A stretch of 64,000 nucleotides of DNA from Apostichopus japonicus (taxonomy: Eukaryota > Echinodermata > Holothuroidea > Aspidochirotida > Stichopodidae): the NCBI RefSeq assembly GCF_037975245.1, contig NC_092576.1, positions 1,436,501 to 1,500,500 on the forward strand, given 5' to 3'. This document shows positions 1-64,000 of the stretch, in pieces (position 1 is the first letter of the stretch; each line of letters opens with the position of its first letter). Under the pieces are notes generated by a model. It did no database searches, was not told the origin of the DNA, and worked only from the letters and a program-made list of their open reading frames with translations. The translations under genes and the position numbers were made by a program.

Positions 1-299
1 CAATTTAACTAATGTTTTCAGTGCTACAACGTATAAAGACGTGACATCATTCGACGTAACGTGGAATTATCTCTATACAGTATATTTAAAAGTGTAAACA
101 TATAAATATTGATGAGTTGAAGGTCATCACATTTATCAGGTTTTCATGTTTTTTTTCACAAGTTAACACATTTCGTTCAATATCCTCTCAAATAATATAG
201 AATACGTCACAACATGCGACTATTACGAATTAAGTAACTCATCACTATGGATACATTAACATTCAAATGACGATCGTATGTAATACAGTTCACCTAATG

Positions 300-560
300 C
301 ACAGCTTGATCATGGGCGCAGATCAGTGTTGGATAATGGTGGGGACGCGTGTCTGTTCTCTGATACTATCTAAGCGGAGCGCGACCATGGGTTTGCGCTT
401 AGCGTACAAGATTTTTTTTGGGCAAATATACCTCCCAGATCGCCGGAAACAACACTTCCCAAACCCAATGATGCTCCCAAACCTCCTTAAGTTTAGATCT
501 CCAGGGCTTAGAAATTTAGTTTGGGGAAATACATGGGCGTCTGCAGAAAAAAAATCAGGG
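300..560. repeat. Relic of a GC-rich hAT-type MITE family
   Basis: This GC-rich island resembles the block at 33150-33330: both carry a 'gcggagcg' motif, a 'gccggaaac' motif and a G/C-rich tail. A shorter inverted relative lies at about 1240-1330, sharing 'catgggcgcagatc' and 'ggggacgcgt'. The open reading frames across it on both strands have no protein-family features and are best read as repeat sequence. Confidence 0.45.
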
Positions 561-2300
561 GACAAATAATCCAAGTAGACTTTTGCATACGATGGGTCTT
601 TGGTCCTCTCCCAGAAAACAATCATAGACTGTCGCAAATGCGATTTCCGTCCTATATTTAACAACTGTGGATAAATATAATAAAATGAGAACTGGTGATA
701 ATTTAAGTCACATCGACTTATATGAATGCTGCTCCTACATGCGCGTATGTTCATCTTAGAAAGCTCATACGTCTTACAGTACGATGAAAAGTGTACTATA
801 GTGTAGCAGGTTGTAAGGCCCAGTTTTTTATTACTTCAGAGACATATAATTAGAAACATCCAAGTACTTTCCTTCCAAAATTTTATCTTCTCAAAATATC
901 TCCCGAAATTGACCAAAACTTCAGGTAATTCAACTGAAAGTGGAAACACCGCAGGACGTGAAGCTAGTTCAAATTGCTAACACACGGTGTGAGTTGTTAA
1001 CGATCGTTTTGTTCGCACTCAGTCCGTGTTGCTGACCACGATTTACCAGTCTCGTGTATAGATTATGTTTCACATACTTCATATACTTCAGCCGAGAAGT
1101 CTCGCCTAATTAGTATCAATAGTAATAATTCTCGTCTTTTATAGCATGTCATTTGCACAATGCTGGATTAAACTGCGCCAAAGTTCAATACAGGGCAAAT
1201 TGAAATGCAGCGTTTGGTCAAGACAAATTGGTGGGACATGGTATATCATGTCCCCATCACTGAAAAAGTTGGTGGGGACGCGTCCCGTTGTCTCCACCAG
1301 GATCTGCGCCCATGGGCTTGATCAGTTCGTACTGAAGTGTGTAATACTGAAGTGTGTAATATAACACTGTGACACCTGTTAGACCTGTCAGCAGATGCTA
1401 CTGTGCACCCAATGTACATGGTGTGATCAGTTTGTATACTGTGAATAGGAGACAACCGTTAATCAGTATTACAGAAGTGTATTATAACACCGTCACACAT
1501 GTTAGACTTGTCAGCAGTCCATTCTCAAAGGTTGTTTCAACTAATGACGAGGCAGGAGTCTAAACAACTGTCCCTATGTTTGAATAGTGCAGCAAAGTGT
1601 CCTCCACGATCTGTCGATCCTGTGACATCCACGTGTCATCCACGTAAAGTGTCATCCAAGCGTGATCCCCATTTCTGTTAAAATTGTGGACGTGGTTATT
1701 GGCGAAACATTTAGAGTAGTATCATAGTTATAGTCCAGTAAATCATTAGGCTTATGTGTTTAGTATTTTCTGTTTGTAAGTCCTTCTTAGTAGCAAAGGG
1801 TCATAAATGTTAAGAAATTATAACACATGGCATCAGTTTTATCTTATTAATGGGGACTCACCTTTACCAGTTTTAACTGACGAAGCCATGGTAATCGGCT
1901 GTACAGTTTAATGCAAACATTCGAAAATTTTCAACAGCAACCAAGGGACTAAATTGCCTTATAGAACATCTATTACGAATCGACACAATCTCAAGCCATA
2001 TTTAGGCATACGTGAAAATATATATAGAGGGAGAAAGATGTGGGAGCCGTATGATATGAGATTTTATTTCACGTTGCTTCAACAGGTCTGTTAAACAACG
2101 CCGTGAGCGTTGTTTTTGGTTTATTCCACACGTTATTTGGCTGCAGTTAAGCTATTGCCCAAAATTGTGGCATTCCCTGTAAACCGATCATTCATAAACC
2201 CAAGATACATATATGCAATCGAAACTGAGGTATACATTACAATTCGTGGTAAAATCAGGCTTTCCATGTTACATTAGAGATATTCAAGAAGCAACACCTG
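561..2300. other. No gene seen; short local repeats
   Basis: No open frame with protein character is present. At 1335-1540 a block with 'gaagtgtgtaat', 'ataacac' and 'gttagac.tgtcagcag' is loosely repeated, suggesting an old small tandem duplication. Nothing else is supportable. Confidence 0.4.
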
Positions 2301-2309
2301 ATACCCATA

Positions 2310-2800
2310 GCTGGTACAGTAACTACTGTTCATGTCCTATAACACATTCTACCGTGTTACGAACACAAAGTAGTAATTACTGATGCACGGTTGTGGGACA
2401 TGAACAGCAATTGCTGTACCAACCATTTAGTACGAGTTTATTAATACGTGATTCTTAAATGAAGTCGTATCTGGTCGTTTTATGCTATAAGTAGGCCTAT
2501 TGATGTAACCGAGCATGGCCTTTCTTCTTTCTTGGCATGACGAATTTGCGTAATTTAAAGAGAGGTGTGAACTGGAATCAAGTGGTACCATTCACCTCCT
2601 TTCCTCTATCTCGTAAGCATTCTCATCTTCATAGACTCCTTTTCCAGTCGCGCAGTTATTGTATTACATGGGAACAAGTTAACAGATTTGCAGTTGTTAC
2701 AGTGCCACTTGTAACACAATTTACCGGATTACTAAAACTAAGTAGTAATTAATGATGCACGGTTGTGGGATATGAACAGTAGTTTCTGTACCAGCCAGTG
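2310..2800 (+). repeat. Dispersed MITE-like element, copy 1
   Basis: A block of about 490 bp is matched in reverse complement at about 53680-54205. Its ends carry paired, internally inverted motifs ('ggtacagtaactactgttc' against 'gaacagcaattgctgtacc', and 'gatgcacggttgtggga'). Shared interior landmarks include 'ttttatgctata' and 'gcatggcctttctt'. It looks like a non-autonomous element with subterminal inverted repeats. No transposase is visible, so the superfamily cannot be named. Confidence 0.6.
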
Positions 2801-2809
2801 AGCAATAAT

Positions 2810-5800
2810 ATAGTATATAGCGAATATGGTATGTATAGCTAATCTTATTGGCGATAATAAAAATGCAAACATATCAATTGATATAAACCCGCTCCAGTGT
2901 TCTGGAAAATGTCAAACAGCTATACGGGAACACTTTGTTAGATATGTTATCAAAAAGGAAGATTTGGACTTTATATTAAATAAACTACTGATTGTCTAAA
3001 AATCGGTAGAATTGAAGGTGATTTAAGGAATTTTGGAAATAAAAATCTTTGGTGAAACAAGAAAATTCGGCAGCGACAGCTGGCAGATGGGTTTTGGAGC
3101 ACTATGCTCAACGTCTAGCTCAAAATATGAACGGTCATGGTGGCAACAGTTGAATGTGCTGTGATAGGCCAAGCCATCAGCTATCATATGGTGGGTAGGA
3201 TATGTCAGTTGAACACTTCTATATATGCTCTAGCGGCCTTGGAAAGTGACCACATTAATGTGTAAGTCAATGGGAGCAATTGATAGTGGTGAGACACCTG
3301 AATGAAGAGCTAGGCAGACTGAGAGGCCGCTCTGCACATGCAGTGGAGGGAATATTGTGACTGGCGCCCTCCCTAACCTTACAACTCATAATCGTTACCG
3401 GTGTTATGTTGGGCCGAGAGAAACAAGGATAACCGATGAAAACACGTACATCTGTATACGTACTGGATGCGTTTCTCTACAACTGTATTTTTCTTACAAC
3501 GGCGGATATGTACACGTTATACACTATACAAAGTCATTCATGCATAACACGATGAATATTTTAAAGTGGCTGAGTCTTGGCTGTTACCTATCAGTTGCAT
3601 AGTATAGGTCTTAATAAAGCCAAATGTATGTATTTCTGTACATGTGAAGATAAAGTGGATAAAATTTGTCATTTTAAGTCAAATAACAAGTATTTACAAG
3701 TATTGACAAGTATTTCATATCCTTAACAGATACATTACTTAACAAATATCACACTCCGGTGAGCAAAATTTACTTATAGTGCTTCTCAAATGGCGAAAAT
3801 ATATACATGTTATTAAGGCCATACGTACGGGGAGGGGGTGAGTTGGTAGACATACCCAGTGAAATAAAAAGCCGGTGTCAATCAATGCCAAGTCGGTCTA
3901 AACAAATATGACTGAATTCAGAGTGCTCTTACATAGATGAACGTGAGAGTAATAACTTAAAACAAAGTTAAGAAAACCACACACATACAATCATTCTTCA
4001 ATCATTTTCGTCTACTTTTCCCAGGTTTGGATAATATCTGTCTAACAAGTCGCTTTCAAGAGAACAAGAAATGACTACGCACTCCTACCGCGGCCTTGAA
4101 ATATCTATACCTGAGGAAATTATTTCTTCTCTCTCACATGTAATTTTGTGCCTTAATCTCTCCGGAGGGAACACGAAGTATGTAAATACGCGGCAGCGTC
4201 CAGGTGCTCCACCCTATAGCACCACTAGGGGTATAATAATGTTTCTGTTATATATTTGCTCGCTTAAACTAACGTACAGCGTCCGGTGATTTCGCGCACC
4301 CCATGTCCTCAAGCCGATAGCAGTGTGTATGTTGTAATTATAAAACACACTTCCTGAGTTTGTTGGTTTACTTTCTCGAAACGCTGTTATGCCAGTCACT
4401 GAAGTCGGTCTCAAAATGCTAGTCAGTTCCGAAATGGATCAACACCTCCTTGAAAAGTGGTGAATCTATATGTTCCTCACTTTACTGTCATCTAGAAGTA
4501 TAATACAATGGAGAACAGCAATTCAACCATTGTCTGTTTATTAGCTTCAGTTTACAATAACATTTTAATTTAATCAAAGAAAACACTAAAGTTTACAGAT
4601 TTAAAAATTTAGAAGTTAATAAAGAAGGCTGCATGTGATGTTTGATTGGGAGGGCGACTTCCGAATTATATCATACAACATTAATGTCGGTTACTTCATC
4701 AAACCCGAGCACTTGTTTCTGTGGAAGAGGAGAATACATGAAGTAAGATTCAAGCAATAACCTCTCCAAATGTAATCATGTTGATGTTGACAAATATTAC
4801 AAATGAAAACATAAACTACAAACTAGGGTTTAAACGAATTGAAACTGTTCCTATACGTTGTGATGATTTTACATAACTAATAGACATATCCATTTAACTG
4901 GATTGTTTAAGGTAAAGCAACGGATTAAGAAATACTCTGTCACACCGGCAGCTGGCATCTAAATTACAGTTACTACGGCCGTCCAGAAACAACCGTACTG
5001 ATTCAAACGACTCGAACCACCATATAATTCGGTGGTTGTCGTGCTGGAGAAGTACTCAGTATTATATAGTATCGAGTACATTTTGTATGCACTCGCACTC
5101 GGTGAAAAGTACTCGGGTGATAAAGTAATCTTACTCGTCATTGAGTACTCGTAATCACATGCTAAAATACTCGCACTTGTACCCGATTTAAAGTACTTGC
5201 TTGGTACTTGCTTAGGATGAGCACTTTATAAGTACTTATGTACAGCAATAAAATTCGTTAAATTTACGTTACTACATGAAGTCCCATAATGGTTTTAACA
5301 TTGCACTGTATAATTACTCTGTAATAGTGCAACAATGGTGCGTCTCACTCCACCAGTGTCAAGATGCAAGCAATGTCATCACCTTCAACTGTTTTATCAT
5401 TAGCTTTTAATGACCATTAGAGAACAGTTTAAAAAAAGTATTGTATAATAATTTAATAAATAAAGAGTATTCGAAAAGTACTCGGATTATAACGTACTGG
5501 GAATTTAAAAGAGATCCTGTATTCAAGAGAGGGGCTTGAGAGTATCATTTATGGGCATACACATTGCTCACCCAAGCCAAAACCAAAGTTAGGCTTGGAC
5601 TCTCTTTGGGAATACTTAATTGTTCGTTGCCCTACCGCTCCTTGCTGTTCCACCCGCGCCAGACACCAAACAAATCGCTTCAATTCTGACGGTTTATGGT
5701 TTTATGGTAATTTACCGTTTAATGCATCGGACAGTTAAACGGTTATTGCGAAACTGAATTTGTTTGCCCAAACCCCTCTTTCCCTATGCAATTTTCTCAG

Positions 5801-6975
5801 CGGACCCCAAATGTGGATGCAATTTGTCACATACGATAATCACAACCTTATGATCAGCTTCAATTTGAAACTCCTATGCCTCGGTCCTGTTTTTGCTTAA
5901 GCAAAAGAAATCAACACGTTTCCGGTATCTCGGGCCTGAAAGAGTTTGGTTATCGCGAATGTAATACAGACATAGCTTGTGCTCTGATACAATAACACCC
6001 ATTTAAACCAATATTCTTACACATCGTTCACCACTTAACCTGCAACAGTCTTTGACCACAAACATACTGTTCTTAGTATTCTCCTTTCTCCTTATGCCTT
6101 AATAACTTTTCTACCGACTCTACTTTTTTGAAACTTGACAAAGATGATTACATGTTCTACCTATCTGTTGTTGTTTTCAATTATTTGCGATATATTCAAA
6201 CTCTAAACCTTGACATAGGTTTGTTCGTAAGAAAACAAACAACTGTACATTATAACCACAAGAAAATGCTGTGAAAATAAATCAGCCGGGTATAAAGTAA
6301 AGTGATAAACTACTTACAGCTCTCGCGTATTCGTCATCAGTCATTTTCTGTCTTTTGTGCTGCAGATGCAAATAAAAGGTTTGGCCGGAGCTGTTAAACT
6401 TTAAGAGAAATTCTCTTTCATGTTAAATAAACTGGCATGTATGAAAGGCGGGAACTGTAATATAACTGTAATTGAGATGTATCTAACACTAAGATATGCC
6501 ATATGGGATGACGTATCAAGAACTAGCTTCCGAATGTCTTTAATTTTCTGTACTGGTTAAAATTTTACGTATTGAAAAGATTAGAAAATTTACTCAAAAA
6601 CTATAGATTATATTTCAACATCGATAGGCTATACTCATTTAAGGGTGCAGTAGTCAGCGACTGAGAGAGTAGTTTCGTTTTGGGTGAATTACACGAATGC
6701 CATTTACTAATATCAAACGAGCTTCAAAATGCAACGTAACACATCTCCATAATTTGTACACTTTCATACATAAAATTATGTTTCAAGGGTATGATGAAGA
6801 GCAAGGATTGATAGCAGTCATATACCAATCCAATGACCGTTCTAGCCAGTATTGAACAACTTTTGAGTCTAATAATTCGCTAACAATTATGTATGTTATT
6901 GTCATTCAAGCAGGCCCTCTTTTGTAAAAGGCAAATTGGACGTTTATTAAAGCCCATTTTCAAGGGTTTACTTAC
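2810..6975. other. Intergenic, no gene recognised
   Basis: About 4 kb of AT-rich sequence in which I see no gene. At 5040-5240 'gtactcg'/'agtactt' recurs loosely, a degenerate short repeat. A similar 'actcgg' style block occurs near 18560-18630. Confidence 0.4.
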
Positions 6976-7151
6976 TTCCCATTGTCCTGTTTGGAGATTG
7001 AGGCAATATCGAGATTTGCTTCCTACAGGCAGTATCCATTCCACTAAGAGAAGAAAGTACATTATGAAAAACTGGTTCATTCTAGCGTTTCTCTTCTTGA
7101 TTGTATAGACTTAAAATGTCTAATTAATGAACTATAATCGATTACGATTCT

Positions 7152-7204
7152 CACACACACACATATACATATACATATATATATATACATACATATATAT
7201 ACAC

Positions 7205-7237
<33 letters not shown>

Positions 7238-7268
7238 AATATATATATACATATACATACATATATAA
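7152..7268. repeat. (CA/TA)n microsatellite
   Basis: A CA-rich start passes into an imperfect (TA)n/(TACA)n tract. The Tyr/Ile-rich open frames here on both strands are translations of the repeat, not genes. Confidence 0.9.
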
Positions 7269-7623
7269 TTTCGAAGGATAATATAACAACCAAAATTTGT
7301 CACCAATAAAGAGCATAGTATACTTTGTTACAGTGTAAATAGTGTACTTGTTAGAAACGTTTCTTATTTAATGTTTACCGTTTGATTGTATTTAATACAG
7401 ATAGAACAGTTTCTAAATGTGATAAATCGATAAACTAAGTCTATATACAAAGTATAATAAAGCGAGGTGAATGGTAGAATAATAATGTTCGCATCCATGA
7501 TGATTCACGTATATATTACTGCAAGCCAGATATCACTTTAGAAGAAAATCCTTTCCTTGTAAGGTTAAGGCAATTAATTATACTTTCATGTTGTAATTTT
7601 TTAAATGTACTTTCGTATATTAC

Positions 7624-7700
7624 CTGAAATGTTACGTGTTTCCAACGCTGCCATCGCTTCGCAGTATGGTACTTCAGCGGGAAGCAAGCACTTTCGTAAC
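7624..7700 (-). CDS. Gene A candidate exon 8: LRR continuation
   Basis: A 77-nt block lies between an acceptor ('cacccgcag') and a donor ('gtaata'). Joined in phase 2 to the preceding LRR exon it reads [19 protein letters not shown] and onward, giving 'FR-LRKCLL', which continues the L..L.L..C.L spacing of the previous leucine-rich unit. It ends in phase 1. The support is the phase fit and the LRR-like spacing; the exon is short and the donor is not strong, so it could be fortuitous. A further block at 6976-7043 has an acceptor and a GTAAGT donor but does not look like LRR, so I did not add it. Confidence 0.35.
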
Positions 7701-10700
7701 CTGCGGGTGATATAAATTTACCGGCCATCTTTATTTATCTTTAATTTAGATTTAATTCCTCTTTCCTCTTAATCGCCAAAAATTTTAATGTATTACCGTA
7801 TCAAACACTTCTTTCAAATGAAACTGGTAATTCTTCACGCCCATTTAACAGCACTTAATCAACATCTTCCATGAAACGTATACTGTGTAACTATAGTACA
7901 TAGTATAGTTTTTGTAGAAAGTCATGGAGAGGATTTTTGTGAAGCGTGTACACTAAATTTCATATATGTGACTTCATCACAGCCGGAAATGTCTAATTAC
8001 TGGATACATTCCTATTTGTAAACAGTACATAAGTTGTCTAGTCGATCCAAATTTAGGGATCAGTTTTGTATTAAAATCAAGAAACTGACAAAGACAGAAC
8101 AACGTAGCAAGGCGATTGAGTCTTTTTGTGCTTTAACATGTTAGTTGTAAGGTACTAGATGAATGAGGGCATTGTTTGGAAATTTCGTTGTAATTATAAG
8201 GACCTCAATTTGCTAGCAGAAGTATATACTTAATGCTTGTAGAGTTACCCTGAATCTTATAACACTACATATGCGGCTCATTAATCATCATACAGGCTAT
8301 ATATCGTAGGCTACAAACCTGAATCCCGTCATGCTTTGACATAAAGATGCGTATTCCAGAAGGCCGGCAAATTCATCTTCCGTAAATTTGGTTGAATGTG
8401 AAATAGATAACTGTTGCAGTGTCTGAAGTACTGAAAGTTGTACACCTGAACCAAACTCAAGATATCCACGCTCACTACTAAACGAAACTGTTAATGTATC
8501 CAACCACAGAACCTCTATATGGATCTATCACCAAAGAGAAGTGGGAAAGAAATCAACATCAATGTAAGAAAGTCTCTTTTAATCAACATATGTTATGAAA
8601 TGACAAACATTGAGTCTCTAAATGACGTATTATATTGTCTCTAATAGGAATGCCTTCTTTTCTGTCAGTAAATCTCAAATTTATGTTTTGTGTCGAATAT
8701 CTATACCGGTGCTGTGGCCGAGTGATAAAGGCGGTGGCTTTTGAAGCAATGAGGCTTATCAATCGGGAGGTTCGGGTTTCGTTTCCCGCCCGGGCCATAG
8801 TAAGGTAGGTTTTTCATCCAAGAGCAATCTACGGTTTTCTCATCTTTCTAAATCGAAAGGATCCCAAATGTGAGTTGAAATGATAAATTGGAAGCCACCC
8901 GACGTGTAAGTTGTAATCCATAGCCCTTGCGGGCTTTTCCCACATTTGCGGTCGCTTAAGCGTCGTAAAAACTAACTTATTATTATTATTATTGTTATTA
9001 TTACATATTTAAAGGTTAAACTGTTGTCTGGAGTAGCAGAGTAACTAATTAGAAAGATCATGGGCGGCCTACTCAGCTTTTTGATTATTGAGTTTGAAAG
9101 GATTTCGAAGTTTAGCAATCGGTAACCGATGCGTCGGTGTTTGCTATGAAACGACATGCATGTATGTAAGGAGACGTTCTATGTTGATGTGACATACAAA
9201 GATGATAAAACAGATACTTACATGATATTTAGAAGCGGTTTCCAACAGCTGTACCACGGATCGTTGATAAAGTACACTATCATCATCATCAATGGTGACT
9301 GGCTTTGAACAAAGCTTTGAAACCATGCTATTAACTTTCTTGGTGCCTCCCTTCTGTTCTGCAATGCATAACTGGGCAAACTTTTCGTAGTCACCGCCTT
9401 TCTTTTCTAAGTACTTGACGATATTCACAGCTGCTTTCTCATTTAGCCCACAGGCAAAGCGAAAGACGTATTGATGATTAAGAGGGTTAATCTTGTCCAA
9501 AGTACGACGCAGTAAATCTCTTTGTTTAGAATGTTCAGCTATTCGGGATAATTCTTGAGCTGCGTACCACTCCAAGAAAATGGCATGGTAAAATTTAACT
9601 TCTGTTCGCTGGTTCGTTCTGGTGGACTTACCAATGGTATAATTGACAACTTGCTCCTCAATCAGTAATCCCAAAGTGGTGTATTTATCGTACAACGTTT
9701 TCCCTACTTTCGGTTTGAGCTTTTCTTTTTTGAACCGGAAGCCTTTTTGTGATTTGAGGATACGCTTAAGAGCTACGGATTCAAGTTCTTTGTCATAACC
9801 GACTACAGTATTCAGTTGTTCCCCATCGTTAACATTGTCCTCTGTTTCTTCTTCATACCGATTTAAAGCCAATACAATCTGATGAAATATTTCGGTTACT
9901 TTTCTTGCATCATTTTTGATGGGAATTTTTTTTTGATAGCTGTAATGTGACAATAACACAAAGAATAACGGGACGTGACAAAACTTAGATATTTCAGGAT
10001 TTTTCTTAAAGAATGAATTGATGATTTCCTGAGCTTTTGGATCACTTTTAGCTACTTTTTCACGAATGTAGTCATTCCGAGCTCTGTCACTAAATCCCAC
10101 TAACTTCATTCTTTTAGTGATAGGAGCGTAATTTGCTGGTAAAAAGTTTGGCAATGCAGTCAGAATTACTGTACAGTTCTGAAACATTTTGTTCATCAAA
10201 ATGTGGTTAAGTTCGGATTTTTCATAGCTACCACTAACTGGAACTCTGTTGAAACCATCTAAGACTATAATTGATGACACAGACGAAAGCAGCCCTTTTA
10301 TGTCTTTAGTACTCAAATTGGTATCGATTGGTAAAAGGTGGTGTTTTATTGCAGTACATAAAGGTAATTCTGCTAATAACCTTGCATGCAGATAAATGAG
10401 AATATCAACCTTCCCAAACGGGGAAGATTTATCTTCAGAATACCAGTCGTGAGCTATTTTGCAACACAGCAGAGTTTTACCAAACCCAGAGTCTCCCTGT
10501 ATGATAACCCTATCGTAATTCTCACTGTCATTCCCAATTATTGAATGATGAGAACGCAGGTCGGTCCACCTTTCCTCTCCAAGTACATTTTTCGACCATA
10601 CTTTCAGACCCCCGTCAATATATAATTCATCTATGCAATATGTACTCGTGCTGTTCGGTAGAGGTTTCAAGGTCTCACAGATTTCTTTATATCGCTTTTT

Positions 10701-10824
10701 TAACGCATTCCTTAACGTAGCTAGTTTTCCTGGACACAGGAAAGAGGGGGAGAAATAAAAATATGTATAGATATATAAATATATTCCAACTCACTACAAT
10801 TGCAATTATATATATAAATATATA

Positions 10825-10915
<91 letters not shown>

Positions 10916-13900
10916 TGGCAAGACAGTAGAAAATCATCCCATAATATCCCCTTCTAGTAGATTATAACCCTGCATTCCTATCATTAATAAGATGCTGCAT
11001 AGAACCTCAATTGTGAATGCTATGCATTCTCCAAGGATTTATGGAAAAAATGCCCACAGTAGCTGAATGTTAACTTAAACATAAGCAATGTAAACTTACC
11101 TAAATTTTCAGGAGTTAACATGGGCAACATCTGCAACATTAATAAAATCAAATGGAAAATGGAATTACTTCTCACAGTCTCTTAGTCTTTTACCATATCT
11201 TGACATAATTTTGAACCTGTCACAATAAATCAAAACTTATATATTATTTATAGAATTAAATGGAAAATGGAATTACTTCTCACAGTCTCTTAGTCTTTTA
11301 CCATATCTTGACATAATTTTGAACCTGTCACAATAAATCAAAACTTATATATTATTTATAGAATTAAATATAGAGAAAGACGAGTTTAATTTGTTTCGTT
11401 AGTTACTGAAATCGAATGTGACTGTAGCAGTCTATGTATTTCAAAATTCAAAGTTTTCTTACGTTGAGTCAAGATGTTATTGGCGTTTGTGTGGTAAAAT
11501 TTGGTTAGGACTACTATGTCGATTAAACATGTAGATGAGATTGATAACTTTGAACAATGCCGTCTTTAAATGGGTTTGTTGTACATGTCATTTTAGACTT
11601 ATGTTTTCCGTTGAATGTTCAACTTTAAAGCTAATGGCTCTGTTTGGAAAGGGTTTAACTATCGACTGTTTTATTAACATTGCTGTTGACAAAGAGGTTA
11701 TTTAACTGGATAATTGTCTTCGAATGACAACCGTCAATCATTTGTGATGAGACTGCAGTAATCTTGCCTTAATAGGTCAATAGTTTAATTTGCATCCGTG
11801 TTTAGGTGCACGAATGATTGTCTATGGTGTAACAACTATCGATAATTTTAATAAAAATTGTAGTTTGACAAGCGTTAGGAATTGTCAATATACTCTTATT
11901 AATTCCAGAAAATGTTATAGTGATAGCATTAGGCACGGCAGGGCCCATTTTGCAGCGAGACGGCTGAAACCACAATTGATCGAACTTACAATTCTCTGTG
12001 AAGTCAAGACAAAGTTAATTTTTTGACTTATTCCGATCTTTCCTTTATTTATTTTGCGTTCATGCAAGTGCATTATTTTGTTATCGGAATTTTTCAATGA
12101 AACTTTTAGGCATGCATGGCAAAACTCACCCCCCCCCCTGGCTCTGCCGTTGCTGATGATAGGAATATGGATGTGACAAAACGCAGGATTTTCTATGAAA
12201 AGGATTGTTTTCTGAGTATTTAGTCACTCCAGGTATGATGCTATTAAGATGTTCAGTTGTTATTCAGTTGGTGTATATTTGAAGGAAAAGGTTTGCTGAT
12301 GTTGGTGTTGTCCATTGAACTTGAAACGGAGTAGGTTCTGTGGATATTGGTTTGCTACTATATTATTTGTTAGCAGTGTAAAATAACCATCTGTTATCGT
12401 AACGCTGTATAAATAACTGTCTAAATACCTCGTCATCCACAATGTCGGTGAAGTTAATCTTCTTCCAGGCTGTTAATAAAGAGAAAACGTATAAAGTGTG
12501 TCTCATTTATTCGTGTATTGGCGTCTCCATAGACCATAGGCACCTCCCATCCATAATGATGCCTCATCTACCAGCCTTTATAAACTTGTCAAATCTACGT
12601 AAATTTCTTGTTTTTATTTAAATATGACAGAAATATGATTACAATCTTGTGATCATTTACAAACAGTGACATTATTTATCGAAAACAGTTTAAATCAAAA
12701 TTGAATGATGATTCATAAGATGATAACTTTTCCTACACCATGTGAATCATACTCAAGAGCATATTACTCCATACAGCCACTGCAATGTTACGTATAAACA
12801 GAGGTAAAACAATAATGTTTAATATATTCAAATCTTACCAATACTCCAAAAAGTATCTTATTATCATGTTTTTTATTATGTCAGGGATTAAGAGAGATAA
12901 CAAAATCCCAAATCTTTTCCACAATAACATATACAAAAGACATTGAACGTCCATTCTTTCCACAATGTGCGTTGGTAACACAATCGCTTTCGACGAGTTT
13001 TGCACGGTTTTGGTATAATCATTACCTCTTTTGAGCTTACACGTTGATGTAGGAAGTACGTTCAATGTTGTGAGGCAGCGCCTGCTTTAAAGAGTTTTTA
13101 GTCTGGGGTAGCAGGGGTGGTAAGGTGAGCATTAACTTCCAATGGCAGTGGGACATAGGAATTTTGATATGGGGAGCAAGCCACAGAGTTACTTGAAAAG
13201 TTTTTCCTATTTAAAATGGATCCTCTGTGCATTCCGTACCACAAATTGCAGTATTTCAATATTGGTTTTTTTTTCAGAAGGGGTCACATTCTTATTACGT
13301 CTTTTATATTTTAGCAAAAGGGCATCTCTTTGACAAAACGGACACTTCTTATTATCCAAATTATAAACTGATTGTTTGTATTAACAAAGGGAAACTTGTA
13401 ATTGATGGAAAGGGCACCAATGTGTTTCTTAACAAGACTGTGTATGTGTTGCAGGGTGAGGATGGCAATTGCCCACCCCCCCCCCCCGCCCCAACACCCT
13501 GTGCTCTCCGGGTTTGAAATCCCTGCTGTGATGTATATTGACATCAAAAGTGTACGCCCTTATGAATTATATTATTAGTGGCCCAACTTACCCATAGATT
13601 TCTTGCAGGAAAATGATATTGCTACTATCACCGCAATAGTAAAAGGAAACACAAGCGACAACGAAAATAATAATTTTCCAAGTGTGGTAGACAACAGTTT
13701 TTCTATCGTTGACATCTCGATCACTGCGTGGAAAACAAATAAGTTCAAAATAAATAATAATGAGACTAAAGGAGTTTGTATAAAGATTGACTTTAATATT
13801 TTCTTTCAGTAAAATTAAGTATACTACTTTTTGGCTTGGATAGGAAATGGGTCATAAGATGCATAAATTAATGTAAAAACTCACCTTGCGGAACTAGAAG

Positions 13901-16688
13901 GTCGAGTCGTTTTGACCAGGTCGACCAATCCAGGGGTAAATCTACATTTTCATCTACAAAACATTCCACTTGTATAGTGTCAGATGAATCGTCCTCGGTA
14001 GAATATTCCGACGAGAATGTTATGTCATAAGTGGATCCTTCGCTTGCTTCTGTAACTGTCAATATTCCTTTTTGGAACTTGTTTTGAGACGATTCATCAA
14101 CGAAACGCCATTGAAGTGAAACAATCGGACGAATTCTGTGTAATCTACAAGTTAGTGTTCCAGTTCGTTTGACAGAAAGCAAACAATTCTGTTGTGCGAT
14201 GCAACCGTCCACGGTAAGGTACTGAGGATTAGGTTGAACTGTAAGAGCCGATGAGAAGAATCATTGTTGTAACTTTCATAGTGATATAGATTAACATGAT
14301 AGGCCTGATCAATAGTGGGATATAATACTGTTCTGTATAGTTCATCGTGAACATGTAGCAAAAGAAGAATATTCATCTCAAACGATAGACTTTTCAATCT
14401 CAAAATATCAACTTATCTTGAGGAAAAACTTCGACGAATTATTGAGATATGAAACAAAGATGTTATTGTTTGACGATTAGCTGTCAATTTCCACGTACGG
14501 GAATGTACTTCACGCATTTCGTTTACAGCGATACCGATAAGCAATACACTGCATGGGGCATGCTTGCTGTGTTCAATTTTTTTAAATGATTATAGTTAGT
14601 TATTATTGGTTGTGAGGCTTGTGTTCAATGCTAACATTTACTGTTCTTTACCTAAATATTGGCAAGGAACCATTATAAATCCATGGCTTTTTGATTTTCC
14701 TTTCACTTAACGCAACACGGACAACAATGTTCAGAGCATCCAACTTGTCAGGGATTTCAAAACCATATTGAGGATGTATCTGTTCTTATCTTATCACATG
14801 TTATCCTTCAAGGAATGTATGTTTGCGAATTTTAGTACAGGAAACGTACTCGTTTGGGATGTTTTCACTGTCTCACTATGACCGTTTCTTGTGAAATAAT
14901 GCGCTTTTGAAAACAAATGCATTTAAATTAAATATTGGCAACGACTGTGAAAGAAATAGATTTCCTTTTGGAAATTCAATTTCATCCTACAGAATGCAGC
15001 TGAAGCCAACTGTGTTCGGTAAACATTCTCATACAAGACATCGTTACAGATGAAAAATGATACAATCACCTACCGTATACAGTGATGTTGACTGTTGTTA
15101 CCTTCTCCCGTATCCCATTGCCTGTGACGCATGCGTAAATACCGTCATCTTTTACAGTAATATCAGGTATCACCAAATTACTGTAATTTGTTATGTAATA
15201 TCGGTCATTTGTTTCATTTATCCAGTAACCTTGCCACATTACATTATATGCGATATTGTGAGCCACAACTTCAGTCTCCTGTCTTATCCATATGACGTAG
15301 AGTGTTGAATTATATGAGCTACATGAGCAGTTGATATTAACGTTTTCACCCTTTTCTGCAAACATTTGTACAGGCTTGACTTCAGTGCTATTAAAACCAT
15401 TACTGCTTTGTACAAGAATCGCTGTTTCGTTATTCTCCATCAACACTGGAGGTTCGTTAACTGTGCAAACATATAGAGTTACAAAAGCCCTGATAGGCAA
15501 ATTCATAACAACTGTCGAGGTATGCAAATGGTTTTGTTGTTGTAGCAAAGGAGTTGCCATCAACTGTTCATCTCCATAGACTGTTCTTGTCACTAATGTT
15601 AGGTTCACGGCAGGTCTTGAGTCGTTAACGTAGCAGAACATCATCACTGGTTGATCGATTTTCCAGAAGCAAACTCTTTTGTCTCCACAAATGTTGATTG
15701 TAGGAAATTTCTGTCTTGGTTTTACTGTGAGTCGGAAAGCAAAAGCCATGGATATATTTGTCTATATAGTGAACAAGGGTATATAGATGCTTTGTTGAAA
15801 ACATAAGAACCTTAGCAGTTGACTTCTTTCCCCTTGGGAGACAAGGTTATTGTGAAGGAAATAAGGAACTGCATCTTGACTAGTTCTGTAGTTAGAACGA
15901 GATTTGTTTTACGTTTCTATATCTCTCAATAGTAGGATTTCAATCACTATAATGACCTCAGTATTGACATATATATACAACACTTTAATTAAACGCAAGG
16001 AAGATTCATCGATACTTTCCATAGTGTTGATATTTTAGGGGAAAATTGGTCGCTTTGTACTTACCTATGGCAAAGACTGAAACGTTGATTGTTACCGGTG
16101 CCTCCGTTATGGCTTTAAACATAATGACAGTAAAAACATGCTCGTGTTGAAGGGAAACATTTGTAATAACAAGAGAGCCATTTGGAAAAACGTCAAATTC
16201 TCCGGACAGATAACCTTCTCCATCTTTCTGTGAATTTGTGTAGTAAATTATCGGTCGAGACTCATCTGAAACCTCAGTTGAATTATACCAATAAACTCCA
16301 AAAAATTGATCAACAAAGGCACAGCTAACAGTGCCAGGTCGCCCAAATTCTAGATACTGGGGAGAGTTGCATGCTGATCCACCTTGTTCACCTACATAAA
16401 TGATAATTATAAGGAAAGAATTTATTAAAATGAGTTATGTCGAATAATCAGATGGTTTAATGCACCATATGACATGTTGGTGTCTACCAGATGCAAATTA
16501 GACGAGCACCCGTGTACTGTGTTACATAATTATTTTAATTTCGATGGACGTAAGCACCAAGCAATGCACACAAGTCAGTTATAACAAATACTGGCCACTA
16601 TGGAATGAACAAAAATCTTACCTGATGAAAAGCACGTGATATTCACATAAACAATGACTAATGTGATGGTGAGAGCAGTCTTATCCAT
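7624..16688 (-). CDS. Gene A: Ig(x4)-TM-NACHT-LRR receptor (whole locus)
   Basis: This is a predicted multi-exon gene transcribed leftward. Exons in order: 16688-16622 (signal peptide), 16391-16065 (Ig1), 15724-15074 (Ig2 and Ig3), 14238-13885 (Ig4), 13723-13592 (TM), 10729-9222 (NACHT), 8512-8319 (LRR) and 7700-7624 (LRR, weak). Every junction from exon 1 to the NACHT exon is phase 1 with GT/AG ends. The predicted chain is about 1,100 residues: signal 1-22, Ig 23-466, TM about 483-503, NACHT 511-1013, then LRR. The NACHT exon has no in-frame ATG before its P-loop, so it must be spliced to an upstream exon; the TM exon is the nearest with matching phase. The predicted topology is a surface receptor with an intracellular NTPase. 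The terminal exon was not identified. NLRs are usually soluble, so an Ig ectodomain is unusual. Joining of the two halves in one mRNA is inferred. Confidence 0.7.
8319..8512 (-). CDS. Gene A exon 7: leucine-rich repeat segment
   Basis: About 64 codons contain leucine-rich repeat patterning: LDTLTVSF, then [20 protein letters not shown] and [11 protein letters not shown]. The spacing resembles ribonuclease-inhibitor-type LRRs at the C-terminus of animal NLR proteins. The acceptor is read as 'tatagag', which gives phase 0 and fits the phase-0 end of the NACHT exon. The donor is 'AG/GTTTGT', leaving phase 2. Using the AG two bases earlier would shift the frame away from this match. A SINE sits in the intron between this exon and the NACHT exon. 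LRRs typically serve ligand sensing or autoinhibition in NLRs; that role here is inference. Confidence 0.5.
8706..9004 (+). repeat. tRNA-derived SINE, copy 1
   Basis: The head is tRNA-like, with a box A ('tggccgagtgataaagg') and box B ('ggttcgggtttc') and the style of a Ser/Leu tRNA. A unique body follows ('aagccacccgacgtgtaag', 'gggcttttcccacattt') and then a trinucleotide (ATT)n-type tail. The same head-body-tail order recurs at 29718-30003. The copy lies in the intron between the NACHT and LRR exons of gene A, antisense to the gene. Its box motifs are better preserved than those of the second copy. Confidence 0.8.
9222..10729 (-). CDS. Gene A exon 6: NACHT NTPase domain
   Basis: A single 1508-nt exon encodes about 503 residues (predicted 511-1013). 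It opens with a basic helix ([20 protein letters not shown]) and a 'LKPLP' lead-in typical of invertebrate NLR genes. Next come Walker A GDSGFGKT (about 589-596), Walker B-like IIVLDGFNR (about 664-672), a sensor-like [11 protein letters not shown], the [11 protein letters not shown] motif, a '[10 protein letters not shown]' helix and a C-terminal '[12 protein letters not shown]' motif matching the F.H.tf.EY.AA signature. The family (STAND ATPases) oligomerises on nucleotide exchange to signal. Unusual points are that DE of the usual DGLDE is NR and the sensor Arg of TSRP is replaced by Ala. The acceptor is phase 1 ('cctgtgtccag') and the donor is GTAAGT in phase 0. There is no in-frame ATG before the P-loop, so it is an internal exon. 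Confidence 0.9.
10805..10914. repeat. (TA)n microsatellite upstream of the NACHT exon
   Basis: A nearly pure TA tract lies about 75 bp upstream (in the gene's sense) of the NACHT exon acceptor. Any Tyr/Ile open frame here is repeat translation. Confidence 0.95.
10915..13591 (-). other. Gene A intron between TM and NACHT exons
   Basis: A 2.86-kb intron by the exon model. It contains the 108-bp tandem duplication at 11150-11365, a C-run at 12127-12138 and a second C-run at about 13479-13489. I see no further open exon with protein-like composition, but a short cytoplasmic linker exon could be missed by eye. Confidence 0.5.
11150..11365. repeat. Perfect 108-bp tandem duplication
   Basis: Two adjacent copies, beginning 'aaatggaaaatggaatta' at 11150 and 11258, appear identical along their length. 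A few bases of a third unit follow. The identity implies a recent duplication or assembly slippage. Confidence 0.9.
13592..13723 (-). CDS. Gene A exon 5: transmembrane segment
   Basis: This exon has 132 nt, is phase 1 at both ends, and lies between 'ccacgcag' and a GTAAGT donor. It encodes a short juxtamembrane stretch ([16 protein letters not shown]), about 20 hydrophobic residues ([14 protein letters not shown]) and a stop-transfer basic end (CKKSM). This gives single-pass type I topology with Ig domains outside and NACHT inside. It lies 161 bp from the Ig4 exon. Gene B has the positional equivalent at 46854-46969. Confidence 0.8.
13885..14238 (-). CDS. Gene A exon 4: Ig-like domain 4
   Basis: A 354-nt exon of 118 codons, phase 1-1, acceptor 'ctcttacag' and donor GTGAGT. 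It encodes an Ig-like fold: a CIAQQNC motif, B-strand Cys in TLTCRLH, a core Trp in SLQWRF, and an F-strand-like Cys in VECFV. It is exactly the same length as its gene B counterpart (47251-47604), which keeps the Cys residues but changes the Trp. This is the membrane-proximal extracellular domain. Confidence 0.85.
15074..15724 (-). CDS. Gene A exon 3: Ig-like domains 2 and 3
   Basis: A 651-nt exon of 217 codons, phase 1-1, encodes two Ig-like domains in one exon. The first has a CGDKRVC pair, B-strand Cys in [11 protein letters not shown] and F-strand Cys in [10 protein letters not shown]. The second has NINCSCSS, a core Trp in YVIWIRQE and the canonical [11 protein letters not shown]-strand. 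Several N-x-S/T glycosylation sites support an extracellular location. Ends are acceptor 'ccgactcacag' and donor GTAGGT. The in-frame ATG upstream of the acceptor lies in intron sequence and is unlikely to be the start. Confidence 0.88.
16065..16391 (-). CDS. Gene A exon 2: Ig-like domain 1
   Basis: A 327-nt exon of 109 codons, phase 1-1, acceptor 'atttatgtag' and donor GTAAGT. It encodes a V-like domain beginning [17 protein letters not shown] with a B-strand Cys (TVSCAF), core Trp (GVYWYN) and an E-strand '[11 protein letters not shown]'. The F strand reads [10 protein letters not shown] and lacks the usual Cys. Gene B has the same substitution (HEHVFTVVMF), so it is a family property and not damage. 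A second Cys near the N-terminus may provide an alternative disulfide. Confidence 0.85.
16622..16688 (-). CDS. Gene A exon 1: start codon and signal peptide
   Basis: The exon starts at ATG (16688) and encodes [19 protein letters not shown] and a few residues more, a hydrophobic secretion signal. It then meets a GTAAGA donor in phase 1, the standard signal-exon arrangement of Ig-superfamily genes. The start is chosen because it is followed directly by the hydrophobic core and the frame closes into the phase-1 Ig1 exon 230 bp away. Gene B has an equivalent 52-nt exon. Confidence 0.8.
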
Positions 16689-19219
16689 TTTGATTGTAAT
16701 ATTCGTGGAGCTGAAAGAAGATCAAGAACCCCCAAATCCGCGTTGAATAGTTGATTGTCAAGCGTTAATAGTAAATATGAAGTCAAAGTCAGTGAAACTA
16801 TCAAACAATTTCAGTGCTAATAAGTAATACTGCAGCTAAATAAAAGAAGAATTTTATTAATAGTAATGCATCTTTAACTATTTCGGTTTCCATGATGCTC
16901 TTTAAAATTGAATCGATGATGAAGTCGGCGATTCAGTACAGATATAAAGGTTATTGTTAATCCATTGTTCTATAAATTCTACTTAACTCCACCAAAACTG
17001 TTCCTTTGACTTTTTGTACACCATCTGGGTACCAAAGGATGTGAGCATCATGTTTGATCTCTAGAGTAAGGCAAAATATGTCACTCAAAACAGAACTAGC
17101 ATTTGTTCGATACAGGTGACAAAGCCTACAGTGGAATGACGACCCTCCTTACTGGTTTCGAACCTCTGGACATAAAATATATATATGTATTCTCTAAATT
17201 GCTTATTTAGCATAAAACAATATACATTGACTAAGAGGAAGAGCTATTGATGCCTAAACCGTGCCTACACATTGTCCACTGTATTCCTTACCTATGTCAC
17301 TATCGAGTTTCCCTCGTTGAAGTACAGGTCTACCAAAAATATGTTTAATCTCTCTATTCTTAAACCACTACAACATTTGATAAAAGTCAGCCCTGGAGGA
17401 CTCCGGTCCAGTTTATTCTGGGCTATCATTAGGCTCAGTCACTTTATTCATGTATCAGCTAGACTGCAAACTTTACAGCATATAACCAACTGGTCCAATT
17501 GTTATACCATAACAAGGAATAATACAATAATACAAACATAAAACCTGAAGCAATTCCTACCATGATACTTCCTCTTAGTGAAGTGAGTTTCATGGTAGAT
17601 GTTGATACAGCTTACAATGTATAGTTCACTTAGTCAAACAATATTAAAATATAAGTCATTCAGAATTCAACCAGATCAAAGTACCACTATGAAACAAGTC
17701 GCAATAAACATGAGTGATCTTTGGTCCCATATTGCGAATGAACAGTTCACCACAACTTGTTACAATGTATACTTAGTTTAAAGATAAATAATACATTTAA
17801 AGGGAGTCAGCTTGACAGACTCTTTATCCTCAGCGTCCTTGTGCATTTCTTTACTAACCTATGACTGCAATAGCTTTATGATATTAAAGCTGTACAGATT
17901 TTACACTGTTATAATATGTGTGTAAACATCATAGTACATAGCCATTATATGTGCTCAACATAAGCGTGCATATGCTATATACTATTACACTATTATTCTG
18001 AGAGGAAATGAGGACGTAACTTAGGATAAATTGTGCTGTGCTGAGCATATGGCTTCCTTTGTAATTCATAGACATAGGCCCCTAGCATTCTATCTATCTA
18101 TATTACAGAGTCTCAGAAATGGGCATGACTGTAATAAATGACTTAAGGCTTACCACTGAAATACTCGTGCCCCCCCCCCCCCCCCCCGCAACCTATAACA
18201 AATATAATTGAAATTACTGTTTTGTAATGGTAATGCAGCATAATCCAGGTACAACTATGTAACAAAGAAAGTATAATTTTACATGCTGTCCTTTTTCCCA
18301 TACCGAAAGTTATATTACATTCAACTTAGAAAGAAGCAGTGTTCATTGTGACCCTCTATAGTTTTTTGAAATGATCTTTGGCCGGCATTACCAGGGTGAA
18401 CCAATCGGGGTATCAACTTAAGATTATACTTATGAAGCCAGGTAACATTATCTTTACCAATGCAGAAAGAAAGTCGGCCTTAAGGTAGTATGCCTATAGA
18501 CTCTCATGCAATGTTTTAAACATCACTTTGCATACTGGCCGGACTCCAGTATACTTGTTATGACTTGTTTTTGAACTCGGACTTGGCTCGTAATCGTACC
18601 TAGTGGGCTAGTACTCGGTTGAGACTCAAACCAGGTGTATTCAACTACAGCCCTTGTAATGTTTTATTTTAATACCGTCGACTATTACAGAATGAGCGTG
18701 CTAAGCTTAGAGTGAAACAAAAACTAACTACAACTATATCACCCGAGTTAATTCTTCATTTTTTTTTATTATGCATGTTCAATTTGATATGCATTGTATA
18801 ATTATAATGCATACGTTTTTTTTATGATGATGCTGTAAATTCTCACGCTGGTTAATCACATGGTCATTGTCCGGTTTGAATCTTGACTTTTACGCTGCTT
18901 ATTATGTGTGTGAAACAATACACTACAGACCATATGGTCAATTGTGTAACTTATTCACAAAACCGTGTTGACATAGCAAGCACTTCATATATTTTCCGTG
19001 GCATAAAAAGTTTTGAATAGATACTAACCGTTTCGGTTCCATTTTGTCGAACTATTAAATATGATATACATGAGAGACTCAATCTCTCTTTGAGTTACTA
19101 GTGTGAGTACAACTCAATTCTCAATTCGAGAATTCAAGAATTGAGAAAACATCGACAACAGCGGTACAAATAATTTTATCAAGATATATCCTACTTAGGT
19201 GATAAAGTTGGATCTCACC
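16689..19219. other. Divergent intergenic region between genes A and C
   Basis: This 2.5-kb spacer separates the start codons of gene A (leftward) and gene C (rightward), so it should contain both promoters. No CpG-rich segment or clear TATA box can be assigned by eye. It contains a dispersed repeat fragment (17035-17175) and a C-run (about 18170-18187). No open exon is recognised. Confidence 0.5.
17035..17175 (+). repeat. Dispersed repeat fragment
   Basis: About 140 bp match the reverse complement of 58190-58330; shared strings include 'tctctagagtaaggcaaa' and 'ggtttcgaacctctggaca'. In the 58-kb copy the match ends where a tRNA-like unit begins; here it ends in (TA)n. Confidence 0.7.
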
Positions 19220-19547
19220 ATGTCAGCAACGAAACTTGTTATCACGCTATCATTTGTTTCATTTATATCTGTCGGGCTCAATTTTCCGCCGGATCATCTG
19301 TTCGTTCCATTAGGACGTTTCGTAGTGTTAGATTGTGTTGTCGAAAGTCAGTCGAAAAGTTACTGGAAAAAGGAAGAAGACGTTTTATATATTGCCAGAA
19401 TTCCTACTTATCATAGATTTGCTGATTCTGTTTCACTGGCACTAAATTATTCTATTATTGTAAACTCTGTCAGTTCTGCACATGAAGGATCTTATAGCTG
19501 TTTTACTGGTAACATCACTATTGCAACATATACTCTCGGAATCGAAG
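19220..19547 (+). CDS. Gene C exon 1: signal peptide plus single V-like Ig domain
   Basis: ATG at 19220 (context 'tcaccatgt') opens a 109-codon exon. Residues 1-19 are a signal peptide (MSATKLVITLSFVSFISVG). Residues 22-109 form one Ig V-like domain with B-strand Cys39, core Trp49 (SYWKK) and F-strand HEGSYSCF with Cys94, the classic 55-residue spacing. The donor is 'GAAG/GTTTGT', phase 1. It is a clear paralogue of gene D, sharing SYW.K, FAD..SLA.NYS and HEG.Y.CF.GNIT. The gene is divergent from gene A. Downstream exons were not identified with confidence: the next 2 kb is a tandem triplication carrying copies of this exon's 3' end. A secreted or short receptor product is inferred. Confidence 0.75.
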
Positions 19548-20130
19548 GTTTGTATCTGAATCGGTAAATTTTTTTAGTAGATACACCACTTCAGTTGAAT
19601 TTCAAATTTTCATAATTCGGTTCATATAGACGACAAGTTGAAAAAGTTAAGTTAAACATGTGGCACGCAACATCTTTCGACTTAATATACAATGGGTCTG
19701 TTCTGACTTTTAACAACGCTGTAATATTCTTACACCTATAATTACGATATGACTTGAAGTTCTACTTTGTATGGTTTTAAGTCACCACAGACGAAAACCC
19801 CAGGTATTGAGAATTACTTTTTATAAGGAAACTACTAAAGGAAAGTATATATCAATTTGTGACACGTTTGTGATGCCTTTTTATCTGATTAGTTAATGAA
19901 ACCGAAGGGTTTCACCTCAGAGTCTGGTATAAAGCTGCAGTAGTTTCCTATACAATTACTTCAGTACTGAATAGAACCACTCACTCAGAAAAAAGGGTAG
20001 TACCATGAATTACTTTCGAATAGGGTATTGTTAACAAAGAGATACATATTTAATTCAAGAGGTAACAAGTTACTAATTACCCAGATTGTGATGGTATTTC
20101 ACATTATTTACTTTTATTTAAAATTTTTAG

Positions 20131-20238
20131 TATTCCCAATTACAAATATTGTTATTGTATAAAGTTCTAAACATGAAGGTTCTTATAGCTGTTTTACTGG
20201 TAACATCACTATTGCAACATGTACTCTCGGGATCGAAG
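20131..20238 (+). pseudogene. Half-V-domain exon copy 2 (in-frame stop)
   Basis: A 108-nt block follows 'aaatttttag' and ends at the GTTTGT donor. It encodes the F/G-strand half of the gene C V domain, but the frame meets TAA before the Ig part; copy 3 has TCA at the same place. It therefore cannot be included productively in that frame. Confidence 0.55.
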
Positions 20239-20829
20239 GTTTGTATCTGAATCGGTAAATGTTTAGTAGATACACCAGTTCAGTTGAATTTCAAATTATC
20301 ATTAAAAATTCGGTTCATATAGACGACAAGTTCAAAAAGTTAAGTTAAACATGTGGCACGCAACATCGTTCGACTTAATATGCAATGGGTCCGTTCTGAC
20401 TTTTAACAACGCTGTAATATTCTTACACCGATAATTACGTTATGACAAGAAGTTCTACTTTGTATGATGTTAAGTCACCACAGACGAAAACCCCAGGTAT
20501 TGAGAATTACTTTTTTATCATGAAACTACTGAAGGAAAGTCTATATCATTTTGTGACACATTTGTGATCACTTTTTATCTGATTAGTTAATGAAACCGAA
20601 GGGTCTCACCTCAGAGTCTGGTATAAAGCTGCAGTAGTTAGTTTCTTATACAATTACTTCAATACTGAATAGTATTACTCACTCAGAAAAAAGGGTAGTA
20701 CCAGGAATTACTTTCGAATACGGTATTGTTAACAAAGAGATACATATTTAATTCAAGAGGTAACAAGTTACTAATTACCCAGATTGTGATGGTATTTCAC
20801 ATTATTTACTTTTATTTTAATAATTTTAG

Positions 20830-20937
20830 TATTCCCAATTACAAATATTGTTATTGTATCAAGTTCTAAACATGAAGGATCTTACAGCTGTTTTACTGGT
20901 AACATCACTATGGCAACATATACTCTCGGGATCGAAG
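20830..20937 (+). CDS. Half-V-domain exon copy 3 (open, phase 1-1)
   Basis: A 108-nt block is flanked by an acceptor-like 'aataattttag' and the same GTTTGT donor as gene C exon 1. It is open in the required phase and encodes SSKHEGSYSCFTGNIT and the G strand, preceded by about ten residues derived from intron sequence. Being phase 1-1 and a multiple of three, it could be spliced in without a frameshift. It lacks the B-strand Cys and the core Trp, so it is not a domain by itself. It may be a cryptic exon or inert duplicated DNA. Confidence 0.3.
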
Positions 20938-21539
20938 GTTTGTATCTGAATCGGTAAAATGTTTGGTAGATACACCACTTCAGTTGAATTTCAAATTATC
21001 ATAAATAATTCGGTTCATATAGACGGTAAGTTAAGAAAGTTTAGTTTAACATGTGGCACGCAACATCGTTCGACTTAATATGCAATGGGTCCGTTCTGAC
21101 TTTTTACCACGCTGTCATGTTGTAACACCGATAATTACGATATGACAAGAAGTTCTACTTTCCATAATTTTAAGTCACCACAGACGAAACCCGATGTATT
21201 GACATTACTTTTTATAAGGAAACTACTAAAGGAAAGTCAATATCATTTTGTGACGACTTTTTTTCTGATTAGTTAATGAAACCGAAGGGTTTTACCTCAG
21301 AGTTCGGAATAAAGCTGCAGTCGTTTCTCAATACAACTACTTCGGTGGTGCATACAACCACTCACTCAAAAAAAAGTGTAGTACTATGAATTACTTCGAA
21401 ACACGGTATTGTTAACAAAGGGATACATATTCAATTCAAGAAGTAACAGTTTACCAATTAAACAGGTTGTGATGATATTTGGCATTATTTACTCTTATTT
21501 TAATAATTTTGTTTTTATAATTACGAATAGTTCGGACTG

Positions 21540-23310
21540 ATCTCTGTAACCAAATGTATACTGTTTGAAAGCAGAGCAAACTTGAGATTTTGCAAGTATT
21601 GTAATAATGGTTGTTTCAATATTTAATGGCTTATTTATGGTGACATAAATTTGCTGATGAAATATGGATCAAAAGCACTTCAAAATGGTGTGTTGCCACG
21701 CTTTCTGGGTTATGACCCGTTATCTTCAATTGGCCGTCTCACATTTTCTCTGGATAGTTTGAAAAATACTGATAAATAAAGAATTAAACCCTGTTTTCCT
21801 GAATAGCAACTTCGCTTATGTTAAAAGAATATTATTCTGCTTTTGTGTGTACTTTACAACACCCAGGGTTTCACTTAAATATAAAAATATTGATAAATTT
21901 GACGCATAACAAATTTTCACTGGCTTCTAATGGTCTGTTTGCAATTCAGAAGTAAAGAAGACATTGAGTTACTGATACACATCGCAAAATGTGTTACATG
22001 TTTGCCATCTGAAACTACGACAAACATGTTGTCTTGGAAAGGATCATTAACGCAATCGACATAACAACATGCCCTGTCTATAGAAAGGATGGAAACATTA
22101 ACTTTTTCAACACAAGTCAACATGCACACATGCGATTCTGTAAACAGCAATCGTGACAGTCTTCCGAAGTCCTCTTCTCGGCTTGGCTTTCTTGCCAAAG
22201 AACCGTTGATGCAGTCATCATTACGTGTTGATAATACACAGTGCCTATTATCAAACGTTTGACTTGATTACCGTCCGTGACACCAAATCAAACGGTCGTA
22301 ACAAGGGGACTGCCGTTCTACATAGCAGCTATGTAAAGTGTTATAACCACATTTCAAATTGGAATATGTTAAGGAATTACTCTTTAATGTAGCTATCAAA
22401 CTTGTCACTAGACTATTCTGTAATCTAGATTTAACCATTGTGCACAAAAAATTAAATCCGCGAAAGTAAGATTTCGATATATGTTGACAAGCAAATATTG
22501 TCCAAACTCATTTTCGTTTAAACTATACAGACCAAGTTGATTTGAGATAATTTTCATACCTCTTACATACATTTACGAGTTTGTTAATATCTTACATCTT
22601 TTAGGAAGATTTAAGACAGTGGAGTATATATTGATGTCTACATATAAGTACACGACATTCCCACAACGTCACATAATAACCACGTGGCTCACAGATTAAT
22701 AACCGCAATGGAAGTCAAAGCATTATCTGTTGTTAGTTAATTTTAGTTGTTTTTTAATTTAAAGCAGACCCAGAGAGGAAATTGTATTCAAATTGATCAA
22801 TATATTAAAATGTACGATAGGCGATGAAAACGACAAAAAATATGAGCAACATGACAATGGTCAAGTAAGAAAGTGGAAACTTTATAACAGAGCTCCCATG
22901 AAGAGAAAATTTATCACCCTAGATTTGATCTCCAATTCCAACGTCAATATATAAACTTCGAAATCTCTAGTAGTGTATGGATATAACACACCAAAGATAA
23001 TGAATGATAGCAAACCAAGTTTATATTCCATCTTTCAGAATTTTTTTGAGGTATTTCTTTTGTCTCTTGTAAATGTGACATACTACAGACATCCGGTATG
23101 GTAGACTTAAGTTTGAGATACTTACCATTAGGTTCATTGACAAGATAGGGATTTCATGGATTGTTGCAGCCAGCATTCTTGTTAAAAATCAGCTCTTTAT
23201 TCTTGTATATCCTGTTACCTTTATCACTGCTGGTTTTGAAAAGGCAGTTTTACCTATCATAAAATGTTTGTTAACCATTTTCCACCTATAAATAAGACCC
23301 TCTGTACCTT
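21540..23310. other. No confident gene; region downstream of gene C
   Basis: Apart from the unassigned minus-strand frame at 21917-22280, this region is AT-rich with no recognisable exon. Later exons of gene C would be expected here, but no TM-like or Ig-like block with matching phase was found. Confidence 0.4.
21917..22280 (-). CDS. Unrecognised Cys-rich open frame, possible exon
   Basis: An open stretch of about 120 codons ends in TGA at 21917 and is bounded upstream by TAA. There is no ATG near its start; the first in-frame ATG is internal. The composition looks protein-like: amphipathic, with clustered Cys (RACCYVDCVND) and hydrophobic strands (NMFVVVSDG). That suggests an internal or terminal exon, not random sequence. 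I do not recognise a family. No convincing splice acceptor was identified, and it is antisense to the expected gene C transcript. Confidence 0.2.
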
Positions 23311-23319
23311 GAACGGGTG

Positions 23320-23920
23320 AACGAACGGGGTTATTAGTTCAGAATACATAAGTGGTTGTTGTAAGAGTGTATTTATGTAGATATAGGAGATGATATGTTC
23401 AGATATCGTATCTAAGTGGTTAACTTAAACAAGTTAACAGAGAATAAACAAGACCTACCTGCTAGAAAAGTATATTTAGTCAAGTTTACTACGTTGACAT
23501 TTCAAAATTAAAGATAGGATGACTGTAATGTAAAGTATAGTGAAGAGAAGTCACCATCAAAATAGGCAATTCTATCGAGTTTCCTATTGTTGTATGAAAC
23601 AGGTAAGTTATGTGTAGCCTAGGTAAAACGAAAGAATTCAAATCAAGGGCCGAAGTAACGAGTCGCAAACAATTCTTCTCTCACCAAGTTCAACATACCC
23701 ACGATTTCTTCCATCGATACAATAATAGGCCTACATGGTTCTGCCTTGCTGTGTGGTGTGATTGATAGACGCTTTACCGTTAACTACCTTGTTTAATCGT
23801 TGAATTAATATTCCATTCATCGAAGGACATTTTAACCCCACCAAGATCGACTCAATTGGCTAAACATGAAGCAATCTAGTAATAAAGCATCCGTCAAAGT
23901 GTGCTCTTAATATCTCTATC
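23320..23920 (+). repeat. Segmental duplication flank, copy 1
   Basis: This matches 61290-61860 in the same orientation; shared strings include 'gtagcctaggtaaaacgaa', 'caattcttctctca' and 'aagcatccgtcaaa'. Both lie downstream of a single-V-domain gene (C or D), so they mark the distal part of the duplicated receptor cassette. Offset between copies is about 37.9 kb. Confidence 0.75.
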
Positions 23921-23924
23921 AAAG

Positions 23925-24250
23925 AGCAGCAAATTCCGTCTGTACGGGGCCCTAGACATCAGCCCCAAAGTGCCCCAAACATATGAATTCATCCAAAGAG
24001 AGACAAGGATAGCAGTAACTGAAAATCTCTATTTCTGAATAATAGAACACTAAAACACTGATGACAGCAACTTTCCCGTACGGGGCCCCAGACAACAGCC
24101 CAACCCATTAAGATGCATTTAGTTAGCCAAAGAGAGACACGCATGATTCTTTTAAACTTTTTGCGTTGGAACTATTACACATTATGATTCACAAAATACC
24201 AATAACAGCAACTTTCTCCTGTACGGGGACCACCAGTCAGCAGATTAGTG
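23925..24250. repeat. Tandem repeat, about 140-bp unit, 2.5 copies
   Basis: 'gtacggggcc' or its variant recurs at about 23942, 24078 and 24222, with 'ccaaagagagacaagg' type sequence between. The copies are diverged. Confidence 0.7.
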
Positions 24251-24356
24251 TCTCGTATAGCCAGGGATGCCAGGTATCAGTTGTAAGTCAGCCAGCGTAC
24301 ATCCCAGTGAAATGTTGATCACTGAATGTTATATATCCTGCTATATAGCTATCTAT

Positions 24357-24573
24357 TTATTTATCCATCCATCCATCCTTTCATCCATCCATCGATCCAC
24401 CCATCCATCCATCCATCCACCCACCCACCCATCCATCCATCTACCCTTCCATCCATCCATCCAACCATCAACCCATCCGTTCGTTCATTCATCCATCCAT
24501 TCATCCATCCATCCATCCATTCATCCATCCATTCATCCATCCATCCATCCATCCATCCATCCATCCATCCATC
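24357..24573. repeat. (CATC)n tetranucleotide microsatellite
   Basis: A long imperfect ATCC/CATC tract. The open frames rich in Ile-His-Pro-Ser on one strand, or Trp-Met-Asp-Gly on the other, are repeat translations. Confidence 0.95.
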
Positions 24574-24579
24574 AGTAAG

Positions 24580-25415
24580 TAACGGATTAATGATTGCAAA
24601 AGCAAAGACAAGTTTGGGAGTATGAACCTATACAAGATCTCCTTGTCTTAGTGTTCATTTTCCGTTTAATAATTTAGTTTTTGCAGACAAGAATTTCTCT
24701 CTTTAATGTGGGATTAAATAACGCAAACATCGATAATTTTCGAAGAATTCATTAATAATGTAGTAACGTACTCCAATTAAACCACTTATCTCCTCAAATT
24801 ACCTAAAGTAAGGTAAACTAGCCTCCCGTGCACTTAATCTGTTTTGAAAGTAAAACTCGGCCAGTTCAGTCCCAGATATTTGGTGGTATCATTTCTGTAA
24901 AGTTATCTCGATGTGAGAATTGACTCTTGTCATGACTTGAGTCACCTTCCGTCCTCCTGATTTAACATCTTGTTTAGTCTGTTTCATCTTCTTCAACATC
25001 CAAGCATATATAAAATAATAATTACCGGTGCTAACATGCCATTACGTCACTTCAGTGGAACCATTTAGGATCTTTCCCTAACGCTATGGGAATAATTATA
25101 TATTGTTCTGATACAATTTCCTTTGACAGCAAGACACGTTTATAGCACTTTAGAACTTGTTGTAAGTCTTCAAACTTGACAATATAAAGCACTGGAAGGG
25201 AGAGATAACAAAACTATCCCTTCGGATTACGATGATAATGTAAAGGTATATACGATGATATTAAAATCATGTTTGTATGGATATTCGTATAAATTCACGT
25301 AGTGGCCTCCTTGAAAATGCTAGGATTTACTGTAACCCTACTATTCTACTAACTTTTTGCTAAACCAATCACAGCCGACGTTGCCAAAATAAAAATCATT
25401 TTGTTATCCATGGAG
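24580..25415. other. No gene seen
   Basis: AT-rich unique-looking sequence with no supportable coding, RNA or repeat feature. Confidence 0.4.
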
Positions 25416-25419
25416 GTTC

Positions 25420-26560
25420 AGAAAGCGCGTTGCATTCTGGCTCGACTCAGTCAAAATAATAAAGAATGAAGAAGACATTGGTAGCTTTTGCCAAAAATAC
25501 AAGTTATACAACTATCATTTAGAATATCAGCACAAGCTGAGAAAGAACTCTGCTTTGCACATACCGCACCTGCACAACTATCCCAATTCAATTCGCATTC
25601 TGGGAGGACGGCTATTTAACGCTAGAGTAAGCGTCAAATCTCCGATTCTACGCTCGACTCTGACCTCATAGTCGTTACCTCTTAATAACCATGACAACAA
25701 TCGAATTGTTAAGTTCGCAGTGGCCCGCGCGATTACACCTAAGTCAGGCATTTTCAACACGGGATACCTTCATAAGCGACCAGTGATCTTATATACCCTG
25801 ATATTGCTCGTGAACGCCAACATATTGGACGATAAAATCGCAAAGACGTAGGTAAAGGAAGGAACAGATTCAATCAAAAACATCGTGGATACCTAAGAGA
25901 CAAACGTTTTAAAATTATTCCTTATAACTGTGCTTATTTTCGAGACGGGTTTTGGGGAAATATCTTGATATTATTGTTTTGTCAATGGTTTTCATGCTTC
26001 AATTTTATGTTAATATGCATCATAGGTTAAACAGGCATACAATATAATCTTTGAACAGTACACTATACAATGTAAATATATGAATATTGATGAGTTTATT
26101 CCATTTAGCTTTGTGACTGTTTCAGAAGATAACAAACTTCTTTCAATCTTCCTCTATTGTATGAAGAGTCACAATGCAATTTAATAATTACTTAAGGTAT
26201 CGCATTGATATAATAAACTGCTAGTGTATGTGTAGTTTTTTTTCTTCTGTGATATACGGTAACCAATTTCCTTATATTTGTACGTGGATTATTCCAAAAC
26301 AATGCACAATAGAGTAGGAGAGTAAACAAAATCATAATATCCTTCAGGGACGAGAACTGATTTTTTTCTAGTACCTTTAGATAGGCTATTGCTTAACACG
26401 GGGGCATTCCCTCTAATTTGAGATATCATGACGTCATTCAAAAAGATCAACCAGACAATTGAGCTTTACTCCCATACCTTAGGTCGTAAATAAAACTGCA
26501 AATATAAGCCTCAAGTTAGTCAAAAAAGGCTCTGGTAGAAATGGTGACGACTTTTTGTTT
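25420..26560 (+). repeat. Dispersed repeat X, copy 1
   Basis: This matches 34250-35260 in direct orientation; shared landmarks include 'ttgcattctggct', 'cgccaacat.ttggacgataaaatcgc' and 'ttattttcgagacgggttttt'. Copies are diverged by substitutions and indels. The short open frame inside is not protein-like. Confidence 0.75.
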
Positions 26561-27209
26561 AGCCTTCTTCTTATTATCTTTTTGTAAGACTTGACTCTTT
26601 GTGGAATATGAAAAATAAATAAATAAATGATCGCTAATACAGCAATGAGTTTAAGTTATCTATGGTAGCTTTATAGAAAACTAGATGTTATGATCACACA
26701 AACAGCATTAATTAAACCATTCACCCTACCAAGTATGTCTCCGTCTAATGCATATGTCTGTCTTATAGTTACTGAAATCATATATAGGATCTCTAGTTTC
26801 CTCTCCAATGAACTCCAAATACTCACGTTTGATGTGACAATGCCATAATCGTAAGGTCATATAAGCCATTCTGCAAGTATACATTCATACGTGACCTTGT
26901 TCACTCAGTTAACGTCAGCATTAGTAGAAAATATTGAGCCTCAATAGTTATTTATTCAAGCCTGAATGCAAACATTTTCCTTTAATTATAACCGTTTTCT
27001 GAACCTCTGTCTTTTATTGTTATATGTTTATAATACACCTAAAATTTTATGAATACAGTTATTAAAAAACCTTCCCTAATTAATAGATAAAACAATTAAT
27101 CATTAGCAATTAACTTTTGTTAACTGCTTATGCATTCACGAGGTCAAACTTTCATGACTCTCGACTCGTGTTTGAACCGCTTTTTTTGGAACAGTAAAAC
27201 CGATAAATT

Positions 27210-27840
27210 GTACAGTATCGGTAGTAGGTGATAATGTAAAAGAATACATATTAATAACAATAATATGCACTACTTTGTAATAAATAATCCTATCATACAT
27301 ACACAATACTCATAGATTGTTATGATTCTGTATAATATTAGGGTAAAGTGTGGTCTTAATAATTTAAGCCTAAGTCTCGTAACATCCAATCTAATTTCAT
27401 TTCTTTTGTCAACTAATCCTCTTACATCAATCTCATTTGTATTCACCCTGTTCAATAACATATCTGTATTTTGTGCATGTATTTTGTCCCTTCTGTTACT
27501 GTTAATTGTCATTTAGTCTCTGAAGAAGATTTCTAAGATCGAAATGTCAGGCACACTTACTTTTACACAAACTAATTTTAGGTTAGTATAGTCCATATGT
27601 CTTCGATTATCTATTCTTCTATATGTTGCATCATTACGTCCGAGTTTTATGAAATAGCTCAAGTATTTATCGTGAATTGGTGTAGGCCTACTTTGTTTAC
27701 CAACACGTCCAAAACCTATAGGCCAGGCCGAGAGCGGGTGATTCAATAGCATTCCCAATACACGCTGCATGCATGAATTAATAAAAGTAAAATGGCAAGA
27801 CCAAGCAACGCAGAAAGTCAAACAGTAGAATTCGTACGGC
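27210..27840 (-). repeat. Dispersed repeat Y, copy 1 (inverted relative to 33530-34150)
   Basis: The reverse complement matches 33530-34150: 'tgttattgaatcacccgctctcag' style sequence, 'gatcttcttcagagactgaatgac' and 'aggtgataatgtaaa'. With its partner it extends the inverted-repeat structure beyond the foldback arms. Open frames on both strands lack family features. Confidence 0.75.
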
Positions 27841-29717
27841 GAATTGGCTGCCCTCTACTTAGCCTAACGTCCGACGAAGTAAACAGTGATTAGGTAACTA
27901 CATGTAGGCAAGAGCCTGCTTTCAATAACTCTAACATGCTTTAGTTACATTTTACTTTGTCTTCGTGTGTATGCTGTATGCTGTTTATTGATGATTAAAT
28001 CCATCATTCAGCGCACACGTGATTGTGGATAGCAATGATTTTACTTATGAAAAATTCGAAACATCGTTAATTTAAATAATATGCATTATTTTTGTTGGCA
28101 AAAGTAAATAATTCGGGTAATGGTGGGATTTGAGTGGCCGAAATTGTACCACTAACAGATTAAGGTAATATTTAGGATTATTTTACCTGGAAAGACGATT
28201 GTGTGCTTTATACATCTCATATTTTCATATAATGTACACGTCGTGCACCCCATTGGGCCAAGTAATATATGAAGCAACCTGTCAAATTAGTAGAAGTGGT
28301 TTGGCAGGGCAAGAGTAACTGGACGCCGACAAATTGTCTGATTTGTTAATTCACGTTCTTGTAGAGTTGTAACATTCCGCTAAAATGTGGTACGTGAACC
28401 CCCCGCATTCGTTGAATGACAGCAATTGTGACGTTTCTTCCAAGTGAGTTAATTCTCGTGCTTAGTTATACTGAGAGATTTCAAGTGACAATATAAGCCG
28501 TACATGCTACATGTGGGGATATTTCCTGGCAGTTCACGGTAAGCCGTACGCGGCATTTTGGCTGTCAGTGAGATCATGTGTAGCATAATATTCCCCTTGT
28601 AGGGGAAACGTGATATACAACTGACGATGATCACACAGTCACAGTCTCCATGCGAGGGGGGACTGGTGATGAGAGCGGATCAGTCGGTTCGTTGTTTGGC
28701 TTTTAATATGCTTAGGTTCTTTCCTGCAGGGTGACTTTTCTTGAAAATATCATGTGCAGTATCTGTTCTTTCTAGGGGTATCGTGATAAACACTTGAGGA
28801 TGATGACACAGTTACAGCCTCGATGTTAGGGGACTGGGGTTGAGAGCGGATCAGTGATTTAGTTGTTTGATTTTTGTGCCCAGGTTATATCTTGGTTGAC
28901 TTTTCTGAAACAGAACGCCGTGTTTAGTTTTTTTGTGTACTTCATACCAATTGAGAGATGTCACGTGATATTATCGAGTCTTGGTACGGAAGCGTAGTAA
29001 AGACAAGCTCATTGAACATTTAAACACATAACAAAACGGTAAAATCTGATAATAACCGTTTTGTACATTTTAGTATTACTCGTCAAAACTTAAGAAATCT
29101 TGCTACTATATCTTGACAAAACGCACAGAAAGCTAAAATATACCGTATTGACGAGATGTACTAACCGTGCAAAAGCGGTAAGAATCCGAAAATACCAGTT
29201 TTCCACATTAGCTACTATCTGGTAATAATTGTACAGTATGTTAGCAACACACTTTGGTCATTAATTCATCTTAATACAACCTGCACACATGCAGTACCAT
29301 GTATGTGCTACACTATCTAGAAATGCGGAGTAGTACTACTGCAGAGTAATATTATGGTTGATAAAATGTTGACTAGGCTATAAGTAGCAAGGTTCGTGAT
29401 AGTCAATGCCATTTATGTCGGATTTGAACTACGATCTTATTCCTATAATAACACGTGTTTCTCACGAGAATCAGCAGCCAAGCCCTAATAAAAGAATCAA
29501 AACAGAGGGCGCTGTCATATCGGTTCTTTATAGTTCATCTAAACTTGACAAGCTGCAGTTTCTGAAATCACCGCGAATTGCTATGAGGAATCTCTGACTG
29601 ACGCCTGAAAGTAAAGAACCTTCATACATAGTGTGACATATTCGAAAATATGGTATTAACCACTCATAGCTAGCACGTTTTAGCAACGAAATGTTACCCA
29701 CCGTACGATTTGTAACC

Positions 29718-30003
29718 CGGTGTTGTGGAAGAGTGGATCAAGGCTGTACATTTAAAGAAATGGGACTTAGAAATCGGGCGGTTCCGGCTAATTGCAAGGT
29801 TGGTTTTTTATACAAGAGCAATTTACGGTTTTCCCATCTGAAATGACTTTCTTAATTGAAAAGATTCCAAATTTGAGTTAAAATGTTGAACTCGAAGCCA
29901 CCCGCCGTGTAAGTTGTAATCCATGAGCCCTTGTGGGCTTCTCCCACATTTGTGGTGGCTTAAGCAAAGTTAAAAATAACTGCTGATTATATTGATGATG
30001 ATT
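29718..30003 (+). repeat. tRNA-derived SINE, copy 2
   Basis: Same family as 8706-9004: tRNA-like head ('gttgtggaagagtgg'), shared body ('aagccacccgccgtgtaagttgtaatccat', 'gggcttctcccacattt') and AT-rich tail. The box B region is shortened and degraded, so it is probably older or inactive. It is inserted in the foldback-like element. Confidence 0.75.
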
Positions 30004-30289
30004 AACTTTACACACACCTAGTTTTAAACCAATCAGAAAGATTCTATGAAGTATTTATTTTCAATCACGTCCGCGCAACAGTTGAGCGTTGATCGCCAGT
30101 GAAATTGTGTTCAGTTTACCAAATGGAAAATACTGGATCTACGATTCTTCACGTAATTATTGTAGACAAGATCTTTGTGAACATATCACAATTAGCACAT
30201 AGATTGAAATATGTTACAGCGCTATCAAAAGTCTTTGAAGATTTGTAACCGGGATTGATCACGCGCATAAGCTGGACGCAGAGCCGTAT

Positions 30290-30670
30290 ATTGGGCACTG
30301 TCAGGACCTCTACAGAAACGTTGAGTATCCCCCTGGTAACTCATGCCGCATTCACCCTACACACGTCTTTCGCGAATGAGATAAAAATATATATAGTAAA
30401 CTTGATCAGTATCACGTGTACAATTTAAGAAAGTCAATGATAACGCAGAGCAGTCCAAAGACACACTTCCTTTACGAAGTAACCAAATTATGGTTTTCCA
30501 AATATGTTTGTTATACCGCCCTCTATTGATAATCTGAGGCTCGATAATGGCTACAGCAGCCCCGTACAACATCAAATAAGCACTGAGAATCTTCGGTTAT
30601 ATTTCAAGCAATGTTACTATGAAAAAACACCTGTTTAAAAGAAAATTAATGAACTACAATAGGATTTATT
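30290..30670 (+). repeat. Dispersed repeat W, copy 1
   Basis: Matches 31385-31700 (direct, partial) and 37355-37760 (reverse complement). Shared strings include 'tttgttataccgccctcta' and 'ctctacagaaacgtt', plus the 'cacctgttt' end. Confidence 0.7.
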
Positions 30671-31069
30671 TTCAATGGCTGTGAAACGTGGAATATATCT
30701 TTTAGGAGACTGGTGATGAGAGCGAAACAGCTCGTTTATTGGCTTTACGTGTCCAGTTTCTTTCCTGCAGGGTGACTTTTCTTTAAAACATTATGTGTAG
30801 TATCTGTTTTTTCTAAAGGAATCGTGATACACACCTGAGGATGATCACACAGTCACAGTATCGAGCTCCATGCAAGGGGACTGGTGATGAGAGCGAATCA
30901 GTCTGTTCGTTGTTAGGCTTTTAATGCATACATTCTTTCCAGCAGGGTGACTTTTCCTTAAAAGATGTATGTATATGTGATCTTCCCGCAAGCAGGAACT
31001 CGCGAAAGAAGCCATGGAGGCTTGTAGACTCGCAAGCCGACCGAAGCCAATCTCTCGGCACACATCCAT

Positions 31070-31203
31070 TTAACGTCCATATCAGGAAGTTGTTATTGAA
31101 CAACACCCTTGCCAGACGACACACATTGCTGTCGGCGGGGAATCGAACCGGGGATCTCATGACTGGGAGACGCCGGCTTTAATCACTAGGCTATACACTC
31201 CGC
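31070..31203 (-). repeat. tRNA-like SINE head
   Basis: In reverse complement there is a box A-like 'tagcctagtgattaaag' and a box B 'ggttcgattcc' about 40 nt apart, the layout of an internal pol III promoter. 'tagcctagtg' also starts the D arm of the unit at 58106-58178, suggesting one SINE family. The cloverleaf is imperfect, so it is not a functional tRNA. Confidence 0.55.
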
Positions 31204-32767
31204 CTTTAAAAGATCCTTAAAAGATCCTTAAAAGATCATGCAGTATCTGTTCTTTCTAAGGGAATCGTTATACAGACCTGATGATCACCCAGTCACAGTC
31301 AAGGAATGAGGTTGAGAGCTGATCAGTCGTTTTGGTACTTTGGTTTTCGTGCCCCAGGTTCTCTCTTTGGTGACTTTTTTGAAAACAGCCATATAAACTG
31401 CACTCTCAGGATCTCTACAGAACGTTGAAGATCCCTCCCATTTAACCTCGACCCATCAACTTTACACACGACGTTCTTCGTGGATGAGAAAAAGATAAAC
31501 ATAAAACATAGTCAAACTGGTCAGTCCCACGTGTACACTTTTAGGAATCCAACACACATCCCCTTTACGAAGTAATCAAACTATGGTCTTCTAAAGGTGT
31601 TTGTTATACCACCCTCAATTTACGATTTCGTTATTTTCGAGCGGTGTAATACATTAAGTAAACACCTGCTCCAAGACAAATAATGAACAAAAACGTGACT
31701 ATGTGGATATTATATATACTGTCATTTTCAGATATCGTAAGTTTTGACTAGAAATACTAAATTGTACAAAACAGTTATCATCAGATTTTACCGGTTTGCA
31801 ATATGTATAAGATATTAATGAGCTTGTCATTACTACGCTTCCGTAACAAGACTCAATAACATCACGTGACATCTCTCAATTGGTATGAAGTACGGTATAC
31901 AAAATAACTAAACACTGCGTTCTGTTTTCAGAAAAGTCAACCGAGATATGACTTGGGCACAAAAATCAAACAACCAAACCACTGATCCGCTCTCAACCCC
32001 AGTCCCCTAACATCGAGGCTGTAACTGTGTCATCATCCTCAAGTGTTTATCACGATCCCCCTAGAAAGAACCGATATTGCGCATGATCTTTTCAAGATAA
32101 GTCACTCTGCAGGAAAGAAAAGCCAAACAACGAACCGACTGATACGGTCTCATCACCAGTCCCCTTCCATGGAGACTGTGACTGTGGGATCATCGTCAGT
32201 TTTATATCACGTTTCCCCTACAAGGGGAATATTATGCTACACATGATCTCAGCCAAAAGGCCGCTGCTTACCGTGCACTGCCAGGAAATCACCCCACATG
32301 TAGCATAAAACAGCTTATATTGTCACTTGAAATCTCTCAGTATAACTAAGGACGAGAAATAACTCACTTGGAAGAAACGTCACAACTGCTGCCTTTCAAA
32401 GAATGCGAGTGATTCACTTACCATTTCTTAGTGGAATGTTACAACTCTACAAGAACGTGAATTAACACATCAAACAATTTTTCTGCGTCCAGTTACTCTT
32501 GCACTCCCAAACCACATCTAGTAATTTGATTGGTTGATTCATATATAACTTGGCTCAATAGAGTAGACATGTAAATTATATATGAAAATGTGAGATACAT
32601 AAAGAAGCACAATCGTCTTCCCAGGTAGTTACCTTAAGCCCGGGTCACATCTGCGCGATTCAACACGCGATTCTACTCGCAATACAATTGAAGGTTGAAT
32701 CGCGTAGTTAGACACGGGTATCAACTTGTTGCGCAATAAAAGTTGCGCCGTCGATTTGGGTTGATTT

Positions 32768-33428
32768 CAAGGGCGGCGGAAGCACTTTTAATCTGGGGGG
32801 GGGGGCACCGACATCAAAGGGCACTTTGCAGAAATTCGATTGGACTGATGCAGCCTTATATTTAGTACCCTTTATAACTCTTATTGTATTATCTTATTTG
32901 CGTATACACATCACTCCATCAACGCCCCCCCCCCCACCCCTCAAGGAAAATATGCATACTAACACTGCAATATCCAATGTGCAAATTGGGAAACAAGGAA
33001 CAATTAGTTTTCTTTTGAGACAAAATTAGGTGAAATCATGCTAGTTGCTAATGTAGGAATCTTTCGAATTAGAGTTTATTTCTTGTTAATATCTTAACAA
33101 ATTTTTCCATTCGAAATAGCTTTGAGTTTGACCCACAGAAATTCATTAAAAGTCAGGGGCGTAGCCAGGATTTGCAAAGTTGTACGCACGACTATCCGAG
33201 CGGAGCGCCACCATCGGTTGGCGCGGAGCGTATACGGAAATTTTTGGTTTACAAACCCCTCAGATGGCCGGAAACGGCCCTTCCCGAGTGTTCATTCTGG
33301 TTCCCCGGCCTCTTGCTAACTTGAGACACCTCAATTTTTATGTAGAAAAAGGGCACATTTTTAACCTGAGGAAAAGTGGGGGGGGGGGCACGTGCCCCCT
33401 GTGCCCCCCCCCGGTTCCGCTGCCCTTG
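32768..33428. mobile_element. hAT-type MITE with 8-bp target duplication
   Basis: This 661-bp element begins CAAGGGCGGCGGAA and ends with the reverse complement of CAAGGGCAGCGGAA. It is flanked by perfect 8-bp direct repeats GTTGATTT (32760-32767 and 33429-33436). TIRs starting CA and an 8-bp duplication are hAT hallmarks. A second terminus-like sequence (CAGGGGCGTAGCCAGG at 33152) lies inside, so a related element may be nested. G/C homopolymer runs mark both ends. It has no coding capacity. Confidence 0.85.
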
Positions 33429-33529
33429 GTTGATTTGCAATAGAGCAATGTCCTAATCAGCACAACTTCTCAGAAGCAACTTTTAATATTAGCTGAGAAT
33501 GATAGAAACCCTACAGCTCCCAAGTAAAA

Positions 33530-34150
33530 CGCAACTTAAGCATGGTGGAGTTATTGAAAGCAGGCCTTTTATCATTTTACTTTTATTAGTTCATGCATGC
33601 AGCGTTCCACAGTGTAATGGAAATGTTATTGAATCACCCGCTCTCAGTCTGGCCTATATGGTTTGGACGGGTTTTCAACAAAGAAGACCTTCATTACTTT
33701 ACGATATTTATTTCAGCTATTTCACATAACTCGGACGAAACGATGCATCATAGAAGGATAGATAGTCGAAGAAACATGGACTAAACTAACCTAAAATAAG
33801 TTTGTGTAAAAGAAAGGGGTCCTGACATATCGATCTTAGCAGGATCTTCTTCAGAGACTGAATGACAAGACAATACAAGGGACAAAATACTAGCACAGAA
33901 TACAGATAGGTTAATGAGCAGGGTGAACACAAAAGATATTGATGTAAGAGGATTAGTTGAGAAAAGAAATAAAATTGGTTTGGATGTTACGAGTTTTTAG
34001 CTTAAATTATGGATACCACAATATACTTTTACATTAAACAGAATCTCAATAAGATATGAATAAGCATTGTGTATGCAAAATAGGATTATTTATCGCAAAG
34101 CATCTAATATTATCATTGTCTACCTTTACATTATCACCTACCACTGATAC
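33530..34150 (+). repeat. Dispersed repeat Y, copy 2
   Basis: Inverted partner of 27210-27840. It lies just outside the right foldback arm and the hAT MITE. Confidence 0.75.
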
Positions 34151-34249
34151 TTTACCATGTATCGGTTCCCTGCCCCACCCCCCTCCCAAAAAAAAAAAAC
34201 GAGTTGAGAGAACAGAAGTTCATAGACAATAAAAGACACTGGAGATTCA

Positions 34250-35260
34250 GAAAGTGAGTTGCATTCTGGCTTGACTCAGTCAAAAAAATAAAGAATGAAG
34301 AAAACGATGGTAGCTTTGGCAAAATACAGTATTGCAACTATCCTTTAGATTTCAGCACGAGCGACACCAGACTCTGCTTAGCATATACTGTACCCTGCAC
34401 ACCTTATCCGATTCAAATTGAATTCTGGGAAGATTTATTCTTTACGACCATGAACCATCGAATTGGTAAGTTTGCAGTGGCCCGCGCAGTATACCTTTAT
34501 TTGGCCTTACTTACACGGGTTACATACGGAAGCGATCAGTGATCTTATATACCATGATTTTGTTCTTGAACGCCAACATGTTGGACGATAAAATCGCAAA
34601 GACGTAGGTAAAATAAGGAATAGATTCCAGCAAAAACAGCGTGTCTACCAAAGAGACAACTTTTTTAAATGATTCTTTGTAGCTGTGCTTATTTTCGAGA
34701 CGGGTTTTTCGTAAATATCTTGATATTATTGTTTCATCAATGTTTTTAATGCTACAAAAATTGTTTCACATGAATATTCATGAGTTTTTTCCATTTAGAT
34801 TTTGTGATTGTTTCAGAAGAGTACACATTTTTTTCTTCCCCTATAACATGAAGAGTCACAATGCATTTAAATAAGTACTAAAGGTATCGTATTGATATAA
34901 AAATGCGGTCGGCTATTTAATTTTTTTCTTTGATATACAGTAACGAAGTGCCTTAAATTTGCAGGTGGACCATTCCATGAGAATGCGTAAAAGCTTGCAG
35001 CTAAGGCAAGTAAACACAATGTTGACAGCTTCAGCAGTGACGAGACCTGACTTTGTCTAGTCATTGTATTTAGGCTATTGCTAAACACGGGGGAATCCCC
35101 TAATGAAAAAGATCATGACGTCATTCATAGAATACAACCAGACATTTGAGCTTTATCTCCATACTTTAGATCGTAAATAAAACCGAAAACATAAATAATA
35201 AGGTCGCTCGCTTATGAAACACTAGACGTGATGATCAAACAAACATCATTAAATTAAACC
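34250..35260 (+). repeat. Dispersed repeat X, copy 2
   Basis: Direct partner of 25420-26560. It adjoins repeat Y copy 2. Confidence 0.75.
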
Positions 35261-35449
35261 ATCCACCCTTTCAATAAAATAGAAAATAGCAAGACAAAAT
35301 CTTGCCAATTGATGTAACTTTAAAATAAAAAAGAAAGGAAAAAACTGTTAGCAAATTGCTTATCCAATAAAGAGCCTATGTAAGAGAATGTGTAAAAGTA
35401 AGTGGGCCTGACGTTTCGATCGGACGGAAGACGGAAATATTGAAGATTT

Positions 35450-35690
35450 TGTTGAACAGATATCTATTCGAAATTTGTGTTGGTTCATCGCGGCGAAAAT
35501 CAAGGCAATCTTGGGGGGGGGGGGGATGGGGAGCCCGGACAGGATTAGCAACCCCCCATTTTTGCAACCCCCTTTTGGGTCGCAACCCCCACTTTGGTAA
35601 CCGCTGATTTACACCTCAGCCACAAGCAGAGCTTAGCACACACTGTACCTGCACAACAGGTATAAGCACAAACACACACTAACACATGTA
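35450..35690 (+). repeat. Dispersed repeat V, copy 1
   Basis: Matches 38335-38550 in direct orientation (landmarks 'ggcgaaaatc', 'tgggtc.caacccccac', 'tgtacctgcacaacaggta'). It contains a G-run at about 35514-35524 and abuts the 3' tail of the LINE insertion. Confidence 0.7.
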
Positions 35691-35693
35691 TAT

Positions 35694-37010
35694 GTTATTT
35701 TTTTAATTTTTTTTTTATAAAATGCTAAAGTGAACAATAGCCCATGCAGATTGACAGAAGTCAAGACCAAATATAGACAACAGGGTACTATAAAGGAAAT
35801 CCACATGAGCCAATCAGTCGTCCACATCAGCTTAGAACAACTAGAAGGGAGGGGCTAACTACAGCATCAGGCGCAGGAAATAAGATGCTGATGCACCCTG
35901 CAATTGAAGGACTGAGCACCGTTGTCAGAAATGTCACCAACTACGCTATCTGGTAGGCTGTTCCATACTTGTACCGCAGAGTGAATGAAGGTCCTGCCAG
36001 TGGAGACTGTCCTCGAAACTGGTACTGTGAAAGCATGGCCAGGCATCGACAAGCTAGAGCGTGTAGCTCTTCTAGCTACAAAGGGTTGTGGTAGCATTGC
36101 CTTTAGGTCTGGTGGGCACGAGTTGGTGTGCATCTTATAGAGAAGAGTCGCTGCTGCCACCTGACGTCTTAGGTGAAGAGATGAGATGTTCAACTCAGTT
36201 CGTGCTTTCTCATCACTTGTGCCAATAATGCGAAGGGCCTTCTTCTGGATCGAGTCAAGTAGTCCTAAGGTGGTGGGCGAGGCACTCATCCATGAAAGAG
36301 AGGCATACTCCATCACGCTACGGACCTGAGCCTTGTAGACTGTTGCTCGTCCCCTGATGTCCAATTTGTTGGCAACTTTCCTCAGGGCACCCAGTTTCTG
36401 TCCAGCTCTAGATGATACCTTGGAGATGTGTTTTGCCCAGGTCAGCTTGCTGTCAATTATGACTCCCAGGATCTCCAGCTCCTCTTTTTCGGCCAGTTTG
36501 GAGTTGCCAAACATAAGATCCAGCTTAGTAGGGTTTCTCTTTCTTGAGATTGTCAGTGCCTTGCATTTCGATGGCTCAAAGGTCACATTCCATTTGTCTG
36601 CCCAGATCCTCATTCGCTCTAGGTCTCTGTTTAAGCTTGCTGTTACCGCCTTGGGATCATCTCTTGATGAGATCTCACAGTACAGAGTAGAGTCATCTAC
36701 ATGGAGGTAGAGGTTGTTTTCACATTCGTCGCCCAGATCGTCGATGAACACAGAGAACAGAAGTGGTCGCAGTATTGACCCTTGGGGCATTGACGCATTG
36801 ATGGAGGAAGTACTTGATGACTGTCCAGATAAGACAACTTTGATGGATCTGTCTGCGAGGTAGCTCCTGATCCAAGTGAGAAGATTGCCTGAGACTCCTT
36901 TTGCCTCAAGTTTTGAGCAGAGACCATTGTGCCACACCTTGTCAAATGCACCTTTGATGTCCAGGGCAATAAGTCGCACCTCGTTACCTCTATTTATACT
37001 ACTATAGATC
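35694..37010 (-). mobile_element. 5'-truncated non-LTR retrotransposon (LINE)
   Basis: The element runs leftward and contains the C-terminal reverse-transcriptase ORF (35867-36979), a 3' untranslated region of about 140 bp and an A-rich tail (35694-35725 in the reverse sense). Coding homology stops abruptly near 37010, the usual 5' truncation of a LINE copy. I could not find a clean target duplication. Confidence 0.8.
35867..36979 (-). CDS. LINE reverse transcriptase, C-terminal part (jockey/CR1-like)
   Basis: About 370 codons are open with no stop. RT motifs in order: ALDIKGAFDKVWHNGL (motif A, catalytic Asp), MPQGSILRPLLFSVFIDDL (motif B-like), LYLHVDDSTLY (motif C) and LGVIIDSKLTWAKHI (thumb entry), then the WNSLPDSVV C-terminal signature of LINE ORF2 proteins. 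The endonuclease and N-terminal RT are missing. The motif-C residues before DD are HV, where LINEs usually have (Y/F)A, and motif B reads ILRPLL in place of V-L-GPLL; these may be decay. The first codon is GTG in continuous frame, so this is a fragment without its own start. Confidence 0.9.
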   Translation of the reverse strand: MRLIALDIKGAFDKVWHNGLCSKLEAKGVSGNLLTWIRSYLADRSIKVVLSGQSSSTSSINASMPQGSILRPLLFSVFIDDLGDECENNLYLHVDDSTLYCEISSRDDPKAVTASLNRDLERMRIWADKWNVTFEPSKCKALTISRKRNPTKLDLMFGNSKLAEKEELEILGVIIDSKLTWAKHISKVSSRAGQKLGALRKVANKLDIRGRATVYKAQVRSVMEYASLSWMSASPTTLGLLDSIQKKALRIIGTSDEKARTELNISSLHLRRQVAAATLLYKMHTNSCPPDLKAMLPQPFVARRATRSSLSMPGHAFTVPVSRTVSTGRTFIHSAVQVWNSLPDSVVGDISDNGAQSFNCRVHQHLISCA

Positions 37011-37354
37011 GTTTTTTACACCAAAAAACAAAAGAAAAGAAAGATGAAAATAAATATCACTGAAAATCAAAAAAAAAAAATAAAGGAAAAATACCAACAA
37101 AATAGAAGGAAAATAATTATATGAAGAAACGACTCTCAACGGATAGTTTACAAGTTGTTTATATGAAAGACAAAAAGTAACATACACAGATCATCGGATA
37201 TCTGCATCCATTCCAAGAATCAAACACATCCTTCCTGTTGAAATGCATACGGTCGATATGTAGAGGTAGGCTTACGTAGGCTTTAATGCTATGAAGTAAA
37301 GGCTGATGGTCTAGCAGTATAGGTCTTCAAATCTGAACAAGACATATGATATAA
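37011..37354. other. A-rich spacer, no gene
   Basis: A-rich on the plus strand (37020-37110), otherwise featureless. Confidence 0.4.
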
Positions 37355-37870
37355 ATCCTATTTTAGTTCGTTATACTTTTCTTTGAAACAGGTGTTTATA
37401 TATATATACATTGTATAGCATCACTCGAATCATAACTGAAGCTTTCCATGGCTTATTTGATGATGTAGCCATTATTGAGCCTCAAATTACCAATAGAGGG
37501 CGGTATAACAAACATCTTTATAATCTGTTTAATTTGGTAATAAGGGGATGTGTATTTCGATTACTGTGAGTTATAATTGATTCCTTAAATTGAACACGTT
37601 AGACTGACAAAGTTTACTATATTTATATTTTGCTCATTCGCGAAGGACGTCGTGTGTAAGGTGAGTGGAGCCAGGTTACCAAGGGGATCCTCGACGTTTC
37701 TGTAAAGGTCCTTACAGTGCCGTATATACGGCTCCGGGTCCTAATGCGCGAGAGCAATCCCGTTTACAGATCATCAAAGATCTGTTTTATTTGATGTTGT
37801 ACAGGGATTCTGTAGCCATCATTGAGCCTCAAATTCACAATAGTGGGCGATATAACAAACACTCGGAAAC
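37355..37870 (-). repeat. Dispersed repeat W, copies 3 and 4
   Basis: 37355-37760 is the reverse complement of 30290-30670. A second partial unit at 37780-37865 repeats 'gtagccatcattgagcctcaaatt'. Open frames here are repeat sequence. Confidence 0.7.
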
Positions 37871-38334
37871 AGGGACGGCCAATATAATGGCAAGGGAAAA
37901 ATAAATAGCTCTAGTATGTATGATACGGGATAGGCTACTGTTTTCTATAGTTTGGCATTTTCTCCTTCTCGTAAGGTTTCCCTCATTAGCCATACACATT
38001 TAGCAAAGTTAACTTGATTCAGCAGCTGACACTTCTATTCAAAGTTCCGTGTGTCGTATAGCCTGGATTGTCGTCTTTAATAAAACCACAACATCTCCAT
38101 TTTAGGTCCCTGAGATAAGAGATGCCTGCGTATTACTACCCACTTGTACTAATTTGTATTTTTAAATGCTGTATATATTTCATATATACAGGCCGTTGAC
38201 ACTGGGGCCATTTGTGCACGCGCTTTCTGCCCGCACAAAATTTTCTTAATGATGTACAGCTTATAATGTAACATCGATAAAAAAAAATATAGCAGGAAAT
38301 GTAGCTTTTTTTAACAAACATCTAATAAAAACTT

Positions 38335-38550
38335 TGATATTTGTTGGTTGATCGAGGCGAAAATCTCGGCTTATTTATTTTATGGCTCGGGCAGGATTCG
38401 CGACACCCTTTATTTTTGGAGACTTCTTTATGGGTCACAACCCCCACATTGATAGCCGCTGGTTTAGACGTACCCCAGCCATAAGCAGGGAGATCTCTGC
38501 TAAACAGACACTGTACCTGCACAACAGGTAAGCAGCAAAACACACTAACA
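38335..38550 (+). repeat. Dispersed repeat V, copy 2
   Basis: Direct partner of 35450-35690. The two copies bracket the LINE and repeat W copies. Confidence 0.7.
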
Positions 38551-38955
38551 CTTACATAGAAACAACAACGTGGTTGCCATGGGGACGGAGGAGGATGCTC
38601 CAAGATAACTGTGACACTAAATGACCTATATATGAAAGCAACAAACTTCCAAAGTGAGGAAAATATGCTTTGTATGCTTTGAATGCTTTGAAATGACAAG
38701 GCACTTTACCATTTATTTGTCTTTGATGGATTTGGAGTGGTTATTTTTTTATTCATGGCTTAGAAAGTTGCTATGACTTCATTGCTAAATAGGCTTTTTC
38801 TTGTTAGTAACCAGAACTAGCTGCACAAAAGAAATGGCCAGAACCACCATTTTGATACAATTACATTATGGCATGATAAATACAGGTCAGTCTACAGTGT
38901 GATTGTTTATTCTTATGCTTGGGCGTGATTCGCGACACCCCTAAATATTCGCAAC

Positions 38956-40306
38956 CAGCGGCGTAACGCCTATGGGCTCGGACGGGGCAAACCCAGGGCC
39001 CCCGACCAAAGGGGCCCCCGCTGCACTGATGTACAGAACTTAGAAGAAAGGTACCTTTTTATTCTTTTTTTTTTGAAACGGCACGTTTTCGTTGGAAAAG
39101 AAACTATAAACGAGACATTGGACATATTTTTTTTTTGTGCGTGAATACGTTCGTCATAAATCATATCCCCTGCAACTGCAAATCTCGTATCCTTCTTTCC
39201 GCACGACTGACTCAAGAGCCTGAGGTACACACTGGAACTTGATAGGCTACGCTGGTACATATTATAGAGAAATAGCGCCTCTAATTTCAATGAATTCGCT
39301 CTCGGTCAGGGTTGCCACATGACATTGGCCGATAAATGGCCAAAATGACACACATTTGGCATATTTTGAACCCCTTTGGTTGATGCTTTCCTCAGCTATC
39401 GCCCAAATCGCCGATGCCTTAGATTTGTGTGTGGATTTGTATGTTTCCGTATCAGACAGTAAATCGAATTTGGCATATTTTCACCGTTTTGCTGATATTT
39501 TGCCCAAATTTGGCCGGTAAAATACTAGGCACGCATCTGCGAGTTCAAGTGGAAACATCGCGGAGCAGGGTCTGCTGGAATTCACGTATTTCGCGCCTGG
39601 GAAGACGGAATGGTATGTTTTATTTCCTATTTATTACACTTCGGTCGCCACTGTGACTGCAGAAATATCATTCTCCAAGTTGAAGCTAATCAAGACTTAC
39701 CTACGTTCAACCATTTCTCAAGATCGACTGGATTCGCTGGATATTCTTTTCATCGAGAGCGAGGAGGCACTTGATATAGGTCACTTGATATAGATGGACT
39801 AATCGATATGTTTGCTGAAAAGAAGGCCAGGCTCAGTAAATTCAAGCTCTAGCCTTTCCAAGTTCTCGGGAACTTGGATATCACTTGTCCACAGGAGTTA
39901 CGCCACCGGTGGAAATATACATGTTTATGTTAATTGGACATTGGTCATTTGGTCTAATTGTCCTTTCAATCTCTTAATGTATTCTAGCTTTGCAACACAT
40001 TTTTTCATGTTCCCAGTATGACAGACAAGGCGGACCAAAAATGTGTCTATGAACGCAGATTTTCCCCAAAATCTCAGTCGATAAAATCACCACGAAATGT
40101 TCCATATACGGCTTAGATTGCACCAGAGAGCTTGTAGAACCCCAGAGCTTCCAGGGCCCTAAGGCGGGCCCTGGACCCACGCCTTGGGACTTCGCGCTCC
40201 GCGCTCGTGATGTGCGCTGCGCGCAAATCGGTTGATTCTCCGCAGCAGCCAGGGGGCCCTTCCATCCCTGGACCCAGGGGCCCCCAGACTCATCGTAACG
40301 CCGCTG
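38956..40306. mobile_element. Degenerate hAT DNA transposon with transposase remnant
   Basis: The termini are CAGCGGCGTAACG (left) and the reverse complement of CAGCGGCGTTACG (right), enclosing 1.35 kb. The ends carry G/C-rich 'ggggccccc' blocks. The interior keeps the C-terminal part of a hAT transposase (39608-39849). I find no matching 8-bp target duplication, so the ends may be from an older or rearranged insertion. It is internally deleted compared with an autonomous hAT. Confidence 0.7.
39608..39849 (+). pseudogene. hAT transposase dimerisation domain, frameshifted
   Basis: The frame reads SVATVTAEISFSKLKLIKTY, then LRSTISQDRLDSLDILFIE, the hallmark of the hAT family C-terminal dimerisation domain (ZMYM1/TTF-type-like). 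A tandem 14-bp duplication at about 39769-39796 shifts the frame. Past it the expected LIDMFAEKKARLSKFKL ending and a stop follow. The protein is broken and lacks the N-terminal zinc finger and the catalytic core. Confidence 0.85.
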
Positions 40307-43215
40307 ATATGATCAATGCTGTTCAAGTAACCTAAACGGACAGCTGGGAATTTAGACTTGATGAACTTCTTCGACACAACGCGACATCAAGTTTGTCACG
40401 TAATGTCTGTGCATAGCCTAAACATTTACAATTAATTCGTTCAAAACATCAAATAGCGTGAGGCAACTATATCGCGGCAGTTGTTGTGTACTACCTCCAC
40501 AAACCAGTGCCCTTGATCAGCAGTTAGATATAGGAAGGTACACATATAAACTGACAGGGTGCGTGGTCAAACCACGGTATAACTCTATCATGATTCGAAG
40601 CACTGTGGTAATTAGGAGAACAATTCTTGTTGAAAGTTAAATCGGTGACTTATTACACTAATGAACAATATATTGAACGATTCTGTTTCTCTGCTCTCGC
40701 GTGTTGTTTCAGTTTGTTAGAAGAATGACAAATTGTATGTTAAGAATGCGGAAAGAGTCTGACTAGACGTAAACGCCCTCAGTTATGCTATCATTAGGCT
40801 AGAATAGGCCAAGTAAAGGAAGATGGTCCTATCCGTCTGGAAACCGGCGCGCCGGCGGTTGCGAGGCGTAGAAGGTGCTACAGGTTTAAGGTGCCGAAAG
40901 CGCCAATATCCTGATGTCTAGAACGGCCATATTTTGTCCGTTGTCTTGTTTCAAGGCCCCAGTGCCGACGGTTTGCTTAACGGTAGCAATTTATGCCCAA
41001 TCTCACCTCATTAAGTGCCATAAGCCGTAAAGCACTGTATTTATGTCTACGTTTACCAAGTGCATTTTCTAAATGCAAACGCTTCTGTGGTGTGGTTATT
41101 GACTTGATAAAACAGTTTCAATCTCGCTAATTATTAGCAGTTAAATGATTGTGTACCACAAATGATTGTGCACGTGTGTGTTCAAAGCATTAATTATACG
41201 TTGGTTTGTAACTATAGGCTTAAGCGTCATTAGGACTAACCTATACGCAATAATATAACAATCACACATTATAGTGATTCATAATGATCTATATAGAAAC
41301 CATCTAATAATAACACAAGTTTTGAACACACACAAAACAAATTACACAAGAACAAAATATAAAAAATAATCGAAACCAAGAAAAATAGCAGTATCAACAA
41401 ATAAAACAAAACACACCCACACCAACACACAGAGTTTCCAGGAAATTGAAGTCACACGCGATCTATCAGGCAACATTGGCAGATCCGATTATATATGGAT
41501 TATACAATTCATGCAGGGAGTTGAATCGGCAAAGACAGTATAGACGTCAAAGTAAATCCAAACAAGGAAATCCTTTCCGTAGCTAAACGATATATCTTTG
41601 AGTAGAACAGTGGCTCCCCGTTCATTTTCTACTATATATAGGCAGGGCCGCACTGGGTCTTAAAACCGGCCCGGGCATTCACCTAGACCGGCCCATTATC
41701 TATTGATATGTTACTTACATAGTGATCGCCTTCATGAGGACGGGGTTTAATGGGAGGGGGCAACCCACTTTTGTTTTTGAAGTTAAGGAATGCCTAGATG
41801 CAAAATGGTGCTATATTTCTCAATTTTGTAGGTTACAATAATCCTATAAAAAAGACCCAAAATAATTTTCCAGAAGCAACACTTGATTAACCTGAACAAA
41901 TTTAATAATATAAACAAAAAATAGACAAAAATATTTGTGTTAGACTGGATTGTATTTAGTTTATCAAGCATTTTGTGACAACTAGCTTGAAAGAAATGGA
42001 AAAACTTAATAAAATCCACTAAAACATATATGTCAATAACACGAGCACATGTAATGTCTATGAGAGTAGGAGCCTACGCAGTTCGCTGTGACTGGCAACT
42101 ACACAATCAATGATATTTTTAGGGTCAAGTTTGGCCAAGATCCTTTTTTCCACAGACATCGACATGAACACCTCAAGATGTTCTTGTGTCATATTGTACA
42201 AATACCCTACTGTATGTACAAAATAGCATGCCAAAATAGCTTTAGATTGAGCAATGAGCAGGGTCAACCGGCAATGTACGAAAAGTTAGAATTGATATAG
42301 TAACTGATAGAATAAGTAATTGCAAATGGTATACTTGCAGTACTAAGGCGAATAAAATCCTTTATTAATCATGATAGTAGTATTTGAGCTCAGGTTGCGC
42401 TATGCAGAACCACGTGTGAATACGTTCAAGTTGTCTTGCCATATCACCCCACAGAGAAACGTGCAGTTTGACATGATTTCTATATAAAATTTGACCTACC
42501 AATTCTTGAGAATATATGTCACTTATGCTTCATCACATTCAATTTAGTTTGGACTTCTCATGGGCGATTAGACGGCAGTTACCAAAAATGTGACGTTACT
42601 CCGAAAAACATTTTGAGATAGCAGAAGAGCATAGTAAGGTGCACTAGATATCATGAGAGTGGAGCATGGAAAGATGGAGAGGCCGTCAGCATGTCATAAG
42701 TGTGGGACACAATAATATCTTAATCACATAGACACTTCCATTATGACGCACTGCTTGTCTAATTACATTCATATAATTAAACTTCAATGTTTCTCATTGC
42801 GATTATTTTACATTCCAGAGGAAAGAAAAATGGAACGAACTGGAATTGCCAGTTGTTTTTCTTGGAGTGATCGAAGTAGTAATATCTAGGCTTCGTAGTC
42901 TAACCATTATAGCCAAATTCCATGGCAATATATCTAGTCCATCCCCTTTACCCATCGCTACCGGGAGTCCCACTCCCTAACGTGACACTATAAAGCTTGC
43001 ATGTAACAACCAAAACTACATCTTGAGTGCAAGTAAAAGACCTCAAGGTTCTTCCCCAGCCATGTCAACCAGTTTCCTTACGTTTGTGCAAAAGATGATA
43101 TCAAAAGAACGGTCAAATTGATCTTGTACATGCATCACACAAGGCAAAGTATTTTACTCGTTGCTTTCAATTGTCAATTCCGGTCACTAGAGGTCAAAAC
43201 TCGGAAGCCTCCCAT
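40307..43215. other. No host gene seen
   Basis: A GC-richer segment at 40830-40990 and a 'cagggccgcactgggtc' type hAT-end-like sequence at about 41643-41700 are the only landmarks. No right end for the latter was found. Short open frames lack features. Confidence 0.4.
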
Positions 43216-43218
43216 CTC

Positions 43219-43272
43219 GACAACTCTCTCTTCACCTCTCTCCACCTCTCTCTCTCCACCTCTCTCTCTCCA

Positions 43273-43338
<66 letters not shown>

Positions 43339-43370
43339 ATATATATTATTTTATATATATATATTATACT
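43219..43370. repeat. (CT)n followed by (TA)n microsatellite
   Basis: CT-rich tract to about 43317, then TA-rich to about 43370. Ser/Leu-rich and Glu/Arg-rich frames here are repeat translations. Confidence 0.95.
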
Positions 43371-43413
43371 ATTTATAAATGAACATATATACAATTTCAT
43401 ACATCAAGTTAGT

Positions 43414-43729
43414 CAGTGGCGTAGGAAGGTACTTTTGAGTGGGGGCCGAAGACTGATGGCCGGCCTGGGGGCATTTCCAGGTGGCCTCAGATGCAATTTG
43501 GTGCAATATAGCACACTTCAACACCCACTCCATATTGTAAATAATTTTGCATTTTCACCTGGCCTTAGATGCAATTTGGTGCTCCAAATGAGATTTTTTT
43601 CTGATTTGGAAATGAAAAAGGGGTTTTCTGACTTGCTGAGCGGGGGGCGGAATGATACTTCCGACCCCCATATTTTTCACTGGGGGGGGGGGCTGACGCC
43701 CCCCAGTCCCCCCAGTTCCTACGCCCTTG
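43414..43729. mobile_element. hAT-type MITE with 8-bp target duplication
   Basis: This 316-bp element has termini CAGTGGCGTAGGAA and the reverse complement of CAAGGGCGTAGGAA. Perfect 8-bp duplications AAGTTAGT flank it (43406-43413 and 43730-43737). It has the same TIR style as 32768-33428 and G/C homopolymer runs near the right end. It is non-coding. Confidence 0.9.
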
Positions 43730-43737
43730 AAGTTAGT

Positions 43738-46853
<3,116 letters not shown>

Positions 46854-46969
46854 TTAGCAAGTGGTATATCTTACGCATATTTTTTTTTCTCCAATTATTG
46901 TACATATTACTATCAGTAAGAGAATATTCAGGCACACCGATAGTACTAAAGCGACGGATACCTTGTCAT
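46854..46969 (-). CDS. Gene B exon 5: transmembrane segment and stop
   Basis: The acceptor 'tttcccgcag' in phase 1 is followed by a short acidic/basic linker (DDKVS), a strongly hydrophobic stretch (VALVLSVCLNILLLIVICTI) and the tail GEKKICVRYTTC then TAA. GTAAGA within the tail codons could act as a donor in phase 0, differing from the phase-1 donor of the gene A TM exon. The simplest reading is a terminal exon giving a receptor with almost no cytoplasmic domain. Confidence 0.65.
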
Positions 46970-49900
46970 CTGCGGGAAAAAAAAGATAAATCTTTATATA
47001 AATAGACAGAAATGACTTTTCTAAAGTTTAATTTCAATTGGAAGAGATCCCTCTTTAAATTGTTAAATTATCCATAATATATAACATGTTTTAAACGAAG
47101 CTAAGTATCCGTATTTTCACAGTTTACATCAACTATTAAACTTAACTGCTTGTATTGAAGGTGTGTATACATTTTTTTTGCAGATAAGAATGGTTTATAC
47201 GATGAATTAAAAAATAACTATATGTTTGAATAATCGAATGCACGAGTCACCTTTCAGAACACGAAGGTCCAATTCTGTTGCCAAGTCTGGCCATTTCAGT
47301 GGTAAAGGAATATTCCTTTCAACAAAACATTCAACGGTTACTTCGTCAGATGACGCATGGTCAATATAATATTCCGAAGAGTATGTTATATCATACGACG
47401 ACCCGTCAGGCGATGTCTTATAGGTTAAATTCCCATTTTGGAACTTGTTTTGAGACAAATTATCAACGAAGCGACACTGAAGTGAAACAATCGGTCGTAT
47501 GTTGTGTAGTCTACAAGTCAATATCCCAGTTCTTTCGATCAAAAGCAAACAGTTCCGATTTTCAATGCAACCGTCAACTGTGACTTGTCCCGGACTAGGT
47601 TTGACTGTAAAAGACAAACAGAAGTAACACATTTTGTGAATTTCACATGATATTTGATCATCATATAGTCAATATGTCATTTAATATTTCAATTATCATT
47701 ATTGAATAACGTTATGAGACTTACAGAACGTAAACCTTTGATAGCACGATTTAATTGATGGCAAACCGAAATTTTTGTTGAAGAATGCATCTATGCATAA
47801 TCCAAGCACCATTCTAATAAAAGCACACTGGTATCACATCAGTAGGTTTTTCGGAGTAATAAAATAACCTGCTATGGATCCTGATATTAGTTGCCGTTTT
47901 AGGTTAATGCGATATTAGTACTTCTTATGATGTTGCAATGGTATGTACATGCATGGGCATGAGATATTTTAGTTTGTTGGATATCAGTTGCAGGAAGTAG
48001 ATGTCTTATTTGTTACCATTTCAACGGCTGGCACGGAAGTGCATGGTGTGAAAGATTCATGGTGGGGTTCATCACGGCCATACAAGAAAAGGTGACGGTA
48101 TGTGTGCTGGGTGGGGGGGGGGGGGGTTGTGTGCGTGCGTAAGGGGCTAACAATTCTTTCGCGAACCCTTGTAAACAGTTAACCTGATGGACTTTACATT
48201 TTGAAGATTTGTGCTTGGGCATTGGGTGTGGTTCCTCTATGATCTATGACGGCATATGCTGAAAACCTAGAAAACCATGTAGGATATCAGACTATGTAGG
48301 TTCGCGGCGCATTAATTACCAAACGGTAACAAGTTCACTCTATCAAAGAGCTCAAAGGTAAAATATTTGCAGATAAGTGAGCAAAAGGAGTCGCTAAATA
48401 ATAATAAACCATAAGGTCTATGAACTTTAAACTTGCATTTCTCGCACCAAACGCTCGATGCTCGGTTTCGCAGAATCGGTTTGAAACCAAAAGAATGTAC
48501 CTTCAGCTTCTGCCAATCCCCCTATCCCATAAAGAGAAGCAATTAGGTATTCCTTATGCACTAACCAGACCTAAAGTCATATGCGAAGCCCAACCTTATA
48601 TGATGTTCAAATGATCACGGAAGTTCTTACAGGTCAAGTTGTAACTATACGACGATTTTAACGCTGGATTATTTGAAACATTAAAGAACACAGCTGTAAC
48701 AAAACCTACCGAATACGGTTATGTTGAAGGCTTTAACTTCTTCCTGTATCCCATCGCCGGTAACACATCCGTACACACCCTCATCTTGCACAGTTACATG
48801 ATGTATCATCAAACTATTTTCATCATCCAATGAATATCGTGCATAAGTATGATTAATTTGGTAATCTTTCCACATTATCCTATATGCGATATTGTGATCC
48901 ACCTCTTCAGACTCCCGCTTTATCCACATGACGTAGAGCATTGGACTAAATGAACAGTTAAGTTGGATCGTGTCACCCGTTTCCACGAACATGTTTACCG
49001 GCTTAGCAACATCAACACCTCCTCTGCTTAGTACCAGGATTGCACTGTGGTTATTCTCCATCAAGGTCGGAGGTTCATCAGCTTTACAAACATAGAATTT
49101 TACAATGGTTTTCATGGACAAATGGACGGCAATTGTCGTTGTATGTAAATATTTTCGTTGTTGAAACATAGATGTTGACATCAAGTAGTGGTCTTCATAT
49201 GCTGTTCTTGTAGCAAATGTCAAGTTTACGGCTGGCCTTGAGTCGTTTACGTAGCAGTACAACATTGCTGGTTGATCTATTTCTCTTAGACAGACTCTTT
49301 CTTCTCCACATTGATCAATTTTTGGAAATCTCTGAGAGGGTTTTACTGTAGGTTTTAATGTAAATGCAAATATGTCGTTTGTGTGTCAAGAAAGCAGGCA
49401 GTACTCATATATAGAATAATGGGACCCAAATAAAACCTATTGTGCTTTGAATAACGACGTAGGCCTATATTGTAGGCAACACATTCGCCAAATAGCTTCG
49501 TTGAATCAGGGAGGTGTTAAAGACTGAGTAACAAAGAAATATTGAACAGTTTAAGTTTTGTGCGATGCCGAATTAAAACTGATATTGTTTCAAAACCTAT
49601 TGATACAGTGGCAATGTTATCCCATAAACGCGAATTGAGTACTCTTTTGAACTTGGAATTTTGATAACATTTCATGTCTCTTTTTACTGCTCGCATGAAC
49701 TTCCAACAACTTTTTTAAAAGTACATCTATATACACTAAGACTTATTCATAGTCAATTACCGAAGTTTTGACTATGAATTGGCCGCTAAAGTATTGTTTA
49801 TACTGTGTAGATTACTGTGAAAGTTCTACCATTCCTCAATATTAGTTATGCTTCTTTCAAGAAGAAATTAATTCTGGAACCCATCTTGATAGCAACTCCC

Positions 49901-52534
49901 TTTGTAAGCAATATACACTCAAAATTATAAATAAGTGGAGTCCAGTGACCAGTTCAGAACTAGTATGTCTACGTCTTGATTACAAATTGAACATTTTACA
50001 ATCTTACTATAGCCAGACGTGAATATAAAATGCTTTGACATTGAAACAATGGTCTAGTTTTGTCTTAGTTTTGTTATAATGGTATAGCAGTGATTTATGC
50101 CCCCATACCTTAATATGCTTACCTGTAACGATGACCATGACGTAGATTGGCACAGTTGTTTCTACTTTGGTCCTAAACATAACAACTGTGAAAACATGTT
50201 CATGATGGAGAGAAACATTGTTTATAATTAGAGTGCCATTCGGCAATATATCAAACTCTCCAGATAGGTAACCAGTTCCATCTTTCTTGTAATCTGAATA
50301 GTATAATATCTGATCTGAATCTGATAGGTTGTTTGAGTTGTACCAATAAACTCCTAAGAAATCTTCACCAAAGTCACAGTTAATAGTCCCAGATCGCCCA
50401 AGTTCAAGATATTGTGGAGAGTAACACGGAGATATACTTTGCTCACCTGTGAAAATAAGTAGTCAAATTATATTTTTAGAAAGTGCTTGCAAACATTGAC
50501 ATTTTCGGTAATTGTGCCACCTGTGTGTATAGAGTACATCATTCACGTTTGATCATAGTGTTTATAATAGTGGTTATGATTATGATTATTGTTATTGTTG
50601 CCGATCTTACCAATCATGTTTCACGCTCTTTACTGAGAATGTAGGTTGTAATGAGTGGAATAAGAATTTGCTTAAATATTATTTTTCAAAATAATCCACC
50701 AAGACCCCTTTGTTTTAAAGTGACACTCCTTAATTAATGAGCAGACGAGATATCTCTTGGAACAAGTACTTATACGATCCGATCAGCTGTTATTATTTAT
50801 GTCTCCTTCCTGACCCCTTCTGCATGAATTGTTAAACAAAGCGCGATTTTTATCAATTGAAATGCACGTTGATATGCTAAGGACATGCATGTTAACTTTA
50901 CGACTGGATTCCAAAGTTTCCTAGTCAATTTTTCATCAGCATCTTTACAGTTTCTTTGTAATTATTGAAATGTTGTTTATACTGATTATCATCATCTTTA
51001 TAATTGTAAATATAACTTTTGATCTCATTTCCTATTGCAAAATTTCCCTTTTTTCACTTCCAATTGGCTGTAAAAGTTGTAATTTAATTGTCTTAGATAT
51101 AGGTTCAACTTGTTTTACAAAAGGGAAACTAACTATGTCATTAAACAAACATTTTAAAGACATGCATACGATAAAATAGAAAACTGATGGCACACTATTT
51201 TTATTTTTGGGATGCCTAAACAATACCGAATTGATCTTCTCAGATACAAATTTCCCATTGACCTTATCAATAAAACTTAGACGATACATATATGCCTCAC
51301 TTTGTAAGGATTCACATTGACTTATAAACTCAAACTAATTTTGAATTAAAATATCTATAGTGGATTAAAATCGTGACAAGATTCGGAAGTATGTAAACAT
51401 TGCGTTATGGTAAGATAACACTTTGTGCTTTATTCACCGATGCATTCTAACAATCACAAAGCACTTGACTGTTGACATTTTCAAAATGCATTCTGACAAT
51501 CATGCCATATTAGTGTTTTCTTAACTCACTGCACATTGTTTATCGTGATGACATGATGTAGTAAGCTATGCCTTGTACAACTGCAGTCAAACGAAGTCAA
51601 TTGCACTACATAGAACATGCAAACTACAATTCATATCCTGTTTAAATATAGCAACCGTTTTAAAGAACAAACACAAACGGCAGACAATGACGCATGCAAC
51701 ACAAGAGGGAAATTCTAAACCTGCAAACGTTACTAACACCACAATGGGGTTGGGAGGATCAACTTCAACAAAGTCGGGGATTCTTTATGATTTAATCTTG
51801 AAGTTCCTTTTTAATTCGTATAATTACTTTTTATACCAAAATTTAATCGTATATCCACTTGACAAGATTCTTCAACTCTAGTGTGAAATCAGCGCAGGGT
51901 CTCATATATCTCTCCATATAGCACGAGCTGTTGAAGTGTGCGGAGATGCTGTCTATTTTTTTAATACAATGATTTGGTGTTTTGAATTACTGTCAAGGAA
52001 GAGGACCAACATAACATGAAAGCCTGACAATAAATTAATTTTAACATAAAACATATAAACGTTAAAGGATAAATGACGTTTATCAATTATATATGTTGCT
52101 GAATTATGGTATGTTATTGTGTGCAGTAATAAGCTTACTGGCATGATCCCTTAACTTCCGGTAGCGGCTTAAATAAAAGGATTAAGAGTAACACTGACAC
52201 TGCAGATTTGCATCACCATGAAGCATATATATATTGTCGACTCAGATACTGCAGTGTAACAAACAACTTTTTAAATTGGATTATGTCAGCAACAGATATA
52301 CAATTAAGCAGTAATTGGTCGAGATTTCTGGTTAGATATGTTGAGTTTGGAGAACTACAGTATAGAACATTCAACAGTTATCTTCGATTTATCTCAGGTT
52401 CTGATTTTCAATATGGCATATACAAATAATGATAAGATTATGATCAAAGAACTTGCTTGCAATGTAATGAAAATAATCTTACCTAATGTAAAGGCCATGA
52501 AGGTTGCACACACAAAGGAGGCTACCTTATTCAT
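46854..52534 (-). CDS. Gene B: Ig(x4)-TM receptor lacking NACHT (whole locus)
   Basis: Paralogue of gene A transcribed leftward. Exons: 52534-52483 (signal), 50446-50123 (Ig1), 49345-48710 (Ig2 and Ig3), 47604-47251 (Ig4) and 46969-46854 (TM and stop). Exon phases match gene A throughout and exon lengths are nearly the same (324 against 327, 636 against 651, 354 against 354). The predicted protein is about 493 residues: signal 1-17, Ig 18-455, TM about 460-482 and a tail of about 12 residues ending at TAA. An alternative is that the GTAAGA inside the tail codons acts as a donor to a distant exon, but no NACHT frame exists within the remaining 46 kb on this strand except that of gene A. Gene D is its divergent neighbour. 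Confidence 0.75.
47251..47604 (-). CDS. Gene B exon 4: Ig-like domain 4
   Basis: A 354-nt exon, phase 1-1, acceptor 'gtcttttacag' and donor GTGACT. It is closely homologous to gene A exon 4, sharing VDGCI, the ILTCRLH Cys, RPIVSLQ, SYDIT.SSEY and VECFVE. The core Trp of gene A (LQWRF) is Cys here (LQCRF), adding an unpaired cysteine to the domain core. Reading frame and splice sites are intact. Confidence 0.85.
47605..48709 (-). other. Gene B intron 3
   Basis: 1.1-kb intron between the Ig4 and Ig2-3 exons. It contains a G-run at about 48113-48126 and no further exon. Confidence 0.6.
48710..49345 (-). CDS. Gene B exon 3: Ig-like domains 2 and 3
   Basis: A 636-nt exon, phase 1-1, acceptor 'aaaacctacag' and donor GTAGGT. 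Domain 2 has [17 protein letters not shown] and FYVCKADEPP. Domain 3 has QLNCSF, YVMWIKRE and the canonical DEGVYGCVTG F strand. It aligns with gene A exon 3 throughout and is five codons shorter. N-glycosylation sites are present. The visible in-frame ATG (MLYCYVN) is internal to the domain and not a start. Confidence 0.88.
50123..50446 (-). CDS. Gene B exon 2: Ig-like domain 1
   Basis: A 324-nt exon, phase 1-1, acceptor 'ttattttcacag' and donor GTAAGC. It starts GEQSISPCYSPQYLELG, has the B-strand Cys (TINCDF), Trp (GVYWYN), '[11 protein letters not shown]' and 'NGTLIINNVSL', and the F strand HEHVFTVVMF without Cys. Strongly similar to gene A Ig1. Confidence 0.85.
50447..52482 (-). other. 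Gene B intron 1
   Basis: 2.0-kb intron between signal and Ig1 exons, much longer than the 230-bp equivalent in gene A, so sequence was gained here. At 51060-51180 a plus-strand frame has a loose C..C...H....H arrangement followed by a stop; I do not consider it a gene. Confidence 0.55.
52483..52534 (-). CDS. Gene B exon 1: start codon and signal peptide
   Basis: ATG at 52534 opens MNKVASFVCATFMAFTL, a hydrophobic signal peptide, ending at a GTAAGA donor in phase 1. It parallels gene A exon 1 (MDKTA...). The frame joins the phase-1 Ig1 exon. Confidence 0.75.
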
Positions 52535-53679
52535 CTTGGATAACAAAATGTCACCGAGACGATGCTCATTGAGCTAAAAAAACGAACTAGGCTGAGGTTT
52601 TATACTCTCTCATTTCGCTCATGTGGAGTGACTGTACCACGGTGAAAACTATAAAGTAAAAATATCAAAACTAACCTAAATATACAACCATTGGTTCAAC
52701 AAACATATGCACAAATCAATAGTAACTTATTACAGAATAACATTTCCCCTTACAAATAATGCACAGAGGTATAAGCATAACAAATAACATTAGGTAAAAT
52801 GAAATACACAAAATACGGAGTCAGATCGACAACAATTACAGCCAAAATATTAATAACTACGCTCAACTCACAAACTAACGTTGCCAGGCAAAACTACCAG
52901 CACAACAAACAGCGACATACAGGAGCATTCAGGGGCTTACATCAAATTTTTGGGGCTTACATCAGCTTTCTGGCATTTACGGCGGCTGTCTGGAGAATGT
53001 ACAGAATACCAACAAAGTAATAACCTCTAAAGAAATACTCATTACTTTAACCCCCAAAACCCTTACAAATAGGCAAACAAAAAATACACTAAAAGGCAAT
53101 AAAGATAATAGGCAAAAGCACATAGCAAAAGCACATTAAATGCAAATCTCTCAAATGTGACATAATAAACAAGTAAACTATTACAATACCTAACCCTCCA
53201 AGGCCTATATAAAACATACAGAATACTTACATACTACTGAGGATTTCTGCGACAAGAGCACATGCGACACCACTCTGAACTAGGAGAAGATAAAACATAT
53301 AACACACATAATACGTACATATGCAAAGAAGGGAGGAGGGTATAAATGGTCACACCCTAAACACCACTGAGCGAAGGCAGTAGTGACCTTTGCCCGACCT
53401 CGACCCAACCGAAATTTCCTTTCAACCACGCTTTTGAAAAACACATCGGCAACAATGACACAAAATTATTAACTGAAATTAAAATAAAGCAAAACAAAAG
53501 TTACAAATAATTCAAATGTGTATTTTGGACTGAACTTCAATTACCAACCGGAAATGTCTCCTCTGACATGTAATGCGATACGAATCTATATTATTTGCCG
53601 TACAAGCAGTATGAGACGTTAAAGGATGCCGTTATCCGTTAAGACAAACTTTGAGCGAATATGCAATCAAAAAAGCAGG

Positions 53680-54205
53680 GTCATATTGAGAAATTAGCCG
53701 ATACTTATAGCTGGGACAACAACCACTGCTCATATCCCACAACCGTGCATCAGTTATTACTACTTTGTGTTCGTAACACGGTAACATGTGTTATAGTTGG
53801 CAATGTAACAACTACAAAGCTGTTAACTTATTCCCATGTAAGACAAAGAATTGCACGACTGGACAAGGAGTCAATGAAGATGAGAATGCCTACGAGATGA
53901 AGTAAAGAAGGTACAGTACCGCTTGATTTCAGTTAACACCTCCTTTAACTTACGCAAATTCAACTAAGAAAGGCCATGTTCGGGTATATCCATAGGCCTA
54001 TATATAGCATAAAACGACTAGAAACGACTTCATTTTAGAATCGCGTAATAAACTCGCACTAAATGGTTGGTACAGCAACTACTGTTTGTGTCCCACAACC
54101 GTGCATCAGTAATTTCTACTTTGTATTCGTAACACGGTAACATGTGTTACAGGACATAAACAGTGCAGGCATAAACAGTAGTTGCTTTTCTAGCTATGAG
54201 TATCG
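53680..54205 (-). repeat. Dispersed MITE-like element, copy 2
   Basis: Reverse-complement partner of 2310-2800. 'tcccacaaccgtgcatcag' occurs near both ends, with 'gtaacacggtaacatgtgtta' beside it. Confidence 0.65.
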
Positions 54206-54280
54206 GGTTGAGAAACGGACAGGAAGGGGTTAGCTAAAACCTTGTTTCAAGGTTACTACTACATGTAAATAAGTATAATT

Positions 54281-54597
54281 ATCATATACTGAGTTTCATA
54301 AAATGTTTACTGATTGTTATCTGTACGACAGAGGTGTAAAATTATCATATACTGAGTTTCATAAAATGTTTACTGATTGTTATCTGTACGACAGAGGTGT
54401 AAAATTATCATATACTGAGTTTCATAAAATGTTTACTGATTGTTATCTGTACGACAGAGGTGTAAAATTATCATATACTGAGTTTCATAAAATGTTTACT
54501 GATTGTTATCTGTACGACAGAGGTGTAAAATTATCATATACTGAGTTTCATAAAATGTTTACTGATTGTTATCTGTACGACAGAGGTGTAAAATTCC
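54281..54597. repeat. 63-bp minisatellite, five copies
   Basis: A 63-bp unit (landmark 'atgtttactgattgttatct' at 54303, 54366, 54429, 54492 and 54555) is repeated five times with no difference I can see. Because 63 is a multiple of three, one frame stays open for about 100 codons with a 21-residue repeat (MFTDCYLYDRGVKLSYTEFH plus one residue). There is no sign of translation. Confidence 0.95.
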
Positions 54598-54599
54598 AT

Positions 54600-56161
54600 A
54601 GATATTGGTAGAACTCAAAGGCCTATTGTGCAAAAAGGAATAGCGTTGAACATTAATCATTCAGCTACCTGCCAATTATGAAAAACGCATGCATATTGCA
54701 AACACAGGTCACAATTAAGAAGTTGCCTGCTTGGGAATTTGGTGTGATATTCCTGTGGTTGATAATGCGGCTGCTTATATTCATATAGTAACGGACTGTT
54801 AATGTTTGTTACGGTACAAAAGGTCCCCTTAAAACTGAGTTCAGATGCAGTATGACACAAACGTCTTCGAAACCGAAACTGCTAAGTAATGCTGCACCCC
54901 TTGCATTGGTGATAGGCGGTAGATTACATCATATGTTGTATGAGATGTGCGACTTCATATTAGAATTTCTTAAACATACATTATACCACAAAAGAGGATG
55001 AATGTGGGCTTGCAACTGACAAAATCTTCGTTAATATCTATAATGTTCTGAGAAGACATGTCAGGTACCTTACCAAATTCAAGAGCGATTTAGGAAAATA
55101 CCATTTTCTGTAGGTGTCGTTACTCCCTGATTGTTGCTTATCGTTGCTTTCAAAGGGGGAAAAGCAGAACAGTTGGAGGAAATCGTGATTCCGTATATAT
55201 ACGTTGTGGCCCATGCAAGGCTTACCGATTGGCGTACCCTATCTGTTTTAAGTTGGTGGAAGCGTTGAGTTTATCCCAGGTTTTCTTCCGATGTATATAC
55301 AATGCGTTATGATCGTCATCTGTAGTAATACCGATGACATTGGTTCTTTGCATGGTATCTTCACCAATTCTAATATTGTATATATGCCATACATATTATT
55401 GATTACATTTGATTCCGTACGATGTGTTTATGAAATCAACAAAACTCAAGAAATACGGATGAATTGAATCTTAAGTCGGTCTAAATTTATTTCCCTCATT
55501 TTTCTAAAAGTCCCATGCACCCCTCCTCAACTCATATTTTGACAGAGCTGTAGTATTTTATCTCACCATCGGATTGAGCGAGGCTGCACTGATAAGTAAC
55601 TTCTAAATGTATTTTGTTTACCGGTAGTCCCGAGGGAAAATGCAGAATGTCGAAAGCAAAAGGAAACCTATTAAATATAATTATACTTAACCTGAACAAA
55701 ACCTTCAATCACAATGTCGATGTCAATTAAAGTCACTTTCACTTTCTATGTTTTTTTACTTCCAAAGTAATAGACATTGATTTATAAAAAACACTCGATT
55801 TCCCACGCTGACTGCTTTTCTAATTGCCTATTTGAAGTGTTTTCTCTCATCTTATTAGTTAACGAAGTATCAATGACCAATTTTCTTCTGAATACTTATC
55901 ATAAGTTATTAAAATCGACTTTTCAACAAAGAGAATTCAATCCAATATTTCCTTGCAAAACATTCGTATACATACAAAAGGTATAGTGCTATTTGCCAGT
56001 TGCTGGGGCGATGAATGTAGCTCATACTGATCCTTTCAGTTCTAAACATATTTGAACAAAATTCATTCTTAAAGCAGCAAACTAACTAAACTTAGTTGCT
56101 ATAGTATGTGGACTTTATTTAGCGGCGAATTCTAGTTTATTTATTATTTATACAACACAAA
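54600..56161. other. No gene seen upstream of gene D
   Basis: AT-rich sequence; presumed 5' region of gene D. No element identified. Confidence 0.4.
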
Positions 56162-56498
56162 ATGAGCGATTTCATGATAATTTTGAGACTTATCATCAAC
56201 GTTGTGTTAATTTTACTCAACGTCAGGCCATTGTCAGCACATGATATATTATATGTCGAACTGAGAAAAGCGATTGTGCTATCATGTAACATCGAATATC
56301 AGTCCGAGAGCTACTGGCAAAAGGGAGAAGAGCTTCTATATATTAACAGGATTAATACTAATCGAAAATTTGCTGATACTATTTCCTTGGCACGAAATTA
56401 TTCTCTTCTGTTTAATCTTGTGGATTTTGAACACGAAGGGACTTACTGTTGTTTTAATGGAAACATAACTTTAAGGAAATATATTCTGAGAATTACAG
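56162..56498 (+). CDS. Gene D exon 1: signal peptide plus single V-like Ig domain
   Basis: ATG at 56162 opens a 112-codon exon ending at 'ACAG/GTTTGT' in phase 1, the same donor as gene C. Residues 1-26 are a long hydrophobic signal (LIINVVLILLNVRPLSA). Residues 27-112 form a V-like Ig domain: B-strand Cys42, Trp52 (SYWQK), FADTISLARNYS and an F strand HEGTYCCF with Cys97 at the canonical place plus an extra Cys96. It is a paralogue of gene C and divergent from gene B. A short terminal exon is proposed at 57465. Confidence 0.75.
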
Positions 56499-57464
56499 GT
56501 TTGTATATGTATGATACATCAAGTTAATTTTAATTTAAATTCAGCTGGAACAAATGCTAACAAAGTAAAGTAAAAGCCAAACCTCAACTACCCTTATTGG
56601 ACAAAGTTCATAACCGTTGATTGATCTATATTTGGTGATTAGGCTACAATGAATGAGTGAATCTGATCGTTGTTTCTTCATATCTAAAAAAAAATTATTT
56701 CCTTATGAACTATATTTGTCACTCACGAGACTTAAGTAAATACTACCAGCCTTAAAATGGTTAATTTTCTTGTTTCCTGTAACAACTAAGGCAGCGATCT
56801 AGGCAGAAATTTTACATGATTTAGACTTCCTGGTAAGGATTCTTTGCAAATTTAAAGCTCTATGTGATCGATTTTAAGGCCTAGGTAATGTACGAAAATA
56901 CGACGTATATGGAATACTTCACAACCCAAGTGAATTTAGATCAAATTTAAAGTACACATACAAAACTTGAATGTAAACTTCCTAAAATGAAAACTAGTGC
57001 TATGGATCCCAAAAGAATGTATGCAGTCAGTCCGTACACCTACCCTATTGTCACCTGTGTTCGACGGCTTACCATATACAATAGAACATTTTGAAAATCT
57101 ATAGTGTAGTTTTAGTTTTAGATGAGAGCATTGTTCTCGTGCGTTCTGTTTTATTTTAATACAAGTCTGCTATAGATTGTTATTATTTTTATTATCTAAA
57201 TGGATCACGAAAATAGAAAAACAAGCGCTGGGATAAATAGGTCTACCTGTATGCGTATGATTAGTATAAACATGCAATACAATATAAAACATCTAATCAC
57301 ATATAGTTTGCGGTATTTAATTAATCTAGAAAAACAAAATGGTCCTTCAAAATCTCACTAACGATATGTTGAAATTGTATACTATGCTTTTGTTTCATCA
57401 TAGTTTTTTCTGCCTATGTTTATATTCATTATGAGCTAATTACTTTCTGGTTTGGATATTTCAG

Positions 57465-57484
57465 CTGTTGTGCTTGGGAACTAA
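57465..57484 (+). CDS. Gene D candidate terminal exon
   Basis: A good acceptor (pyrimidine-rich 'ttactttctggtttggatatttcag') in phase 1 is followed by codons for AVVLGN and TAA. Joined to exon 1 it completes the domain G strand as ILRIT-AVVLGN and stops, giving a secreted protein of about 118 residues. The intron would be 966 bp. A coding part this short could be coincidental. Confidence 0.35.
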
Positions 57485-57915
57485 CAGGAAATATCCGTAA
57501 ATACAACACGCTATAGTGGAACAACAAAATTTACCATTTCCCAAATTTGAACAACGTTTTGAAGAAATATGTGGCAGCCACTGCGTTGACACTAGTCATT
57601 TCCCATCCTAGAAGGAAATTCATTTTAATTGCGTCAATATGATTAATAAGTAAGTCAGTCATATTACAAAGAATTGTCGAGTCCAAACCAAAAGATTACA
57701 GTTTTACAGTTCCCCGTTGTTTCGTTAATAAGTATGCATCATGACTTGGGAAGATAAAACAACGGAACATCCATTACAGTGAGTGATGACGCCCTCTTCA
57801 ATTACACATCGTTCTTTAACGAACTATAACCACGCAGAACTGCATCGGTAGCTCATAAATCCATTTATAAATAAACTCACAAGGAACATTTTATTACCTC
57901 TGTACGTTCGATCCT

Positions 57916-58059
<144 letters not shown>

Positions 58060-58105
58060 GAAAATCGTAATGAGTTGGAAAATCAAGAACAGTGAAAAAA
58101 CTTTC

Positions 58106-58178
58106 AGCCTCCACCGGGACTCGAACCACGGGCCTCCCGCTCTGTACGCGGACACCCTAACCACTAGGCTATGGACGC
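58106..58178 (-). repeat. tRNA-like unit (73 nt), SINE head or tRNA pseudogene
   Basis: The reverse complement folds as a 73-nt tRNA-like shape: acceptor GCGTCCA/TGGAGGC (one mismatch), D arm with 'tagcctagtggttaggg', an anticodon stem TCCGC/GCGGG with a 7-nt loop carrying ACA, and a T loop TTCGAGT with a poorly paired stem. An ACA anticodon is not expected of an animal tRNA and the T stem is broken, so this is more likely a SINE head than a gene. The dispersed repeat at 58190-58330 adjoins it. Confidence 0.6.
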
Positions 58179-58189
58179 TGATTGTATGT

Positions 58190-58330
58190 CCAGAGGTTCG
58201 AAACCGGTAAGGAAGATCGTAATTCCACTGTAAGCGTTTGTCACCTGTATCGAACAATACTAGTTCTGTTTTTGGTGACATATTTTGCCTTACTCTAGAG
58301 ATCAGACATGATGCTAACCAACTCGAAAAT
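58190..58330 (-). repeat. Dispersed repeat fragment, copy 2
   Basis: Reverse complement of 17035-17175, adjoining the tRNA-like unit. Confidence 0.7.
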
Positions 58331-58654
58331 ATATATATATATATGACAATTCATCATCATGGACGTTAAATATGAAGAGACTGACTTCGGTCAGCTTGCG
58401 GCTTTGATAAGCCAATGATAGCTTCCTCGTGAGTTCCGGCTTGCAGGAGGATCTAAAATACATACATACATACATCCAAGTTTATTTTGTGAAATTAAGT
58501 GGTGCCCCAATAGAGTTTTATGCGTCCACGTCCAATTTTGTAGCCAATGTGGAGTCTTAATTAAATAGCAATGCGACACGTTTACAGTATGTGGTTCAAA
58601 CGTTAGAGGCAAGGATCGATGCTGCATATAGTGCTTTGCCCTGCTCGGAGATGA

Positions 58655-59475
58655 CGGGTATGAGCAAGCAAAAGATATTTTGAGGAAACTATTTTGTCAG
58701 CCTCATATGATCTTAAACGCGCTCCACGATAAGATGCAAGACAGAAATCTAATTAAGCCAAAAATGGAGACTTTCTCTGAAACCTGATTGCTTCCAAAAC
58801 AAATATCACGTTTTATTAAACCAGATAGGCTACACTAGTGGCCTGAACAGTACTAGTGCCCTACTAGAAAACCAAGGTCTGTTTTCTGTAAATCTACAAA
58901 CCTCTTGGGTAAGGAAAAGAAACGAAATCTTGTACAGTAACAACGAATCCAGGGAACTACAATTAAACAATTTGATGGAATTTCTAGAACAGCATGCCGA
59001 AATATCATGCACTGTGTTCAGAAGGAACGTAGCTAGGCCCCAAATATATAACGATAAGTTAAAAGTTAAACCCAACGCTAGGTCGAATAACGTAAATTTG
59101 CAGAATCACCAACGAACAGAAGGTAGAAATGGTAAAGTCGATTAAGTATGCTTCCGATGTCTGAGACTGAGTCATAGGGTTGCCAAATGTACAAAATGCT
59201 GGACTTGCAGGAAATGTGTATCAGATAAATATCACGAACCGCTACATCCACCAACCAAGGAAAGCGAAGAAATACCCGTACAGCAGATGCATGATGTCTG
59301 ATGCTGCATCATAAGCGGTAAACAAGTTTACCTCAGAGTCATATCGGTGTTTGCGAAAATCCACGAGGGAAACCGGGTAAGTACTTTATAGTTCTACTCG
59401 ATAAGGGGTCAGACACCAGCCTGTGTTCTAAAAGTTTCCGCAAGAAGCTTAGAGTTCGAAGCAGACAGATGAACT
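58655..59475 (+). pseudogene. BEL/Pao retrotransposon gag and protease remnant
   Basis: Decayed plus-strand coding sequence in pieces: a gag segment with a 'GYEQAKDILRKLF' type motif from about 58657; a further gag stretch ('LQTSWVRKR', 'LMEFLEQHAEI') to about 59143; and a zinc knuckle of the CFRC...H...C plus CRKC...H form (about 59147-59250). After 59330 comes the start of an aspartic protease-like segment ('LDKGSDTSLCSK'). Stops and frameshifts separate the pieces. The order gag, knuckle, protease and the knuckle style indicate BEL/Pao. It is interrupted on the right by a LINE relic and resumes at 60370. Confidence 0.75.
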
Positions 59476-59504
59476 AAATGTCATTTACGAACAACGGAAA
59501 AAAA

Positions 59505-60330
59505 AGGGTTAGAGTTTATTGAATCCCAGAAGGAAACTTCATATCTGCGGTGAGCAACACAATGAATGATACAAAATACGAAGAACATTGATACAATGAA
59601 TGATACAAAATACAAAAAACAATGATAATAAGCAACAGTTAAATGCAGTCTAAACAAAATATACACTAACTAGCTCCAATAGCGCAACTAAGTGGAACGG
59701 CCACCACACCCCCTCCCCCTACCTCGTGAAGTTCTTGTGAATATTAATGGCAGTGCCTATTAACGAAAAACGATGTATATTTGTGTGTGACGTCAGCGAC
59801 CTCAATTTACCGCTACGAGCAATGATACGGCTGGTTATATGATTGTGCAATGGGTGACTGTGATTTTCCACACGGACAGCAGCTTGTCTCGTACACAAGT
59901 TTCGTAGACCGAGGTCACTGATGGCAGACTTTTCCTAATAATTTTACCAGCACGTTTAATAACAACATCAAGAACCTTTATGCTGGTTCTTCCTGCATTA
60001 CCTTCTCAGCAAGTAATAAAGTAGGTCCAAACACTACAGATAATGGAGTTATAGAAGATGGCGAGAATATCTGGATCTATATTTAAAGAATTCAGCTTAC
60101 GTAAGCAGTATAATCTTGGTTTTAGCCGTTTTTCCACATAATCTATGTGTTCACCCCATTTTAATTTATCATCAATTATAACCTCTAAATATTTGTAACT
60201 ACTAACCCTTTCAACAAAACTACGGTACCTTTAATTATCACATCGTTTGCTAATACCTTATGTCTAGATTTAAATCAATAACCATTTCTTTGGTTTTAGT
60301 TAGCAAGCGTGAAAAATGACAAATGACCAT
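59505..60330 (-). pseudogene. LINE reverse transcriptase C-terminal relic inserted in BEL/Pao
   Basis: The reverse strand reads 'SSYKYLEVIIDDKLKWGEHI', 'RLYCLRKLNSLNIDPDIL' and 'IKRAGKIIRKS', the thumb and C-terminal region of a LINE RT. There is a frameshift near 60215 and a stop where Trp is expected. A 3' UTR-like stretch ends in 'gggattcaataaac' near 59515. Only the 3' end is present, consistent with 5' truncation. It sits between the protease and downstream pol parts of the oppositely oriented BEL/Pao relic, so it inserted later. Confidence 0.75.
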
Positions 60331-60369
60331 CAATTTCATGTCAGTCTATAGAGATACCTGCGGCAACTG

Positions 60370-61235
60370 ACAGCATTCCTAAAGTCAGGGATCAAAGAAG
60401 TGGAAGCATTTGCAATCCTTCCCATGGGAGGACTATCAGCCAGATGAAATAGGTCTCTTCATAGGAGCAGAGCATTCTGGGTACTAGAAGACTCCTATGC
60501 CATGCACCTTTAGGATGTGTGTAATAGGACTAGGCAGATCAGGCAGTGGACACGTGGTGAGTCACCGTATAGATGTAAGTAACCAACAATTGCTGATGAA
60601 CCTTTGTCTGACGACGAGACTAAATCATGGCAAGATATGCTCATTCACACGCCCAAACTATCTGAAATTCGGGTTCCCAGATGTCTGGAGTTGGACAAAG
60701 CATTAGAAATACAGCTTCGCAATTTTTTGCGACCCTTCAGAAAAGGGATACGCGGCCGTGTCGTACGTTTGGGTAAAGTCATATAAGGGAGATATATCAT
60801 GCAGGTTCGTTTCAGGCAAAGCTAGGGTAAGTTCTCTCAAATCAGCTTATATCCCAGACCAGTGCTGATTTCAGCAGTGCTAGCTGCAATGCTATCTAGT
60901 ACCATTAGGCGAGAGGTAAGTGACGCGTTCGACGAAACGACGTTCTGGAGCATTTCGGTGATCGTACTTGGCTACATTAGGAATGACAATAAGAGGTGCA
61001 ACACCTTTGTAGCCAAACGAATATCGAACATTAGTAGTATGTTTAATCCTCACCAGTGGAGGTTCGTAAGGATTAAGGAGAACCCAGCAGATGAAAGGTC
61101 CAGGGGGGCTCGTCACAGGTAAGTGGTTGATAGGACCTGACTTATTGTCGAAAGATGAGACTTACAGGTCAAAGTCAGGATTTGAAGATGTCAGCACGAC
61201 GGAGGATCCAGAGGTCAATATATGAATTGTATTTC
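60370..61235 (+). pseudogene. BEL/Pao pol remnant (peptidase to RNase H region)
   Basis: Plus-strand pieces in order: a peptidase-region stretch ('VSHRIDVSNQQLLMN') near 60560, then 'LSEIRVPRCLEL' and a 'FCDPSEKGYAAVSYV'-like segment across frames, 'GKARVSSLKSAYIP', then ELIS.VLAAML, 'YIRNDNKRCNTFVAKRI', 'QWRFVRIKENPADERSRG' and a 'GPDLLSKDE' stretch. This order is the RNase H and post-RNase H part of BEL/Pao Pol. Frameshifts and stops break it, and most of the reverse transcriptase between peptidase and RNase H is missing. LTRs were not located. Confidence 0.8.
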
Positions 61236-61289
61236 AACAACTTTGTACAACCAGGTAAACGAAAACGATGATAATAATGAGTATATAGT

Positions 61290-61860
61290 GGCTACCATTG
61301 TAGGTAAATACTCCTGTTGGACAAGGTTGATATGAGTTCTTGGCTGGGTGATTCACTTCGTGTACTTATAGAAGATTATATAATCAGATATCGTTTCTAA
61401 GTGGTTCAGAAATTATTAGTGGCTATTGTAGGAATGCATTATATACATAAAGGATATGATCAGATATAAGTGAAGCCAACATCATAATAGAAAGATATAT
61501 CGAGTTATCTGTTGTATAAGAAGGTAAAGTTATAAGTAGCCTAGGTAAAACGAAGCAAACAATGACAGGTCAAAGTCGAAACAATTCTTCTCTCAACAAG
61601 GTCCACATACCTACAGATGTTTCATGCTTGAGCTTGAAATTCTGTCGATGCAATAATATGACTACATGAAGGGTTCTACCTGACTGTGTGGTATGATTGA
61701 TGCACGCTATACCGATAACTATCTTGCTGGAATGATGAAATGATATCTTTTTAATCAAAGGACATGTCAAGTTCGAAAGAAAAACTTAAATCGGCGTAAC
61801 ATGATGCACTCTAGTAGTTAAGCATCCGTCAAAAGTGTGCTCTTAATTTTTCTAACGGGT
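61290..61860 (+). repeat. Segmental duplication flank, copy 2
   Basis: Direct-orientation partner of 23320-23920, located downstream of gene D as the other is downstream of gene C. Confidence 0.75.
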
Positions 61861-62565
61861 TTACTTGGTGATACCTTTTTAGTCTCAAGTCACACAGACC
61901 AACGTTTACCTAATAACCCGCAGCCAGAATCTTTACTAATATCATATAATAACAGATTTTTTATGATTTGTTTGTTAGATTATATCAGTTTAGGATAAAA
62001 ATATACAACGAAACAAAACAAGAAAGAGAATAGTGACTGTTATTCTTTAATACTGAATCATTTATTATAGCATCCCGACGTAATTTCATAATGTCTGTTA
62101 TGTATATTACCTTGGTATCGACATTGACTAGTTCCAAATAAAGATAAGCTGTCAATATTCACTTAACATTTAACGCGATCTCATAACTTATATGCATATT
62201 AGAGTATATTAAATATCTTAAAGCGAACGAAACCAGCTATAATGAACAGTTTCAGTCCGTACCACATTGGGATATATGCTTTTGAGGGTAGTCTTAAACA
62301 TTATTGACGTATATTTAAAGATTAAACCGAAACCAACACCAAGCTGGGACAAGTTTGTCACACTGTACTTTATTGTCCAAATTACTCCTCCTTGCAGTAT
62401 GAACAATATGAACCATAATGTTTCTATCGGATGAAAATTAAGTATTGACCATCCATTCAGTACATAGTGTTTTGAAGCATGATTACTTTAAAGGAATATA
62501 AAAATTCGGCATTAAGCAAAAACTAGAAACTTATGCAGAAATATGAATGCTTTCTCTGATTTTGT
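61861..62565. other. No gene seen
   Basis: AT-rich with no supportable feature. Confidence 0.4.
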
Positions 62566-62569
62566 TACA

Positions 62570-63150
62570 GGTTTTAGGTATGATCAAGAGGAACTTTAGT
62601 TTTCTGAAAGAGGACATCGTAGTTAGGCTTGGAACCCTTATTTTGCTAAGGATAAGGAAGTACTTGAAAATTTCCAGAGGAGGGCTACTAGGATGATTAG
62701 TTCCTTAAAGAGGGTTCCTTATTCTAGGCGGTTGCAACTGTTGAACCTCACCACACTGGAGCTTAGGAGGTTACGTGGGGACTTGATCCAGGTTTTCAAG
62801 ATTGTGTATGGTTTCGACAATTTATCCTTTACCGACTTTTTCATGTTTGCAAACAGTAGTTGTACTAGAGGTCATTGTCTTAAACTTCAAAAGTCGCATA
62901 GTAGGATTAATATTCGGCATAACTTTTTTTCTAATAGGGTTGTGAATGAGTGGAATAGTTTGCCTGAGAAAGTTGTCCTTGCAAGTAGTGTCAATGGGTT
63001 TAAGAATGCTTTGGACAAGCACTTTAAGCATTGTAATCGGGTCTGAGTGTTTGTGTCTTCAGTTTTTTCCCTCTCTTTATAGGGTCCTTGATGGGGATTT
63101 AAGTGTCCCTCCTGATCCTTTTTTCTACTAAACTAAACTAAACTAAGTGT
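62570..63150 (+). pseudogene. LINE (CR1/L2-like) 3' end relic
   Basis: A broken upstream part ('GMIKRNFSFLKEDIV') is followed by a 117-codon frame (62693-63046) with 'LTTLELRRLRGDLIQVFKIV', 'RGHCLKL', 'FFSNRVVNEWNSLPEKVV' and 'FKNALDKH', the C-terminal signature of CR1/L2/Rex-type ORF2 proteins. A short 3' UTR and an (ACTAA)n tail (about 63128-63147) end the copy, as is typical of LINEs with microsatellite tails. Sequence between the fragments is missing, so it is a truncated relic. Confidence 0.85.
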
Positions 63151-64000
63151 ATGCTAAAAATACACAGAAAACTCTTTTACTTCCAAATATAGCAGTTAAT
63201 TGAGCGACACAACGATGTCAATTTTGATATTGAACCATATGGCGCACTGCAATACGTGTGAAAATATCAGACGTGACATCGAACTATCCAAAGTGATATC
63301 GACAATCTGCGTTCACCAGACGTCAAACAAAACCATGTAAACAGGATATCCCTCGATATGTGGCATGGATATTTCTTATACTCATCATGTGGATGTGTTA
63401 TTTTGAATTGCGTTTTGGTAGAGGTCTCCTGAATCACCAGCGGTCAAACTTTGTCAACCTTGAAACATACCTCATGGTAGAAATCATAGATACGTCTCAT
63501 ACATGGTAAACGGATCTGCCATATTGAGTATAGAATCCTTTTCTTCTAAGCAGCTACGGACTTGAAGAACCTTTATTTTATAGGTTTTTATGTTTAGAAT
63601 AAGGGGAATATGTCCAGAAAATGTCTACATTTACTTATAATACCATATCTGTGCATGTTGAAGAAATATTTACAAGCAAATGGTTTAATTGTTGTGTGCA
63701 AAGTATAATAATGTTTCCGTTTTCACTTTTATTTATACACCTGAATGTTAAAAAGATAAGTCATTCTTAAGTTAATTTTAAACACTAACCAGATGTGACT
63801 TTAGTTAAAATATATTTATGACTAACATATCAATTCAGGGAACAAACAAGCAAACTTGAAGAATTCTAGATGTGAGTCCTACCCTGTATCAGTAACTGTA
63901 GAAACCCCGGCCTTGATGAATACAACTTTCTAAATAATTGTGGAATATGGAGTCGCAGTGGAAAATCAACAGTAATTCTAAAAACAAACGCTAACTCTCT
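63151..64000. other. No gene seen at right edge
   Basis: Nothing supportable in the last 850 bases. Confidence 0.4.

Follow-up and report, generated by a model that had tools for sequence, protein, structure and literature searches.

The window analysed here, a stretch of 64,000 nt from Apostichopus japonicus (GCF_037975245.1, NC_092576.1, positions 1,436,501-1,500,500), holds on its minus strand a gene that we call gene A. Rebuilt from the genomic sequence, gene A consists of 13 phase-matched exons that run from 16688 to 4671 and encode 1183 residues, every border reading GT..AG and the whole forming one open frame without an internal stop. Its parts come in the order signal peptide, four extracellular modules, one transmembrane (TM) helix, NACHT, and C-terminal tail. 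Exon 1 (16622..16688) supplies the start codon and what hydrophobicity predicts to be a signal peptide, and it ends in phase 1. The four exons that follow all begin and end in phase 1: exon 2 (16065..16391) encodes module 1, a V-set Ig domain (Pfam V-set, E = 2.7e-5); exon 3 (15074..15724) encodes modules 2 and 3, the latter an Ig V/I-set domain (Pfam V-set, 1.1e-8); exon 4 (13885..14238) encodes module 4, which is Ig-like (Pfam "ig," just 0.082); and exon 5 (13592..13723) encodes a stalk and, by hydrophobicity, the single TM helix (residues ~483-505). Two small exons placed by the exon chain, exon 6 (12429..12469, phase 1-0) and exon 7 (11100..11130, phase 0-1), make a cytoplasmic linker of 24 residues between TM and NACHT, and exon 8 (9222..10729, phase 1-0) carries the NACHT module, with P-loop GDSGFGKT and VLDGFNRV at the Walker B position (Pfam NACHT, 7.4e-12).

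The tail begins with exon 9 (8319..8524, phase 0-2), which is without known domain, and exon 10 (7624..7700, phase 2-1). The initial annotation had ended the gene there, at 7624; in fact, three more exons follow, namely exon 11 (6976..7043, phase 1-0), exon 12 (6318..6359, phase 0-0), and exon 13 (4671..4718), which encodes KQVLGFDEVTDINVV and the stop codon, so that the gene ends some 3 kb further on, with an AATAAA 3' of the stop near 4540.

Is this one gene or two? The exons that had been proposed for signal, Ig modules, TM, and NACHT do join in frame from 16688-16622 through 10729-9222, free of stops and with GT..AG at each border. The phases match as well, the TM exon ending and the NACHT exon starting in phase 1, and within the NACHT exon no ATG precedes the P-loop. 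It had been argued from the starting phase and the missing ATG that the NACHT exon must be joined to something upstream. The ATG-free lead is real, but the absence of an ATG cannot by itself force the join, because exon 7 carries two in-frame ATGs. Likewise, the TM exon had been named as the upstream partner of NACHT, and it does belong to the same chain, but it is not the direct neighbor, the two linker exons having been overlooked. One might therefore imagine two adjoining genes, a short-tailed Ig receptor and a cytosolic NACHT protein that starts at an exon 7 ATG. Besides those two ATGs, such an arrangement can point to a stop that comes soon after read-through of either the TM-exon donor or the exon 6 donor (as read by eye) and to the paralog described below. 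The bridge itself is also less constrained than one would like: because the linker exons are short, alternative open bridges pass a crude splice filter across the TM-NACHT intron (3 with one exon and 5 with two), which counts against our model, and a splice that skips both linker exons, from exon 5 to exon 8, is likewise open in frame. The linker-less join was set aside as the main form of gene A since, open as it is, it misfits the published map of AjNLRC4, a protein to which we return.

A Paralog in the Same Window

Paralog B, also on the minus strand, repeats the extracellular part of gene A, with a module 1 exon at 50123..50446 (dN 0.25 and dS 1.13 vs. gene A), an exon for modules 2 and 3 at 48710..49345 (0.29 and 0.80), and a module 4 exon at 47251..47604 (0.30 and 0.81). 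Its TM exon (46875..46969, phase 1-0) was read by eye and has no match to that of gene A, and its last exon (45703..45808), beginning KTFLGFDEV, is the counterpart of exon 13; GFDEV turns up just twice in a six-frame translation of the window, once close to the start of each of these two last exons. Between the TM and last exons of paralog B, comparison with gene A within the window found no NACHT match, and paralog B thus offers the two-gene reading its example of an Ig-TM gene that does without NACHT.

Extracellular Modules

Four Ig-like domains had been claimed for gene A, and the claim holds by profile for modules 1 and 3 and not for modules 2 and 4. Module 1 scores 24.8 bits against the Pfam V-set, just below the cut-off of 26; it is 60% identical to its counterpart in paralog B over 108 columns, and a PDB profile search with the two together leads to CEACAM V domains (best 6.6e-5). 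The same search leads to many Ig proteins when made with module 3 and its counterpart, returns no match with module 2, and reaches a best E of only 0.15 with module 4. Modules 2 and 4 are alike in sequence. Module 4 is nearly all-beta in a low-confidence structure model (mean pLDDT 46), and a fold search with that weak model gave no match below E 0.001; the rows shown included FLT3, Fab, and MHC chains, with query TM-scores of at most 0.47. That all four modules are Ig is likely, and it is a half-tested proposition, since profiles recognize only two of them.

NACHT, Tail, and Walker B

The NACHT of gene A also matches NLRP3 (2.2e-4), and all 15 of the PDB sequences that match it at E up to 0.1 are NLRP3 or NLRP6; AlphaFold on the NACHT exon alone was uninformative (mean pLDDT 34). 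An LRR had been read after it, and here the initial annotation is not borne out: with E allowed up to 10, the 146 residues past the NACHT exon match none of the LRR models, in a HMMER search whose filters discard most matches above ~0.1. When Pfam was run on exons 2-4 and 8, and on the linker, NACHT, and tail together, it found neither CARD nor LRR, nor any death-fold domain N-terminal to NACHT; what lies upstream instead is the signal peptide, the Ig-type modules, the TM helix, and the linker. Set beside a classical animal NLR, then, gene A has the NACHT and has neither the C-terminal LRRs nor the N-terminal death-fold, and a NACHT-LRR identity was rejected, there being no LRR by profile.

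Within NACHT, Walker A is complete, and where an acidic pair usually follows the Walker B aspartate, gene A has N-R. It shares this replacement, as DGFNR or DSFNR, with three close paralogs, while 16 other copies keep the acidic pair, and the four N-R copies form one clade (support 100/100) whose other three members are 38-41% identical to gene A. Two of the four are nearly identical to each other, and the P-loop of one copy, L014, is altered. As far as the compared sequences go, this shared change in the sub-branch of gene A is a new observation. From N-R standing where the acidic pair should be while the P-loop is kept, we infer that the NACHT of gene A may bind nucleotide and hydrolyse it poorly, and that its role may be closer to a scaffold's than to a cycling switch's.

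Could gene A simply be a pseudogene in decay? Its Walker B and sensor-1 residues do differ from those of most paralogs in hand. Yet all 13 exons are open with splice signals intact, the Ig exons taken overall give dN 0.28 and dS 0.87 against paralog B, and decay would hardly keep N-R in four copies of one clade when the other three have diverged so far from gene A; we consider this reading very unlikely.

The AjNLRC4 Gene

AjNLRC4 (MN607598), published in 2021 from the same species, has the same plan as gene A, with a TM at 483-503, NACHT at 600-757, and a "2nd TM" at 776-795, and it was reported to be without LRR and CARD (PMC8699970). To assign its locus, we searched the primers of Table 1 of that paper against this genome. 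EX-F, with 2 mismatches allowed, has one genomic place (1 mismatch; the reversed-pattern control gave 0), and within 20 kb of that locus lie EX-F at 24/25, EX-R at 24/25, qF at 22/22, and qR at 20/20; two of the six primers, IN-F and IN-R, found no match there (best 16/25 each). Against the Ig4-TM junction, the published siRNA fits 17/19 bases after splicing, by hand count, vs. 15/19 unspliced, and in view of that match an idea that it coded for FDEV, as in the last exon, was dropped.

The AjNLRC4 gene has 12 exons from Ig1 to stop in phases identical to those of gene A. Their borders were chosen by eye, gene A serving as the template, and the short exons of the tail therefore do not count as independent evidence. 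The two proteins share 360 of 1115 aligned residues (32%). The AjNLRC4 linker exons are 47 nt (the counterpart of exon 6) and 31 nt (of exon 7), and the two-linker arrangement (1-0, 0-1) was seen in gene A and AjNLRC4, the two genes compared for it; an extra small frame that lies at this locus past exon 7, ahead of the NACHT exon, was left out, its phase not following exon 7. Setting LRTD at its published residue 177 puts the TM of our AjNLRC4 model at residues 481-501, its P-loop at 605, and a hydrophobic stretch of NACHT at 780-794. If the 26 linker residues are taken out, the P-loop moves to 579, a position that the published NACHT does not include. The published map thus fits a fused, linker-containing splice, and this, together with the matching phases, tells against two adjoining genes.

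The same comparison bears on which way the protein faces. For another gene, AjNLR-new, NACHT was placed outside and Ig inside by TMHMM, and recombinant NACHT bound coelomocytes (PMC13133943); applied to gene A, that topology has, we think, a very small chance. The N-terminus of gene A is hydrophobic and signal-peptide-like, its one TM helix precedes CKK, and N-glycosylation sequons number 13 in the mature extracellular part vs. 7 in the cytoplasmic part (1131-residue model). From the published description, the N-terminal "TM" of AjNLR-new is probably a signal peptide, and the second hydrophobic stretch, in AjNLRC4 as in gene A, sits in the NLRP3-aligned region of NACHT. By this alignment, the stretch of AjNLRC4 that was published as a "second TM" coincides with a predicted NACHT helix. 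The seven cytoplasmic sequons are a point against our own explanation of gene A.

Arrangement across the Genome

Among 117 genomic matches to the Ig2-3 exon, 44 are followed within 15 kb by a NACHT of the same strand, and none has one upstream or on the other strand. Rotating positions 500 times (with guessed sizes for contigs C1, C9, C11, and C15) gave a mean of 1.0 such pairs and a maximum of 6; on the strand and direction bias and this control, chance adjacency was rejected. A second NACHT list added 4 pairs among 70 matches re-examined, for at least 48 of 117, upstream still 0. These counts are lower bounds, the NACHT lists having had 106/488, 85/566, and 87/611 candidates scored, and because those lists are incomplete, the 69 matches without a listed NACHT within 15 kb (3 of them outside the re-examination) are not called NACHT-less. 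This pairing tells against two adjoining genes, and with the AjNLRC4 phases it leaves that reading of gene A a slim chance. Of six other NACHT exons, which we chose ourselves from different places, five (L025-L029) have no Ig match in the 5.8 kb upstream, so that many of the genome's NACHT exons may be of other kinds.

Discussion

Gene A very probably encodes a type I membrane receptor of the same kind as AjNLRC4, with a two-exon linker, a cytoplasmic NACHT, and a tail without LRR. On this point, the initial annotation, which read a membrane-anchored Ig receptor with NACHT as its cytoplasmic output, is well supported by the predicted exon chain and by the AjNLRC4 relative. The most likely mechanism is that module 1 (the V-set) and module 3 would bind to each other or to ligands on microbial surfaces, that clustering in the membrane would bring the cytoplasmic NACHT modules together, and that the NACHT cluster could recruit actin and Arp2/3 for phagocytosis, as reported for AjNLRC4. 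By analogy, gene A would function as that protein is reported to do: at the plasma membrane, binding microbes and linked to actin-driven phagocytosis (PMC8699970). AjNLRC4 keeps DGFDE, TTR, and LRTD, and gene A has DGFNR, TAL, and TRTV; LRTD is the caspase-1 motif of AjNLRC4, and the function reported for that motif may not carry over to gene A.

Why should this matter? The textbook rule is that animal NLRs are cytosolic, and extracellular Ig recognition with an intracellular NACHT in one protein breaks it. Functional reports on AjNLRC4 and AjNLR-new concern single genes and give opposite topologies; in the genomic view, a single genome has at least 48 arrangements of Ig followed by NACHT, two of which, gene A and AjNLRC4, read to the stop in matching phases. 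The disputed "second TM" gets a simple reading as a NACHT helix, and the N-R change is a shared change in a catalytic site that is directly testable. Annotation should seek the two tiny linker exons, since the chain easily splits into two genes when they are missed. We are tempted to go further, in what is a tentative and rather doubtful suggestion: a large, tandemly expanded repertoire of Ig-NACHT surface receptors, in which the N-R branch would have fixed the loss of its NACHT catalytic acids and would be a nucleotide-locked scaffold controlled by Ig, and NACHT-less sisters like paralog B, with their related ectodomain and last exon, would be decoys or tuning partners. If true, this would be a paired system of activating and dampening receptors built on NACHT.

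How does gene A compare with what is known? Vertebrate NLRP3, a cytosolic protein with PYD and LRR in its family name, has NACHT in common with gene A; its Walker B reads LMDGFDEL, vs. VLDGFNRV. For Chiridota heheva, an apodid sea cucumber, NLRs that carry an Ig V-set were noted in 2022, Ig V-set with NACHT as in gene A and LRRs in just 1 of 53 NLRs (PMC8913654). AjNLR-new (PIK48001.1, PMC13133943), compared by its published description, combines Ig, TM, and NACHT in a single chain of 1197 residues vs. 1183; it differs in its published topology, which puts NACHT outside the cell and Ig within. AjNLRC4 shares with gene A the domain order, the positions of TM, NACHT, and the hydrophobic NACHT stretch, and 12 exon phases including both linkers. 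The novelty that had been implied for an Ig plus NACHT design is, therefore, already in print, since 2021 (PMC8699970); the design of gene A is known, and gene A adds a further member of the AjNLRC4 kind.

A predicted receptor encoded by one continuous frame

Gene A, the Ig-TM-NACHT receptor gene on the minus strand, runs from 16688 to 4671 in 13 exons whose introns are all GT..AG and whose phases (0-1, 1-1, 1-1, 1-1, 1-1, 1-0, 0-1, 1-0, 0-2, 2-1, 1-0, 0-0, 0-stop) are all compatible. Joined, they give 1183 codons and then a single stop, with AATAAA about 130 bases past it. The encoded protein opens with a hydrophobic segment (signal peptide), followed by four extracellular modules (module 1 in exon 2, modules 2 and 3 in exon 3, module 4 in exon 4), one TM helix with its peak at residues 484-502, 24 linker residues, the NACHT region (exon 8) and a 146-residue tail. 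The initial annotation had proposed a continuous phase-matched chain, and signal, extracellular modules, TM and NACHT do lie in one open frame; it had overlooked two linker exons between TM and NACHT (exon 6, 12469-12429, phase 1-0; exon 7, 11130-11100, phase 0-1; both minus strand), and it had stopped short of the gene's end, which three further exons complete 3 kb beyond.

Taken alone, the linker exons are weak: a crude splice filter on the TM-NACHT intron admits three one-exon and five two-exon open bridges, the exon 6/7 pair being one of those five, and the frame is also open in a join that uses neither. The sister gene encoding AjNLRC4, a published A. japonicus receptor, supports both. 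A 108-bp unit (2.1 copies, 11138-11369) lies immediately upstream of exon 7 and could influence its splicing.

What are the modules? Pfam finds NACHT in exon 8 (7.4e-12), V-set in module 3 (1.1e-8) and V-set in module 1 (2.7e-5, at 24.8 bits against a cut-off of 26). Queried as a pair with paralog B, the window's second receptor gene, module 1 matches CEACAM V domains (best 6.6e-5). Module 3, with paralog B as second query sequence, has 164 matches among PDB sequences at E up to 0.01; the best-scoring of these, contactin and Robo (from 2.7e-11), are sums of several weak stretches, and T-cell receptor V domains (from 3.2e-5) cover almost all of the module. Neither Pfam nor the PDB profile search recognises modules 2 and 4, which are alike over 43 columns (E 8.3e-5, at a probability somewhat above even); a weak predicted model of module 4 is almost entirely beta. 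The closest solved structures to the NACHT are NLRP3 (2.2e-4) and NLRP6 (0.0026). The LRR once placed after it is not supported: a profile search of the tail matched no LRR model at E up to 10.

The AjNLRC4 gene as a guide to structure and topology

The 2021 description of AjNLRC4 presents a membrane receptor whose Ig domains span 31-132 and 251-353, with TM at 483-503, NACHT at 600-757 and a second TM predicted at 776-795 (available text of PMC8699970). Its expression primer EX-F has one site in the window's own genome, with one mismatch (control pattern, none), and in the 20 kb around that site four of the six AjNLRC4 primers match (24/25, 24/25, 22/22, 20/20). Primers IN-F and IN-R do not match anywhere in these 20 kb (best 16/25 each), and the published intracellular construct (PMC8699970, in the text available) may derive from another copy or allele.

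With exon borders chosen by eye and gene A as guide, the AjNLRC4 gene has 12 exons from Ig1 to stop, in phases identical to those of gene A; the 20 kb of locus DNA yielded no signal exon. Its linker exons measure 47 and 31 nt (gene A: 41 and 31 nt), and the two proteins share 360 identical residues among 1115 aligned. If the LRTD motif is placed at its published residue 177 (PMC11932488, as excerpted), 22 residues remain for the absent N-terminus, equal to the number of whole codons in gene A exon 1; TM then falls at 481-501, with the P-loop at 605 and the stretch CQIPLFFVLFAHITF at 780-794. The fit to the published map therefore needs the Ig-TM-NACHT join, together with about 26 linker residues from two exons. 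Of the 19 bases in the AjNLRC4 siRNA, 17 match the spliced Ig4-TM junction (hand count), against 15 on unspliced DNA. Together these matches mark the source as A. japonicus or a very close relative.

The first part of the stretch claimed as a second TM in AjNLRC4 aligns with the NLRP3 NACHT region (CHVPLFF in gene A against CFIPLVC), and the stretch is similar across the NACHT paralogs compared; we read it as a NACHT helix. For a second published protein, AjNLR-new, an inverse topology has been claimed, with binding data in its favour (accessible portion of PMC13133943). That topology may rest on a signal peptide misread as a TM helix.

A changed Walker B motif

Where NLRP3 has LMDGFDEL and TTRP, gene A has VLDGFNRV and TALP. 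Of 20 distinct NACHT exons compared, 16 retain an acidic pair, DE or EE; the motif reads DGFNR or DSFNR in the other four, namely gene A and the three copies nearest to it in sequence, which lie on C16 at 22.85, 23.22 and 24.12 Mb, each downstream of an Ig2-3 exon. These four form a single clade, the NR clade, with support of 100/100, a warning of long branches from the tool, and a near-identical pair (L013, L014) among its members. Three clade members keep an intact P-loop, the fourth, L014, having GYEKS; the sensor position reads TAL in gene A, VTT in L015, and TTR in L013 and L014. Walker B acidic and sensor residues matter for hydrolysis in STAND ATPases and, because they are changed in gene A, we infer that its ATP hydrolysis would be slow or absent.

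Paralog B and its surroundings

Paralog B (50446-45703, minus strand) encodes a TM after modules 1-4. The last of its exons opens with KTFLGFDEV, versus KQVLGFDEV in gene A, and across six frames of the whole window GFDEV is found only in these two last exons; between its TM and last exon nothing matches the gene A NACHT. A candidate signal exon at 52534 is one of five candidates. Over the Ig exons the two genes differ with dN 0.28 and dS 0.87, values that point to purifying selection, on average, after their divergence.

Single plus-strand Ig-type exons with hydrophobic starts lie at 19199-19549 and 56123-56503 (Pfam Ig_3 1.5e-4 and V-set 0.0024, both below curated cut-offs), head-to-head on the opposite strand with gene A and paralog B, respectively. 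It looks as if a block of gene A and V exon was duplicated as paralog B and V exon. By eye, LINE-type reverse-transcriptase-like frames occur between the two genes (35870-37015, minus) and at the right edge (62627-63043, plus). A 63-bp unit is repeated 5.1 times at 99% with one frame open throughout (54273-54595), and a minus-strand tRNA match at 58105-58179 (ARAGORN tRNA-Cys, anticodon aca, bacterial code; Rfam tRNA, 45.9 bits) adjoins a long AT repeat, its type being doubtful.

A family across the genome

Gene A's Ig2-3 exon matches 117 places in its own genome, 44 of them followed at a distance of 2.2-12.7 kb by a NACHT match on the same strand; among the NACHT matches listed, none of the 117 has one within 15 kb upstream on that strand or on the other strand. 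Rotated positions gave a mean of 1.0 and a maximum of 6 in 500 trials, the sizes of contigs C1, C9, C11 and C15 being guessed. A further search with the AjNLRC4 NACHT exon added four among 70 of the 73 remaining places, all downstream on the same strand. At least 48 of 117 are thus so arranged, counted as arrangements and not as intact genes, a lower bound because the NACHT lists are incomplete.

Conversely, 44 of 183 merged NACHT matches have an Ig2-3 match upstream. L024, the closest paralog among six sampled NACHT exons, has Ig1, Ig2-3 and Ig4 exons upstream; the other five show no Ig match within 5.8 kb upstream, and this genome therefore seems to hold several NACHT kinds, of which Ig-NACHT is one. 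Full-length NACHT exons 33-37% identical to gene A are numerous on contigs C7, C12, C17 and C22; a single exon sampled per contig had no Ig match within 5.8 kb upstream, and some C12 copies pair with Ig. These exons would represent other large NACHT kinds. Clusters of Ig2-3-like exons at 5.17-5.99 Mb on C16 and on C11, with no NACHT among the matches listed, are possibly NACHT-less receptors like paralog B.

Comparison with known receptors

The Ig-TM-NACHT design is already known: reports of Ig with NACHT comprise the AjNLRC4 papers, AjNLR-new and Chiridota, and the 53 NLRs of Chiridota heheva include six with other domains, Ig V-set among them, and one with LRRs (PMC8913654, available text). 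In the accessible portions of that literature we found no earlier description of gene A, paralog B, the exon plan, the family count or the NR clade. The Ig part of AjNLRC4 is reported to bind microbes, and the protein to form dimers, drive uptake via actin and Arp2/3 and activate caspase-1 (PMC8699970, PMC11932488, in the text available). By analogy, gene A might likewise bind microbes, dimerise, act through actin and Arp2/3 in uptake and activate caspase-1; the caspase motif is LRTD in AjNLRC4, whereas gene A has TRTV.
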